The notes under the pieces were generated by a model. That model had not been told where the DNA came from. It ran no database searches and saw only the letters and a program-made list of their open reading frames with translations. A program made the translations under genes and the position numbers. This document shows positions 1-64,000 of a stretch of DNA of 64,000 nt, one piece after another. The DNA is from Echinometra lucunter (Eukaryota > Echinodermata > Echinoidea > Camarodonta > Echinometridae), in the NCBI GenBank assembly GCA_029962745.1, contig CM057157.1, positions 801,491 through 865,490 on the forward strand. Reading direction: 5' to 3'. How positions within the stretch are numbered: the stretch's first letter is position 1; every line of letters starts with the position of its first letter.

Positions 1-2240
1 GTTGGTCTTTTGTTCCTCTACTTCCTTTTCTACATCCCTTCTGTTCCCATGGTAATATCTCTTGATTGTCTAAATGTTGATATATTTCTTCTGAGATTAT
101 GCCAGTCAGTAACTTCCAGAGGATTGGCAAGCAGGTAATTGGACGATAGTTTGATGGAATCCTTTGGTGGGATCCTTTGGGATGCGAACCGTTCTTCCTT
201 TTGTCATTCATTCAGGGGTTTACCATTCACGACAATCTCGTTCATTTGCAAGCTCAGCCTCTCATGAAGATCTGTGAACCTTTTAACCCAGAAAGCCTGC
301 ACACCGTCTGGGCCGACAGCTTTCCATGGCGCCATTTTCCCAATGATCTTTTCGAGCTTGTTTTTGTTGATTGTCAGCTCAACCTGTGCAACTATAGTTG
401 CGCATAATTCTTCTTTCGTTGTTTTCAACCACCTAGCTTCTCGGTTGTGGTAATGTGGTTTACTCCAAATGTTGCTCCAGAAGGCAATTGCAGCAGCTGG
501 ATCAGGTGCAGTCGGGGGGGGGCAGAGTGCCCCCCTGAAGGATTTCAGCGGGAAAATTCACCAAACCACCGGGAAAAAATGAAAGGGAGGGAAAGGAAGA
601 AAAAGGAAGGGAGAAAGGGAAAGGAAGAAGAAGAAAGGAAAAGAAAGAAGAAGAAAGAAAAAGAAAGAAGGAGAAAGGGAAAGAAAGAAGGAGAAAGGGA
701 AAGGAAGAAGGAGAACGGGAAAGAAAAAAGCAAAAAAGGGAGAAAGGAGAAGAGAGAGAGGGAAACGAGGGAAAGGGGAAAAAAGAAAAAAGCAAAGGGA
801 AGCAAAAGAAATGAGGGAAAATTTAGTACCCAAACCCCGGAGTTTCCGGGTGCTCCACTGCCTGGACCCCCTCAGGGCTTTCCCTGTAGACCCCCCATCA
901 GGGGGCCCTAAGCCAGAACCCTGGGCCCCGCCCGCTAGGGGCTTCGCAACAAGCAACTCGCAGTACAGGCTCACCTCCGTATATTCTATTTCTAGACTTG
1001 GATACCGGGAAATTTTCGGCTCTGCCCCCCCCCCCCCCCCCCCGATAACAGGCAGAGAATGTAAGAGGCCGGGAACAGTCAACGAACAATTCAAATTAAC
1101 GTCAGAGCTTCCGCGCTTCGCGCAAGAAGGGAAAATCACCATCCCTGCACCCTCCCCTCTAGGGAGCACTACATTGGCGTAAATTCCGGGGGTTGGGGAT
1201 CTATCATCCCCACTTGGGGAAGAGGGGGGATTTGTTTTTCCATTAATTTCTTGGTAGATCCACTTCAGGTTTTTCTAAAACAAGGAATTTTGTCTGTACT
1301 GTGCCACTCGATCGGTGCACCTCTTTACTTTCGCTGTAGTGCTTGTTATTCTTTGTTTAAGTTCCTCCATGACGATCTTCATTCCTTTCCTTCTAATACT
1401 ATACTTCTCCTCTAGGTAAGGGAACTCATTAATTTCTGCGTTGCCAATGTTTTTCTCCGTCAGTCTTGATAGGTCTCCTCCATCCCTTTATCTGATAATT
1501 AAGCCTCTTTTTCCATGGTGGTTGACAGTGCTTTGTTGTGTTCTCCCGTTTTCTTACATCTAGTATCTCTGTAACAATTGCTCCTGCATAAATGAGGTCA
1601 TTAGTATCCTCAATGCTGTCTGAGCTGATAAACTCCATAACATCGTTGACTTATTGAGTTTCTATGAGTAGTTTCTCTCTTGGTATTCTTTTCAGATTAG
1701 GAGGGATTGGGCGCTCTCCTGGTGTTAAGCCCCTTTTTATCTCCAATAATCTTATCTTTAGGTCTTCCCGCTCTTCATCTAATCTGTCAGTGGTTGAACC
1801 TAATTCTCTTTGAATTGGAGCTGTCGTTTCTGTCTGCTCTTCTTCTCTTCCCGGTCTGAAAACTTCCTCTTGCTCAACTCTCACAGGTTCATACACTTTT
1901 CGCTTGCTCCCTTCCCTCCCAACTTCAGTCAGTAACTCATTTCTTTGCATCACACGTACCTAATCTGCAAGTGCCTGCTCTGTTGTTGGGAAAAGACCCT
2001 TCTCTTGCCAGATCTTGTACATTCTCTGCTCTTCTCTCAGGTCTGCTCTCATAATAACATTCCATGACATTCATATTGTCTTTTCTGCTCCATTCTCGTC
2101 TTGTTGAAGTTTTTGGTCCAGTAGTAGATTGACGACTGGATCCTGCCGAGCCTCCACAGAATCCATACCGGGCGTGAGCGAACTGGACAAGCCAGTTCTC
2201 TCGTTCTCGCCGTTAACGTTCATTTTAAAGTCTATATTCA
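1..2240 (-). mobile_element. Decayed non-LTR retrotransposon (LINE), interrupted
   Basis: Read on the minus strand, the pieces are consecutive parts of one reverse-transcriptase polyprotein. 2265-2071 and 1953-1651 give a charged N-terminal region. 1638-1260 gives linker segments such as PPWKKRLNYQIKG, EELKQRITSTTAKVKR and VAQYRQNSLF. After an interruption, 504-204 continues with FWSNIWSKPHYHNREARWL and the start of the RT domain (GPDGVQAFWVKRF). The C-terminal RT core would lie left of the window. Stops and a frameshift (near 1960-2040 and 1300) show it is dead. Order and motifs are seen directly; assignment to non-LTR elements rests on the RT motif and on the linker resembling known invertebrate LINEs. 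The clade is not assigned. Confidence 0.75.
505..1253 (+). mobile_element. G/C-run repeat with polypurine core, inserted in the LINE
   Basis: This GC-rich repeat splits the LINE reading frame. It has a G9 run near 514, a 230-bp GGGAAAGGAAGAAG-type polypurine tract (580-810), a middle part containing GGGGCTTCGCAACAAGC, a C18 run near 1026 and a tail with GCGCTTCGCGC-type palindromic sequence. A related copy lies inverted at 16600-17695. The apparent open frames in and across the tract (447-911, 811-1182 and minus-strand shadows) arise from low-complexity sequence and are not called genes. Element class unknown. Confidence 0.6.
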
Positions 2241-2256
2241 TCATTTGCATAAGTGA

Positions 2257-2261
2257 TATTA

Positions 2262-2320
<59 letters not shown>

Positions 2321-2485
2321 CATTATTGTTGTTATTATTATTGATATTTTTTATTATTATTATCATCATCAATGTTGTTGTTATTGTTGTTATTTCTCTT
2401 TGTATCGTTGTTATTATTCATTTACATTATCAATTATCATCACTATTTTTATTATTATCATTATCATTATCATTATAATTATTAT
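2257..2485. repeat. (ATT)n microsatellite and derived AT-rich tract
   Basis: A nearly pure run of ATT triplets extends from about 2262 to 2318 and degrades into TTG, TCA and ATC variants to about 2485. Open frames of poly-Ile and poly-Leu here are artefacts of the triplet repeat. Confidence 0.9.
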
Positions 2486-2817
2486 CCTTAGTCGATAAAT
2501 ACTGAATACAGTAGGCCTACGTCATTGTCAATTGAAATAAGGTCGTTCATAGACATAATAGATGTTAATGAACATCAACAAAGGGATGTTGCACTTCAAA
2601 CATTCTTTGCTTACGTATTGTTCCTTTACTGTGCATATTTTAGTATTTCGATTTAACTCACTGAATTTTATTATTTTATTAATTATTTATTATTTTATTT
2701 TATTTTTTTTATTTTTTTTTTTTTTAGGGCGCCGCACAGTGGCGACCTTCACTGGTATATTTCTGTTGGATTTATCATTAATTTTTCGTTTTTGAGAGGA
2801 TAATTTGTTGATTACGT

Positions 2818-5262
2818 TTGGTAAACATGTTGTCTGAAAACCCAAGATTTGTCATGGCTGGACTCCTGGCGCTTATGGTTCTCCTTAATGGATTTTTGAC
2901 AACCTCTTCAATGGAAGCGTCTCACCAAAATGGCTGCCTGACATATAGCCGAAACGAGCTCCTTTACATACGCGACTCGTCCCCGGCAGTACGACCACTA
3001 GGCTACGACGAATTCCCCCGTGAAGCGAAACCACGTAAAAGAGGTAAGCGAGGGGGACTCAGGGTACGAACAAGGAAGAGGGGTACGAAACCACCCCTAC
3101 CTAGCATGATTATCGGCAACGTACGATCCCTATCTAATAAGATTGCTGAATTGGAAACTCTTACAAGATACATGCATGAATACAGGGAAGCCTGTCTTAT
3201 GGGCTTTAGTGAAACTTGGCTCAATGACTCAATCCCAGATAGTGCCTTACATATTCCCTGCTTTGAATTGGTCAGAGGAGACAGAACGAGAGATTCCGGG
3301 AAGTTAAGGGGAGGAGGTGTATGCCTGTACATAAACTCAAAATGGTGCCGAAATTGGACAGTGAAAGATGTCATCTGTAAACCGGACATAGAACTAATTT
3401 CAGTGGGTCTGAGACCATATTACCTACCCCGAGAGTTTCCCCAGATATCTGTAACAGTTTGCTATGTACATCCACGGTCAGATTTAACCATTGCTAGTGA
3501 AATTCTAGCTGAGAATACGCATCGCTTGGAGGAATCTGCCCCTGACGCCCCAATCTTCATCCTAGGCGACTTTAATCAGTTGCGGCTTGAAAACTCACTA
3601 CCAGATTTCGAACAATATATTGAAATTCCTACAAGAGGGGAAGCCACGCTAGACCTATGTTATGGAAATGTCTCAAACGCATACGTGGCTAGGGCGTGTC
3701 ACCAACTGGGACGCTCAGACCATCGGAACATCCAGCTGATACCAGCATATAAACAGAAACTGAAACGTAGTAAGCCGGTTACTAGGCAACGATACGCTTG
3801 GACCTCCGAAGCTACCGAGACGTTACGCGCATGCCTAGACTGCACCGACTGGGACTTGTTGGTTAATTCGGCGAACTCACTGGACGAGGCGGCAACTACT
3901 GTCTCCGATTACGTCAAGTTCTGTATCGAAACGACAATCCCGTACAGATACATAAAGGAGTACCCTAACAACAAGCCATGGGTGAATAAAGATCTTCGCG
4001 ACTTGCTTAGAGAGAAGGGAGCTGCACTCTCGACCGGGAATTCTGAGTTAGTTAAAGAAATTCAAAGAAAAATTAAGAAACAAACGGATAAATGTAAACA
4101 GTCATACAAGGAGAAGATCGAACAGAACTTTCGTGGAAATGATATTAGAAAGGCATGGAAAACAATGCAAGATATAACTGGATATAATAAAGACAAATCA
4201 AAATCTACTTTAATAGATCATGATGGCAAATATGTTAATGAACTCAACGATTTCTTTTGTCGATTTGATGTAGAAGATTTCTCCAGTGAAAACGAAGAAA
4301 TTAAACGTAAGGTTAAAGATGAGATGTTAGATAGAGAACCCATCCTGATCTCTGAACATGAAGTAAGAAGAATCTTCTCAAGCTTACAAACACACAAGTC
4401 CCCCGGACCAGATGGAATAAGTAACAAAGTGTTAAAAGCATGCAAAGACCAGTTAGCTCCAGTATTTACTATATTGTTGAATGATTTTAGACCTATCTCC
4501 CTTACATGCAGCGTGATGAAGTGCTTTGAGAGGATTGTTCTAAAACATGTCATGAGTCAGGTTGGTAACATGATAGATTCATTGCAGTTTGCTTATAGGA
4601 AAAGTAGAGGTGTTGACGATGCAATTCTGACATACTTACATAATATCTATAACCACTTAGATCGTGTCGGTAACTCTGTTAGATGCTTATTTGTTGACTT
4701 CTCTAGTGCATTCAACACAATAGTACGGCATATACTGATCAAGAAACTTATGGAGATGCAAGTGCATCCCTCCCTTACACTATGGATACAGGATTTTCTA
4801 AACGAAAGACAACAATATGTTCATCTGAGAAGTGTAAACTCTGAAGTTAAGTACTTAAACATAGGAGCTCCTCAGGGGTGCGTCCTCTCTCCTGTGTTAT
4901 TCTCTATCTATACCAGTAACTGTGTAAGTTTATCCTCAAATTGTCAAATAATTAAGTACGCAGACGACACGGTCATTTCAGGTTACATTACTGATATCAG
5001 TAGTGAAAACGACTATGTCACTACAGTAAACGAATTCGTGCAGTGGTGTGAACGACACCACCTCAAGCTGAACGTCACGAAGACAAAAGAAATGTTAATA
5101 GACTTTCGAAGAAGTCCATATATGAGACCTCCGCTTACTATCAAGGGAACTGCTGTAGAAAGAGTTAGTAATTATAAGTATCTGGGAACAACCGTATCTA
5201 ATTCACTTGATTGGTCATGCAATGTCACTTTACTTAGGAAAAAATGTAATCAAAGAATGTAC
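2818..5262 (+). mobile_element. Non-LTR retrotransposon ORF: endonuclease plus reverse transcriptase
   Basis: One long open frame starts at ATG 2818 and runs without a stop to the assembly gap (815 codons). An N-terminal basic region (about residues 70-95) is followed by an APE-type endonuclease: GNVRSLSNKIAELE, GFSETWLND, ILGDFNQL and GRSDHRN supply the expected Asn, Glu, Asp/Asn and SDH motifs. The RT part shows SPGPDGISNKVLKACK, NDFRPISLTCSVMKCFERI, LFVDFSSAFNTI, GAPQGCVLSP and the catalytic KYADDTVISGY. Motif order and the SSAFNTI/KYADD style fit CR1/L2/jockey-like LINEs. The RT C-terminus is lost in the gap. QLAPVFTILL is joined directly to NDFRPISLT, whereas relatives have a few dozen residues between, so an in-frame internal deletion is likely. 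The element may therefore be inactive despite its open frame. Confidence 0.9.
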
Positions 5263-5762
5263 NNNNNNNNNNNNNNNNNNNNNNNNNNNNNNNNNNNNNN
5301 NNNNNNNNNNNNNNNNNNNNNNNNNNNNNNNNNNNNNNNNNNNNNNNNNNNNNNNNNNNNNNNNNNNNNNNNNNNNNNNNNNNNNNNNNNNNNNNNNNNN
5401 NNNNNNNNNNNNNNNNNNNNNNNNNNNNNNNNNNNNNNNNNNNNNNNNNNNNNNNNNNNNNNNNNNNNNNNNNNNNNNNNNNNNNNNNNNNNNNNNNNNN
5501 NNNNNNNNNNNNNNNNNNNNNNNNNNNNNNNNNNNNNNNNNNNNNNNNNNNNNNNNNNNNNNNNNNNNNNNNNNNNNNNNNNNNNNNNNNNNNNNNNNNN
5601 NNNNNNNNNNNNNNNNNNNNNNNNNNNNNNNNNNNNNNNNNNNNNNNNNNNNNNNNNNNNNNNNNNNNNNNNNNNNNNNNNNNNNNNNNNNNNNNNNNNN
5701 NNNNNNNNNNNNNNNNNNNNNNNNNNNNNNNNNNNNNNNNNNNNNNNNNNNNNNNNNNNNNN
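5263..5762. other. Assembly gap (500 N)
   Basis: Exactly 500 N bases, the same length as the second gap, so this is a placeholder length and not a measured size. Translations through it are meaningless. Confidence 0.99.
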
Positions 5763-6541
5763 TATGTTTTGTGGTTTTGCCCGATAACTTTCCATGTAAA
5801 GCCTTTAACAAACATAACAAGTATATAAAAGCAGAAAGAGCATAATATCCTACATATCAGGGTTCTCATTAGAAAATAATCCACACATGGTTCCCTCTCT
5901 GCGCAAAGCGCGGAAGTTTCAGAAGTGTTAAGGAATAACACCTAAAGTTAGGTGTGGCGGCAGTATATGCTATAGCTAAAGGATGGAAAAATACTTCTTG
6001 GTGAGCAGGAGTTGTCTACTAATGGCATAATAGCACAAATACACTGCCAAAAAACAAAATCTGTAGCATTTATCATTAATGTTAGGAGTATATACCTCGA
6101 TATTTTTTTTACCCCTGTCGCCACGTATGGAGCAGCGATTTCACACATGGTTCTTCCTTGTCTGAAATCCTGTACGAATGGTATTGGAACCATGGGTGTT
6201 ATGTACTGCAGAGAACCATGCATATATATTCTGTGCCCATTTTTGGTTGCCTTAGTATTTGTGTTTTGATGCTGAAAAAAATAAGGAAAATAAGCATTAA
6301 AATCCTGAAGTGTGCCATGATGTAGACTGTTAAAAATCTCTCATTTCCCATGCATATTGATAACCTTTTTAAACTTTTCAACAGATATACATGTATGTGC
6401 TTCCTCTCAATTTGTATTCATTTCAGATACTTGTCTTTTTCTTTATAAGAAAATGTAGAAATAAAAGAAACTGCTAGTGTTGCCAGTTTGAAGAAGAAAA
6501 TCTGATCAAGTTATAAATGATTCCTATCCTGAATGGGTTAA
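5763..6541. repeat. Degenerate copy of the TTAA-flanked MITE, with an insert
   Basis: The left part (5763-5845) and right part (6215-6541) align by eye to the two ends of the roughly 416-bp MITE seen intact at 39706. Shared pieces are TTTTGTGGTTTTG, AGCAGAAAGAGCA, TGTGCCCATTTT and the right end CCTGAATGGGTTAA. Between them lies unrelated sequence (5846-6214) that contains GCGCAAAGCGCGGAAG. No coding signal is seen in 5763-6964. Confidence 0.55.
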
Positions 6542-6964
6542 TGACATTGCATGTAGCATGATTCATTTAGAACGCATCTCTATTGTAATCTGTGGTTTAG
6601 TTAGAGAATTTAATGATGTATGGTAGGTTTATCATCATGGACATATTATAGTGGTTAAAGTCATCCTTTTGGTATGTTTTAGAAGCATGCTCATTTTAGA
6701 TAATATTTAAAACAAAGTTTTAAAAGGTGTTATTTTTCATTCTGTAAGAAATATGACCTACAATTTTGGCTCAAGGTATTAGGTTTCTAATTATTTCCTC
6801 CTTACATTGGCTGCATGGTTCTGAGCAGGTAAGTCAAGATACATTTTTGTACACAGGAGAAAATTGAATATGCTTTCCTTTCTATATTAAAAAACAAAAG
6901 ATTAAGTTGAATTAACTTAAGAAAAAAGAGCAATTTGATGGAATTATTTTCATTTTGGTTTCAG

Positions 6965-7051
6965 AGAGGTGATCGCATGAGTGAAAAGGAAGTAGATGAT
7001 ATGATTGCGGAAGCTGATGCAGATGGTGACAAGAAATTAAATTATAAAGAG
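6965..7051 (+). CDS. EFCAB7: EFCAB7 exon: second EF-hand of the N-terminal pair
   Basis: The acceptor is TTTTGGTTTCAG and the donor GAG|GTATGT; the exon is phase 0 at both ends. It encodes RGDRMSEKEVDDMIAEA followed by the loop DADGDKKLNYKE, with Asp at positions 1, 3 and 5, Asn at 9 and Glu at 12, a complete canonical calcium ligand set. The partner EF-hand should lie in the preceding exon, which is not visible downstream of the gap. Confidence 0.85.
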
Positions 7052-10000
7052 GTATGTCTGTCTCCCAAATCAAGAAGTTTGGAAAGAGTATGGTATAAAG
7101 AAGTAATAATGTTTCCTTAAGAGATGTCAAGTCTACTTGCTTATAGTGTACCCTGTGATTATTAAAACATATGATGGCTTCATCACGTACACTGAAACCT
7201 CATTTATTCACCATTTTGTAAAATGTCATTATTGTGAACCCAGTGCATCTTGTTAAAAAAATTCTTTTGCATCTGTCTCTAAAGTGCATAGAGACATGTA
7301 TTCAGTTATGTTAAACATGTATATGTTATTTGCTCTACAAAAATAACTAATTATCATTATTATTATTATTATTGTTGTTATTATTATGATTATGATTGTT
7401 GTGGCCTGTCATTACTGCAAACTTTCTTTATCACCAGTGGAAGAAGAATTTCCAGGGTGTTAACACTAAATGCTTGTTACTCTTCAAAAGAGATAGAGAA
7501 GGCTCAAATTGTATTTCAACAGAAAAATACTGTAGTCAACAGCAAGAGAATCAATGCTACTTCATTTTATTGCACTCCAGAGAGAAAGATTGGATTCCAG
7601 TTCTACCTCAAATTGTGTGAGAAGTAAATTTTATGAAATGAAGGCAATTCTATTTTAAAAATCCCTGCATCAATGTGAAGTCCTTACAAGTAGCCACCAT
7701 ATCAAATAATTTGGACTTCTTTCCAAACAGTTTTGTCGAATGGTAATGTCTACAACCAGTCGTTGTCAAGAAAGTAGTCTGAAACGATTAGAGCGGAAAG
7801 AGAGAAAACAAAAGAGAGCCCTTAAGTCAGCTGAGTCAAGCAAGAGAAGTAAGTTTATAAACAAATCCTGCTACAATCCTATCAAATATAGACCCCTGAA
7901 ATGTCTTATACAATCAAACATGCGACTTACCAATAATGGCTTTCTCATTAGTTGTTCTGTTCCTGTTATAGTGTCTCAGAATTAAGCCTAGCTATGCTTC
8001 TCAGTATTTAGTTTTGATACTTTGAATATACTTTTGTTGGTGTCTCATGAATATTACCACTAATACACTTTGTGAATATCAAATTTGAGAGGTGTGCATA
8101 TCTTACTTTATTCACTCTTAATATTTCATGCTTTTATTACCTTCTTGCACAAAGAAAGAAAACTGTTCTGAAGCAATATTTTTACTGTATTGCACAGCAT
8201 TCAATGGTGAATTTATGCCTGCAGGTTTGAACAACCAGAGACCTAGAATCTGGATATGAGGTATATTCATAACTCTTTGGACACGAAGTTCGCACCCCTG
8301 CACTATTGGCGAAGTTTGCATTTTCACGCTCAGTCACGGAACCTATAATATCTACACAAAATATTGATTTCCCCGGAGGTGGCAGCATTCGCTTTTAATC
8401 GTTTACATTCCTTACTCGGTCATCTTTCGTGTGCATTTGTTAACTCCATAGCTTTGTGTTGGAAACTGAAATTGAAATTGGAAATAATTCAGCACACATA
8501 TATGGGTTCATGTCCAAGTGCACAAAGAATTAGGTAGTTGCATTTTCGTTTGTTCCGAAGATAGTGGGTATTACTGTTAAACTCATATTATAATCTATCT
8601 GCATGCATTTATCAAACTCCAATAAAGATTCGAGTCAAACATCAGGTAGCAAGAAGAAAGAGGAGATGGGTGTTGAGATGAGCCTTCCACCAATCAGTAA
8701 ACAGCAACTGTCAATGAAGGAACCCAGTAACCTATCAGACTGGTATCATACTCATACTAAAGGGTGCTTCCATCTGGATGATGAGCAGAAGGTTGTATCT
8801 CATCAGTATGTGATTCAAGTTGATGTCAAGACTAAGCTATGGTTGACTGTGAAACCTATCAATGTAGGAGTAGTCAAAGGTAATGTCTAGAGATACAATG
8901 TACCATGAAGCCTGTCTATTGTGACCACCCAAGGGAAACAAAAATGTGGCTTCTATAGAGAGGTTCTTAAACTTTTGACTTATCTCCATGGGAATCATTT
9001 GTAATGGCCACTATAGTATAGTGGCTGCTAGAGAGAGGTTGCCTTTAAGACAAGCTTGACTGTATGTAGCTTTTATGTATGATTTGTTTCTCACTAATTT
9101 GCCTTTAAAAAGGTTAAAATCCATTGTAAATGATGTACAGTCATATCTGTCTGTACCAACCATCTCCCAGTACTAGTATTAGCTACTGAAATTGATTCTT
9201 GTGTACAGAGATAAAGTATGTGTTTAAGGACCTGTATAGCAGCCACTTGTCTATAAAGCCCCTTGAGTAACCACCATAGACTGGTTTCACTGTATATATC
9301 ATTGTTTAACAAATTCTTTTTAACAAATTACTGTTTTCTTTTAATTTACGTATGTACTTCATCTTTTCTGATTCTATTATCAATAAAATGTGTTGATATG
9401 TGTCAGGGATGAAATTTGTTTATTTTTAACCAAGTAATGTGTGAAATTTTCTCATCTCTCATTTCTCTGTGAATAATCATAATTATTCAACCATATTTTT
9501 TTCTGAAATAATGAATGTATGATAATAGCAAGTTTTTCTGTTATTGCCCCAGCTTTAACATTGCTGCCATCAGGATACCGTAGCATTTCAAGGAACATAT
9601 TCATATTTTTGTCAGGGAAGCTTTCATATGGTTCTGAAACTGACACTTGAAATTTTGATGTCATTTTACACAGATTTGGTGTTCCTGAGCAAGGATGAGT
9701 TGAGAATAATTTATTAGATTGTCTATGTCCTGGTTTTGCTTATTTATATTCATAATGCATTTGCTACTACCTGAATATATATGTGGTGCACTAATTTCAT
9801 TTTTATCTTTCTGTTTTGATATTTTTTTTACAAGCCTCAACTCGAGATCCTCAGACAGACATCAATGTATTCATTGTCAAACAGAATGATCATGGTCTCC
9901 TTGGAGATGTTGTATCCTTCACAAATGTCAAGAACAAAGAAGTAAGTAACAACTTACCCTTGAAATCTTTCCCATTATCATTTCTCTTTTAAAGAGTTTT

Positions 10001-13000
10001 TATGATCATTTTAAGATAGATTTTTATTTTATTTGGTTTAGGGTTTGATAAGTAGTTCTCCTCTGAGCAGGTATGAATGTTCAAATGAATAGGACAAGTA
10101 CCCATGTTTTATGGTTAGGAGTAGTATGTAAATGGATGCAGGTGGTATGCAAGTGTCCTAAATGACATGAGTCTGTGCAATCTTCATGTGTGTGGAAAGA
10201 TCAGAAGTGACTAAATTATGCTTATGGGCTTGGCCATTAATAGTAAACATGCCTATAGACCAACTACAGTATTACCATAATCAGAAGCATGTATATAGTG
10301 AGGTCAGTTGCACAATTTTGGGCGTCGGCCTTGTTATTGCAATACCTCAAGCTTTATTTGAGGTTTGAACCTGTGTATCACCATAGTGAGACAATTTGAT
10401 TAGATTTTTGAGTTATGTAGGGCGAAGATCAAAGATCACAGAGTCAATGATCATGAAGGTAAAGATCTGTATAGACTGTTTTAACTAGTGCCCATAACAT
10501 TTGTGCACGAACATAGCGTAAACATGAACGAAACCTAATTTCATTTATCAGCCACTGTAGAGTTTATATATGGAAGAGTTGTATACCAGTGATAAAGTAA
10601 TCCTTAGATTCAATTTATTTCCATCAGAAATACTGTGTCCAGTGTGAACTGCCAGCAGGTTCATATCGTCTCATCCCCATGACAACAGGATGTCATTTTA
10701 AGTCTAGGACCAGGTCTGTGAAAGAGAAAGCTAAACTAATCCAACCGAAAGGAGATGAGGAGTGTGAACTCACCAAAGAATTTAAGTAAGTCTTCTTGAT
10801 TCAAGTTACATGTAAACACTTCATACAAGAATCAGCTTAGAGTGTGCCTGAGCAAATTAAAGTGGCATATGTACAGTACACTTAACATTTCTATGTCTGA
10901 TAATATAGCAATAAATGAGTCTCATTGGGGTTCCTTGTGGCACGAGGTGGTTCTCCCACTTTTCCTCTGCTTGACATTTAGATAGACATAGAGTAGTTTG
11001 GTTGCTCCATCTTCTTGCAGCAGTTTCCTGTGTACTGTGTAAAGCAGATTGTAGTGCAAAACTTCCAAAAGTTCATAGGTCTTTTTAGGAGCATTTATGT
11101 TAGTTATATTTACATTAATGATCTGAATAATATCTATGGCATAATCTGACTTACTGTAGACTGGAATAGAACTTTGTCATGATGTTATCTTCACTGTAGT
11201 GCTCTGAATAGCATCTGTGCGATGGTAGATCTCCCTAAATACAGGGGAAACTCGGTATAACGAGGTCATCGGGACCGAAGGGTTTTCCTCGTTATAGCCG
11301 TTACCTCGTTATATCAGAACAAACAAAAAAGTGTATGTATGGGACTACATGTACATACATGAATGTACAGAGGTCTGCTGCCGCTACTTATGAACTCATT
11401 TTGCAGCTACAGAGACATTGATAATAATATCATTCTCTGATCTAGCTGATAATATTCTGGATAATATTAGAAAATGTGTTTAAACTACTAATTTCAGATG
11501 CCAAAATTACCGATGACATGAAAGTTCATCGCACCATCGAGGTTGCCTGTTCTGCGATATGAAAAAAAAAAAGTTACGCACTGTACTATGCTACAAATAA
11601 AAACACGTAATCTGCGTGCATCGGCCGCCCAGTTGAGCAAGCTGGGACTTGTTTGTGCCAGTAGCGGTGCAGTTATCTCTGCTGAATGATTTTAGCGGGG
11701 GGTTTTGTTGATAAAGCTGCAGTGAAATTTGCTTGCTCGTTATAACGGGAATGATTATCAATGTATTTCTTTGTTTAAGGGGTTCAGGATTTAGCTCGTT
11801 ATAGCCGATATCTCGTTATAGCCGATCTCGTTATAACAGGTTCATGCCGCCATAGACTTACACGTAAGTAAATTTGGGACCGTGACAAAACCCTCGTTAT
11901 AGCCGTTACCTCGTTATAGCCGAGCTCGTTATATCGGGATTTCCCTGTAGTAATGATGCTCTCTGTGGGAATGAACTCGGTCATGACAATAGAAGGCTTC
12001 ATGGTACACCATGGGGTGACAAAACCTCGTATCTCAAAAATGTTGAATGTTCTTTGAAATGAGTGGTCTTGAAAGGCTTACTTCGAACCATCGGGTCTTC
12101 GCGTCGGGCCGTGTAATCGCGTAATGCGACCTTTCGTGAAAAAAGGCCCTTTTATTTACGAAAGGTCGGGTTCACCGTTTGAGAAATATACCAATTAAAT
12201 CTACGAAAAGTCGGGTCCATTAACCCGACACTTCGTAGAAATTAGCTAGCAAATATACGAAGGGTCGCGTCCTAAACGCACATTTCTACAAGAAATAATT
12301 TGACGAAAAACGGCTTGAATAAAAGCTAGCATTTGATTCGCACAAAGTCAGCCTTTGCCACGGAAAGTCCAGAGGTGAGTACAGTTTAAATTTCGCTAAT
12401 TTGTCAAAAAATAGCATCTATTCCTAATGAGTTCTACATTGTACCAGATCTGCGTTAATTTCTTTATATTTTCAAAGAATTGCTCTGAGCTGTATGTCAT
12501 GAAATTATGTGCTATAAACTCACTAACTTTGAAAACTATTTTCATCGTCGGCAGCTCATTGTTACCGCTGCACCCTGTCACGACGCAACATCTTGCCCAG
12601 ACTTTCGGGCGGATTGCCTATGATGGTAAATGCAATGCAAAAACGCTTGACAGCGAGATTCAACGTTTATTTTATCCCACCTACATGCATAGTGTGTTGG
12701 CGAGTTGACGAATCAGTTATCCTGAATTGTTGCATGATGTATAACTGTAAAGCAAGGGGGAGGGCGAGGCGGGGTCTATGACTGTGTGTACAGTAGGCCC
12801 TAAGCTCAGATTTCAAAGACGGCATAAGGAAGCATAATGAGACTAGCCTAGGTATGATTTAATCCAGCAGTGTAACAGGGCTGCGTTTCACGAAACCGTC
12901 ATAAGTCTAAGTTCATGGACATCCCATGGAAACGCGCGTTAATTCTACAACACGCGTTTTAATGGATGTCCAAGAAGTTAGACTTATGACGGTTTCGTGA

Positions 13001-16000
13001 AACGCAGCCCTGGTTCCTGTTATCGAGGGGGGGGGGGGGGGGGGGAGCCCAAAATTTCTAGTAACTCGGTCAAGAATCAGTGGCATAGCTATGATTTCAT
13101 TCGACTTTGAGGGGAGCGGTAGTGAGTACACAAAGCATTCAAAACACTGAGCACGCGAAGCGCACTCCATAGGGGGGAGGGTGCAGGGAGAGAGAGACTA
13201 CCGCCCCCTTAAGTGAAATCCTAGCTATGCCACTGATTCTAAATTTACTTACCAGGAAATTTTTGGCTCTGTCCCCTCCCCCCCCCCCTTTCCTCTTTTT
13301 TTTTTTCCATATCTCTTCTTCTTTCTCCCTTTTCTTCTTTCTTTCCTTTCTCCCTTCCTTTTTCTTCCTTTCACTTTCATATTTTTCGTGGTGGTTTGGT
13401 GGATTTTCCCACTGAAATCCTTCAGGGGGAACTCTGTCCCTCCCTCCCCTGCCCCTGGTTGTTACACCACTGATTTAATCTTTTATTTGTTTTGACTTTG
13501 TTCATCAGATTGAACATGCCTAGGTTGAAACTTAATGCTGCATTTATGTCTGCATCCACATCATGTTGGAGATGTAGGTGATGATTGCTTGTTGACTGAG
13601 ACTGAAGAAAGTTTCTGCAAGATATGAGTTAGTCTACCACTCCAGTTATGGAAGGTAAGTGAATTCTGCATGAATTTAATAAGGTTGCTACATGTACAGG
13701 TATGTCAATATTCAGCCAGGGTTTAGCATCATTTACAAGGCCATTGGCCTTGGTTGCAAATACACCCATTCTTGAATTTATTTGTAAACCCTGGCTGAAT
13801 ATTTTTTTTTATTATTATTGTCTCCTTTGAAAATTTCATCAGTCTGGCATGATGAATATTTTTCTTCCTTGAGTTTCATGGGCACCAGGATCAAAATATC
13901 TCACCGACATTTCTTGCTTACACTTCATTAAGAAATGTATTGCTTAGTTAAAGCTAAATAATTGTTCAGCTTTACTTGTTCATTTTTGCTATACAAGCAG
14001 AAACTATATTTTGTTTTCTGATTTCCTCTCATTTCATTTGCAAGTTTGTTTTTTATTATTAAATTTCAAGTTGAGATATTCATTGTACAATATGTGTTTT
14101 GTTCTAAATTTCTGTTATATAAATTGAGTGCTCCTACTGTCCATAATTTGTACATGTACTTTGCATTTATCTTAATTCAATTCAACTTTCAATCTCATTT
14201 TTTTTCTTTAACAGAAAGAATTCAGCTTCTACTCTTCATTGCATTGGACCCCTGCTTTGGAGATCTGTCTCTCAATGAGTGAGGAGTCATGGCCCTGTAT
14301 GCAGCAGGGGGGGGGGGGGGGGGGACGGGACGGGAGCAGTAGCCAAACCCACAATTCAATTCAATTCAAAGTTATTGATATGCAATCAACAATTTTGGAT
14401 TATTATCGACATACAAAATGTTGTGCAATGTCATTAAACAAAGTTACAAACAAATAATTGCATTATTTTTTTAAACTAAACCCCTCCCCATAGGTGTGTG
14501 CGAATTATTTGAAACTCTTTGAGCAGATTATTGTTTCATTTGAGGATTTGAAAATTCATAAATTCAGTACAGTATACTAGTAATTTGAATTGAATGATGA
14601 GTATGTAAGTTTCAAAATTACTGTTTTCAGTTGCGTTTTAATTGATTTTATTAATTTCTTCTAAAGGGATGTGGAATAGCTCATTCTTCCTGAGTTGTGC
14701 ACAACATCTGACTATGAGCTCTGTTAATGATTTATTTACAAGTATAATTTAAAGTAGAGAAGGATTCTATTGGGCCTTGATACATGTTGGCAATTTGAAT
14801 TACTAACATTTGAATGGTAGTGATGTAAAACTCTATAGTCTGTTCTTTATTCTGTTGTAAGTTGTAAACAGAGTATATGATTTTAAAACATTGTTATTAA
14901 TAATATGAAATATATTTTACTTTTAATTGATGAATGAAGGCTGATGTAGTTTACTTTTTATCGGAATGAACCTATTTTAACATGTACATGACTGTAATCA
15001 CCATGCAGAAAAATAATCATTACATACATGTAGCAAATTCATTTTTTTTTTACTACAAGTGTACTTTGATATTGATTGTGTAATCCCCAGCAATTTTTAA
15101 AAGAATGTGATAATTGTAATACATGTATCCGGGACATGTATACATGCATATCTAAGAAAATACTGAAGCCCCCTCTGATGAAATGAATATGGGGGTAGGT
15201 GAAAAATGAAGCAACCAAGAGGGTGTGTTCAATACTGCTTTCACTCCAAGGTACGGTCGCAGCGACCGGTCGCTGCGACCGATGAAATCATAACGTGAAA
15301 GCATTTCATCGGTCGCTGAGTACGGTCGCTGAGGTACTTCAGCGACCGATCGCGACCGATGCAAGCTAGATGTGAAAGCACATCGTACTCAGCGACCGAT
15401 CGAAATGCAATGACCCCCATACATGCCTACGCACTATCTCTACTTCCGCTTCCGGCCACGTCAGCTATACGCGACCGATTGCTCTGGGCCTGACCAAATT
15501 TTGACGGAGGTGTGAAAGCACGTCCAATCGGTCGCTGGGTACGATCGCAGCGGCCGTACCTTGATGTGAAAGCAGTACAAGAGAGATGGAAAGGGTTGGA
15601 AAGAGAGACAGAGATAGATACAGGAAGAAAGAGATGAAAAATCAATTCAGGCGAGATTATTGGATGAAAATTCGAGGGTGTCCAAGAGAGAGAGAGAGAG
15701 TGGGGGGGGGGGGGGAATGGGAAAGGATGGAGTAGTGGAGAGTTTGTGAAGGAGATAATTGCAATGTATATGTGTTTTGTGTTGATTAAATTTATCAGAT
15801 TTTCAAAGTGCATTATCTTTTGAAGATCAAGGTCGAACATCTACAAACCATATACCTTTATGGATATTAATTAAATTCTTTGGTATAGGTCTTCTCACGC
15901 ATTCACCAAAATTTTATCATCACACGTGATTAGCCACCCCCCCCCCCCCCATGATCAGTGATAGTAAAGAAAAGATATATATTCGGCATTTCCATGGAAA

Positions 16001-19000
16001 TCTGTTAGTACGTTAAAATTCAACAGTTTGGAACCTAATTATAATGAAACTGAACAGGGGCGTAACAGGTACCTGTTATCAGGGGGGGGGGGGGCAGACC
16101 CCAAAATTTCCCGGTAACTAGTCTATGTCTAGAATCTGTGGCGTAGCTACGACTGCATTTTAGGAGGACGGTAGTGCTCCACCGACGTAAATCCAATTTG
16201 AGGAGTGGGGGATGAAAAACTTTTTAAACGATTTTTTTTCCCTCTCACACACATTTTTTATATCTATTTTGTGAGCGAGCGAAGCGAGCCAGCAGAAAAT
16301 AACCACTTTTCTGGTTTTGAATCGCATTTTCGAATAAGAATTCTAAAATATGACAAAAGAGCGAAGTGAGCGAGCCAAAAATAACCACTTTCCTCGATTT
16401 TAATCGCATTTTCGGATGGAAATCCTAAGATTTTGACAAGCGAGCGAAGCGAGCGAGCCAAAAATAACCCTTTTTTTTCAGTAGCATTTTCAAATAGAAA
16501 TTCTAAAGATATGATGGTTGTTTATGATAGATATTCAGAATTTTTACTATCTGATTATTTTCTTCCTTAAAAAGTGTGTCTGCCGGGTCTGCCTGGGGGG
16601 AAATTTGTACACACCATCCCCCTCTCCCCGTAGTGGGGGTGATAGATCCCCCACCCCCTGGAATTTACGCCAATGTAGTGCTCCCTAGCAGTGAAATGTA
16701 GAATTTTCCCCCTCCCGCGCGAAGCGCGGAAGCTCCGACGTTTCTTTGAATTGTTAGTTGTCGGTAATTAAATCTATCTTCTGCGGCGTAACTAGGATTT
16801 CATTTTTAGGGAGATGGTAGTGCTCCGTAGGGGGTGCAGGAAGCTCCGACGTTTTTTTTTTTTTGCTGTCAGTTCCCGCTCTTCTTACGCTTTCTGCTTT
16901 TTATCGGGGGGGGGGGGGGGGGGGGGGGGGGGGAGTGGGCATACGCATAGCCAAAAATTTCCTGGTAATTTAGTCTAGAATCAGTGATTTCATTTTAGGA
17001 GGACGATAGTGCAAAGCGCGCTCCTTAGGCATGCATGCTAGGGGTAGGGAGCAGGGATGGTGATTTTCCCCTCCCGCGCGAAGCGCGGAAGCTCTGACGT
17101 TTCTTTGAATAAATTGTTCGTTGACTTTTCCCGGCCTCTTACATTCTCTGCCTGTTATTCGGGGGGGGGGGGGGGGGGGGGGGGACAGAACCGAAAATTA
17201 CTCGGTATCTAAGTCTAGAAATAGAATATGCTGAGGTGAGCCCGCACCGCGATTTGCTTGTTGCGAAGCCCTTAGCGGGTGGGACCCAATTGCAGGGTTC
17301 TGGCTTAGGGCCCCTGATGGGGTCTACAGGGAAAGCCACTGCGGGGTCCAGGGAGTGGAACCCCCGGAAACTCCGGGGTTTGGGTACTAAATTTTCCCTT
17401 TGCCTTTTTTCTTTTTCCCCCTTTCCCTCTTTTCCCCCTCTCTCTTCTTCTCTATCCCCCTTTTCCTTTTTTTCCCCCGTTCTCCTTCTTCCTTTCCCTT
17501 TCTCCTTCTTTCTTTTCCTTTCTTCTTCTTTCTTTTCCTTTCTTCTTCTTCCTTTCCCTTTCTCCCTAGCTTCCTTTTTCTTCTTTTCCCTCCCTTTCAT
17601 TTTTTCCCGGTGGTTTGGTGGATTTTCCCGCTGAAATCCTTCGGGGGGGGGGGGGCACTCTGCCCCCCTGCCCCCCGGCTGTTACGCCACTGAAACTGAA
17701 GTACTTGCATATCATAAATAGATTAATATCATTTTTTTTTTTTACCCGATACTTCGTCATTTGAAAGTAGTTTTCTCACGAATATTCGCGTAAAAGATTA
17801 GTCTTATGTCAATGACCACAATTGCTAAAAATCACATTTTTACCACACGATTTACCCGACCTTTCGTAAATAAAGGGGGGTGTTTTCACGAAAAGTTGGG
17901 TTACGTGATTACACGGCCCGACGCGATCACCCGATGGTTCGAAGTAAGCCGTCTTGAAAAGGACCTACATGTACTCACTCTCGATGTTTCGGTAGCATGT
18001 TCTTACTGCTCTCAAGGCATGGTGGCTCAGTTGATAGAGCGTCCGCCTCATGAACGGGAGGTCGTGGGTTCGATCCCCGGCCGAGTCATACCAAAGACTT
18101 ACAAAAATGGGACCTTCTGCCTTCTAGCCAGGCGCTCGGCATATAAGAATGGAGAAGGGTAATAATAACATATTAGGTTATGCAGGGCCCGCTGGAAGAT
18201 CAGCTTATAGCTGAAGTGGCTACCCTGGGTAAATAAGAGTTATTATTATTAATATCATAAGGACCGTCCTCAAGGATGGAGAACTGATGGAGAAATATTA
18301 CAAGCCTAAGCTAATTATTGAGGATGGTAAAAAAAATGCTTACCAAGACATTGAGAATGAGTACAGGACCACTCCCTTTACCAGGAAAGAATACAAGGTG
18401 TACCATGAAGCCTTCTACCAACATGGAAACCTTCAAAGGGTATGAACTCTATCATGTTTCAATTGAAAGCAGCAGGACTGTCTGTACATGATGTCATTTT
18501 AATGTTGTATTTTGTGTTATCATTGATGTTTGGTTATGTTTGATGTTATCTCTACAGGAATGCTTTGAACTGTATTTATGAGATGGTAGATCTAGACAGT
18601 AATGGAACACTGAGTAGGAATGAATTCAATATGTTTCAGCTAAGGACTGGAGGAGAGTCTGTTGATGACGATGCTTGGGAAGTGGTAGAAGAGAACTTTG
18701 AACTCAAGAATGGAGAACTGACAAGAAAAGGTTAGATACCAATCATTGTCTCCCTTCTAGGTTAGATTGAAATTGATAATAATTACAGCCTGACAGACAT
18801 GATCCAGCCCTCCCTTCTTCTTGTCTTGGCTTAATATTTTGAATTTCATGGGAACATTATGTCTTTATACATGTACTATTATTTGCAGTAGGCTGATCAT
18901 AACTGTCATGTCCTGTGTTAGTGATCATGTATCATCCAAAGTGTCTTTAATTTTCATCTATCAGTGTGAGCTAGACTTCTGTTTCATTTCTTTATTTCAG

Positions 19001-22000
19001 GATTCTTAGACCTGAATGAGATGGAGGCTAATGATGGCTTCAGTGAGGGAGGGGAGGTCGATGATCTCTGGGTTACACTCTCTTCTATGGGCTTCGCTGA
19101 TGATCTCCTACTCGATGAGGTAAGTCCTGATTGATTGCGTGATGGAGGGGAGGTCGATGATCTCTGGGTTACACTCTCTTCTGTGGGCTTCGCTGATGAT
19201 CTCTTACTCGATGAGGTAAGTCAGGATTGATTGCGTGATGGAGGGGAGGTCGATGATCTCTGGGTTACACTCTCTTCTATGGGCTTCGCTGATGATCTCC
19301 TACTCGATGAGGTAAGTCAGGATTGATTGCGTGATGGAGGGGAGGTCGATGATCTCTGGGTTACACTCTCTTCTATGGGCTTCGCTGATGATCTCCTACT
19401 CGATGAGGTAAGTGCGGATTGATTGCGTGATGGAGGGGAGGTCGATGATCTCTGGGTTACACTCTCTTCTATGGGCTTCGCTGATGATCTCTTACTCGAT
19501 GAGGTAAGTCAGGATTGATTGCGTGATGGAGGGGAGGTCGATGATCTCTGGGTTACACTCTCTTCTATGGGCTTCGCTGATGATCTCTTACTCGATGAGG
19601 TAAGTCAGGATGGTTACCTGCAGAAGGTGTTGGGAAGAAAAAAAATTTTGTTTGGGTTGTTTTCAAATGTTGGAATAGACCAACTCTATCACTGAGATGT
19701 GTGAATGTAATCAGCCCAGTCATATCAAGAGGTGTACATGAAATGATCAGTTATTATTAACTTCGGGGACTTTTTTGTTCTGATTTACAAATTTTCATTT
19801 TCATTTCTTCCTGGACTGAAGGCTTGCCCATTCCTGGTAGACATCTACACCGAGCATAGTCCAGCTGTGATTAGAGCTCAACCCTTACAGCGAGGTGGAC
19901 CATCTTTACAGAAGATCATCTGTCAATCAGTCATTAATGCTGCTGGATTCACTAAGGTTAAGACTTTACAACATGTCAAGCTTCATACATATATGGGTGA
20001 TGGAAGGGTTACATTCATCATGGAGAACACAGTAAGAGTTAATTCTTTTGATTTTTTTTTCCCTTTGAATTATTTTTTTTGTTAAAAGTCTGTTTGTTGC
20101 ACTGCACATGTTCTTGGTGTATATATAGCGCAATAGAATACATGAGAGGAAGAAGGCCTCATTACCATCAAAACAGATTTTGAGTTATATGTATATAGGA
20201 AGGATTTAAAGTGTCAGAGATGAAATACTGTTATCTTTAATCCATGAACATGCATTTCTTAATATGTGAAGATAAACATTTTGTTTCTTAGAAGTATTTA
20301 CAAATTGATAAATTGATAATGTACTGTGTAGGAGTTGACTCTCTTACTATGTTTGTCTTGTACATGTATTTTGTTATGTTTTTACCAGGGTTCAAAGAGA
20401 TGTAGTCTAAAGCTGGATTGCAGTAAGAGTGAGAACTGTCTTATCAATCATGATGATATGATACACAGTGTACAGTGTGGTGCTGGAGCCTCCACGGTAA
20501 GACAATGTTAGGATAGTATAAGAGTGAGAACTGTCTTATCAATCATGATGATATGATACACAGTATACAGTGTGGTGCTGGAGCCTCCATGATAAGACAA
20601 TGTTAGGATAGTATAATGTGGGAAAAAGGGTCAAAACAATTGAAAATGTACCTTGATTTCCAGAATGCATGAATGTTCAAATAGCAGTTCACGTATGTTT
20701 TTTAACTACAGAAGCAGTGGGCGCTTCATGAGTGCTGACACTTCCTACCGGGGGATGAATCCATTGCTATTCAAAGGAGTTTTATTTTTTCTGCCAAACA
20801 TTTGTTTCAGAGAGCCGATGGAGCAGGCACAGAAGTCGAATGAATTTAGGTTACTCAAATTTGATTAAACTACAAATCAGTACTGTTTTACCCCACTTCA
20901 ATGTTAAAGGCATTGGCTAACTTTGTGAGCAGCTGATTTAAAAAATTCTCAAACTAAGATGAAACATGTGTATGAGTACTTGTATTTATACTCAAAAACC
21001 CTGAAACCAACCATAATTTGGAAGGAAAAGCTGTAAATTAGACGCAAACCGCGATTTTATTAGCTTTTGTCTCGAGAGACACTGAACTAAGAGCACCGTT
21101 TGGACGAATTAAAAAATACCGTTACTTGTCTTCCGCCGCGTGATACGTCAATACACACAGTGCGGTCCGTTGAGTCATGTGCGCATGCGCACTCCTTACG
21201 TTGGGTCTATGCAACCGACCCTCGTATATTTCAAATTTCATGGTTCGTAAAAAAAGCATTGCCAATCTCAAATGCTAGAGGCAACCCCCCCCCACCCCCC
21301 TCCCGATGTTTCACTCATCAGTGACCTAACAAAATAGGGGATGGTGGAAGCTCAACATTAGGGTGGACTCGGCATTACACAGCAAAGTGCAAACTTCACT
21401 TAATAGTACTTCAAAATAGCCTTACATTTCATGTTTTGCAGAATTATACGTCATGAAATTTCATCATTTCTCTTCAGTAATTATTTCACACTTTCCTATT
21501 AAATCATTGAGCAGAAAATTGTATTTTAAAGGTTTCTCAATGCAGAAATGCACACAAGTAACTGCAATCAACTTCGCTCCCTTTCTATCTCGATTTTGCG
21601 CTGTGTCTAAAATGTCCTAGGATAGTTTGATTTTATCCCTTTCAATATTGCCCCACCCACAAAGTGAGCAACACAAACATGCATGAACTCCTTTGCTTAG
21701 AGGCAAGCTTGAGCATTAATAGACCAGGGGGGTGTTTCATAAAGCTGTTCGTAAGTTACGAACGACTTTACGCACGACTGGAACAAGTTCTTGGGTGCCG
21801 ATCAGATTCTCATTCATTTACATGTAGCATAAGAAAGTATCACCAGTCGTGCGTAAAGTCGTTCGTAACTTACGAACAGCTTTATGAAACACCCCCCTGG
21901 GCCCTCTGGCATAAAAAGTTGTGATTAAACGCAACTCACAAAGTTAAAGGCAAGTCCCGAATACTCAATTGTGAATGGTTGAAAATCAAGTTGCGTTTAA

Positions 22001-22658
22001 TTTTTTAGTTCCGTTTAATCGCAACTTTTTATGCAAGAGGGCCCTGTGTACTAATATTATGCATACTTGTTGAATAAAATTTTCCCTCTGCAGCTGAGAA
22101 GCTTGCCCTAGGTTTGCCTGATGTAGCAATAGCTAATCTATTCCTTCTATTCAGATGCAAAATAGGTGAACTGAATAGTCAGTAACCAAAGGTTCTGGAG
22201 AAAAACAAGCATACATTTGATTACATTAGTAAACCGGTCTATTGCATGGCACTATCTCACATTTATATGTAATTTCTCTGAAACAGATGTAAATATATAT
22301 TCAGTTATGGGCATATCCAGTGAATTGAGTATTTGATATTGGTTTATGAACAGCTGCTGCTCCTTCGTCAGGAGTAGTGAAAGAAAAGACAATTGAATAG
22401 CATGTTAAGTTGTGAATTGAATCGTGCATTGATCATAAAGCTTATAAGCTCTAACAAATGTACCATTTTCCACGTCAACTATTTTGCAATACTTTCCAGT
22501 AAGTCATGGCATACTGAATGCTTTTGTTTAATGTATAATGTTAAATGATTGCCCAATTCAATATTGTCTCTTTTCATCAGGTTTGCCTTCATCTAGTTCC
22601 CAAGGATGAAGATAAGGAATGGATAATCAACTGCCAAGAAACTTTACTCACATCATGA
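6965..22658 (+). CDS. EFCAB7: EFCAB7, EF-hand calcium-binding domain protein 7 (11 exons, 5' incomplete)
   Basis: Exons: 6965-7051, 7731-7848, 8628-8879, 9835-9941, 10628-10785, 18262-18439, 18558-18730, 19001-19119, 19822-20031, 20389-20496, 22581-22658. All introns are GT..AG and phases agree at every join except 18439/18558. The product (about 528 residues here) has an EF-hand with loop DADGDKKLNYKE, a Lys/Arg-rich linker, a calpain domain III-like beta-rich module (LWLTVKPINVG ... NVFIVK ... LPAGSYRLIPMTTGC), a further EF-hand (DLDSNGTLSRNE) and a C-terminal domain ending LTS-stop. Human EFCAB7 is 629 residues with the same plan: paired N-terminal EF-hands, a third near residue 400. About 100-130 N-terminal residues, including the first EF-hand, are missing. 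Known role: with IQCE it anchors EVC-EVC2 at the base of primary cilia and promotes Hedgehog signalling. Identification is from architecture and remembered family features, not a search. Confidence 0.8.
7731..7848 (+). CDS. EFCAB7: EFCAB7 exon: end of EF-hand and basic linker
   Basis: The exon follows TTCCAAACAG and ends at AGAGAA|GTAAGT, leaving one base. It continues the EF-hand exit helix with FCRMVMSTTSRC and then a strongly basic stretch (LKRLERKERKQKRALK) that leads into the middle domain. Confidence 0.8.
8628..8879 (+). CDS. EFCAB7: EFCAB7 exon: start of calpain-III-like module
   Basis: The acceptor AATAAAG keeps phase with the previous exon (AAT codon across the join). The exon encodes a Ser/Lys linker, then SLPPISKQQL, SDWYHTHTKGCFHLDD and KTKLWLTVKPINVGVVKG, and ends one base into a Gly/Ala codon at GTCAAAG|GTAATG. 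The length is 252 bp. Confidence 0.8.
9835..9941 (+). CDS. EFCAB7: EFCAB7 exon: calpain-III-like module, middle
   Basis: The exon follows a long T-run and ACAAG and ends GAA|GTAAGT. The phase matches the exon upstream (G+CC). It encodes TRDPQTDINVFIVKQNDHG and LLGDVVSFTNVKNKE, the beta-strand-rich part of the module. Confidence 0.85.
10628..10785 (+). CDS. EFCAB7: EFCAB7 exon: calpain-III-like module, end
   Basis: The acceptor is TTCCATCAG and the donor TTTAA|GTAAGT, leaving two bases. The exon encodes KYCVQCELPAGSYRLIPMTT, GCHFKSRTRSVKEK and a charged tail. The AA left at the end pairs with G at 18262 to give Lys, so the 7.5-kb transposon-filled intron still joins in frame. Confidence 0.85.
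11242..11947. mobile_element. Pogo-like nonautonomous DNA transposon, 706 bp, TA target site
   Basis: Ends are CAGGGGAAACTCGGTATAAC and the inverted GATATAACGAG/GGGATTTCCCTG, flanked by TA on both sides (11240-11241 and 11948-11949). Several subterminal copies of CTATAACGAG/CTCGTTATAG occur near both ends. There is no transposase frame. A nearly identical 704-bp copy in the opposite orientation lies at 46518-47221. CAG termini with TA duplications and CTCGTTATA-type ends are typical of pogo/Tigger relatives within Tc1/mariner. Confidence 0.85.
12876..13012. mobile_element. Hairpin MITE
   Basis: The ends CAGGGCTGCGTTTCACGAAA and the exact inverse at 12993-13012 form a stem that extends about 50 bp with small mismatches (CGTCATAAGTCTAA ... 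TTAGACTTATGACG). It sits inside a G-run repeat that resumes at 13013 with GTTCCTGTTATCGAGGGG, so it inserted after that repeat. Confidence 0.75.
13014..13470. repeat. G/C-run repeat copy
   Basis: The copy carries G18 near 13028, C10 near 13278, a pyrimidine tract TTTCTCCCTTTTC-type (13285-13385) and the end TGTTACACCACTGAT. The same blocks, in the same order, occur in the 16055-17695 cluster. Confidence 0.6.
13708..13804. mobile_element. Short hairpin MITE
   Basis: AATATTCAGCCAGGGTTTA at the left is matched by the inverse TAAACCCTGGCTGAATATT at the right around a roughly 60-bp middle. No coding content. Confidence 0.6.
15235..15575. mobile_element. MITE with CTGCTTTCAC termini and GGTCGCAGCGACC subrepeats
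   Basis: The left end CTGCTTTCACTCCAAGGTAC matches the inverse right end GTACCTTGATGTGAAAGCAG, each next to TA. The interior holds many copies of CAGCGACCGAT/ATCGGTCGCTG in both orientations plus repeated GTGAAAGCA, giving very strong internal folding. Superfamily not assigned; the TA could be the target duplication. Confidence 0.7.
16055..17695. repeat. Cluster of G/C-run repeats
   Basis: At least three partial copies lie head to tail: 16055-16270 (GTAACAGGTACCTGTTATC, then G12), 16620-16960 (GCGCGAAGCGCGGAAGCTCC, then about G30) and 17040-17695 (the same block, then G24, then a copy of the 505-1253 repeat in reverse with a CTTTCCTTTCTTCTT tract). The end CTGTTACGCCACTG recurs as GTTACACCACTG at the 13014 copy. 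Extremely long G runs and strand-asymmetric pyrimidine tracts are the hallmark. Open frames here, such as minus-strand 17600-17139, echo the one at 811-1182 but lack gene context. Confidence 0.65.
16269..16520. repeat. About 83-bp tandem repeat carrying GAGCGAGCGAAGCGAGC
   Basis: Three diverged copies start near 16272, 16357 and 16438. Each begins with GAGCGAAGCGAGCGAGCC and continues AAAAATAACCACTTT ... TCGCATTTTCG ... TTCTAA. The GCGAGCGAAGCGAGC motif also occurs singly at 42039, 57380, 57780, 57975 and 58430. Confidence 0.7.
18016..18247 (+). mobile_element. tRNA-derived SINE, full length
   Basis: The head is tRNA-like: A-box region TGGCTCAGTTGATAGAGC, anticodon-loop-like CTCATGA and B-box GGGTTCGATCCCC (18067-18079). 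A unique body with a short inverted motif (GATCAGCTTATAGCTGA) and a TTA-repeat tail (18238-18250) follow. This is the standard layout of a Pol III SINE. The tail ends about 14 bp before the next EFCAB7 exon, so SINE sequence may supply the branch point and tract for the acceptor. Confidence 0.85.
18262..18439 (+). CDS. EFCAB7: EFCAB7 exon after the transposon-filled intron, one-base frame problem
   Basis: The exon begins at ATCATAAG|GACC, which joins in phase with 10785. It encodes TVLKDGELMEKYYKPKLIIE, YQDIENEYRTTPFT and RKEYKVYHEAFYQHGNLQR. The only GT donor is at 18440, after a GGG run. This leaves phase 0, whereas the next exon needs two left-over bases. If one G of 18438-18440 were absent, the join CAA-AG|G would be in frame. 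Confidence 0.8.
18558..18730 (+). CDS. EFCAB7: EFCAB7 exon: third EF-hand
   Basis: The acceptor is TTATCTCTACAG and the donor AAAAG|GTTAGA. The exon encodes NALNCIYEMVDLDSNGTLSR, then NEFNMFQLRTGGES and DDDAWEVVEENFELKNGELT. The loop DLDSNGTLSRNE has Asp 1, Asp 3, Asn 5 and Glu 12. This corresponds to the third EF-hand near residue 400 of human EFCAB7. Confidence 0.85.
19001..19119 (+). CDS. EFCAB7: EFCAB7 exon whose 3' end is tandemly repeated downstream
   Basis: The acceptor is TTTATTTCAG and the donor GATGAG|GTAAGT. The exon encodes GFLDLNEMEANDGFSEGG, then EVDDLWVTLSSMGFADDLLL and DE. The last 72 bp plus the donor are the first unit of the 96-bp array at 19048-19611. Confidence 0.85.
19048..19611 (+). 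repeat. Six-copy 96-bp array of an EFCAB7 exon end with its splice donor
   Basis: Donor sites GAGGTAAGT recur with GT at 19120, 19216, 19312, 19408, 19504 and 19600, exactly 96 bp apart. Copies differ by only a few bases (for example TCTGTGGGC in the second, GTAAGTGCGG in the fourth). 96 is a multiple of three, yet each spacer contains an in-frame TGA four codons past the donor, so only splicing from the first donor keeps the protein intact. Confidence 0.95.
19822..20031 (+). CDS. EFCAB7: EFCAB7 exon: C-terminal domain
   Basis: The exon follows CTGGACTGAAG and ends ACA|GTAAGA; 210 bp, phase 0 at both ends. It encodes ACPFLVDIYTEHSPAVIRAQ, QKIICQSVINAAGFTKVKT and YMGDGRVTFIMENT. A run of beta-strand-like segments suggests a folded C-terminal module. 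Confidence 0.85.
20389..20496 (+). CDS. EFCAB7: EFCAB7 exon: C-terminal domain, continued
   Basis: The acceptor is TTTTTACCAG and the donor TCCACG|GTAAGA; 108 bp, phase 0. It encodes GSKRCSLKLDCSKSENCLIN and HDDMIHSVQCGAGAST. Its 3' two-thirds, with the donor, is duplicated just downstream. Confidence 0.85.
20424..20614 (+). repeat. Two-copy 95-bp duplication of an EFCAB7 exon end and donor
   Basis: The block from TAAGAGTGAGAACTG through the donor and 22 bp of intron recurs once, starting at 20519. In the second copy the donor CACGGTAAGA has become CATGATAAGA, losing its GT, and CAGTGTACAG has become CAGTATACAG. The copy is otherwise nearly identical. Confidence 0.9.
21725..21899. mobile_element. 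Long-stem hairpin MITE
   Basis: CAGGGGGGTGTTTCATAAAG at the left matches its inverse at 21880-21899, and the stem continues through CTGTTCGTAAGTTACGAACG and CGCACGACTGG for about 60 bp. The short open frame across it (from 21664) is a by-product. Confidence 0.8.
21899..22044. mobile_element. Second hairpin MITE abutting the first
   Basis: GGGCCCTCTGGCATAAAAAG is matched by the inverse CTTTTTATGC...GAGGGCCC at the right. Inner arms ATTAAACGCAACT and AGTTGCGTTTAAT give a second stem. It shares its border with the MITE at 21725-21899. Confidence 0.75.
22581..22658 (+). CDS. EFCAB7: EFCAB7 terminal exon and stop
   Basis: The acceptor is CTTTTCATCAG. The exon encodes VCLHLVPKDEDKEWIINCQE then TLLTS and TGA. 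Phase 0 matches the exon at 20389-20496. The intron before it (20497-22580) holds the duplicated exon end and two hairpin MITEs. Confidence 0.85.
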   Translation, partial: VCLHLVPKDEDKEWIINCQETLLTS

Positions 22659-22726
22659 CATCATGAGCCAATTTATCAAATATCATTCTCATAGATATTC
22701 ATGTACCTGAATACAAGTCTTCTTCT

Positions 22727-22871
22727 CCTGGGGAGCATTTCCTTAAGAGTTTTGTCGGTGATTTTCACCGACTAATTTGCTGTCAGCCAATCAGATGCGA
22801 GGATTTTCAGTAGCTTGTAACATTTATCGGTTATTTTCACAGACAAAACTCTTCATGAAACCTTCCCCTGG
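22727..22871. mobile_element. Hairpin MITE in the EFCAB7 3' flank
   Basis: The left side CCTGGGGAGCATTTCCTTAA plus GAGTTTTGTCGGTGA pairs with TCACAGACAAAACTC and CTTCCCCTGG at the right. It begins about 70 bp after the EFCAB7 stop and so probably lies in the 3'UTR. Confidence 0.7.
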
Positions 22872-23743
22872 TTATCTCATGCTTTCTTTCTCACTGGATA
22901 TGTTTCTTATCTCCTCCATGGCTTATATCATGAGGTAGTCCTGAAAGATTAATACTGTACCTGGCAAGAGCTTTCCAGTGACTGTGACCAATATAAAATA
23001 TTCTGCTACAAATGTGTATAAGTAAAGTATGCTTGCTGTCATAACATTCAACTGCATTCAGTAAAGTGCTTACCCAGTAAACACAACATGGTGTGTCCGC
23101 CCATGCCAATTAAGATAATTGCTGAATAAGAAAATTAAAAAGAGAAAATCTTGTGTATGTCCTTGGTCAAAACTGATGAATTTTCGAAATTATTCACAGT
23201 CTACTTGTTTCAGGCTATGATAAAAAAGTAACAAAAGATCCACAGCAATGAATGAAAAAGGACCAAGGTTATTAACCTGGAAAAGAAGGAATGAGAACTC
23301 CAAACACCCTAATTTCTATTATTTTTTCTTTGATTCAGCTCATACAGCTAATGAGGAATTGATTTTCTTACTTCTACGTATTGTATGTTGATATGTTCCG
23401 TTGATGGAGTTACATTCATGCCATCGCAGTAGGTGAAATTTACCAAGGATAGCATCAAGCCAAGAAGAAGGAATGTTGAATTTCTTTTGAAACAACAGAT
23501 AAAGGCCTTGTAATCACATTCTTTGGTGATAATATTTTGCTCTCTGAAATAAATGATTTCCTCCTTCTGTCTTGATTGCATTCACCTGTTGTCTCCATGT
23601 ATTCATTTCAATTAATTCAATCTACCATCATCTGATAAAACAGTGATAACTATTCTCTTTTTGTAATCTAGAAGTAGGCAAAGTCTGATGTATTTAAACA
23701 TGATGAAAAAGAAATGGCAGTCTTGTTCAGACAAGTAAATTCA

Positions 23744-23957
23744 CAGTGGGGCACTTCCATAAAATGATCAACCTTTTCGTACATCCGACCCCCATTTTTC
23801 TCCATGTTTATTTCACTTTGCTTTGTGAACTACTCAAGCCATGATAATTTGAGAGCGTTACATTTTTTCATATGAGCTACAAAGCTGAGACGAATCATTT
23901 CAGGAAAGTTCCACATATAGGGGGTCGGACGTACATATTTTATGGAGTTACCCAGTG
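23744..23957. mobile_element. Hairpin MITE
   Basis: CACAGTGGGGCACTTCCATA with TTCGTACATCCGACCCCC pairs with GGGGGTCGGACGTACA and TATGGAGTTACCCAGTGT. Arms are about 55 bp with mismatches. The minus-strand open frame here is incidental. Confidence 0.7.
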
Positions 23958-24993
23958 TCAAATAATAACAATAATATTCTGCATTTATGTAGCGCTTAAT
24001 ACATGTACATCTTTCTGAGACATGTCTAAGCATGTATGTGTAAACATTTTTGCAAGTTACTCTCAGCACTGTGTTCATATTTTAAACTTTTGTTCTTTGT
24101 GTTCCTTGTAAGTATTCTGAATGGTACAGAAACAAATTGGAATCTTAATAGAAATCTATACTGCTGTCTGTCTAATGACAAAAGGAAACAACTCTGATTT
24201 TTTTTTCAAATTGACTTTTTCTTGATTTGGGGTGTTTTATTTCATATGCTCTACATGATAATAAAGAAATTAAGGTTACATGACACCAATTTCCAAGATA
24301 AAGACATATCAAATGGAAATCAACTCTATAGATTTCCACATAAAACAGTGACTTGTTTTATTCATTTACTAGGAAAACCATTCTTCAGTTCAGTTCAGTT
24401 CAGTTTATTTTCATATTTCACATAAGTGATGATACATGCATGCAAATAAGAAATAATACTTAAATATACATATGAATAACATCATAAATAAGACGATTCA
24501 TAATACAAAGTGGGAAATTGGAACATACAAACACGTAGACCTTAACATGTTCACCATAAGCTTAAGAAAAATTAATTTAAAAAGTGAAATATGAGGGAAT
24601 CTGATAAAAAGCTGAGCTTGTAATTAAAGATTCTACAGAGTTGCTTCCTTTTGTGATTGGATGGCAGTATATTAAATCTGAAAACCCAGCTGAATGTTCA
24701 CTGTAGGCATGTACAATAGCAAAACACATACATGTGATTTGAATGAATTGTAAAGTTATTTATGATTATCTTTGAGTGGTGTGTATGAGCTCATTTCATT
24801 ATTTCAAATAATTAACATGCTATTTATGAAAACTGTTGTTAAGTCAAATATACAGTAGTGTTTATGACAGGTGATCCCTCAAGAAATCTTAAGTTTTGTA
24901 AAGAAGGATTTTGGATTGAATTAATGAGGGAATGTGGATAAAATTTTGCTCTTAGTTTGACTTAAACTGCGTGGTGTGTATTTTGCTTAATAC

Positions 24994-24999
24994 AATAAA
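24994..24999 (+). terminator. Candidate polyadenylation signal AATAAA
   Basis: AATAAA is followed by a GT-rich stretch (TTATGTGTTTGTATTGTTTC) as expected downstream of a cleavage site. It would give EFCAB7 a 2.3-kb 3'UTR. Other AATAAA sequences occur in the region, so the choice is uncertain. Confidence 0.25.
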
Positions 25000-25360
25000 A
25001 TTATGTGTTTGTATTGTTTCTGTGTTACTTTATGATAGAGGTATTAGCCTAGACTTCTTGTATATTTTTTGTTGATGGATTTGATTTGATTTGTGAATAC
25101 TCCTTCCTATTTCTTCTTATTCTTCATTCAATTTTTCTCCTTTTCTTTTTCATCTTCTCACCTTTTCTTAATTCCTTCTCCATGTCCTCTGTTTGTGCAA
25201 CAAGCTTTATGCTGAATGTGAGAATGTTGCATGTTTTAAAATATTATCCAAATGAAAATAGAAGGGCAGTTAGATTTGCTGATATATGGGCAGTTCCTGC
25301 TGTTTGTTTCCAGGAAAATATATAACAAACTCCTCCGAACCTAGGAAATTACCTCTTTAT

Positions 25361-25482
25361 ATTGAAACCTGGTTATATCAGGGCTAAGAAAATAACAAAA
25401 AGCAAAGAAGTGGAACTGGCAAAATTACCTTGTTATAACAAGAGTTTGTTATAACTGTTCTTTATAACAAGGTTCCATGTAC
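25361..25482. repeat. Solo degenerate pogo-type hairpin
   Basis: GAAACCTGGTTATATCAGGG at the left and the inverse of GGAACCTTGTTATAA at the right, with inner GTTATAACAAGA-type motifs, resemble the CTCGTTATA ends of the 706-bp element but are much diverged. Confidence 0.35.
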
Positions 25483-25553
25483 TCGATCTGTTATTCAAAA
25501 CAGTCTTCTCTATCTCATTTTTGTCCAGTCTTTGGCTGCCATAAGTACTAGTA

Positions 25554-25733
25554 ATATCATTACTGCTATAGCTATTATACTAACAATACTAGCTATAGCA
25601 GTAATGATATAGCTAGTATTGTTAGTATAATTTGATGAAAATACAAACATCAAATTATACTAACAATACTAGCTATATCATTACTGCTATAGCTAGTATT
25701 GTTAGTATAATTTGATGTTTGTATTTTCATCAT
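25554..25733. repeat. Chain of overlapping near-perfect palindromes
   Basis: Three hairpins share arms. First: ATATCATTACTGCTATAGCT at 25554 with its inverse ending at 25610. Second: AGCTAGTATTGTTAGTATAA...TTTGATG (25611-25636) with its inverse at 25649-25675. Third: GATGAAAATACAAACATCAA at 25634 with its inverse ending near 25731, a roughly 98-bp palindrome with arms of about 44 nt and a 10-nt centre. No coding content. Confidence 0.9.
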
Positions 25734-26957
25734 CATCTGAGAAAAGGCATCAAGGGCATGAAGGTACCTATTTTATATGTGATTTTTCTTTTATTCTATC
25801 CTGTGTGATTGCATTCCATGTATTGCCACCGATTTATTAAAAAACTTTTGTTAAAATTTGTAATTGCTTTTTCATACCAGTCTCCTTTTAAGAGTCAGGA
25901 TGACATAATGCTGTGTTAGATTTTGGCACTAAGCTGATGGTAGGATTTAATTAAGAAAAAAGACTTGAGGCAGAAAAAAATAAATGAATCAGGACATTTA
26001 GATGTGTTCTCTCTCATCTGTTATTTGGATGATATTCTGTTTTCTTCTTTTTCTTGAAAACTAGAATCTCACTGGTAATTTTGAAAGCACAACAGTTGTC
26101 CTTATTTTACAGATTGCATTGTTATCAAAGAATTATCATCACAAAAACTTCAATGATTAAGATTTTACATACTTACATAACTGTTGCCAAATATATTTTA
26201 AATCTTATCTTGACTTCTCTACTTCAATTATTGTATACCAAGTCATTCATAGAGAAAACTTTAAAACTTTGCATGAGTTAGGTTGGAAGACTGAAATCAT
26301 TGTTCGTATGAGAATAATAAATTATGAACTTTGTATCTATTATGATTACATGTGTGGTTTAATTTATTATCTGATACACATCTACACATATTAAATACAT
26401 GTATGCAAGAAAACTTTTAGAGCTTACATTTTTCAAATCACTTTTTTTTTTCAAAATCACCCTTTTTGTGCAATTCTACAAGAATGTTTAACTTGAATCT
26501 TGAATTATGAAACTTTATCATTGTTTTCGAGATACTGAAGGCGGAGGGAGAGAGAATTTAAGAAAATAAAGGAAAATGAGAAAAGAGGTGGTGGAAAATA
26601 GGGAGAGAGCTTAGGAGAAAAAGGGTAATCAGTGCTAATGGCACTTAAAGAATATCATTCTTCATGTGTATTTGTTTACTTAATTTACAAGAATTATGAC
26701 AGAAAAATTTCAAACAGGAACATGATTAATGATACTACAAAATCTCCGAAAACAAAATGAGAAAAACCTGTATTTACAATAAATGCCTTGGGATTGCCAA
26801 CAGAGTTAGGCATCTCTGTACAAGAAATGCCCTCGTTGGTTATCTCAAATGTACAAAGTAACAAATTAAACATAGGATGTGGTAGAAAAAATTGAAGAGG
26901 GAAATGATGAGTAAATGAATAAATCAAATGAATGAAAAGAAAAGACCCCCCCCCCCC

Positions 26958-26992
<35 letters not shown>

Positions 26993-28679
26993 AACTAAAT
27001 AATCGGATTGCTCAAAATGATAGAAATTAAGCAGAAAATGGAAATGGATCAAGAGAAAGATAAAGGGAAAAGAGTAGTCACATTGTTGGAGCTGAAAGTA
27101 CACAACATTGATTATAATGTTTCTCTACCCTTGTAAAAAAAAAAGAATTAGGTACTTTTTTACAATGTTAGATTTGCTTTTATGCATCTTTTAATCATAC
27201 CTTCATATTCTTCCAGTCATATATTCACCTGTATTCACCTGTAGTTACCTGTCTTATCGGGCTACTTGGAAGACTTAAAGTCTTTTAAGTACACATATAA
27301 TTCTATCAAGGATTAGTCCACATTTTGACAAAATATGTTAAAATTCAATAATGTTATTTCCGACCGGAAAAACGGGAATCTTGTGAATTTAGTTATCATT
27401 GCTCGCCTTCACTTGAAAATCCAGATACATTCGTTGCCTATAATTTTATGCATATACATGTATGCGTTTAGTTCTTTGTGTCCTGGCTTTTATATCGATT
27501 AGGCCTGTTACATAATAATAACTGTGGCCTACCTATTAACAGCTGCAGCGTGCATCCAGCCATTGATCAAGACAGCGTTAATACTCGGTTTCTTTTCATC
27601 TTTAATTCGTTTGGATACAAACTCAGACGTTTCATACCATGACAACATGAAGAAAAGAAGAAGAAGAGAAGAAAACAAACACAAAAAACCCCAACAAATG
27701 AGAAAACATAAAAGGAAAATAATGTATTCATTGCTACTGATCAGCAAACTTAAGAGAATAAACGAAATTTGATACGCCGGCTTCCAGAATAGACTAGATC
27801 TGATCCACAGCCCCCGCCCACATTGCTCCATATAACAATCAGCCACTTTGCATATGAACTAAATACGAGGACGAAGGCACATACCGGCGAAGTGAACACT
27901 TGCAAAAATCATCTTTACAAGAAAAAATAATACAACAAGGTACGTATTTGATTTCATTAATGGCTAAATGAATTTCACTGTATATTTACGTTATATATTT
28001 ATCTGCCAACGCTTTATTTAGAAAAAATGAGAAATACGAGAGCGAGAATGAGATTTTTAGTTATGCGCCGTTCTTAACACACACTGCAGTACAGAATACG
28101 AGCGGGGATACTCGCACTCCCACTTACCAGCATGTGTTTGCAAGCGGACACCACCTGTTCAAGACGCCATAGGAAGCCCGTTGGTGTGCGTGGCGCCGTC
28201 TGTTGTGCTGTAGTGTAATGCATGCATACATACACAAGCGATGCAAACCCTTGCAAGTTGTGTATGCCAAATGTATGTATTTCACCCTGAATGCCACTGT
28301 AACTGATGGTCTGCTTTATGTGATATCAGACATGTCAAATATATTGTTGTGAGTATGGGCCTTGTCAGAAAAGAAGCAAAATACAAAGTGAAGCTGTAAA
28401 AATTATTGACAAATTATTGCAGTGACAGAATTGTAAGGGAGTCATTAAGGATTATCAAATCTGAACTGAATTAGAGTCACTATTGAAGGGAAGGTTAAGA
28501 AAAATACAGAAAAAGATGACAAGAAATATATATTACACAGAGAAAGAGAAAGGAGAGAGAGAGAGAGAGAGAAGACAGTTACGAATGGGTACAGGATAAA
28601 GGAGAGTAAATGATAGCGAAGATACTTGGACTGAAAAGACCAAGAAGTCAATAAAAAGGAAAGAGAAAGGGAGAGAGCG

Positions 28680-29695
28680 AGAGAGAGAGAAGAAGAAGAA
28701 GAAGAAGGAGACACAGAATGAAGGAGAGTAAATGATAGATGTGGAGATACTGGGAGAAAAGACCAACAAGATAACCAAGAGGAAGAGAGAGAGAGAGAAA
28801 GGGGAGAGAGGGAAGAAGAAGAAGAAGGGGAGCCAGGATGAAGGAGAGTAAATGATAGATGTGGAGATACTGGGAGAAAAGACCAACAAGATAACCAAGA
28901 GGAAGAGAGAGAGAGAGAAAGGGGAGAGAGGGAAGAAGAAGAAGAAGGGGAGCCAGGATGAAGGAGAGTAAATGATAGATGTGGAGATACTGGGAGAAAA
29001 GACCAACAAGATAACCAAGAGGAAGAGAGAGAGAGAGAAAGGGGAGAGAGGGAAGAAGAAGAAGAAGGGGACCCAGGATGAAGGAGTGTAAATGATAGAT
29101 GTGGAGATACTGGGAGAAAAGACCAACAAGATAACCAAGAGGAAGAGAGAGAGAAAGGGGAGAGAGGGAAGAAGAAGAAGGGGAGCCAGGATGAAGGAGT
29201 GTAAATGATAGATGTGGAGATACTGGGAGAAAAGACCAACAAGATAACCAAGAGGAAGAGAGAGAGAGAGAAAGGGGAGAGAGGGAAGAAGAAGAAGAAG
29301 GGGAGCCAGGATGAAGGAGAGTAAATGATAGATGTGGAGATACTGGGAGAAAAGACCAACAAGATAACCAAGAGGAAGAGAGAGAGAGAGAAAGGGGAGA
29401 GAGGGAAGAAGAAGAAGAAGGGGAGCCAGGATGAAGGAGAGTAAATGATAGATGTGGAGATACTGGGAGAAAAGACCAACAAGATAACCAAGAGGAAGAG
29501 AGAGAGAGAGAAAGGGGAGAGAGGGAAGAAGAAGAAGAAGGGGACCCAGGATGAAGGAGTGTAAATGATAGATGTGGAGATACTGGGAGAAAAGACCAAC
29601 AAGATAACCAAGAGGAAGAGAGAGAGAAAGGGGAGAGAGGGAAGAAGAAGAAGGGGACCCAGGATGAAGGAGTGTAAATGATAGATGTGGAGATA
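28680..29695. repeat. Purine-rich minisatellite, 113-120-bp unit, about 8 copies
   Basis: The unit contains AAATGATAGATGTGGAGATA, GACCAACAAGATAACCAAGA and a GAGAGAGAAAGGGGAGAGAG plus (AAG)n segment. Full units repeat every 120 bp, shortened to about 113 where GA and AAG runs contract. The plus strand is almost all purine over long stretches. Minus-strand open frames of about 400 codons in three frames arise from this composition and are not genes. Confidence 0.95.
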
Positions 29696-29846
29696 TTTGG
29701 ACTGAAAAGACCAACAAGACAAAGAGGAAGAGAAAGATGCAAGGAGACAGAAAGAGATACAGAGAGACAGAGAGTATGTTCAGATGGAATGAGAGACAAA
29801 AGGCAATTCCACATGGGAAGCACAATCAGATATTTTCAGATATATA

Positions 29847-30215
29847 GTAAAAACAATCACTTTGATAGTCCTGAATAGCCAAACTTTTGAATACAAAGAA
29901 GTTAGAAAGCAAAAAGAAATTCCGCCATCTTAGTCAGTATTGTTATAATGCATATTTGATTTTACAATACATATTTGTTATTTGAAAGTAGCACCATTTT
30001 CTGGTAATTTCATTACCAAGGTATTTACATGTATACCACAATATCATGAATATAACTAGAAAATTGTTGAAATGAAAGATTTCAGGTGAAAGAATGGGCA
30101 TATTTTCAGAGTATTACGTGGTAAGAAGGAAGGCAGGGTACAAAATGAGTACACTAACTCTAGCAATGTGAGTAACGGAATTACACATTGTAATTCCGTT
30201 TTCGTGGAATTGCCC
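29847..30215. repeat. Diverged relative of the GGGCAATTC MITE
   Basis: AGTAAAAACAATCACTTTGA and the following 350 bp resemble 34043-34395, ending in GTAATTCCGTT...GGAATTGCCCC. The segment includes a perfect stem AACGGAATTACA/TGTAATTCCGTT at 30175-30201. The other duplicate carries the same element at 45261-45632. Confidence 0.5.
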
Positions 30216-31047
30216 CAAAGGAAATGAAACAAAATATGAAGAAACAGATATGAATGGAGATATACATATACAGGTAGTACAAGAGACATAAAGAGAGAAA
30301 GGGAAAAGGAAAGAGAGAGAGGGAGAGAGAGAAATAGACTGGATAGGGCGGTTAACAGTTTGGATATTTTTCTAAGATAATAACAATAGTAATAACAGCA
30401 CATTTATAATACGTCTAATACTATGTTTCTAGGCGCTGTGGTGCTGTTGTCCCTGCAGCCATTTAAGTGAAGCACTTGTCCAATACACCCACTGGAAAGC
30501 TGGGACAACAGCACCACAATTGCACTTATGCAAAATTTATATTGCAGAAAGGCAGTACAACTTAATTCAATTAAGCAATTAATATATACAGTATATATGT
30601 ATATATATATATATATGTATAATTTCATGTGATTCATGTTGAGGACCGAAGATTATTAAGTAAGCTACATGCGAGTTTATATAGGTAATTTTGAGCCACA
30701 GTTGAAGTGCGTCATCCTGAGCCAAGAGCATCAATTCTACCTTTGTATTATTCAGGTAGTCCAAGAAATATGGCACCTTTTCTTTTAAGTTGTGAAAAAT
30801 ATTAAATCACCTTAAGCAGTGATGAAACTGTTGATCAATAAAATCTGTTTTAGTATCACCTTAAAATGATAGTAACAGGATAGGAAAAATTAAAAGAAAA
30901 GCTGCAGCAATGAAAATACAAAAATGATTTCAGACCTTTCATCTTTCCTGGATCTTAATGCATTTGATAATTTTAGTTAAATCCGTTTGATTATTTTAGT
31001 TAAGTCCATGGATAGTTGTGGATGGGGTCTACAGAAAATTTGTATTA

Positions 31048-31500
31048 CATGTATATACTGTATGAAATAATAGCATGCTAGCAATCCTTAGCCCTTTGAT
31101 GTACTATGTTACATGTATATACTGTATGAAATAATAGCATGCTAGCAATCCTTAGCCCTTTGGTGCACTAGGTTTCATGTATATACTGTATGAAATAATA
31201 GCATGCTAGCAATCCTTAGCCCTTTGATGCACTAGGTTTCATGTACATGCTGTATGAAATAATAGCATGCTAGCAATCCTTAGCCCTTTGATGCACTAGG
31301 TTTCATGTATATACTGTATGAAATAATAGCATGCTAGCAATCCTTAGCCCTTTGGTGCACTAGGTTTCATGTATATGCTGTATGAAATAATAGCATGCTA
31401 GCAATCCTTAGCCCTTTGATGCACTAGGTTTCATGTACATGCTGTATGAAATAATAGCATGCTAGCAATCCTTAGCCTTTCGGTGCACTAGGTTTCATGA
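31048..31500. repeat. 64-bp minisatellite, 7 copies (copy 1)
   Basis: The unit contains ACTGTATGAAATAATAGCAT, GCTAGCAATCCTTAGCCC and TGCACTAGGTTTCATGTA. Copies begin near 31061 and then every 63-65 bp. The equivalent array in the other duplicate (47222-47570) has five copies. Confidence 0.9.
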
Positions 31501-32249
31501 TTATCTTTAAGATATTGTGTGCTGTTCAATATTTACAAATGTATTTTCTTATTAAATTGACTAGCCTTTCACATTAAGCAAGTTTAAATGCTATGTATTT
31601 GTTTCGATGATTTTTTTTTCTGTTTCCTAACCCTCAGTTTTAGTTAAGTTTGAAACAGATGTAAAGAGTACCCTTTGCAACCTTTAATTACAATATTAAG
31701 AAACCTATTTTAGTCCACATTTAGCTCTGTGTGTCAATATTGTCATAGTTCTGAATGTAAACATACCAATCCCTGACATTTTAAAGTTTACTCAAAACTC
31801 AACTCATTTGCTCTGTGCTAGCAGTCAGTGATAATGAGAATATTGGCCAGTGTTATCCAGGCTGTAAGAGAAGGATATATGAATCAAGTAATCATGAAAC
31901 ACCATTATCAGGATAACCTACTTAATGTCTCACTTTGATTTAGAGAAGTATTTTCTTCTTTTTAACACATTTTTTTTTTTTAAATTAGCTTGGTTAAGAT
32001 TTTTTTTTCTTCTAACTCTATCACTCTTCATCATATTCAAAGTGATTTTCTTAATAATCAGTGTGCTTGTAAGGCATCGGAACTAAAAGATTAGTTTCAT
32101 TGTCTATGTTCTAATGTAAACTTGTTTAATAGTGTAAGACATATGTGATTTAGCAGAAAATCTAGATAAGAAGTGAGTTGATATCAAATTAAAAGTCATC
32201 AGTTGATAGCACTAAATACAAAGTAGATGAATGACATGTGGTATGTATT

Positions 32250-32302
32250 TTATCATGGAGCTATTAACTATGTTGATAATATGTTAATAGCTCCATGATT
32301 TT
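32250..32302. repeat. Short perfect hairpin
   Basis: ATCATGGAGCTATTAAC and GTTAATAGCTCCATGAT form a 17-bp stem around a 15-nt loop. It is kept in the second duplicate (about 48311-48358) with one change in the left arm. It is too short to call a miRNA. Confidence 0.5.
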
Positions 32303-33517
32303 ATCATGTGTAATGTAATTGTATTCACCATCTACTTTAAGTTCATTGGTTTAAAGATAAATGTAATGGTAGGCTGTGTGTGGTCATATCAGAAGATTAA
32401 GATGACAAAGCAAAAAATGAAAGAGAGGGTACAGCAAGAATCCATGCTGGCACTTTTTGAATGTAACTGCGTATACATGCACTGCTGAAAGCATATAGTG
32501 TCTTACAGCTCTTCACATTGTTACAGATCATAGTAGTACTAGTACCCATGTTATTATTGTTTGTTCTTGATCAGTTATGCATGTCATCGATATATGGCCA
32601 CTATGTAATTGATTGCAGGTTAGAGACAAAAACAGACAATGCATGTATATGAGAGAGTTGACACCTGTCATGCTCTACACCCGAGAGATTACTGCTATGT
32701 ATTATCTAGTCTATAGAAGTAATTGGAATGCAGATTTGTCATCAAGATAAGTATGTGTAATATGGCTGATATGGCACAGATAAAGAAACTCGTTGCATGT
32801 ATTGGAGATATTCTCTTCCCTCTGGGATTGTCTGTTGCAGCTAGTGTAACCTCTAATTCATACAGAGAAAACCTTTGTTTTCATGATAATACTGTATTTG
32901 TTCAGCTCATTTTGCATACTGAAAAGGGTTAAATACTTTAATAATTATCATCCATCAGGTAGTTTTATCAACTTCGTTTTGATGAAATAAATGTATGTAT
33001 AAAAAACAAGATGTTTATTCAATGACCTACTCTCAATTGTACATTCACGTCCAGTAATATGAAGTGTGATTATATCATTATTGGTCATGACTCATAAGAC
33101 ATTCAGATGTCTGGAAGGATAAATGAAATGTCAATTCATGACTGAGACACATGATAGTTTACAAGGCTACTAGCTATGATTACAGCAGCACTTACATATC
33201 CAATGATTTATTATTACTCCTGTAATATTCTAAATTTTAGTTTAGTTTCTCTACCAAACTTGGAGTAGTGTCCACATAGAATTGTCAAAATATCATTGTC
33301 TAATATACTAATATCAGTAGTACAGTTATATTAGAATTGAAAGTTGACACACTAAGAAACATAAATTTATTTTGAGGACAAGAATTAGGTTTCTCCTGAC
33401 TGAGCTGCAATGCAAGGAGAAATATCTCGCATGTGGGATATTTTCCTTGTAAACTCACTGCCTGAAGTATCTCCGTCTATAATGGTAGCATTTTTGTTAC
33501 AGGACTATTTTTCTAGT

Positions 33518-33934
33518 TTAAAGCATTCATGACATAGGTCCACATTTTGTGGTTTGACCTAATAACTTTTGTTGCAGAGCCCTAAAAATTATACCAAATA
33601 CATGAGCAGAAAGAGCAAAAAAAATCTACACAAACTGTGCCCATTTTGGTTGCATCAATATTTGTTGTTTGATGCTGAAAATATTTCAGAGGAAATTAAG
33701 CATTAAAATCTTTAAATTGGCAATGTGATAGAAAGTTTAAAATCACTATTTTCCCCTGCAAATTGGCAACTTTTTGACTTCTCATCATAATTTCTGTCAA
33801 TTTATATTCATTTCAGATACATGATGTTGTATGAGAAAAATGTAGCAATAAAATAAAAATGTTGGTGTTGCCAATTTGAAGAATAAAAGCTGATCAAATT
33901 AGGCTTTAAATAATTCCTGTCATGAATGGGTTAA
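33518..33934. mobile_element. TTAA-flanked piggyBac-like MITE, copy 1 locus B
   Basis: The right end CCTGTCATGAATGGG|TTAA is intact. The left end has changed to TTAA|AGCATTCATGACAT. The body contains CCACATTTTGTGGTTTG and AGCAGAAAGAGCAAAA. The allelic counterpart at 49601-50017 has both ends intact. Confidence 0.8.
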
Positions 33935-33988
33935 AGCAGTGATTTGTATTGGTAACATTTAGAACCTTTCTCTTATTGATGTGATAGT

Positions 33989-34395
33989 TGGACAATTCTG
34001 CGTCAGAAAAACAGTTGCCTTACTTAAGTTACTTCACATTTATAGTAAAAACAATCACTTTGATAGCCCTGAATCGCCAAATCTTTGAATTAAAAAAGGC
34101 TGAAACAATAAAGAATTCCATAATCTTAGTCTGTGTTGATATGATACCTGTTTGATTTTAAAAGACATGTTTGAAGTTTAAAATTGGTGCTTTTTTCTGG
34201 TGATTCCGTTACTGAGGTGTTATACCACTATATCATGAACGCAATAATAAAATTGTTGGAATGAAAGAGCTCACATAAAAGAATGGGCATATTTACAGAG
34301 TATCAAATGGTGAGAAGGGAGGCAGAATACAAAAGAGGCGCAGAAAGTCTAAAAATGTTGGTAACGGAATTACACCCTTAACATGGGATTGCCCA
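33989..34395. mobile_element. MITE with GGGCAATTC termini (copy 1)
   Basis: The left end TTGGACAATTCTGCGTCAG and the inverse of the right end CATGGGATTGCCCA match over about 14 bp, and inner ends carry GGTTGCC / GGTAACGGAATTACAC. The counterpart at 50072-50477 has the cleaner left end TTGGGCAATTCTGTGTCAG. Confidence 0.55.
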
Positions 34396-35937
34396 GTTGT
34401 ATGTGAATTCATGCTAAAATTCTGATACATTACAACTAGTCATTTGTGGGAATACTGTGAAAGTATCCATGACTGCTTGGCACTTTTACTAATTACATGT
34501 ATCTGAAATATTCAGTATCATGTTGGAGCAACATATGTCCAATAGCCAAGTTCTCCTTGTTAATCATATAATTCTTAATTTGAAGTTCTGCTATACTATA
34601 GTGTGAACTTGATTTTATTCTTGCACAAGAAATAGAATAAGAAGCAATGTTTCCATGATACATGGATGTTAAAACAATTCATGTATAATATGTTCTGTGA
34701 TGAATTGTAATATCTTGTTACCATACAATTCTTCTGGCAAGTACCACCTGCATAAATCAACATCCTACTTGTCAAAAATCTGCTTTGCCTTTTGAGTGGA
34801 AAATGTGTTAACAGAAGATTTCCTATTCATTGCTTCGGGTAGATCCTGTGATACTGGATATATTATTCATGATAAATCAAAGCAACTTGAAGTGGAGTAG
34901 GAGGGTTTACTAACACCCACAGATCAAAGCTGAAATCACAAACACCTCTCGAACTGAGGTAAATGATAGGAACGTTCACATACATCTCAGTCTTTCACTA
35001 CTGTTATGTGTGTTCACACAGGGGCTACTCAGCTTTGTGTACATGAACAGCTGTATCTCTCTCTTTGAACTTCAAGTAATATGTACATGGCAAATGATAT
35101 TACTTCCTCAGCATAATGAATTATTACATATTTTGTGTCTTTGATAACCTGAATGAAATTAGTCTGGTTAACCTTTAATTATTTTGTAGCCTGCACCATG
35201 CTTGCACATGTGAAGATATTGTGTTTAATGATTAGACATGGCACCGTACTGTGAAGGTTCATACAATTTCTAAATGGGTGAATTCATATCATTTCTCAAG
35301 GAAGATTGATAAAGAGGGAAAGTTCTACCAATTGTGTAGTATGTTTCATGTGAAAACTTGAGTTTCATTTAAAATTTTTGATTTTGAAATGTTAATATTG
35401 TAATTCATGTAAGAAAGCAAACAAATTCCCAAAGAATCAGATATTAATGAGTGGCATTCATCATTGAAACTTGATGACAAATATTTTGCAAAAGGTGTGG
35501 CAGGTCATTTGAGAAATCGATTTATAGGTACATGTACATGTAGGTAAAGTCATCTGTCAGACTGGGCACTGATATCATTGGCAGGCAAGAGTTGGTAAAT
35601 GAAATAGGATTTTGAAATCAGAAGATTTATCTGGATTAACTCTTTGACTGTTTGGATGAATTTGATTCTTCAAGTTCCTTTTTGCTTGTAAACATAGCCT
35701 TATTTGTATATTTTATCTGAAGAAATAATTGTGTGTTTATTATTATTATAGTGAATTTCTAGTATTGATAAACCACAAGAAGTCCTCACAAGAACTATAA
35801 CTACTAAGATTATACCCCCTTCCATGTCATCCTTCTATCATTACCCTTCATGTTACATTTCAGAAGAGTATTGGGAAGAAGCAGCCTTTTTTAAAATTGT
35901 GTTTAAATGTATGCTCTATTTCTCTAAATTCCCTATC

Positions 35938-36205
35938 ACTATGAACATGACCGACAAAGAAAGTGGACAAAATAATCAACCTCTCATTCTGCCCTTCACT
36001 ATGGTTCGGGTAGTCAAAAGAACATCCCTTTACAGCTATTATGTTTAATCATGTAGTTCCCGGTGAATATGCATGTGACACCTGTTCCACATATTTCAGA
36101 TAATAGCAGTGAAGGGATTTTCTTTTGACTATGAGCACCATTGTTAAGGGTAGAATGAGGGGTTGTTTATTTTGTCCGCTTTCTTTGTCCATCATGTTCA
36201 TAGTG
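35938..36205. mobile_element. 268-bp MITE with about 110-bp TIRs, only in copy 1
   Basis: CACTATGAACATGACCGACA and the following arm through AATAATCAACCTCTCATTCT and GTCAAAAGAACATCCC is repeated inverted from 36095 to 36205. The duplicate at about 51995-52040 lacks it and has unrelated sequence instead. An open frame from 35824 runs into the MITE and is not supported. Confidence 0.8.
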
Positions 36206-36996
36206 TCAGTGTGTATGGCTCACTAAAAATAGAAGTGGATGGTGATTAATCCCATACGACATGAATATTTCTAAATTAGTGGATTTTATCTCTTTATTTA
36301 TTTACATCATGTGATACTGTAATCACCAAGGGGGGTTCAGTTTATATTAAGTATTAAAGTGCCACTGGGAGTGTGTGACTGGTTCACAGTCTTTGTTAGA
36401 AGACCGATAATTTATTTACAACTTCGGCAGTGATCTAATCAATGTACAGCTGCATTACTAATGGATTCAAAGAGGATCCTATTAGCACTTAGATTTTACT
36501 TAACCCTCTCCCTTTTCTCTATCTTTGTTGTCTCCCTTTCTCTCTGCCTCTAGCCCTTTTGTTCCCTTTCTCAAGACTCTAGATTTTCTCTCTCCTCTCT
36601 ACGTCTTTCTTTCACACACACTTTTGCTTTTGCTTTTGTATACTTGAAATTCATGTAATATTGCAAAACATTTAATCAATCTGTTTTATGATATTGATTT
36701 TTCCTTGTTTATTTCAAGCCTTTTGTAAAGTTTTCCATTAGCATGACATTTTGATTCACCATTTCTTTTGAAAATCATGTTTTTGATATATTTTCATTTA
36801 CTCCACCTTTTTTATTCCTCAATATTTTTTTTCTTTCTCACACATGCTTCAATCCACTCCCTCTCTTTGTCTTTCTTTCCTAGCTTTTTTTTTTTCCTTG
36901 TGTTATCTCTATATCTCTCTTTTTTAAACACACAGGCAAGCATTGGTAACAATATGTCTATAGTACGTTAATTTTTTTGATGTACGTTAAAAGAGC

Positions 36997-37110
36997 AATA
37001 TAGATAAAATGCCTTGCTCAAGGGCATAAATGCCGTGCCAGGGATCGAACTCCGAATTCTCGCGTCTCCAATCAAGCACTTGCCTTAAACCACTGGACCA
37101 CGGCACCTGC
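36997..37110 (-). mobile_element. tRNA-derived SINE fragment, minus strand (copy 1)
   Basis: On the minus strand GTGCCGTGGTCCAGTGGTTT (A-box region), GGAGTTCGATCCCTGG (B-box) and GCACGGCA can close like a tRNA acceptor, followed by GCCCTTGAGCAAGGCATTTT, a common SINE body. The counterpart lies at 52849-52964. A different family from the SINE at 18016. It lacks intron and terminator evidence for a real tRNA gene. Confidence 0.65.
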
Positions 37111-38799
37111 ACTCTCTCCTTCCCTCACACACACATACGCTCACACACACACACACACACCACTCTGTCTCTCTCCATCTGTATCTATGCTTGTGTCATC
37201 TCTTAAGCTGTCTTTGGATCAATGATTCTGATGATAATGAGATTCTCTTAACCACCATGCAAAGCTCAGCTTGCTAGCTATAGCTAGGCAGGCAGGCAGG
37301 CTGGATGAAAGATGAATCAATGTTTATTAACCATGCAATTTCGGTGTGTGCATTAGTGTGGCTATATGTGGGTGTGTGGGTGCAGGCTAGTTTGTGTGTG
37401 TGTATGAGTGTCTGCGTATAGGCACAGGTAGTGGTATCGAGGTAGAGGTGGTTAGCGGTGGGCACACACACTTGCTCCTTCAGTTGCTCAATCGAGCACT
37501 CTAGCATCTATTTTAGTGCAGAGCTCTTTGAGAATCGGTGAACTGCTAAAAAGGAATCTAGCTGAATGCATTAATACAGGATTATTGATGTACAGCCAGG
37601 AACATCCACTCTCCATGTATTCATTACCACCGCCCAGCTAACATAGCTTATTAACGTTCATTTTCATTGAAAATATTTACCGAGCAGTTTTCTGGAAGAA
37701 ACCCGTGTATTTGGACTATATTCTATCATCTAGAAGGTGGACATTCAAGTTTGGAGTGCTATTTGTTAATGAATTACAAGCAAGTCCTTATCATTTAGAT
37801 AAGGATCCTATTCTTCTGAACAAGCTTAGGATAAAGAGGATATATTTCAAGGATTGTATATTTCTCTTTCTTCTTACCGGAAGCAGATAGAAACATCACC
37901 CTGCTGTTTGTTATAGAGGATGAGACACGAAGCAGGAGTACAGGTATACTCACTTTGATACCAGTTACAATTGGCAGATATTTCATTTAGTAGAAGTGAA
38001 AGTATTTCATGTGAAAAACAACAGCAAGTTATTACATACCACATGTCAAGAATCTAGGCCTCTGATTGGTCAATCTCTAGGTATGAAATGCACTAGGGAC
38101 TGCCTGGCAGTATAGCAAAAATATTAACTGGGCTTAGTACTTGCATGTAAAAACAGTGATATACAATAGACACGTCTGGAGTTAACTATAGGTACACTTG
38201 GTGGGATGTGTGCACCACTCACAGACTTTTAAATTTCATTCATGTAAAAAAAAAATAATAAAAAAAAAAATAAAATTAAAAAATTAAAAAATTAAAAAAT
38301 TAAAAATTTCATGCATGTACATGAAAATCAAGCCTCATATGGCACAGGTACAATAAGTTACACTTGAAAAGAGTGCTTGAGTGCACCCATAGACTGTCTG
38401 ATAATTATGAACAAGAAATCCAAATGTGTCAAATAAAACCCAACATCCAGAGTAGTAATTGCAATGGAGATACTTGTAAAAGATTCTAAATTCTGTTATT
38501 GAAGTATGTGAAATACATATATAGGTAATGAATATGTTCCCAGGGCTTCATCATGCATCAGATGAAAAAAAAAACCCGTTATTTATTGTTTGCATATGAT
38601 GTATTAATGAGAGTAAAACTTAGTTTAGCATTGAATTTTCATGGTCAGGTTGGTCTTTGAGAAATCTTTCTGTACCAGGTGAACTGTATAAAATGATACC
38701 TCTCTGTTGAGTGCATCATATATCTACATGCATGTAATACTTCACAGAGTGCACATGTAATGTGACATCAAACAGTTGCAGATCATTATTCTCACATCT

Positions 38800-38832
<33 letters not shown>

Positions 38833-39651
38833 CATGTACAACTGTATTCTTGTTCACATGGAGTAAACAAGGTTCCTGAGAGAGATATATTCTCTGATAC
38901 ACAAAAGATTACACAACAGTAGCTGAAAATTAGGTTCAGTGTTGTATGTTTACAGAACTGTATATAAAACGTACACAAAGAGAGATTTTTAAAGATACAT
39001 AAAACCTAATGCCACATAGAGGGATTCGATATCGTGTAGCTGGCCTTTGAACACAGGTGGCCCTTGTATTATGAATCCATCACAATGAGAAGAAAAGTAG
39101 ATGAAAACGTTAAGTCCTTTTTTTAAAGTCCTATCTTTTACATTATACAATATTAGAAAATTGTGACTGATGCTGCATTCTATTCTCGTTTTTCTTTAGA
39201 ACCATTTGCTAGAAGGTAGAGGCTTTGTAATATGTTTCCTGACTTGAACCAATTCAATCAAATTTGCAGATGTATCCTGCAGCAAGGTATCCAATAAAAC
39301 CTCTCCGAGTTACGACAGTACTGACCTCTGACTAGTAATACACAATGCTTGTATGAAGTTATATTTGGATCTCAAATTGAAGTTCATCCAGAAAGACAAG
39401 ATGATTAAATTTCTCTGTTGTTGCCTTCACCATGTTATTTATTCTCACACAGTTCAAAATCAACAGAAATAAAAGCAGAAAAATATAACACAGTTACATT
39501 GTATTACTTGCAAATGACTGGTACATATATTTTTATCTTTTAATTATTTTGTTTCTTTTCAAAATAGAACAAATTCTTGATTTTGAAATAAAAAAATGAA
39601 TTACCTGTGAGAAGATGTTTCTGATACTATGACAAGCTAGCAGCCACATGT

Positions 39652-39653
<2 letters not shown>

Positions 39654-39687
<34 letters not shown>
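39654..39687. repeat. (GT)n microsatellite
   Basis: A pure GT dinucleotide run in copy 1, reduced to T9-GTGTGTG in the other duplicate at 55527-55541. Confidence 0.9.
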
Positions 39688-39688
<1 letters not shown>

Positions 39689-39705
39689 AAATTAATCAGT
39701 TTCTT

Positions 39706-40121
39706 TTAACCCATTCATGACAGAGGTCCACATTTTGTGGTTTGGGCTAATATCTTTTGATGCAAAGCCCTAAAAATCATACCAAATACATGAGCAGAAA
39801 GAGCAAAAAATTCTATACAAACTGTGCCCATTTCAGTTGTGTCAATATTTGTTGTTTGATGCTGAAATTTTTTAAAAGGAAAATAAGCATTAAAATCCTT
39901 AAATTGGCAATGTGATAGAAAATTTAAAATCACCGTTTTCCCCTGCAAATTGGCAACTTTTTGACTTTTCATCATAATTTCTGTCAATTTCTATTCATTT
40001 CAGATACATGACGTTTTATAAGAAAAATGTAGCAATAAAATAAAAATGTTGGTGTTGCCAATTTGAAGAATAAAAGCTGATCAAATTAGGCTTTAAATAA
40101 TTCCTGTCACGAATGGGTTAA
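39706..40121. mobile_element. Intact TTAA-flanked piggyBac-like MITE, locus C
   Basis: TTAA|CCCATTCATGACAG at the left and CTGTCACGAATGGG|TTAA at the right: TIRs of about 14 bp beginning CCC with TTAA target duplications, the signature of the piggyBac superfamily. It is 416 bp with no transposase. The other duplicate has a single TTAA at 55561 where this element sits, an empty site. Confidence 0.9.
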
Positions 40122-41335
40122 AAGCTCTTTATATTTGCGGTAATCTCATGTTTTAGCATGAGCTCCGGAGTCTAGAAAGTTGTATTTTTGTCACTTTAAT
40201 GATTATGAAGCTTTGTATGAACCATGAAATACAAAGAATTGGTAAATATCAAGAAGTTTTCTTACAATAGAAAAGTGCTTATTTATGCACATGAATTTAC
40301 ATAGCATGAGCTATAATCTTCACAACATTTATATCAATTTTCTTTCATAACTGAATGAGCTTGAAATATCAACAGAAAATCAAATTCTCATATGTTAGAT
40401 TACCTTGACATGAAAATTTCAGTCTTCATATATTTATAGAATAAAATAATATGCATCAGTGGTGAAACTTTGTATGATGAACATACAGTGTATGGTAAGT
40501 ATACTTGCATTTTAATCCTGGAATTCTGCTTCAAAGAATTAGGATCTCTCCTCCAAAACCAGTTGGAGGTACTTTTCATTCTTTGCAGAAGATAACTATT
40601 TGTACAGATTCTATGTTAGATATGGTGTCAGCCATTTCATGATCATGTCTGTTGGCTCCATCTTGATAATAGTGTCATAAAATCAGTCGTTGTGTCTAAT
40701 TATTTGCAGTAATTAACTTCTTGAAGAAGGCTAGCTACAATGGCTAGTATTATGATTTATATATGTCTGTATAACATTGAGTACCATTACCCTATTAGTT
40801 AATGGAAAAGGCCTCTTCTTGTTGAGAATTTTGTAATTTGAGAGTGAGGGTAAACATGTGCCTGGGAGGATGAAGTACTGCAAGGAATGGTGAACTCTGA
40901 TTAGTTATATTACCAAGCCTTCATCTCGTGAGATAGAATCTAATGATGGGAAAGGTTTGCTACATCTTCAATCTTCTAACAAATCAAGTCAAGACAGGAG
41001 ACCTAGTGCAGTTAGATGTATCACCAATCAGAGATATAGAGTGCACTTCTTTGATTGAAGACTTCTTTAAATCATATTGAATTGAAGAGTGTGGTTACTC
41101 ACAGCAGTGCTAAAGTGTAATTATACAAATGGTGAGTCTTCTTCATATAGTTTACATTTACAGTGTATAGGAGCTGAATGTACTAACTGTACAGAAGGCT
41201 AATTAAGAGTTCTATCTTCTAAAATCTAATTAATGGTTGTCCATGACAACTAAGCAAATACAGAAACTTATGTTCTTGGATACACTAGTGTGTACTCTTT
41301 TATCCTACTAGTATTGGAAATAAACATGTAAGATC

Positions 41336-41466
41336 ATTATCTTCTTCTTCTTCTTCTCTTCTTCTTCTTCTTTTCTTCTTTTTCTTCTTCTTTTTCTTTT
41401 CTTCTTCTTTTCTTCTTCTTCTTCTTCTTCTTCTTCTTCTTCTTCTTCTTCTTCTTCTTCTTCTTT
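41336..41466. repeat. (CTT)n microsatellite (copy 1)
   Basis: CTT repeats with occasional interruptions. The counterpart at 56773-56841 is about half as long. The minus-strand poly-Lys/Arg frame is an artefact. Confidence 0.9.
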
Positions 41467-41989
41467 GAGATACTTCTCATTGTTCCATCAAGAATGAAAC
41501 ACAAGAAGGATAGGGGAATGCTCACTTCTATTTGTTTGTTTAGTCCTTATTGCTTGAATCTTTCAGGAATGAAAGAAGTTAATTTTTCTAATTTGAAAGT
41601 GCCCTTGTACATTATTTGTTTGTGACGTTTGATGGTAGAGTGTTCCAGTCTTTAATGATACTTGGGATGTGTGCCTGGGTGTCGATTTGTGTTCGCGGTT
41701 GGGGGGGGGGGATGACTGATGCTGAATATCCTCGACCGCGGAGCAAAGCGACCGATTGGGAAAAGGGTGTGTAGGTTCAAACGTGAAGGCCTAGGACAGA
41801 CTACCGGTAAATATGCGGGGGAGGGGGGGAGGGGTAGGACCTTTTTTTTCTGCCCATATATCTGCATTATTAGTCTAATGCCGTTCCTTCAATTAACCGC
41901 ACAAAAATTGTTTTCAAACAATATCCCAGAGGAACATCCTCATTACTCGAATGAGAAGTTTAAGGGACTTGAACCCTTACTTATATAGA

Positions 41990-42350
41990 TTATGAACCAT
42001 AGTATTACAACCTCATTGGTTGAAATACTTGAAATGCGAGCGAGCGAAGCGGGCAAGCGCTGAAAGCCTTTTTCTTTTCCTTTCCTTTTAAAAAATTGCT
42101 TCTTTGTTCTTTATTCTCTTTGTCTTTGTCTTTACTTTTTTCCGAGGATTATAGGAGGCTATGAAATTTTTCATTATTGGGGGGGGGGGGGGGGAATGAT
42201 TGTACAGGCCATCCCCCCTGACCAAAATATTGGGGGGGATATAACTGGAAACACAATGATCACGGGTTTGATCCCCATCATGGCACTTGTTTTTTGAGCA
42301 AGGCATTATATCTACATTGCTCTCTTATTATACATTGAATAAATCATTGT
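41990..42350. repeat. GAGCGAGCGAAGCG repeat with SINE-like tail (copy 1)
   Basis: Contains GAAATGCGAGCGAGCGAAGC, a G16 run at 42179-42194 and a B-box-like ATCACGGGTTTGATCCCC followed by TTTTGAGCAAGGCATTATAT, a SINE-body motif. The counterpart in the other duplicate is 58395-58760. Confidence 0.55.
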
Positions 42351-43540
42351 GCTATAGGCATATCAATACCAACGGGTGCATGTGTTTGTTTTTTTACATC
42401 TATTTTGTCATAACTTGCATATTTTTCTGCTTTCTTTAATTACAAGATAAAAAAAGGAATGGACTTTGATTAAATATCAAGATATGGAATATGGTTAGAA
42501 ATCATAAGTCTGAGGTACTGTAAACATAGAATATCTTGTGGTGTGGACATTTTCTCGCAATTCGTGCGGCACGACACTTGTGTGAAAATTAAACCATGTT
42601 TAAATTGCACGTTAATACATTTATCCTAACTGTCTGCAAAAATTGAAGATGCATGATTGTGTTTAACTCAGCTGAGTCGCAAAAGAATTGTTTCCACTTT
42701 ATTTTGCAGTATCTAGTCATTGATGACCCATTAGTAGCAAAGCATTATCCAGCTCTAGTAAGGCTATATTCTCAAGAAATCAACAGAAAAACTAATTGCT
42801 TTAGATGATCAAATTGATCTTTAGTAGGGGTATCTGAATTAAAGTAACTTATACTACTGTAAGCTTTCTTTGTGCATGCTTTGTGAGAATGTTTTAGACT
42901 TGACCCTACATTAATTCATCCTTGATGGAATTAATAAAGCTTTGTATATGATAGTTCACATCATCGTACACAGTACAGAAGTACTCAGTCATATGATTGT
43001 GATCATCAACTTCACTTGTAACCTTGTATTGTGTATGCATGTATACCAGCATCTTATTATTATGGGGATTGTTAACACAGGGTGTAGATTACACTAACTT
43101 TGATATAAGAAGCATATATGCAAACAGTGTAATAGTTCACTCCAGGCAGTGTTAAATTCTGCATATTACTTCATCAAATATACACATGTATATTATATCC
43201 CAGTGAGCAAATCATATTCCTTTATTTGTTCAGTTTATAATACCTTGGTTGGTTGAATAGAAGCTTGTGTTGTACTGTGGTGGTTTTCTGTCTTTCTAAA
43301 ATGCAAGGGTTGTTGGATGTCATGATTAGAATATGTATGCTTGATTGCACATGAATAATGCACCACTTTGAGCTTTAGTATCCCAGATATTCTATTATAG
43401 AGGGGATACATGTGGTATGCTTGTATTCATTGGCAAGTTATAGCAGACTGCAGGTGCTACAATACCTGTAGCTTATCTTGCATAGCGTTATTGTTGTGGA
43501 TAGTGGACTATTCTACGTGTTTCTCTACATGTACATGTAG

Positions 43541-43904
43541 GTGGAACCATTTTTCTCTGAATGTTGGTGATAGGATTATGTTGACATTGAGTGAACCATT
43601 TCTGAGTTTTGCAGGGGTAAGTGTTTCTCTGAATGTTGGTGATAGGATTATGTTGACATTGAGTGAACCATTTCTGAGTTTTGCAGGGGTAAGTGTTTCT
43701 CTGAATGTTGGTGATAGGATTATGTTGACATTGAGTGAACCATTTCTGAGTTTTGCAGGGGTAAGTGTTTCTCTGAATGTTGGTGGTAGGATTATGTTGA
43801 CATTGAGTGAACCATTTCTGAGTTTTGCAGGGGTAAGTGTTTCTCTGAATGTTGGGCATAGGATTATGTTGACATTGAGTGAACCATTTCTGAGTTTTGC
43901 AGGG
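43541..43904 (+). CDS. Candidate exon of an unrecognised gene, five in-frame 24-residue repeats (copy 1)
   Basis: An acceptor-like CATGTACATGTAG precedes 43541. The frame encodes WNHFSLNVGDRIMLTLSEPF then LSFAG and repeats this 72-bp unit five times without a stop. Every unit ends GCAGGG|GTAAGT, a good donor (first at 43617, last at 43905). Any of these donors joins in phase 0 to the candidate terminal exon at 44244. The other duplicate has a single unit. Protein family not recognised. Four of six coding differences between the duplicates, over this exon and the next, change the residue, so selection is not evident and the call is tentative. Confidence 0.35.
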
Positions 43905-43912
43905 GTAAGTGT
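43552..43912 (+). repeat. 72-bp tandem array, five copies
   Basis: The unit TTCTCTGAATGTTGGTGATA ... GAGTTTTGCAGGGGTAAGTG repeats at exactly 72-bp steps with one-base variants (GGTGGTAGG in the fourth, GGGCATAGG in the fifth). Each unit includes an acceptor-like TTTTGCAG and a donor-like GTAAGT. Confidence 0.95.
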
Positions 43913-44243
43913 TACCTGAAGCTTTTCAAAGTGATGCCCTTTCCAACACTGTGTTTCAGGTCCAAGACATCATCATCATCATCGTCATTATCTTATACAG
44001 GATGAAGGCATTAGCCTGCCATTCCCTGTCACTTCTTTTGAAATCATTGTAGTACTTTGTTCTCTTATGAGAGGAGTCGAATAGAATAATTTGTGAAAGG
44101 TCAAAGTGCTTATCCCACCAGAATCTACCAATAAAACTTCTGATTTTTGTTCTGTTGTGGTTGATTGTAGCTATAAGATTGATTGTATTCTGATACTGTA
44201 CGAATAGCTATAATATAACCGGCTCATATTGGTCTCTCTGTAG

Positions 44244-44300
44244 AGATATGTCAACAAGGATTATGATGCCTTCAAATCACACTTTCTAATGCCCAGCTAG
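44244..44300 (+). CDS. Candidate terminal exon of the same unrecognised gene (copy 1)
   Basis: It follows TTGGTCTCTCTGTAG and encodes RYVNKDYDAFKSHFLMPS then TAG. Phase 0 matches 43616 or 43904. No homologue recognised. It is also present at 60389-60445 and, inverted and altered, in 60875-60931. Confidence 0.35.
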   Translation, partial: RYVNKDYDAFKSHFLMPS

Positions 44301-44366
44301 CACTGCAAACTACCTTCGGAATTCGCCAGTGGATCAGTAAATCTAACTGTGATATCAGAATCTAAA

Positions 44367-44866
44367 NNNNNNNNNNNNNNNNNNNNNNNNNNNNNNNNNN
44401 NNNNNNNNNNNNNNNNNNNNNNNNNNNNNNNNNNNNNNNNNNNNNNNNNNNNNNNNNNNNNNNNNNNNNNNNNNNNNNNNNNNNNNNNNNNNNNNNNNNN
44501 NNNNNNNNNNNNNNNNNNNNNNNNNNNNNNNNNNNNNNNNNNNNNNNNNNNNNNNNNNNNNNNNNNNNNNNNNNNNNNNNNNNNNNNNNNNNNNNNNNNN
44601 NNNNNNNNNNNNNNNNNNNNNNNNNNNNNNNNNNNNNNNNNNNNNNNNNNNNNNNNNNNNNNNNNNNNNNNNNNNNNNNNNNNNNNNNNNNNNNNNNNNN
44701 NNNNNNNNNNNNNNNNNNNNNNNNNNNNNNNNNNNNNNNNNNNNNNNNNNNNNNNNNNNNNNNNNNNNNNNNNNNNNNNNNNNNNNNNNNNNNNNNNNNN
44801 NNNNNNNNNNNNNNNNNNNNNNNNNNNNNNNNNNNNNNNNNNNNNNNNNNNNNNNNNNNNNNNNNN
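44367..44866. other. Assembly gap (500 N) between the duplicated blocks
   Basis: Exactly 500 N. Sequence before it equals 60470-60505. Sequence after it starts inside a minisatellite unit equivalent to the one near 28720-29690. Confidence 0.99.
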
Positions 44867-46025
44867 GTAAATGATAGATGTGGAGATACTGGGAGAAAAG
44901 ACCAACAAGATAACCAAGAGGAAGAGAGAGAGAAAGGGGAGAGAGGGAAGAAGAAGAAGGGGACCCAGGATGAAGGAGTGTAAATGATAGATGTGGAGAT
45001 ACTGGGAGAAAAGACCAACAAGATAACCAAGAGGAAGAGAGAGAGAAAGGGGAGAGAGGGAAGAAGAAGAAGGGGACCCAGGATGAAGGAGTGTAAATGA
45101 TAGATGTGAGATATTTGGACTGAAAGACCAACAAGACAAAGAGGAAGAGAAAGATGCAAGGAGACAGAAAGAGATACAGAGAGACAGAGAGTATGTTCAG
45201 ATGGAATGAGAGACAAAAGGCAATTCCACATGGGAAGCACAATCAGATATTTTCAGATATATAGTAAAAACAATCACTTTGATAGTCCTGAATAGCCAAA
45301 CTTTTGAATTCAAAGAAGTTAGAAAGCAAAAAGAAATTCCACCATCTTAGTCAGTATTGTTATAATGCATATTTGATTTTACAATGCATATTTGTTATTT
45401 GAAAGTAGCACCATTTTCTGGTAATTTCATTACCAAGGTATTTACATGTATACCACAATATCATGAATATAACTAGAAAATTGTTGAAATGAAAGATTTC
45501 AGGTGAAAGAATGGGCATATTTTCAGAGTATTACATGGTAAGAAGGAAGGCAGGGTACAAAATGACTACACAAACTCAAGCAATGTGAGTAACGGAATTA
45601 CACATTGTAATTCCGTTTTCGTGGAATTGCCCCAAAGGAAATGAAACAAAATATGAAGAAACAGATATGATTGGAGATATACATATACAGGTAGTACAAG
45701 AGACATAAAGAGAGAAAGGGAAAAGGAAAGAGAGAGAGGGAGAGAGAGAAATAGACTGGATAGGGCGGTTAACAGTTTGGATATTTTTCTAAGATAATAA
45801 CAATAAAAGTAATAACAGCACATTTATAATACGTCTAATACTATGTTTCTAGGCGCTGTGGTGCTGTTGTCCCTGCAGCCATTTAAGTGAAGCACTTGTC
45901 CAATACACCCACTGGAAAGCTGGGACAACAGCACCACAATTGCACTTATGCAAAATTTATATTGCAGAAAGGCAGTACAACTTGATTCAATTAAGCAATT
46001 AATACATGTATATACAGTATATATG

Positions 46026-46029
<4 letters not shown>

Positions 46030-46085
<56 letters not shown>
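46030..46085. repeat. (AT)n microsatellite
   Basis: An AT dinucleotide run expanded relative to the equivalent at 30594-30618 in the other block. Confidence 0.9.
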
Positions 46086-46089
<4 letters not shown>

Positions 46090-46517
46090 CATGTGATTCA
46101 TGTCGAGAACCGAAGATTATTAAGTAAGCTACATGGGAGTTTATATAGGTAATTTTGAGCCACCGTTGAAGTGCGTCATCCTGAGCCAAGAGCATCAATT
46201 CTACCTTTGTATTATTCAGGTAGTCCAAGAAATATTGCACCTTTTCTTTTAAGTTGTGAAAAATATTAAATCACCTTAAGGCCGAGCAGTGATGAAACTG
46301 TTGATCAATAAAATCTGTTTTAGTATCACCTTACAATGATAGTAACAGGATAGGAAAAATTAAAAGAAAAGCTGCCGCAATGAAAATACAAAAATGATTT
46401 CAGATCTTTCATCTTTCCTGGATCTTAATGCATTTGATAATTTTAGTTAAATCCATTTGATTATTTTAGTTAAGTCCATGGATAGTTGTGGATGGGATCT
46501 ACAGAAAATTTGTATTA

Positions 46518-47221
46518 CAGGGAAATCCCGATATAACGAGCTCGGCTATAACGAGGTAACGGCTATAACGAGGGTTTTGTCACGGTCCCAAATTTACTTA
46601 CGTGTAAGTCTATGGCGGCATGAACCTGTTATAACGAGATCGGCTATAACGAGATATCGGCTATAACGAGCTAAATCCTGAACCCCTTAAACAAAGAAAT
46701 ACATTGATAATCATTCCCGTTATAACGAGCAAGCAAATTTCACTGCAGCTTTATCAACAAAACCCCCCCGCTAAAATCATTCAGCAGAGATAACGGCACC
46801 GCTACTGGCACAAACAAGTCCCAGCTCGCTCAACTGGGCGGCCGATGCACGCAGATTACGAGTTTTTATTTGTAGTATAGTACAGTGCGTAACTTTTTTT
46901 TCATATCACAGAACAGGCAACCTCGATGGTGCGATGAACTTTCATGTTATCGGTAATTTTGGCGTCTGAAATTAGTAGTTTAAACACATTTTCTAATATT
47001 ATCCAGAATATTATCAGCTAGATCAGAGAATGATATTATTATCAATGTCTCTGTAGCTGCAAAATGAGTTCATAAGTAGCGGCAGCAGACCTCTGTACAT
47101 TCATGTATGTACATGTAGTCCCATACATACACTTTTTTGTTTGTTCTGATATAACGAGGTAACGGCTATAACGAGGAAAACCCTTCGGTCCCGACGACCT
47201 CGTTATACCGAGTTTCCCCTG
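46518..47221. mobile_element. Pogo-like nonautonomous transposon, 704 bp, only in copy 2
   Basis: CAGGGAAATCCCGATATAAC ... ATACCGAGTTTCCCCTG flanked by TA (46516-46517 and 47222-47223). The block left of the gap reads TTTGTATTACATGTATATAC across the same point (TA at 31046), the empty target. It is nearly identical to 11242-11947 in the opposite orientation, so both moved recently. Confidence 0.9.
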
Positions 47222-47570
47222 TACATGTATATACTGTATGAAATAATAGCATGCTAGCAATCCTTAGCCCTTTGATGCACACTAGGTTACATGTATATAC
47301 TTTATGAAATAATAGCATACAAGCAATCCTTAGCCCTTTGATGCACTAGGTTTCATGTATATACTGTATGAAATGATAGCATGCTAGCAATCCTTAGCCC
47401 TTTGATGCACTAGGTTTCATCATTTCATGTATATACTTTATGAAATAATAGCATACTAGCAATCCTTATTAGCCCTTTGATGCACTAGGTTACATGTATA
47501 TACTGTATGAAATAATAGCATGCTAGCAACCCTTAGCCCTCTGGTGCACTAGGTTTCATGATTATCTTTA
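47222..47570. repeat. 64-bp minisatellite, about 5 copies (copy 2)
   Basis: The same unit as at 31048 with more variation (for example TACTTTATGAAATAATAGCA and an extra TTTCATCA). The pogo-like element sits at its left edge. Confidence 0.85.
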
Positions 47571-49600
47571 AGATATTGTGTGCTGTTCAATATTTACAAA
47601 TGTATTTTCTTATTAAATTGACTAGCTTTTCATATTAAGCAAGTTTAAATGCTATGTATTTGTTTCGATGATTTTTTTTCTGTTTCCTAACCCTCAATTT
47701 TAGTTAAGTTTGAAACAGATGTAAATAGTACCCTTTGCAACCTTTAATGACAATATTAAAAAACTTATTTTAGTCCACATTTAGCTCTGTGTGTCAATAT
47801 TGTCATAGTTCTGAATGTAAACATACCAATCCCTGACATTTTAAAGTTTACTCAAAACTCAACTCATTTGCTCTGTGCTAGCAGTCAGTGATAATGAGAA
47901 TATTGGCCAGTGTTATCCAGGCTGTAAGAGAAGGATATATGAATCAAGTAATCATTAAACACCATTATCAGGATAACCTACTTAATGTCTCACTTTGATT
48001 TAGAGAAGTATTTTCTTCTTTTTAATACATTTTTTTTTTAATTAGCTTGGTTAAGATTTTTTTTTCTTCTCCTAACTCTCACTCTTCATCATATTTAAAG
48101 TGATTTTCTTAATCATCAGTGTGCTTGTAAGGCATCAGAACTAAAAGATTAGTTTCATTGTCTATGTTCTAATGTAAACTTGTTTAATAGTGTAAGACAT
48201 ATGTGATTTACCAGAAAATCTAGATAAGAAGTGAGTTGATTTCAAATTAAAAGTCATCAGTTGATACCACTAAATACAAAGTAGATGAATTACATGGTGT
48301 ATGTATTTTATCACGGAGCTATTAACTATGTTGATAATATGTTAATAGCTCCATGATTTATCATGTGTAATGTAATTGTATTCACCATCTACTTTAAGTT
48401 CAGTGGTTTAAAGATAAATGTAATGGTAGGCTGTGTGTGGTCATGTCAAAAGATTAATTGGAAGGAAAGATGACAATGCAAAAAATGAAAGAGAGGGTAC
48501 AGCAAGAATCCATGCTGGCACTTTTTGAATGTAACTACATACATGCACTGCTGAAAGCATATACATGTAGTGTCTTACAGCTCTTGACATTGTTACAGAT
48601 CATAGTCGTACTAGTACCCATGTTATTATTGTTTGTTCTTGATCAGTTATGCATGTCATCGATATATGGCCACTATGTAATTGATTGCAGGTTAGAGACA
48701 AAAACAGACAATGCATGTATGAGAGAGTTGACAGCTGTCATGCTCTACACCCGAGAGATTACTGCTATGTATTATCTAGTCTATAGAAGTAATTGGAATG
48801 CAGATTTGTCATCAAGATAAGTATGTGTAATATGGCTGATATGGCACAGATAAAGAAACTCGTTGCATGTATTGGAGATATTCTCTTCTCTCTGGGATTG
48901 TGTGTTGCAGTGTTGCCAGTGTAACCTCTAATTCATACAGAGAAAGCCTTTGTTTTCATAATAATACTGTATTTGTTAAGCTCATTTTGCATACTGAAAG
49001 GGTTGAATACTTAAATAATTATCATCCATCAGGTACATGTAGTTTTATCAACTTTGTTTTGATGAAATAAATGTATGTTAAAAAAAACCAAGATGTTTAT
49101 TCAATGACCTACTCTCAATTGTACATTCACGTCCAGTAAATGAAGTGTGATTATATCATTATTGGTCATGACTCATTAGACATTCAGATGTCTGGAAGGA
49201 TAAATGAAATGTCAATTCATGACTAAGACACACGATAGTTTACTAGGCTACTAGCTATGATTACAGCAGCACTTACATATCCAATGATTTATTATTACTC
49301 CTGTAATATTCTAAATTTTAGTTTAGTTTCTCTACCAAACTTGGAGTAGTGTCCACATAGAACTGTCAAAATATCATTTGTCTAATATACTAATATCAGT
49401 AGTACAGTTATATTAGAATTGAAAGTTGACACACTAAAAAACGTAATTTTTTTTTGAGGACAAGGATTAGGTTTCTCCTGACTGAACTGCAATGCAAGGA
49501 GAAATATCTCGCATGTGGGATATTTTCCTTGTAAACTCACTGCCTGAAGTATCTCCATTACTATAATGGTAGCAATTTGTTACAGGACTATTTTTCTAGT

Positions 49601-50017
49601 TTAACCCATTCGTGACAGAGGTCCACATTTTGTGGTTTGGCCTAATATCTTTTGATGCACAGCCCTAAAAATCATACCAAATACATGAGCAGAAAGAGCA
49701 AAAAATACTACGCAAACTGTGCCCATTTTGGTTGCGTCAATATTCGTTGTTTAATGCTGAATTTTTTTAAAAAGGAAAATAAGCATTAAAATCCTTAAAT
49801 TGGCAATGTGATAGAAAGTTTAAAATCACTATTTTCTCCTGCAAATTGGCAACTTTTTGACTTCTCATCATAATTTCTGTCAATTTATATTCATCTCAGA
49901 TACATGACGTTTTATAAGAAAAATGTAGCAATAAAATAAAAAAGTTGGTGTTGCCAATTTGAAGAATAAAAGCTGATCAAATTAGGCTTTAAATAAATCC
50001 TGTCACGAATGGGTTAA
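49601..50017. mobile_element. TTAA-flanked piggyBac-like MITE (copy 2, locus B)
   Basis: TTAA|CCCATTCGTGACAG and CTGTCACGAATGGG|TTAA. Both ends are intact, unlike the counterpart at 33518. Confidence 0.9.
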
Positions 50018-50071
50018 AGAAGTGATTTGTAGTGGTAACATTTAGAACCTTTCTCTTATTGATGTGATAGT

Positions 50072-50477
50072 TGGGCAATTCTGTGTCAGAAAAACGGTTG
50101 CCTTACTTAAGTTACTTCACATTTATAGTAAAAACAATCACTTTGATAGCCCTGAATCGCCAAATCTTTAAATTAAAAAAGGCTGGAACAATAAAGATTT
50201 CCATAATCTTAGTCTGTGTTGATATGATGCCTGTTTGATTTTAAAAGACATGTTTGAAGTTTAAAATTGGTGCTTTTTTCTGGTAATTCCGTTACTGAGG
50301 TGTTATACCACTATATCATGAATGCAAGAGTAAAATTGTTGGAATGAAAGAGCTCACGTAAAAGAATGGGCATATTTACAGAGTATCAAATGGTGAGAAG
50401 GGAGGCAGAATACAAAAGAGGCACAGAAAGTCTAAAAATGTTGGTAACGGAATTACACCCTTACCATGGGATTGCCC
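50072..50477. mobile_element. MITE with GGGCAATTC termini (copy 2)
   Basis: TTGGGCAATTCTGTGTCAG at the left, CCATGGGATTGCCCA at the right. Counterpart of 33989-34395. Confidence 0.55.
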
Positions 50478-52848
50478 AGTTGTATGTGAATTCATGCTAA
50501 AATTCTGATACATTATAACTAGTCATTTGTTGGAAATACTGTGAAAGTATGCATGACTGCTTTTACCAATTACATGTATCTGAAATATTCAGTATCATGT
50601 TGGAGCAACATATGTCCAATAGCCAAGTTCTCCTTGTTAATCATGTGATTCTTAATTTGAAGTTCTGCTATACTATAGTGTGAACTTAATTTCATTCTTG
50701 CACAAGAAATACAATAAGAAGCAATGTTTCCATGATACATGTATGTTAAAACAATTCATGTAGGTATAATATAATCTGTGATGAATTGTAATATCTTGTT
50801 ACCATACAATTCTTCTGGCAAGTACCACCTGCATAAATCAACATCCTACATGTCAAAAATCTGCTTTTGCCTTTGAGTGGAAAATGTGTTAACAGAAGAT
50901 TTCCTATTCATTGCTTCGGGTAGCTCCTGTGATACTGAATATATTATTCATGATAAATCAAAGCAACTTGAAGTGGAGTAGGAGGGTTTACTAACACCCA
51001 CAGATCAAAGCTGAAATCACAAACACCTCTTGAACTGAGGTAAATGATAGGAACGTTCACATACATCTCAGTCTTTCACTACTGTTATGTGTGTTCACAC
51101 AGGGGATACTCAGCTTTGTGTACATGAACAGCTTTATCTCTCTCTTTGAACTTCAAGTGATATGTACATGGCAAATGATATTACTTCCTCAGCATAATGA
51201 ATTATTACATATTTTGTGTCTTTGATAACCGGAATGAAATTAGTCTGGTTAACCTTTAATTATTTTTTAGCATGCACCATGCTTGCACATGTGAAGATAT
51301 TGTGTTTAATGGCACCGTACTGTGAAGGTTCATACAATTTCTAAATGGGTGAATTCATATCATTTCTCAAGGAAGATTGATAAAGAGGGAAAGTTCTACC
51401 AATTGTGTAGTATGTTTCATGTGAAAACTTGAGTTTCATTTAAAATTTTTGATTTTGAAATGTTAATATTGTAATTCATGTAAGAAGGCAAACAAATTCT
51501 CAAAGAATCAGATATTTATGAGTGGCATTCATCATTGAAACTTGATGATAAATATTTTGAAAAAGGTGTGGCAGGTCATTTGAGAAATCGATTTATAGGT
51601 ACATGTAGGTAAAGTCATCTGTCAGACTGGGCACTGATATCATTGGCAGGCAAGAGTTGGTAAATGAAATAGGATTTTGAAATCAGAAGATTTATCTGGA
51701 TTAACTCTTTGACTGTTTGGATGAATTTGATTCTTCAAGTTCCTTTTTGCTTGTAAACATAGCCTTATTTGAATATTTTATCTGAAGAAATAATTGTGTG
51801 TTTATTATTATTATAGTGAATTTCTAGTATTGATCAACCACAAGAAGTCCTCACAAGAACTATGACTACTAAGATTATACCCCCTTCCAAGTCATCACTC
51901 TATCATTACCCTTCATGTTACATTTCAAAAGAGTATTGGGAAGAAGCAGCCTTTTTTAAAATTGTGTTTAAATGTATGCTCTATTTTTCTAAATTCCCTG
52001 GGAATATCAGCTAATGTGTGTTATATGTTGACTGGAATCAGTGTGTATGGCTCACTAAAAATAGAAGTGGATGGTGATTAATTCCATACGACATGAATAT
52101 TTCTAAATTAGTGGATTTTATCTCTTTATTTATTTACATCATGTGATACTGTAATCACCAATAGGGGTTCAGTTTATATTAAGTATTAAAGTGCCACTGG
52201 GAGTGTGTGACTGGTTCACAGTCTTTGTTAGAAGACCAATAATTTATTTACAACTTTGGCAGTGATCTAATCAATGTACAGCTGCATTACTAATGGGATT
52301 CAAAGAGGATCCTATTAGCACTTAGATTTTACTTAACCCTCTCCCTTTTCTCTATCTTTGTTGCCTCTCTTTCTCTCTGCCTCTATCCCCTTTTGTTCCC
52401 TTTCTCAAGACTCTAGAAATTTCTCTCTCCTCTCTACGTCTTTCTCTCTTTATGTCTCTTTCTTTCACACACACTTTTGCTTTTGCTTTTGTATACTTGA
52501 AATTCATGTAATATTGCAAAACATTTATTCAGTCTGTTTTATGATATTGATTTTTCCTTGTTTATTTCAAGCCTTTTGTAAAGTTTTCCATTAGCATGAC
52601 ATTTTGATTCACCATTTCTTTTGAAAATCATGTTTTTGATATATTTTCATTTACTCCACCTTTTTTATTCCTCAATATCTTTTTTCTTTCTCACACATGC
52701 TTTAATCCACTCCCTTTCTTTGTCTTTCTTTCCTAGCTTTTTTTTTTGCTTGTGTTGTTATCTCTATATCTCTCTTTTTTAAACACACAGGCAAGCATTG
52801 GTAACAATATGTCTATAGTATGTTAATTTTTTTGATGTACGTTAAAAG

Positions 52849-52964
52849 AGCAATATAGATAAAATGCCTTGCTCAAGGGCATAAATGCCGTGCCAGGGAT
52901 CGAACTCCGAATTCTCGCGTCTCCAATCAAGCACTTGCCTTAAACCACTGGACCACGGCACCGG
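52849..52964 (-). mobile_element. tRNA-derived SINE fragment, minus strand (copy 2)
   Basis: Counterpart of 36997-37110, nearly identical, with the same B-box (read plus-strand as GGATCGAACTCC). Confidence 0.65.
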
Positions 52965-52994
52965 CACTCTCTCCTTCCCTCACACACACATACG

Positions 52995-53027
<33 letters not shown>

Positions 53028-54657
53028 CTCTGTCTCTCTCCATCTGTATCTATGCTTGTGTCATCTCTTAAGCTGTCTTTGGATCAATGATTCTGATGAT
53101 AATGAGATTCTCTTAACCACCATGCAAAGCTCAGCTTGCTAGCTATAGCTAGGCAGGCAGGCAGGCTGGATGAAAGATGAATCAATGTTTATTAACCATG
53201 CAATTTCGGTGTGTGCATTAGTGCGGCTATGTGTGGGTGCAGGCTAGTTTGTGTGTGTGTATGAGTGTCTGCGTATAGGCACAGGTAGTGGTATCGAGGT
53301 AGAGGTGGTTAGCGGTGGGCACACACACTTGCTCCTTCAGTTGCTCAATCGAGCACTCTAGCATCTATTTTAGTGCAGAGCTCTTTGAGAATCGTTGAAC
53401 TGCTAAAAAGGAATCTAGCTGAATGCATTAATACAGGATTATTGATGTACAGCCAGGAACATCCACTCTCCATGTATTTATTACCACCGCCCAGCTAACG
53501 TAGCTTATTAACGTTCATTCTCATTGAAAATATATTTACTGAGCAGTTTTCTGGAAGAAACCCGTGTATTTGGACTATATTCTATCATCTAGAAGGTGGA
53601 CATTCAAGTTTGGATTGCTATTTGTTAATGAATTACAAGCAAGTCCTTATCATTTAGATAAGGATCCTATTCTTCTGAACAAGCTTAGGATAAAGAGGAT
53701 ATATTTCAAGGATTGTATATTTCTCTTTCTTCTTACCGGAAGCAGATAGAAACATCACCCTGCTGTTTGTTATAGAGGATGAGACACGAAGCAGGAGTAC
53801 AGGTATACTCACTTTGATACCAGTTACAATTGGCAGATATTTCATTTAGTAGAAGTGAAAGTATTTCATGTGAAATACAACAGCAAGTTATTACATATCA
53901 CATGTCAAGAATCTAGGCCTCTGATTGGTCAATCTGTAGGTATGAAATGCACTATGGACTGCCTGGCAGTATAGCAAAAATATTAACCGGGCTTAGTACT
54001 TGCATGTAAAAACAGTGATATACAATAGACACGTCTGGAGTTAACTATAGGTACACTTGGTGGGATGTGTGCACCTTTCACAGACTTTTGAATTTCATTC
54101 ATGTAAAAAAAAATAATAATAATAAAAATAAATAAAATAAAAAAAATAAAAAAATAAAAAAATAAAAAATTTCATGCATGTACATGAAAATCAAGCCTCA
54201 TATGGCACAGGTAAAATAAGTTACACTTGAAAAGAGTGCTTGAGTGCACCCATAGACTGTCTGATAATTATGAACAAGAAATCCAAATGTGTCAAATAAA
54301 ACCCAACATCCAGAGTAGTAATTGCAATGGAGATACTTGTAAAAGATTCTAAATTCTGTTATTGAAGTATGTGAAATACATATAGGTAATGAATATGTTC
54401 CCAGGGCTTCATCATGCATCAGATGAAAAAAAACCCTGTTATTTATTGTTTGCATATGATGTATTAATGAGAGTAAAACTTAGTTTAGCATTGAATTTTC
54501 ATGGTCAGGTTGGTCTTTGAGAAATCTTACTGTACCAGGTGAACTGTATAAAATGATACCTCTCTGCTGAGTGCATCATATATCTACATGCATGTAATAC
54601 TTCACAGAGTGCACATGTAATGTGACATCAAACAGTTGCAGATCATTATTCTCACAT

Positions 54658-54706
<49 letters not shown>

Positions 54707-55560
54707 CATGTACAACTGTATTCTTGTTCACATGGAGTAAACAAGGTTCCTGAGAGAGATATATTCTCTGATACACAAAAGATTACACTACAGTAGCTGA
54801 AAATTAGGTTCAGTGTTGTATGTTTACAGAACTGTATATAAAACGTACACAAAGAGAGATTTTTAAAGATACATAGAACCTAATGCCACATAGAGGGATT
54901 CGATATCTTGTAGCTGGCCTTTGAACACAGGTGGCCCTTGTATTATGAATCCATCACAATGAGAAGAGAAGTAGACGAAAACGTTAAGTCCTTTTTTTTA
55001 AGTCCTATCTTTTACATTATACAATATTAGAAAATTGTGACTGATGCCGCATTCTATTCTCGTTTTTCTTTAGAACCATTTGCTAGAAGGTAGAGGCTTT
55101 GTAATATGTTTCCTGACTTGAACCAATTCAATCAAATTTGCAGATGTATCCTGCAGCAAGGTATCCAATAAAAGCTCTCCTAGTTACGACAGTACTGACC
55201 TCTGACTAGTAATACACAATGCTTGTATGAAGTTATATTTGGATCTCAAATTGAAGTTCATCCAGAAAGACAAGATGATTAAATTTCTCTGTTGTTGCCT
55301 TCACCATGTTATTTATTCTCACACAGTTCAAAATCAACAGAAATAAAAGCAGAAAAATATAACACAGTTACATTGTATTACTTGCAAATGACTGGTACAT
55401 ATATTTTTATCTTTTAATTATTTTGTTTCTTTTCAAAATAGAACAAATACTTGATTTTGAAATAAAAAAATGAATTACCTGTGAGAAGAGTCTCTGATAC
55501 CATGACAAGCTAGCAGCCACATGCATTTTTTTTTTGTGTGTGCAAATTAATCAGTTTCTT

Positions 55561-55564
55561 TTAA
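55561..55564. other. Empty TTAA target site of the locus C MITE
   Basis: Flanks CAGTTTCTT|TTAA|AAGCTCTTTATATTTG equal those around 39706-40121 with a single TTAA and no footprint. Confidence 0.9.
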
Positions 55565-56772
55565 AAGCTCTTTATATTTGTGGTAATCTCATGTTTTAGC
55601 CTGAGCTCTGGAGTCTAGACAGTTGTATTTTTGTCACTTTAATGATTATGAAGCTTTGTAATGAACCATGAAATACAAAGAATTGGTAAATATCAAGAAG
55701 TTTTCTTACAATAGAAAAGTGCTTATTTATGCACATGAATTTACATAGCATGAGCTATAATCTTCACAACATTTATATCAATTTTCTTTCATAACTGAAT
55801 GAGCTTGAAATATCAACAGAAAATTAACTTCTCATATGTTTGATTACTTTGACATGAAAATTTCAGTCTTCATATATTTATAGAATAAAATAATATGCAT
55901 TAGTGTGAAACATTGTATGATGAACATATGGTAAGCATATTTGCATTTTAATCCTGGAATTCTGCTTCAAAGAATTAGGATCTCTCCTCCAAAACCAGTT
56001 GGAGGTACTTTTCATTCTTTGCAGAAGATAACTATTTGTACAGATTCTATGTTAGATATGGTGTCAGCTATTTCATAATCATGTCTGTTGGCTCCATCTT
56101 GATAAGAGTGTCATAAAATCAGTTGTTTTGTCTAATTATTTGCAGTAATTAACTTCTTGAAGAAGGCTAGCTACAATGGCTAGTATTATGATTTATATAT
56201 GTCTTATAACATTCAGTACCATTACCCTTTTAGTTAATGGAAAAGGCCTCTTCTTGTTGAGAATTTTGTAATTTGAGAGTGAGGGTAAACATGTGCCTGG
56301 GAGGATGAAGTACTGCAAGGAATGATGAGCTCTGATTAGTTATATTACCAAGCCTTCATCTCGTGAGATACAGTAGAATCTAATGATGGGAAAGGTTTGC
56401 TACATCTTCAATCTTCTAACAAATCAATTCAAGGCAGGAGACCTAGTGCAGTTAGATGTATCACCAATCAGAGATATAAAGTGCACTTCTTTGATTGAAG
56501 ACTTCTTTAAATCATATTGAATTGAACAGTGTAGTTACTCACAGCAGTGCTAAAGTGTAATTATACAAATGGTGAGTCTTCTTCACATAGTTTACATTTA
56601 CAGTGTATAGAAGCTGAATGTACTGTACAGAAGGCTAATTAAGAGTTCCATCTTCTAAAATCTAATTAATGGTTGTCCATGACAACTAAGCAAATACAGA
56701 AACTTATGTTCTTGGATACACTAGTGTGTACTCTTTTATCCTGCTAGTATTGGAAATAAACATGTAAGATCA

Positions 56773-56841
56773 TTATCTTCTTCTTCTTCTTCTTCTTCTT
56801 CTTCTTCTTCTTCTTCTTTGTCTTCTTCTTCTTCTTCTTCG
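56773..56841. repeat. (CTT)n microsatellite (copy 2)
   Basis: A shorter counterpart of 41336-41466, interrupted once by TTTGT. Confidence 0.9.
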
Positions 56842-57363
56842 AGATACTTCTCATTGTCCCATCAGGAATGAAACAGAAGAAGGATAGGGGAATGCTCACT
56901 TCTATTTGTTTGTTTAGTCCTTATTGCTTGAATCTTTCATAGGATTGAAAGAAGTTAATTGTTTCTAATTTGAAGGTGCCCTTGTACATTATTTTTGTGA
57001 CTTTTGATGGTAGAGTGTTCCAGTCTTTAATGATACTTGGGATGTGTGCATGAGTGTCGATTTGTATTCGCGGTTGGGGGAGATGACTGATGCCGAATAT
57101 CCTCGACCACGGAGCAAAACGACCGATTGGGAAAAGGGTGTGTAGGTTCAAACGTGAAGGCCTAGGACAGACTACTGGTAAATATGCGGAAGGGGGGGTA
57201 GGACCTTTTTTTTCTGCCCATATATCTGCATTATTAGTCTAATGTCGTTCCTTCAATTAACCGCACAAAAATTGTTTTCAAACAATATCCCAGAGGTACA
57301 TCCTCATTACTTGAATGAGAAGTTTAGGGGACTTGAACCTTTACTTATATAGATTATGAACCA

Positions 57364-58393
57364 TCTTGGTTTTTTTTTGCGAGCGAGCGAAGCAAGCGAG
57401 CCAAAAATTCCACTTTCTAGCTATAAAAGAAATGTTATTGTCCTCAAAGTACACTCAAGCAATATAAAATGTTTGTCTAATTCAGCACCTTGCTGGTCCA
57501 ATTGTTACTTTCCTAAACCACCCTATTTCAAATATTACAAGCAAGAGAGGTGAGATAGAGGAAAGCACACTCTTTTAGTGATGAAGTGTTGTTTTGTCAT
57601 CAAAATCCACTGTAGGTCTATAAAACAATTACATTACATATTCGAGTGAGTGCAGCGGGTGAGGAAAAAAATTACATTCTTTGATAGCCTCAAAGATATC
57701 TAAATAGTTTTAATCACCTAATTGCCAATATGATGCATTTTGGTGCATCGTTTGCCATCTAAAACAATTTTGTTTCTATGAGCGAGCGAAGCGAACTACT
57801 GACAAACACTCTATTTCTTTCTAGTAGAAAGAGAAGAATTTCCACCAAAATAAATTAGATGAATTTTATGGTGTACCATTTCCCTGTATTTTACATCTCG
57901 CTGTAAAAATATTACAATATTTGGACATGTTGCTGAGGGAATAAGAGCGCTTGCCTCCTGATCTTGTTTCTATGAGCGATCGGAGCGAGCAAGCGAGAAA
58001 GGGCTATTTTTTCTTTTTTATCTATACTGAGGTTCTAGTGTACTGTTAACTCCAATTTTATAATTTTAATAACATAGATTTTTATAAACATCCTCCTTTC
58101 TCATATTTGGTAAGATAGGAATAGGCTACCGGTCACAGGCCATTATTCCATGAAAATTCTTCTGTTCTGGGTCTTCTTCCCATTCAACTCCTTGCAGTTA
58201 TATTATAACAGTACATGTATAACACTGGATAGAAAGACAAGATGCAAATCAGTTTCATTTCATAATAAACCCTGATGAAAATAGTAACTGGCATTGGTTA
58301 AGAAAACAAAATATATTGAATGCGAGTAGAACAATAATAGTATACTATTTGATAGAAAGACAAGATGCAAACCAATTTACTTTCTTAAAGATA
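57364..58393. repeat. About 1-kb segment with GAGCGAAGCGAGC motifs, only in copy 2
   Basis: Copy 1 joins GATTATGAACCAT directly to AGTATTACAACCTC. Here about 1030 bp lies between, holding GCGAGCGAGCGAAGC-type motifs near 57380, 57779 and 57972, and TTGCTGAGGGAATAAGAGCG, which resembles a SINE head. No target duplication is obvious, so a deletion in copy 1 is as likely as an insertion here. Confidence 0.7.
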
Positions 58394-59964
58394 GTATTAC
58401 AACCTCATTGGTTGAAATACTTGAAATGCGAGCGAGCGAAGCGGGCAAGCGCTGAAAGCCTTTTCCTTTTCCTTTCCTTTAAAAAAATTGCTTCTTTGCT
58501 CTTTATTCTCTTTGTCTTTGTCTTTACTTTTTTCCGAGGATTATAGGAGGCTATGAAATTTTTCATTTTTTCATCGTGAATTATTTGGGGGGGATGATTG
58601 TACAGGCCATCCCCCCTGACCAAAATATTGGGGGGGATATAACTGGAAACACAATGATCACGGGTTTGATCCCCATCATGGCACTTGTTTTTGAGCAAGG
58701 CATTATATCTACATTGCTCTCTTATCATACATTGAATAAATCATTGTGCTATAGGCATATCAATACCAACGGGTGCATGTGTTTGTTTTTTACATATATT
58801 TTGTCATAACTTGCATATTTTTCTGCTTTCTTTAATTACAAGATAAAAAATGAAAGGACTTTGATTAAATATCAAGATATGGAGTATGGTTAGAAATCAT
58901 AAGTCTGAGGTACTGTAAACATAGAATATATTGTGGTGTGGAAATTTTCTCGCAATTTGTGCGGCACGACACTTGCGTGAAAATTAAACCATATTTTATT
59001 TGCATGTTAATACATTTATCTTAACTGTCTGCAAAAATTGAAGATGCATGATTGTGTTTAACTCAGCTGAGTCGCAAAAGAATTAATTGTTTCCACTTTG
59101 CAGTATCTAGTCATTTTGACTTTTTGATGTCCCATTAGTAGCAAAGTATTATCCAGCTCTAGTAAGGCTATTTTCTCAAGAAATCAACAGAAAAACTAAT
59201 TGCTTTAGATGATCAAATTGATCTTTAGTAGGGGTATCTGAATTAAAGTAACTTACTGTAAGCTTTCTTTGTGCATGCTTTGTGAGAATATTTTAGACTT
59301 GACCCTACATTAATTCATCCTTGATGGAATTAATAAAGCTTTGTATATGATAGTTCACATCATCGTACACAGTACAGAAGTACTCAGTCATATGATTGTG
59401 ATCATCAACTTCACTTGTAACCTTGTATTGTGTATGCATGTATACCAGCATCTTATGATTATGGGGATTGTTAACACAGGGTGTAGATTACACTAACTTT
59501 GATATAAGAAGCATATATGCAAACAGTGTAATAGTTCACTCCAGGCAGTGTTAAATTCTGCATATCACTTCATCCAATATATAATATATCCCAGTGAGCA
59601 AATCATATTCCTTTATTTGGATTACATGTAGGACACTCAAAATACACATACAGTGCTATTCAGTTTATAGTACCTTGGTTGGTTAAATAGAAGTTTGTGT
59701 TGTACTGTGGTGGTTTTCTGTCTTTCTAAAATGCAAGGGTTGTTGGATGTCATGATTAGAATATGTATGCTTGATTGCACATGAATAATGCACCACTTTG
59801 AGCTTTAGTATCCCGGATATTCTATTATAGAGGGGATACATATGGTATGCTTGTATTCATTGGCAAGTTATAGCAGACTGCAGGTGCTACAATACCTGTA
59901 GCTTATCTTGCATAGTGTTATTGTTGTGGATAGAGGACTATTCTACATGTTTCTCTACATGTAG

Positions 59965-60040
59965 GTGGAACTATTTTTCTCTGAATGTTAGTGATAGGAT
60001 TATGTTGACATTGAGTGAACCATTTCTGAGTTTTGCAGGG
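59965..60040 (+). CDS. Candidate exon of an unrecognised gene (copy 2, single unit)
   Basis: Acceptor-like TCTCTACATGTAG and donor GCAGGG|GTAAGT. It encodes WNYFSLNVSDRIMLTLSEPF then LSFAG. Phase and length equal the single-unit form of 43541. Two residues differ (His/Tyr, Gly/Ser). Confidence 0.35.
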
Positions 60041-60388
60041 GTAAGTGTTACCTGAAGCTTTTCAAAGTGATGCCCTTTCCAACACTGTATTTAAGGTCCA
60101 AGACATCATCATCATCATCGTCATCATCTTATACAGGACGAAGGCATTAGCCTGCCATTCCCGGTCACTTCTTTTGAAATCATTGTATTACTTTGTTCTC
60201 TTATGAGAGGAGTCGAATAGAATAATTTGTGAAAGGTCAAAGTGCTTATCCCACCAGAATCTACCATTAAACTTCTGATTTTTGTTCTGTTGTGGTTGAT
60301 TGTAGCTACAAGATAGCTATTTGTTGATTGTATTCTGATACTGTACGAATAGCTATAATATAACCGGCTCATATTGGTCCCTGTGTAG

Positions 60389-60445
60389 AGATATGTCAAC
60401 AAAGATTATGATGCCTCCAAATCACACTTTCTCATGCCTGGCTAG
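60389..60445 (+). CDS. Candidate terminal exon (copy 2)
   Basis: It follows CCCTGTGTAG and encodes RYVNKDYDASKSHFLMPG then TAG. Two residues differ from 44244-44300. It forms the outer end of the left arm of the inverted repeat. Confidence 0.35.
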   Translation, partial: RYVNKDYDASKSHFLMPG

Positions 60446-60931
60446 CAAACTACCTTCGGAATTCGCCAGTGGATCAGTAAATCTAACTGTGATATCAGAA
60501 TCTAAAATTTATTTTTCAAACTAAAAAGATCAACTTTTGATTGATATGATGTCCTACCTTCTTGGCAATTTCACCGCTTGCTTAATTTCCATGTCAACAG
60601 CACGACCTCCAACATCTTACACCCGCTGGTCCCGCCACAGGTGCTGGACGCGATCGGCGAAGAGAGGCGTTGTTCGCCGATACGTGCGAGAGTGCGCGCT
60701 GCATGTAACGCTCTCTTCGCCGATCGCCGATCACAGTTAGATTGAAATCGCCAAGAAGGTAGGACATCGTATCAATCAAAAGTCCATCTTTTGAGTTTGA
60801 AAAATCAATTTTAGATTCTGATATCACAGTTAGATTTACTGATCCACTGGCGAATTCCGAAGGTAGTTTGCAGTGCTATAGCTGGGCATGAGAAAGTGTG
60901 ATTTGGAGGCATAATAATCTTTGTTGACATA
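60391..60931. repeat. Long inverted repeat with a GC-rich spacer
   Basis: The left arm 60391-60572 is repeated inverted at 60743-60931 with few differences (for example TTGCAGTGCTATAGC adds bases, AGATCAACTTTTG versus AGATGGACTTTTG). The 170-bp spacer is GC-rich and contains an inner inverted pair, GCGATCGGCGAAGAG at 60650 and its inverse at 60713-60727. Short open frames in both strands here are products of the palindrome. Confidence 0.9.
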
Positions 60932-62502
60932 CCTATCTTATAGCTAGATTGATTGTACCAAGTGTTCAGGAAAGGTAATCTAGTCCTGGATAATTCTTCT
61001 GCAAAAGAATTTACCACATCCATTTTGTGATGTTCTTTGGAGATCCTCATAGAGTGCCCATTAGGCCTAACTATTCTGAGTATCTGCATGTCTTGCAGTG
61101 TTTATCTTATCTGTGAGGTTTAGTTGAAGAGTGTTTCCATACCTTGTAATCTTAACAGTCACCATTTCAGTACTTATGAGATTATCTTGTCTTCTACAGT
61201 TGATAAAGTTGATCTACTTTATAATCAGATGAAGTGCTTTTCAGTTCATTGATTTGATTAGCATTATTAACTATTTGTGGGATTAGTGTGCCTGCTAAAT
61301 TGAACCAAGTTGATCTATTTTGTAGAATAGTGAATTGCTTTCCAATACAGAGTTGATCAGTATCTCAGTTCATATTACCCACCTATCTATAAGATAGGCG
61401 TGAATATTATGCCTATTTTACGGATAGCCTATGCTTCAGACTCCTGGCAATATGAATGGCTCCCACCAAATGTTGCGGTATTTTGCTTCCTCTTATTTTA
61501 CGCATAATTTGTGCCTATTTGATGCCTATTTTTTGCTTCGGGACCTAGTTATATTACTGTAATTCATTCACTTTCATTTATTGATTCTCCACATTAAAAA
61601 TCAGAAAATTATACAAAGTAATATAAAGCAAAGCACAGATTTAGACACATAAAACAAAAGAGAACAAGAAGAATCTATATCGATATATGCAAACATTACA
61701 AGAAAAGGAAAAATAGAACATAATGTGGACGGGGCTAGAAAAAGCAGAGCTTGTCTAGTCTAGCCCCGTAACATTGCAGATACCTGGTTTATTTAAACAG
61801 CATTGCCAAAATAGGTGCAAAATTTATAGCTTATGCAATGTAGCATAGCATCTTGTCAATGGGTTTGACTCTTAGCTGAATCATGTTCCAAACACTGGAA
61901 CATGATTCCCCATGATATTATAAATCATAATTTTCATCTTCTTCTTGGAAACAATATAAGATCTTATCAGTAAAGAATTATTAATCATCACAGTTAATTG
62001 TAATGCTATATCTATTTTTTCTCTCTAACTTCCCCTTTTCCCCTTTCATTTCCTTTCTTGTTCAAATTGTAATTTAGGTGTCTTATTTTTTTTCTTTCAA
62101 ACTGTTTTCTAACTGTATTTTCATTACTGTAATAACTGTATATTTTCTTTACTGTCTGGGCAATCCAAATTTACAGGTTATCTTAACCTTCATGGAAAGC
62201 CCTGCAAAATCTTATATATGTACTTGATGTTACTTTTATATTGTATTTTGATTTAATTTTGCAAAATGAATTGAAAAAAAAAGACAAACTTTTCTATTCT
62301 CTTCATAAAAAAGCAGAAGGTGCAGCATACACTATGTACTGCCTGTAGAGGAATTTAATTCTATTCAAACTCTAAAGGCCTCTTGAACTATTGCAGGCTC
62401 TTCTCACACTCCCAACCTTTGAAATGTATCAATGCACAAACAGTCTCTTTCATACCAATGTCTGCTTATCAGGTTGAATGGGTTCTTTGAAGAATAAGAC
62501 CT
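60932..62502. other. No gene recognised
   Basis: AT-rich sequence. 61562-61790 has an ATTCATTCA start and a TGGACGGGGCTAGAAA / TCTAGTCTAGCCCCG inverted pair reminiscent of a LINE 3' end. 61380-61560 repeats GCCTATTT-type blocks. No splice-flanked coding segment was found. Confidence 0.45.
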
Positions 62503-62619
62503 AAGGCCCCTTTCACACTCAGTCTGGCAACTGTTTGCAACTGTTTGTGATCATGTGCAACATAGCATGTGACCGTACTGTCACAAATGATCGCACGACC
62601 AGTTGTGAAAGCCCCTTTA
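62503..62619. mobile_element. MITE with CCCCTTTCACA ends
   Basis: AAGGCCCCTTTCACACTC and the inverse of AGTTGTGAAAGCCCCTTT at the right share about 14 bp. The interior repeats GCAACTGTTTG and ATGATCGCACG-like motifs. Confidence 0.5.
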
Positions 62620-62747
62620 ACTATGAATGAACTGTTCTGATCATGGGTGATAACTCTATGAATTGTGGGTACCATGAATAGTTGAATACACAGTTGATAA
62701 AAAGAGGAATTTATATGTATTTAGAGCTAATGAAACTATTTTGAATA

Positions 62748-63223
62748 GTACATGTACCATCGATAATCTATCAATGATGCAAGGTCTTATGTATAGGAGA
62801 AGTAAGTACATGTACCATTGTTAATCTATCAATGATGCAGGGTCTTATGTATAGGAGAAGTAAGTACATGTACCATCGATAATCTATCAATGATGCAAGG
62901 TCTTATGTATAGGAGAAGTAAGTACATGTACCATCGATAATCTATCAATGATGCAGGGTCTTATGTATAGGAGAAGTAAGTACATGTACCATCGATAATC
63001 TATCAATGATGCAAGGTCTTATGTATAGGAGAAGTAAGTACATGTACCATCGATAATCTATCAATGATGCAGGGTCTTATGTATAGGAGAAGTAAGTACA
63101 TGTACCATCGATAATCTATCAATGATGCAAGGTCTTATGTATAGGAGAAGTAAGTACATGTACCATCGATAATCTATCAATGATGCAGGGTCTTATGTAT
63201 AGGAGAAGTAAGTACATGTGGCA
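62748..63223. repeat. 58-bp minisatellite, 8 copies, alternating two variants
   Basis: The unit GTACATGTACCATCGATAAT ... GGTCTTATGTATAGGAGAAG repeats every 58 bp. Odd units read GATGCAAGG and even units GATGCAGGG throughout, so the true repeat is a 116-bp dimer. The second unit also has ATTGTTAATC in place of ATCGATAATC. Confidence 0.95.
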
Positions 63224-64000
63224 TGTATATACATGTAGCATGTGGATAATTGAAACTGGTCATGGAGCAAATGTGCGTAGTGTACTAGTACTTCAGATAC
63301 AATGCGAAATCAAAAAAAAAAAAGATCCTTTAACTTGGATTGATTCCAAAGTGGTTGAGGCAAGTAATGCTTTGTTAGCATTCATCACATGCTATGATAT
63401 GGATGTTATAATTTTCTTTGTATGTTAATGAAAATTTTCTACATTCCTACAGCAAGTTAAGAAATTGGGCAAAATGATCAAGCTCTAAATAAGTACCATT
63501 ATGTTGCACTGTCATGGTACCCATTATAAGTTGACAAAATTACCATCAAATAATGGTACATGTACTTTCCATAATTTGATGGTAATATGGTCACAGTACC
63601 TTGATAAGGCTGTAGAGATGCAAATCTCCTTCAGATATCAGTTTTATCTCTAACTAGTTTGTAGATACACCCAGAGAATAGATATTGTGTAAAGTGCCAT
63701 TTATCCCTCAGGTTTTGAAATGGCAGATCAAAGCTTATGTACAAGTAGGTTACAAACCAGCACAATTGTTATCATACATTTTATGATTGTTTTATGAAGT
63801 CTCTTAAGCCTTTACAGGGTGGATAAAGACAGCTATTAAAAGCACTTTCTTGTAGATTATATTACTTCATGATCCTTGGTTATACAATATATATTCTGTC
63901 TCCTATAAATGTATTTAATGGGAGGCAAAACAAATGGCCATGGAGTTGCTGTTTATAAGGAATAATCAAGCTTTGACTTCAAGTGACTCCAGCATCTCTT
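63224..64000. other. No gene recognised
   Basis: AT-rich. The only structure is a short hairpin at 63538-63590 (AAATTACCATCAAAT with ATTTGATGGTAAT). A frame of 82 codons from 63180 begins inside the minisatellite and lacks support. Confidence 0.5.

What the first reader, a model, noticed from the sequence alone, without database searches (positions are those of the whole stretch)
19048..19611. EFCAB7 exon end and splice donor amplified six times at an exact 96-bp period
The last 72 bp of a conserved exon, its GTAAGT donor and 24 bp of intron are repeated with almost no divergence. That places six strong, identical 5' splice sites in a row. The period is 32 codons, yet every spacer has TGA in frame four codons past each donor, so use of donors 2-6 would truncate the protein before the C-terminal domain. 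The array is a natural test of how the spliceosome picks among identical donors, and a potential source of regulated truncation.
Basis: partly seen in the sequence, partly recalled or inferred. Interest (0 to 1): 0.75.

Follow-up and report, generated by a model that had tools for sequence, protein, structure and literature searches.

The report
Sixfold splice-donor repeat in urchin EFCAB7
In a sea urchin gene the end of one exon and its "cut here" splicing signal have been copied six times in a row; the extra copies most likely sit harmlessly inside the intron, and the same genome seems to carry similar arrays in other genes, which makes it a good natural test of how cells choose among identical splice signals.

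Summary
The array is real: 96 bp x 5.9, 19043-19611, six identical GAG|GTAAGT donors. The gene is a sea-urchin EFCAB7 (best match Lytechinus pictus, 86%); donor 1 gives a join without insert in 14 of 14 aligned homologues. Donors 2-6 all give one product ending VSPD*, its stop 402-786 nt before the last junction, so likely decayed. Published minigenes with two identical strong donors used only the upstream one under exon definition (PMC9225289, passages); this exon (119 nt, introns 270 and 702 nt) roughly fits. Best reading: a minisatellite whose extra donors are mostly ignored. Regulated truncation has no support. Units run GT...AG, so copies might also be excised as dual-specific sites, as in human UBC (PMC10809524, passages). 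It is not unique: an exon two further on has a two-copy version with a dead second donor, and arrays keeping GT lie at exon ends reading as NUDC, class IIa HDAC and COG8. Per occurrence the donor word is chained about as often as two control words. No RNA data were available.

The parts
19043..19611 (+). 96-bp tandem array, 5.9 copies: 72 bp of exon end + 24 bp of intron start including the GTAAGT donor
19001..19119 (+). EFCAB7 exon (119 nt) ending at donor 1; its last 72 bp is array copy 1
   Evidence: gene model; homologues
19120..19143 (+). donor 1 (GAG|GTAAGT) and spacer 1 with in-frame TGA
19144..19239 (+). copy 2, donor 2 at 19216
19240..19335 (+). copy 3, donor 3 at 19312 (identical to the consensus)
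19336..19431 (+). copy 4, donor 4 at 19408
19432..19527 (+). copy 5, donor 5 at 19504
19528..19611 (+). copy 6 (84 of 96 bp), donor 6 at 19600
19822..20031 (+). following EFCAB7 exon (ACPFLVDIY...), acceptor for donor 1
20389..20496 (+). EFCAB7 exon two after the array exon; its end is itself duplicated
20424..20616 (+). second donor-spanning duplication, 95 bp x 2; copy 1 donor at 20497 intact, copy 2 donor at 20592 lost (GT to AT)
22581..22658 (+). last EFCAB7 exon with stop codon

Best explanation
A segment covering the last 72 bp of an EFCAB7 exon and the first 24 bp of its intron was tandemly duplicated and then grew to six copies, like other minisatellites of this sea-urchin genome. Copy 1 stays joined to the unique part of the exon and keeps the working donor. 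Copies 2-6 lie in the intron and are mostly ignored, because the exon is defined across its short length from the acceptor at 19001 to the nearest strong donor. Rare use of donors 2-6 gives one truncated reading frame that is expected to be destroyed by nonsense-mediated decay. Shown: sequence, gene model by homology, frame and stops. Inferred: history, donor choice, decay, neutrality.
For: Array and donors. With donor 1 the join has no insert in 14 of 14 aligned homologues, and LDEACPF across it is exact in 4 of 14 (P0001, P0002, P0003, P0012; the 14 were picked from 120 listed hits). Donor 1 scores best of the gene's nine modelled donors on a small matrix built from the same gene, and the other five copies tie with it. 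Exon 119 nt, introns 270 and 702 nt; minigenes with two CAG/guaagu donors of identical strength and 365-nt introns used the upstream donor exclusively, the intron/exon-definition boundary being put at 200-250 nt (PMC9225289, passages). Downstream donors all stop at VSPD*, 402-786 nt before the last junction. Background process: in contigs C1-C13 of the listed places, chains of three or more copies number 11 for AGGTAAGT, 6 for AGTGAAGT and 7 for GTAGATGA, against 21, 11 and 13 occurrences of the words in one 628-kb two-strand sample: 0.52, 0.55 and 0.54.
Against: No RNA from this species was available. The intron-centred rule, as reviewed in PMC9225289, and the DOK7 study of two non-identical competing donors (PMC5585400, passages) favour the intron-proximal donor, which here would be donor 6, leaving a 222-nt intron. 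The upstream intron of 270 nt is only just above the quoted boundary. The loss of the extra donor in the neighbouring array hints that spare donors can be harmful.
Confidence: 0.62

Rival explanations
1. Dual-specific or recursive removal: because each unit runs from GTAAGT to GATGAG, the AG|GT at each copy end can act as acceptor and then donor, so copies are spliced out singly or together and the normal mRNA results whichever donor is used first.
For: AG|GT at every copy end. AGGT sites used as both donor and acceptor are reported in the human UBC array, and introns in repeats with a length that is a multiple of the unit number 77 of 792 (PMC10809524, abstract and passages). In the EFCAB7 array two exons on, the boundary is CG|GT, where such removal is impossible, and there the second donor is dead. 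In the AG|GT arrays at exon ends whose gene family a tool supported, 26 of 26 copies keep GT and 24 of 26 the whole AGGTAAGT (EFCAB7 6, NUDC 4, HDAC 4, COG8-like 6+6; L034 taken as COG8-like by eye from its likeness to L035).
Against: The AG is a weak acceptor: score 0.57 or -0.29, with 144 of 732 intronic AGs scoring at least 0.57; nine of the gene's ten modelled acceptors score higher (1.45 to 12.4, left-one-out), one lower (-1.82). The 26 of 26 is biased, because arrays were picked by an intact repeated AGGTAAGT. The CG|GT case is a single example.
Confidence: 0.15
2. Regulated truncation: donors 2-6 are used in some tissue or condition to make a shorter EFCAB7 or to lower its level by decay.
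For: In-frame stop in spacer 1; six strong donors.
Against: All five give the same product; no conservation evidence; donor-word arrays occur at about the rate of two control words; the neighbouring duplication lost its spare donor.
Confidence: 0.07
3. Assembly artefact: copy number inflated or array created by mis-assembly.
For: The assembly is imperfect nearby: 29441-44366 and 44867-60506 are 97% alike over 13,799 aligned columns and meet at a 500-N gap, as unmerged contig ends would.
Against: Copies 1, 2 and 4 carry private variants; the array lies outside that overlap; comparable arrays occur at other places of the genome.
Confidence: 0.08
4. Intron-proximal donor 6 dominates, so the allele is damaged and on the way to loss.
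For: Intron-proximal preference in intron definition (review passage in PMC9225289) and in DOK7 (PMC5585400, passages); donor 6 leaves a 222-nt intron.
Against: The ten modelled exons join in an open frame.
Confidence: 0.06

Closest known systems
Dual-specific splice-site array of human polyubiquitin UBC (PMC10809524; abstract and passages read)
   Same: Tandem units bounded by AG|GT, each end able in principle to be donor or acceptor.
   Different: UBC repeats are whole coding monomers and give proteins with fewer units; here the unit is an exon tail plus an intron start with an in-frame stop, and use as acceptor is untested.
[quoted passage not shown] ATP2A1 and the fission-yeast 24-bp arrays SPOG_01682 / SOCG_00815 (as told in PMC4974935; passages read)
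   Same: Tandem duplication of an AGGT-containing segment; in one yeast gene an intron spans four duplicates.
   Different: Here the unit already contains an intron start; no intron gain is claimed.
Minigenes with two 5' splice sites of identical strength (PMC9225289; passages read)
   Same: Identical strong GTAAGT donors competing behind one internal exon.
   Different: Two engineered sites in transfected cells; here six natural ones in a sea urchin, with unequal introns.
Murine polyomavirus late leader-to-leader splicing (PMC5086616; passages read)
   Different: Genome-length repeats carrying donor and acceptor, in viral transcripts.

Membership tests
EFCAB7 orthologue | Best hits over the whole model are EFCAB7 proteins | tested here: met
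   469-aa partial model: 288 proteins at E <= 0.001, best an EFCAB7-like protein of L. pictus, 86% over 100%; alignment with 14 of them; EF-hand Pfam hits
Minisatellite array | Head-to-tail copies far above chance | tested here: met
   TRF score 1075; 0 of 20 shuffles
Minisatellite array | Copy number varies between chromosomes | tested here: inconclusive
   Not testable for this array; the 72-bp array at 43552 has 5 copies against 1 in the overlapping block near 59.98 kb, if that block is the other haplotype
Dual-specific splice-site array | AG|GT at unit boundaries | tested here: met
Dual-specific splice-site array | Same site observed as donor and as acceptor in RNA | not testable with these tools
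   No RNA-seq; acceptor score weak
Recursive splicing ratchet site | Good polypyrimidine acceptor directly before GTAAGT | tested here: inconclusive
   Array AGs score -0.29 to 0.57, below nine and above one of the gene's ten modelled acceptors; 144 of 732 intronic AGs score at least 0.57; the matrix rests on ten sites
Intron gain by AGGT duplication (Rogers) | New intron absent from relatives | not tested
   Relatives' gene structures were not available
Regulated alternative 5' splice site | Condition-dependent use of the sites | not testable with these tools
   No RNA data

The most novel reading that the evidence does not exclude
This sea-urchin genome carries a standing class of exon-end-plus-donor minisatellites in conserved genes, and what decides their fate is the dinucleotide before the donor: units bounded by AG|GT keep their spare donors because any mistake can be spliced out again, whereas units bounded otherwise (as in the EFCAB7 exon ending at 20496) must lose them. 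Splicing would then act as a genome-wide buffer that lets minisatellites grow across exon borders and feed new introns.
Probability: 0.2. Interest if true: 0.7.

Novelty: new variant of a known kind. Interest (0 to 1): 0.45.

Why it matters
Choice among identical donors has been studied with engineered pairs (PMC9225289, passages). Here nature supplies rows of four to six nearly identical donors behind what read as coding exons in several genes of one animal, with copy number that may well vary between individuals, so dose, distance and position effects could be read from ordinary RNA-seq. It also suggests that repeats can grow across an exon border while the exon itself keeps its frame.

Tried and rejected
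Regulated truncation was weighed and set low, because all downstream donors give the same early stop. RNA structure hiding the decoys: the predicted chance of the donor 9-mer being unpaired is low for all six (about 0.00006 to 0.003, highest for donor 4), with no pattern favouring donor 1.

Donor motifs as preferred seeds of arrays: the window alone suggested it (GTAAGT or GTAAGA in 4 of its 10 arrays of period 30 or more, counting the 95-bp one, whose consensus has lost it), but 0 of 8 arrays in 200 kb of C1 had GTAAG[TA] in the unit and 1 of 3 array rows in 50 kb of C2 did. The tool's own control (pattern read backwards) had more matches than the pattern in all four answered searches: 443 against 134 for AGGTAAGT, 231 against 81 for AGTGAAGT, 4945 against 146 for AAGTAAGT, 296 against 177 for GTAGATGA.

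Chain counts were made by hand from the listings, as runs in which a match starts at the word that ends the one before it (three or more words in a row). Listings stop at 100 places, so I compared C1-C13 only. The tool says that its counts of repeats are lower bounds. AAGTAAGT, a donor word without AG|GT, was to be the test of the buffer idea: 9 chains through C13 (list cut within C13; several with shorter sub-periods) against 23 occurrences in the sample, 0.39. Its letters could not be read, so exon status is unknown and the idea stays untested.

Divergence in the donor 8-mer is lower than elsewhere in the units (14 of 544 against 237 of 5536 mismatches), but I do not use this as evidence of selection, because the arrays were picked by that motif. 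That count entered 16 arrays: three of the window and 13 of the 16 array loci among the 20 fetched (L037, L040, L041 left out); W2 and L048 then fell out because the consensus lacked the searched motif, leaving 14. GT is kept in 67 of 68 copies of those 14 (the loss is in L036).

Two more patterns (AGGTGAGT; AGGTAAGT at a longer spacing) and a DNA search with 20380-20640 did not complete (21, 26, 35). Paper searches (listings seen) did not show this array or a sea-urchin survey of such arrays; nothing wider is claimed.

The names alpha-mannosidase II (L033) and TPX2 (L038) are recalled from the peptides and have no tool support (no Pfam hit; no PDB hit for L033). L030 and L031 gave only weak Pfam hits and L036 none. 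COG8 and 'class IIa' are recalled names for the hits found. While placing exon joins I also leaned on a recalled human EFCAB7 sequence; the report rests on the homologue alignment.

Full report
TRF finds 19043-19611 at period 96 with 5.9 copies and no indels, and a direct layout shows six 72-bp exon ends, each followed by GTAAGT. The nine donor bases are identical in all six copies; copies differ from the consensus at only five unit positions, with a private variant in each of copies 1, 2 and 4. None of 20 shuffles of the surrounding 6 kb gave an array of period 30 or more. A search of the 743-Mb assembly that holds the window gave one match, the window itself.

The gene is EFCAB7 in a sea urchin. 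Ten exons on the + strand join into an open frame of 469 codons, lacking the N-terminus. The best of 288 database matches is a Lytechinus pictus EFCAB7-like protein, 86% identical over the whole model; Diadema antillarum has 74%. I aligned the model with 14 of the 120 listed hits. None of the 14 has an insert where donor 1 is joined to the acceptor at 19822, and LDEACPF across that join is exact in 4 of 14. So donor 1 gives the ancestral protein. The species itself was not identified.

What the other donors would do: using any of donors 2-6 retains spacer 1, which reads VSPD and stops. The protein is then the same in all five cases, and the stop lies 402 to 786 nt upstream of the last exon junction. 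By the general junction rule of nonsense-mediated decay (established knowledge, not tested here), such RNAs are expected to be degraded. Donor 6 is followed by no TGA at four codons, a small correction to the finding.

Which donor is used cannot be seen without RNA. Published minigenes come close: with two donors of identical strength (CAG/guaagu) behind an internal exon and introns of 365 nt, the upstream donor was used exclusively in the constructs tested, while in intron definition the donor nearest the acceptor is favoured; the boundary is quoted at 200-250 nt (PMC9225289, passages). Here the exon is 119 nt with introns of 270 and 702 nt; donor 6 would make a 599-nt exon and a 222-nt intron. 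In C. elegans a duplicated donor doublet was likewise used mainly upstream (PMC8865678, passages), whereas in DOK7 the intron-proximal of two competing donors was preferred (PMC5585400, passages). I therefore favour donor 1 with the rest as decoys, at 0.62.

A second route is open. Each unit starts with GT and ends with AG, so a copy can in principle be cut out as a 96-nt intron and leave AG|GT intact. AGGT sites used as both donor and acceptor are reported in human UBC, which carries a tandem array of them (PMC10809524, abstract and passages), and AGGT duplication is a published model of intron gain (PMC4974935, passages). Against it, the AG here is a weak acceptor: on a small matrix built from this gene's ten modelled acceptors, 144 of 732 intronic AGs score at least as high, nine of the ten acceptors score higher and one lower.

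The array has company. The exon two further on (20389-20496) ends in a 95-bp duplication (20424-20616) that also spans its donor. Its two copies differ at 3 of 95 positions, two of them in the donor, and copy 2 has AT for GT. There the boundary is CG|GT, so removal of a copy as an intron is not possible. At 43552-43920 a 72-bp unit with GGG|GTAAGT has five copies, while the similar block near 59.98 kb has one. The blocks 29441-44366 and 44867-60506 are 97% alike over 13,799 aligned columns, with ten gaps of 40 bp or more; the first ends and the second starts at a 500-N gap. That looks like unmerged haplotype ends; if so, copy number differs between haplotypes.

Across the genome, AGGTAAGT repeated at a distance of 68-98 bp gives 134 matches. 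I fetched 20 places from the list; TRF found an array in 16 and none in 4 (L043, L045, L046, L047). In several the first donor ends an open frame that reads as coding. A tool supported the family of three: L032 a histone deacetylase (PDB 3c0y, HDAC7, E 2.7e-18, then HDAC4), L029 NUDC (PF16273, E 6.4e-10; 7ndx, E 0.0023) and L035 Dor1-like (PF04124, E 1.6e-12; the name COG8 is recalled). In these plus L034 (alike by eye) and EFCAB7, 26 of 26 copies keep GT and 24 of 26 the whole AGGTAAGT, with the caveat that the arrays were chosen by an intact repeated donor.

Are donors special? No sign of it. Chains of three or more words through contig C13 number 11 for AGGTAAGT, 6 for AGTGAAGT and 7 for GTAGATGA, against 21, 11 and 13 occurrences in the same sample. 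The donor word AAGTAAGT has 9 chains for 23 occurrences, from a list cut within C13. The backwards-read control patterns had more matches than the patterns in all four searches. The AG|GT donor word is thus repeated about as often as its abundance predicts, neither clearly amplified nor purged. That is what one expects if splicing makes such arrays close to neutral, but the counts are small and made by hand.

Verdict: a real and tidy natural experiment, probably one of a class, with a mechanism largely foreseen by published work. Regulated truncation is not supported. Interest 0.45.

Noticed in passing
20424-20616: 95-bp x 2 duplication spanning the end and donor of the EFCAB7 exon 20389-20496; donor of copy 2 lost (GT to AT), two of three differences fall in the donor.
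   Followed up: yes
43552-43920: 72-bp x 5.1 array, unit with TTTTGCAGGG|GTAAGT; open in one frame throughout; one copy only in the similar block near 59.98 kb.
   Followed up: partly
29441-44366 and 44867-60506: About 15 kb of 97% identical sequence; the first block ends and the second starts at a 500-N gap: probably unmerged haplotype contig ends left in the assembly.
   Followed up: partly
62747-63219: 58-bp x 8.2 array with GAA|GTAAGT at each unit junction; gene context unknown.
   Followed up: no
18268-18442: Open frame in the intron before exon 18558 (LKDGELMEKYYKPK...NLQR), followed by GTATGA, not part of the EFCAB7 model; no Pfam match.
   Followed up: partly
L034 and L035 (C12:29310000-29311700 and C12:29328800-29330400): Two COG8-like loci on opposite strands about 19 kb apart, each with a 6-copy 89-bp array across an exon end.
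   Followed up: partly
L041: 78-bp x 10 array, open in one frame where read (VSWIFRVRKRFYEHETKVLEQQKVYE), looks like a coding repeat rather than exon end plus intron.
   Followed up: no
C13:3132235-3133932 and C18:1652062-1655389 of G000: Long arrays of AGGTAAGT-bearing units of about 80 bp, many copies; only the listed matches were seen, loci not fetched.
   Followed up: no
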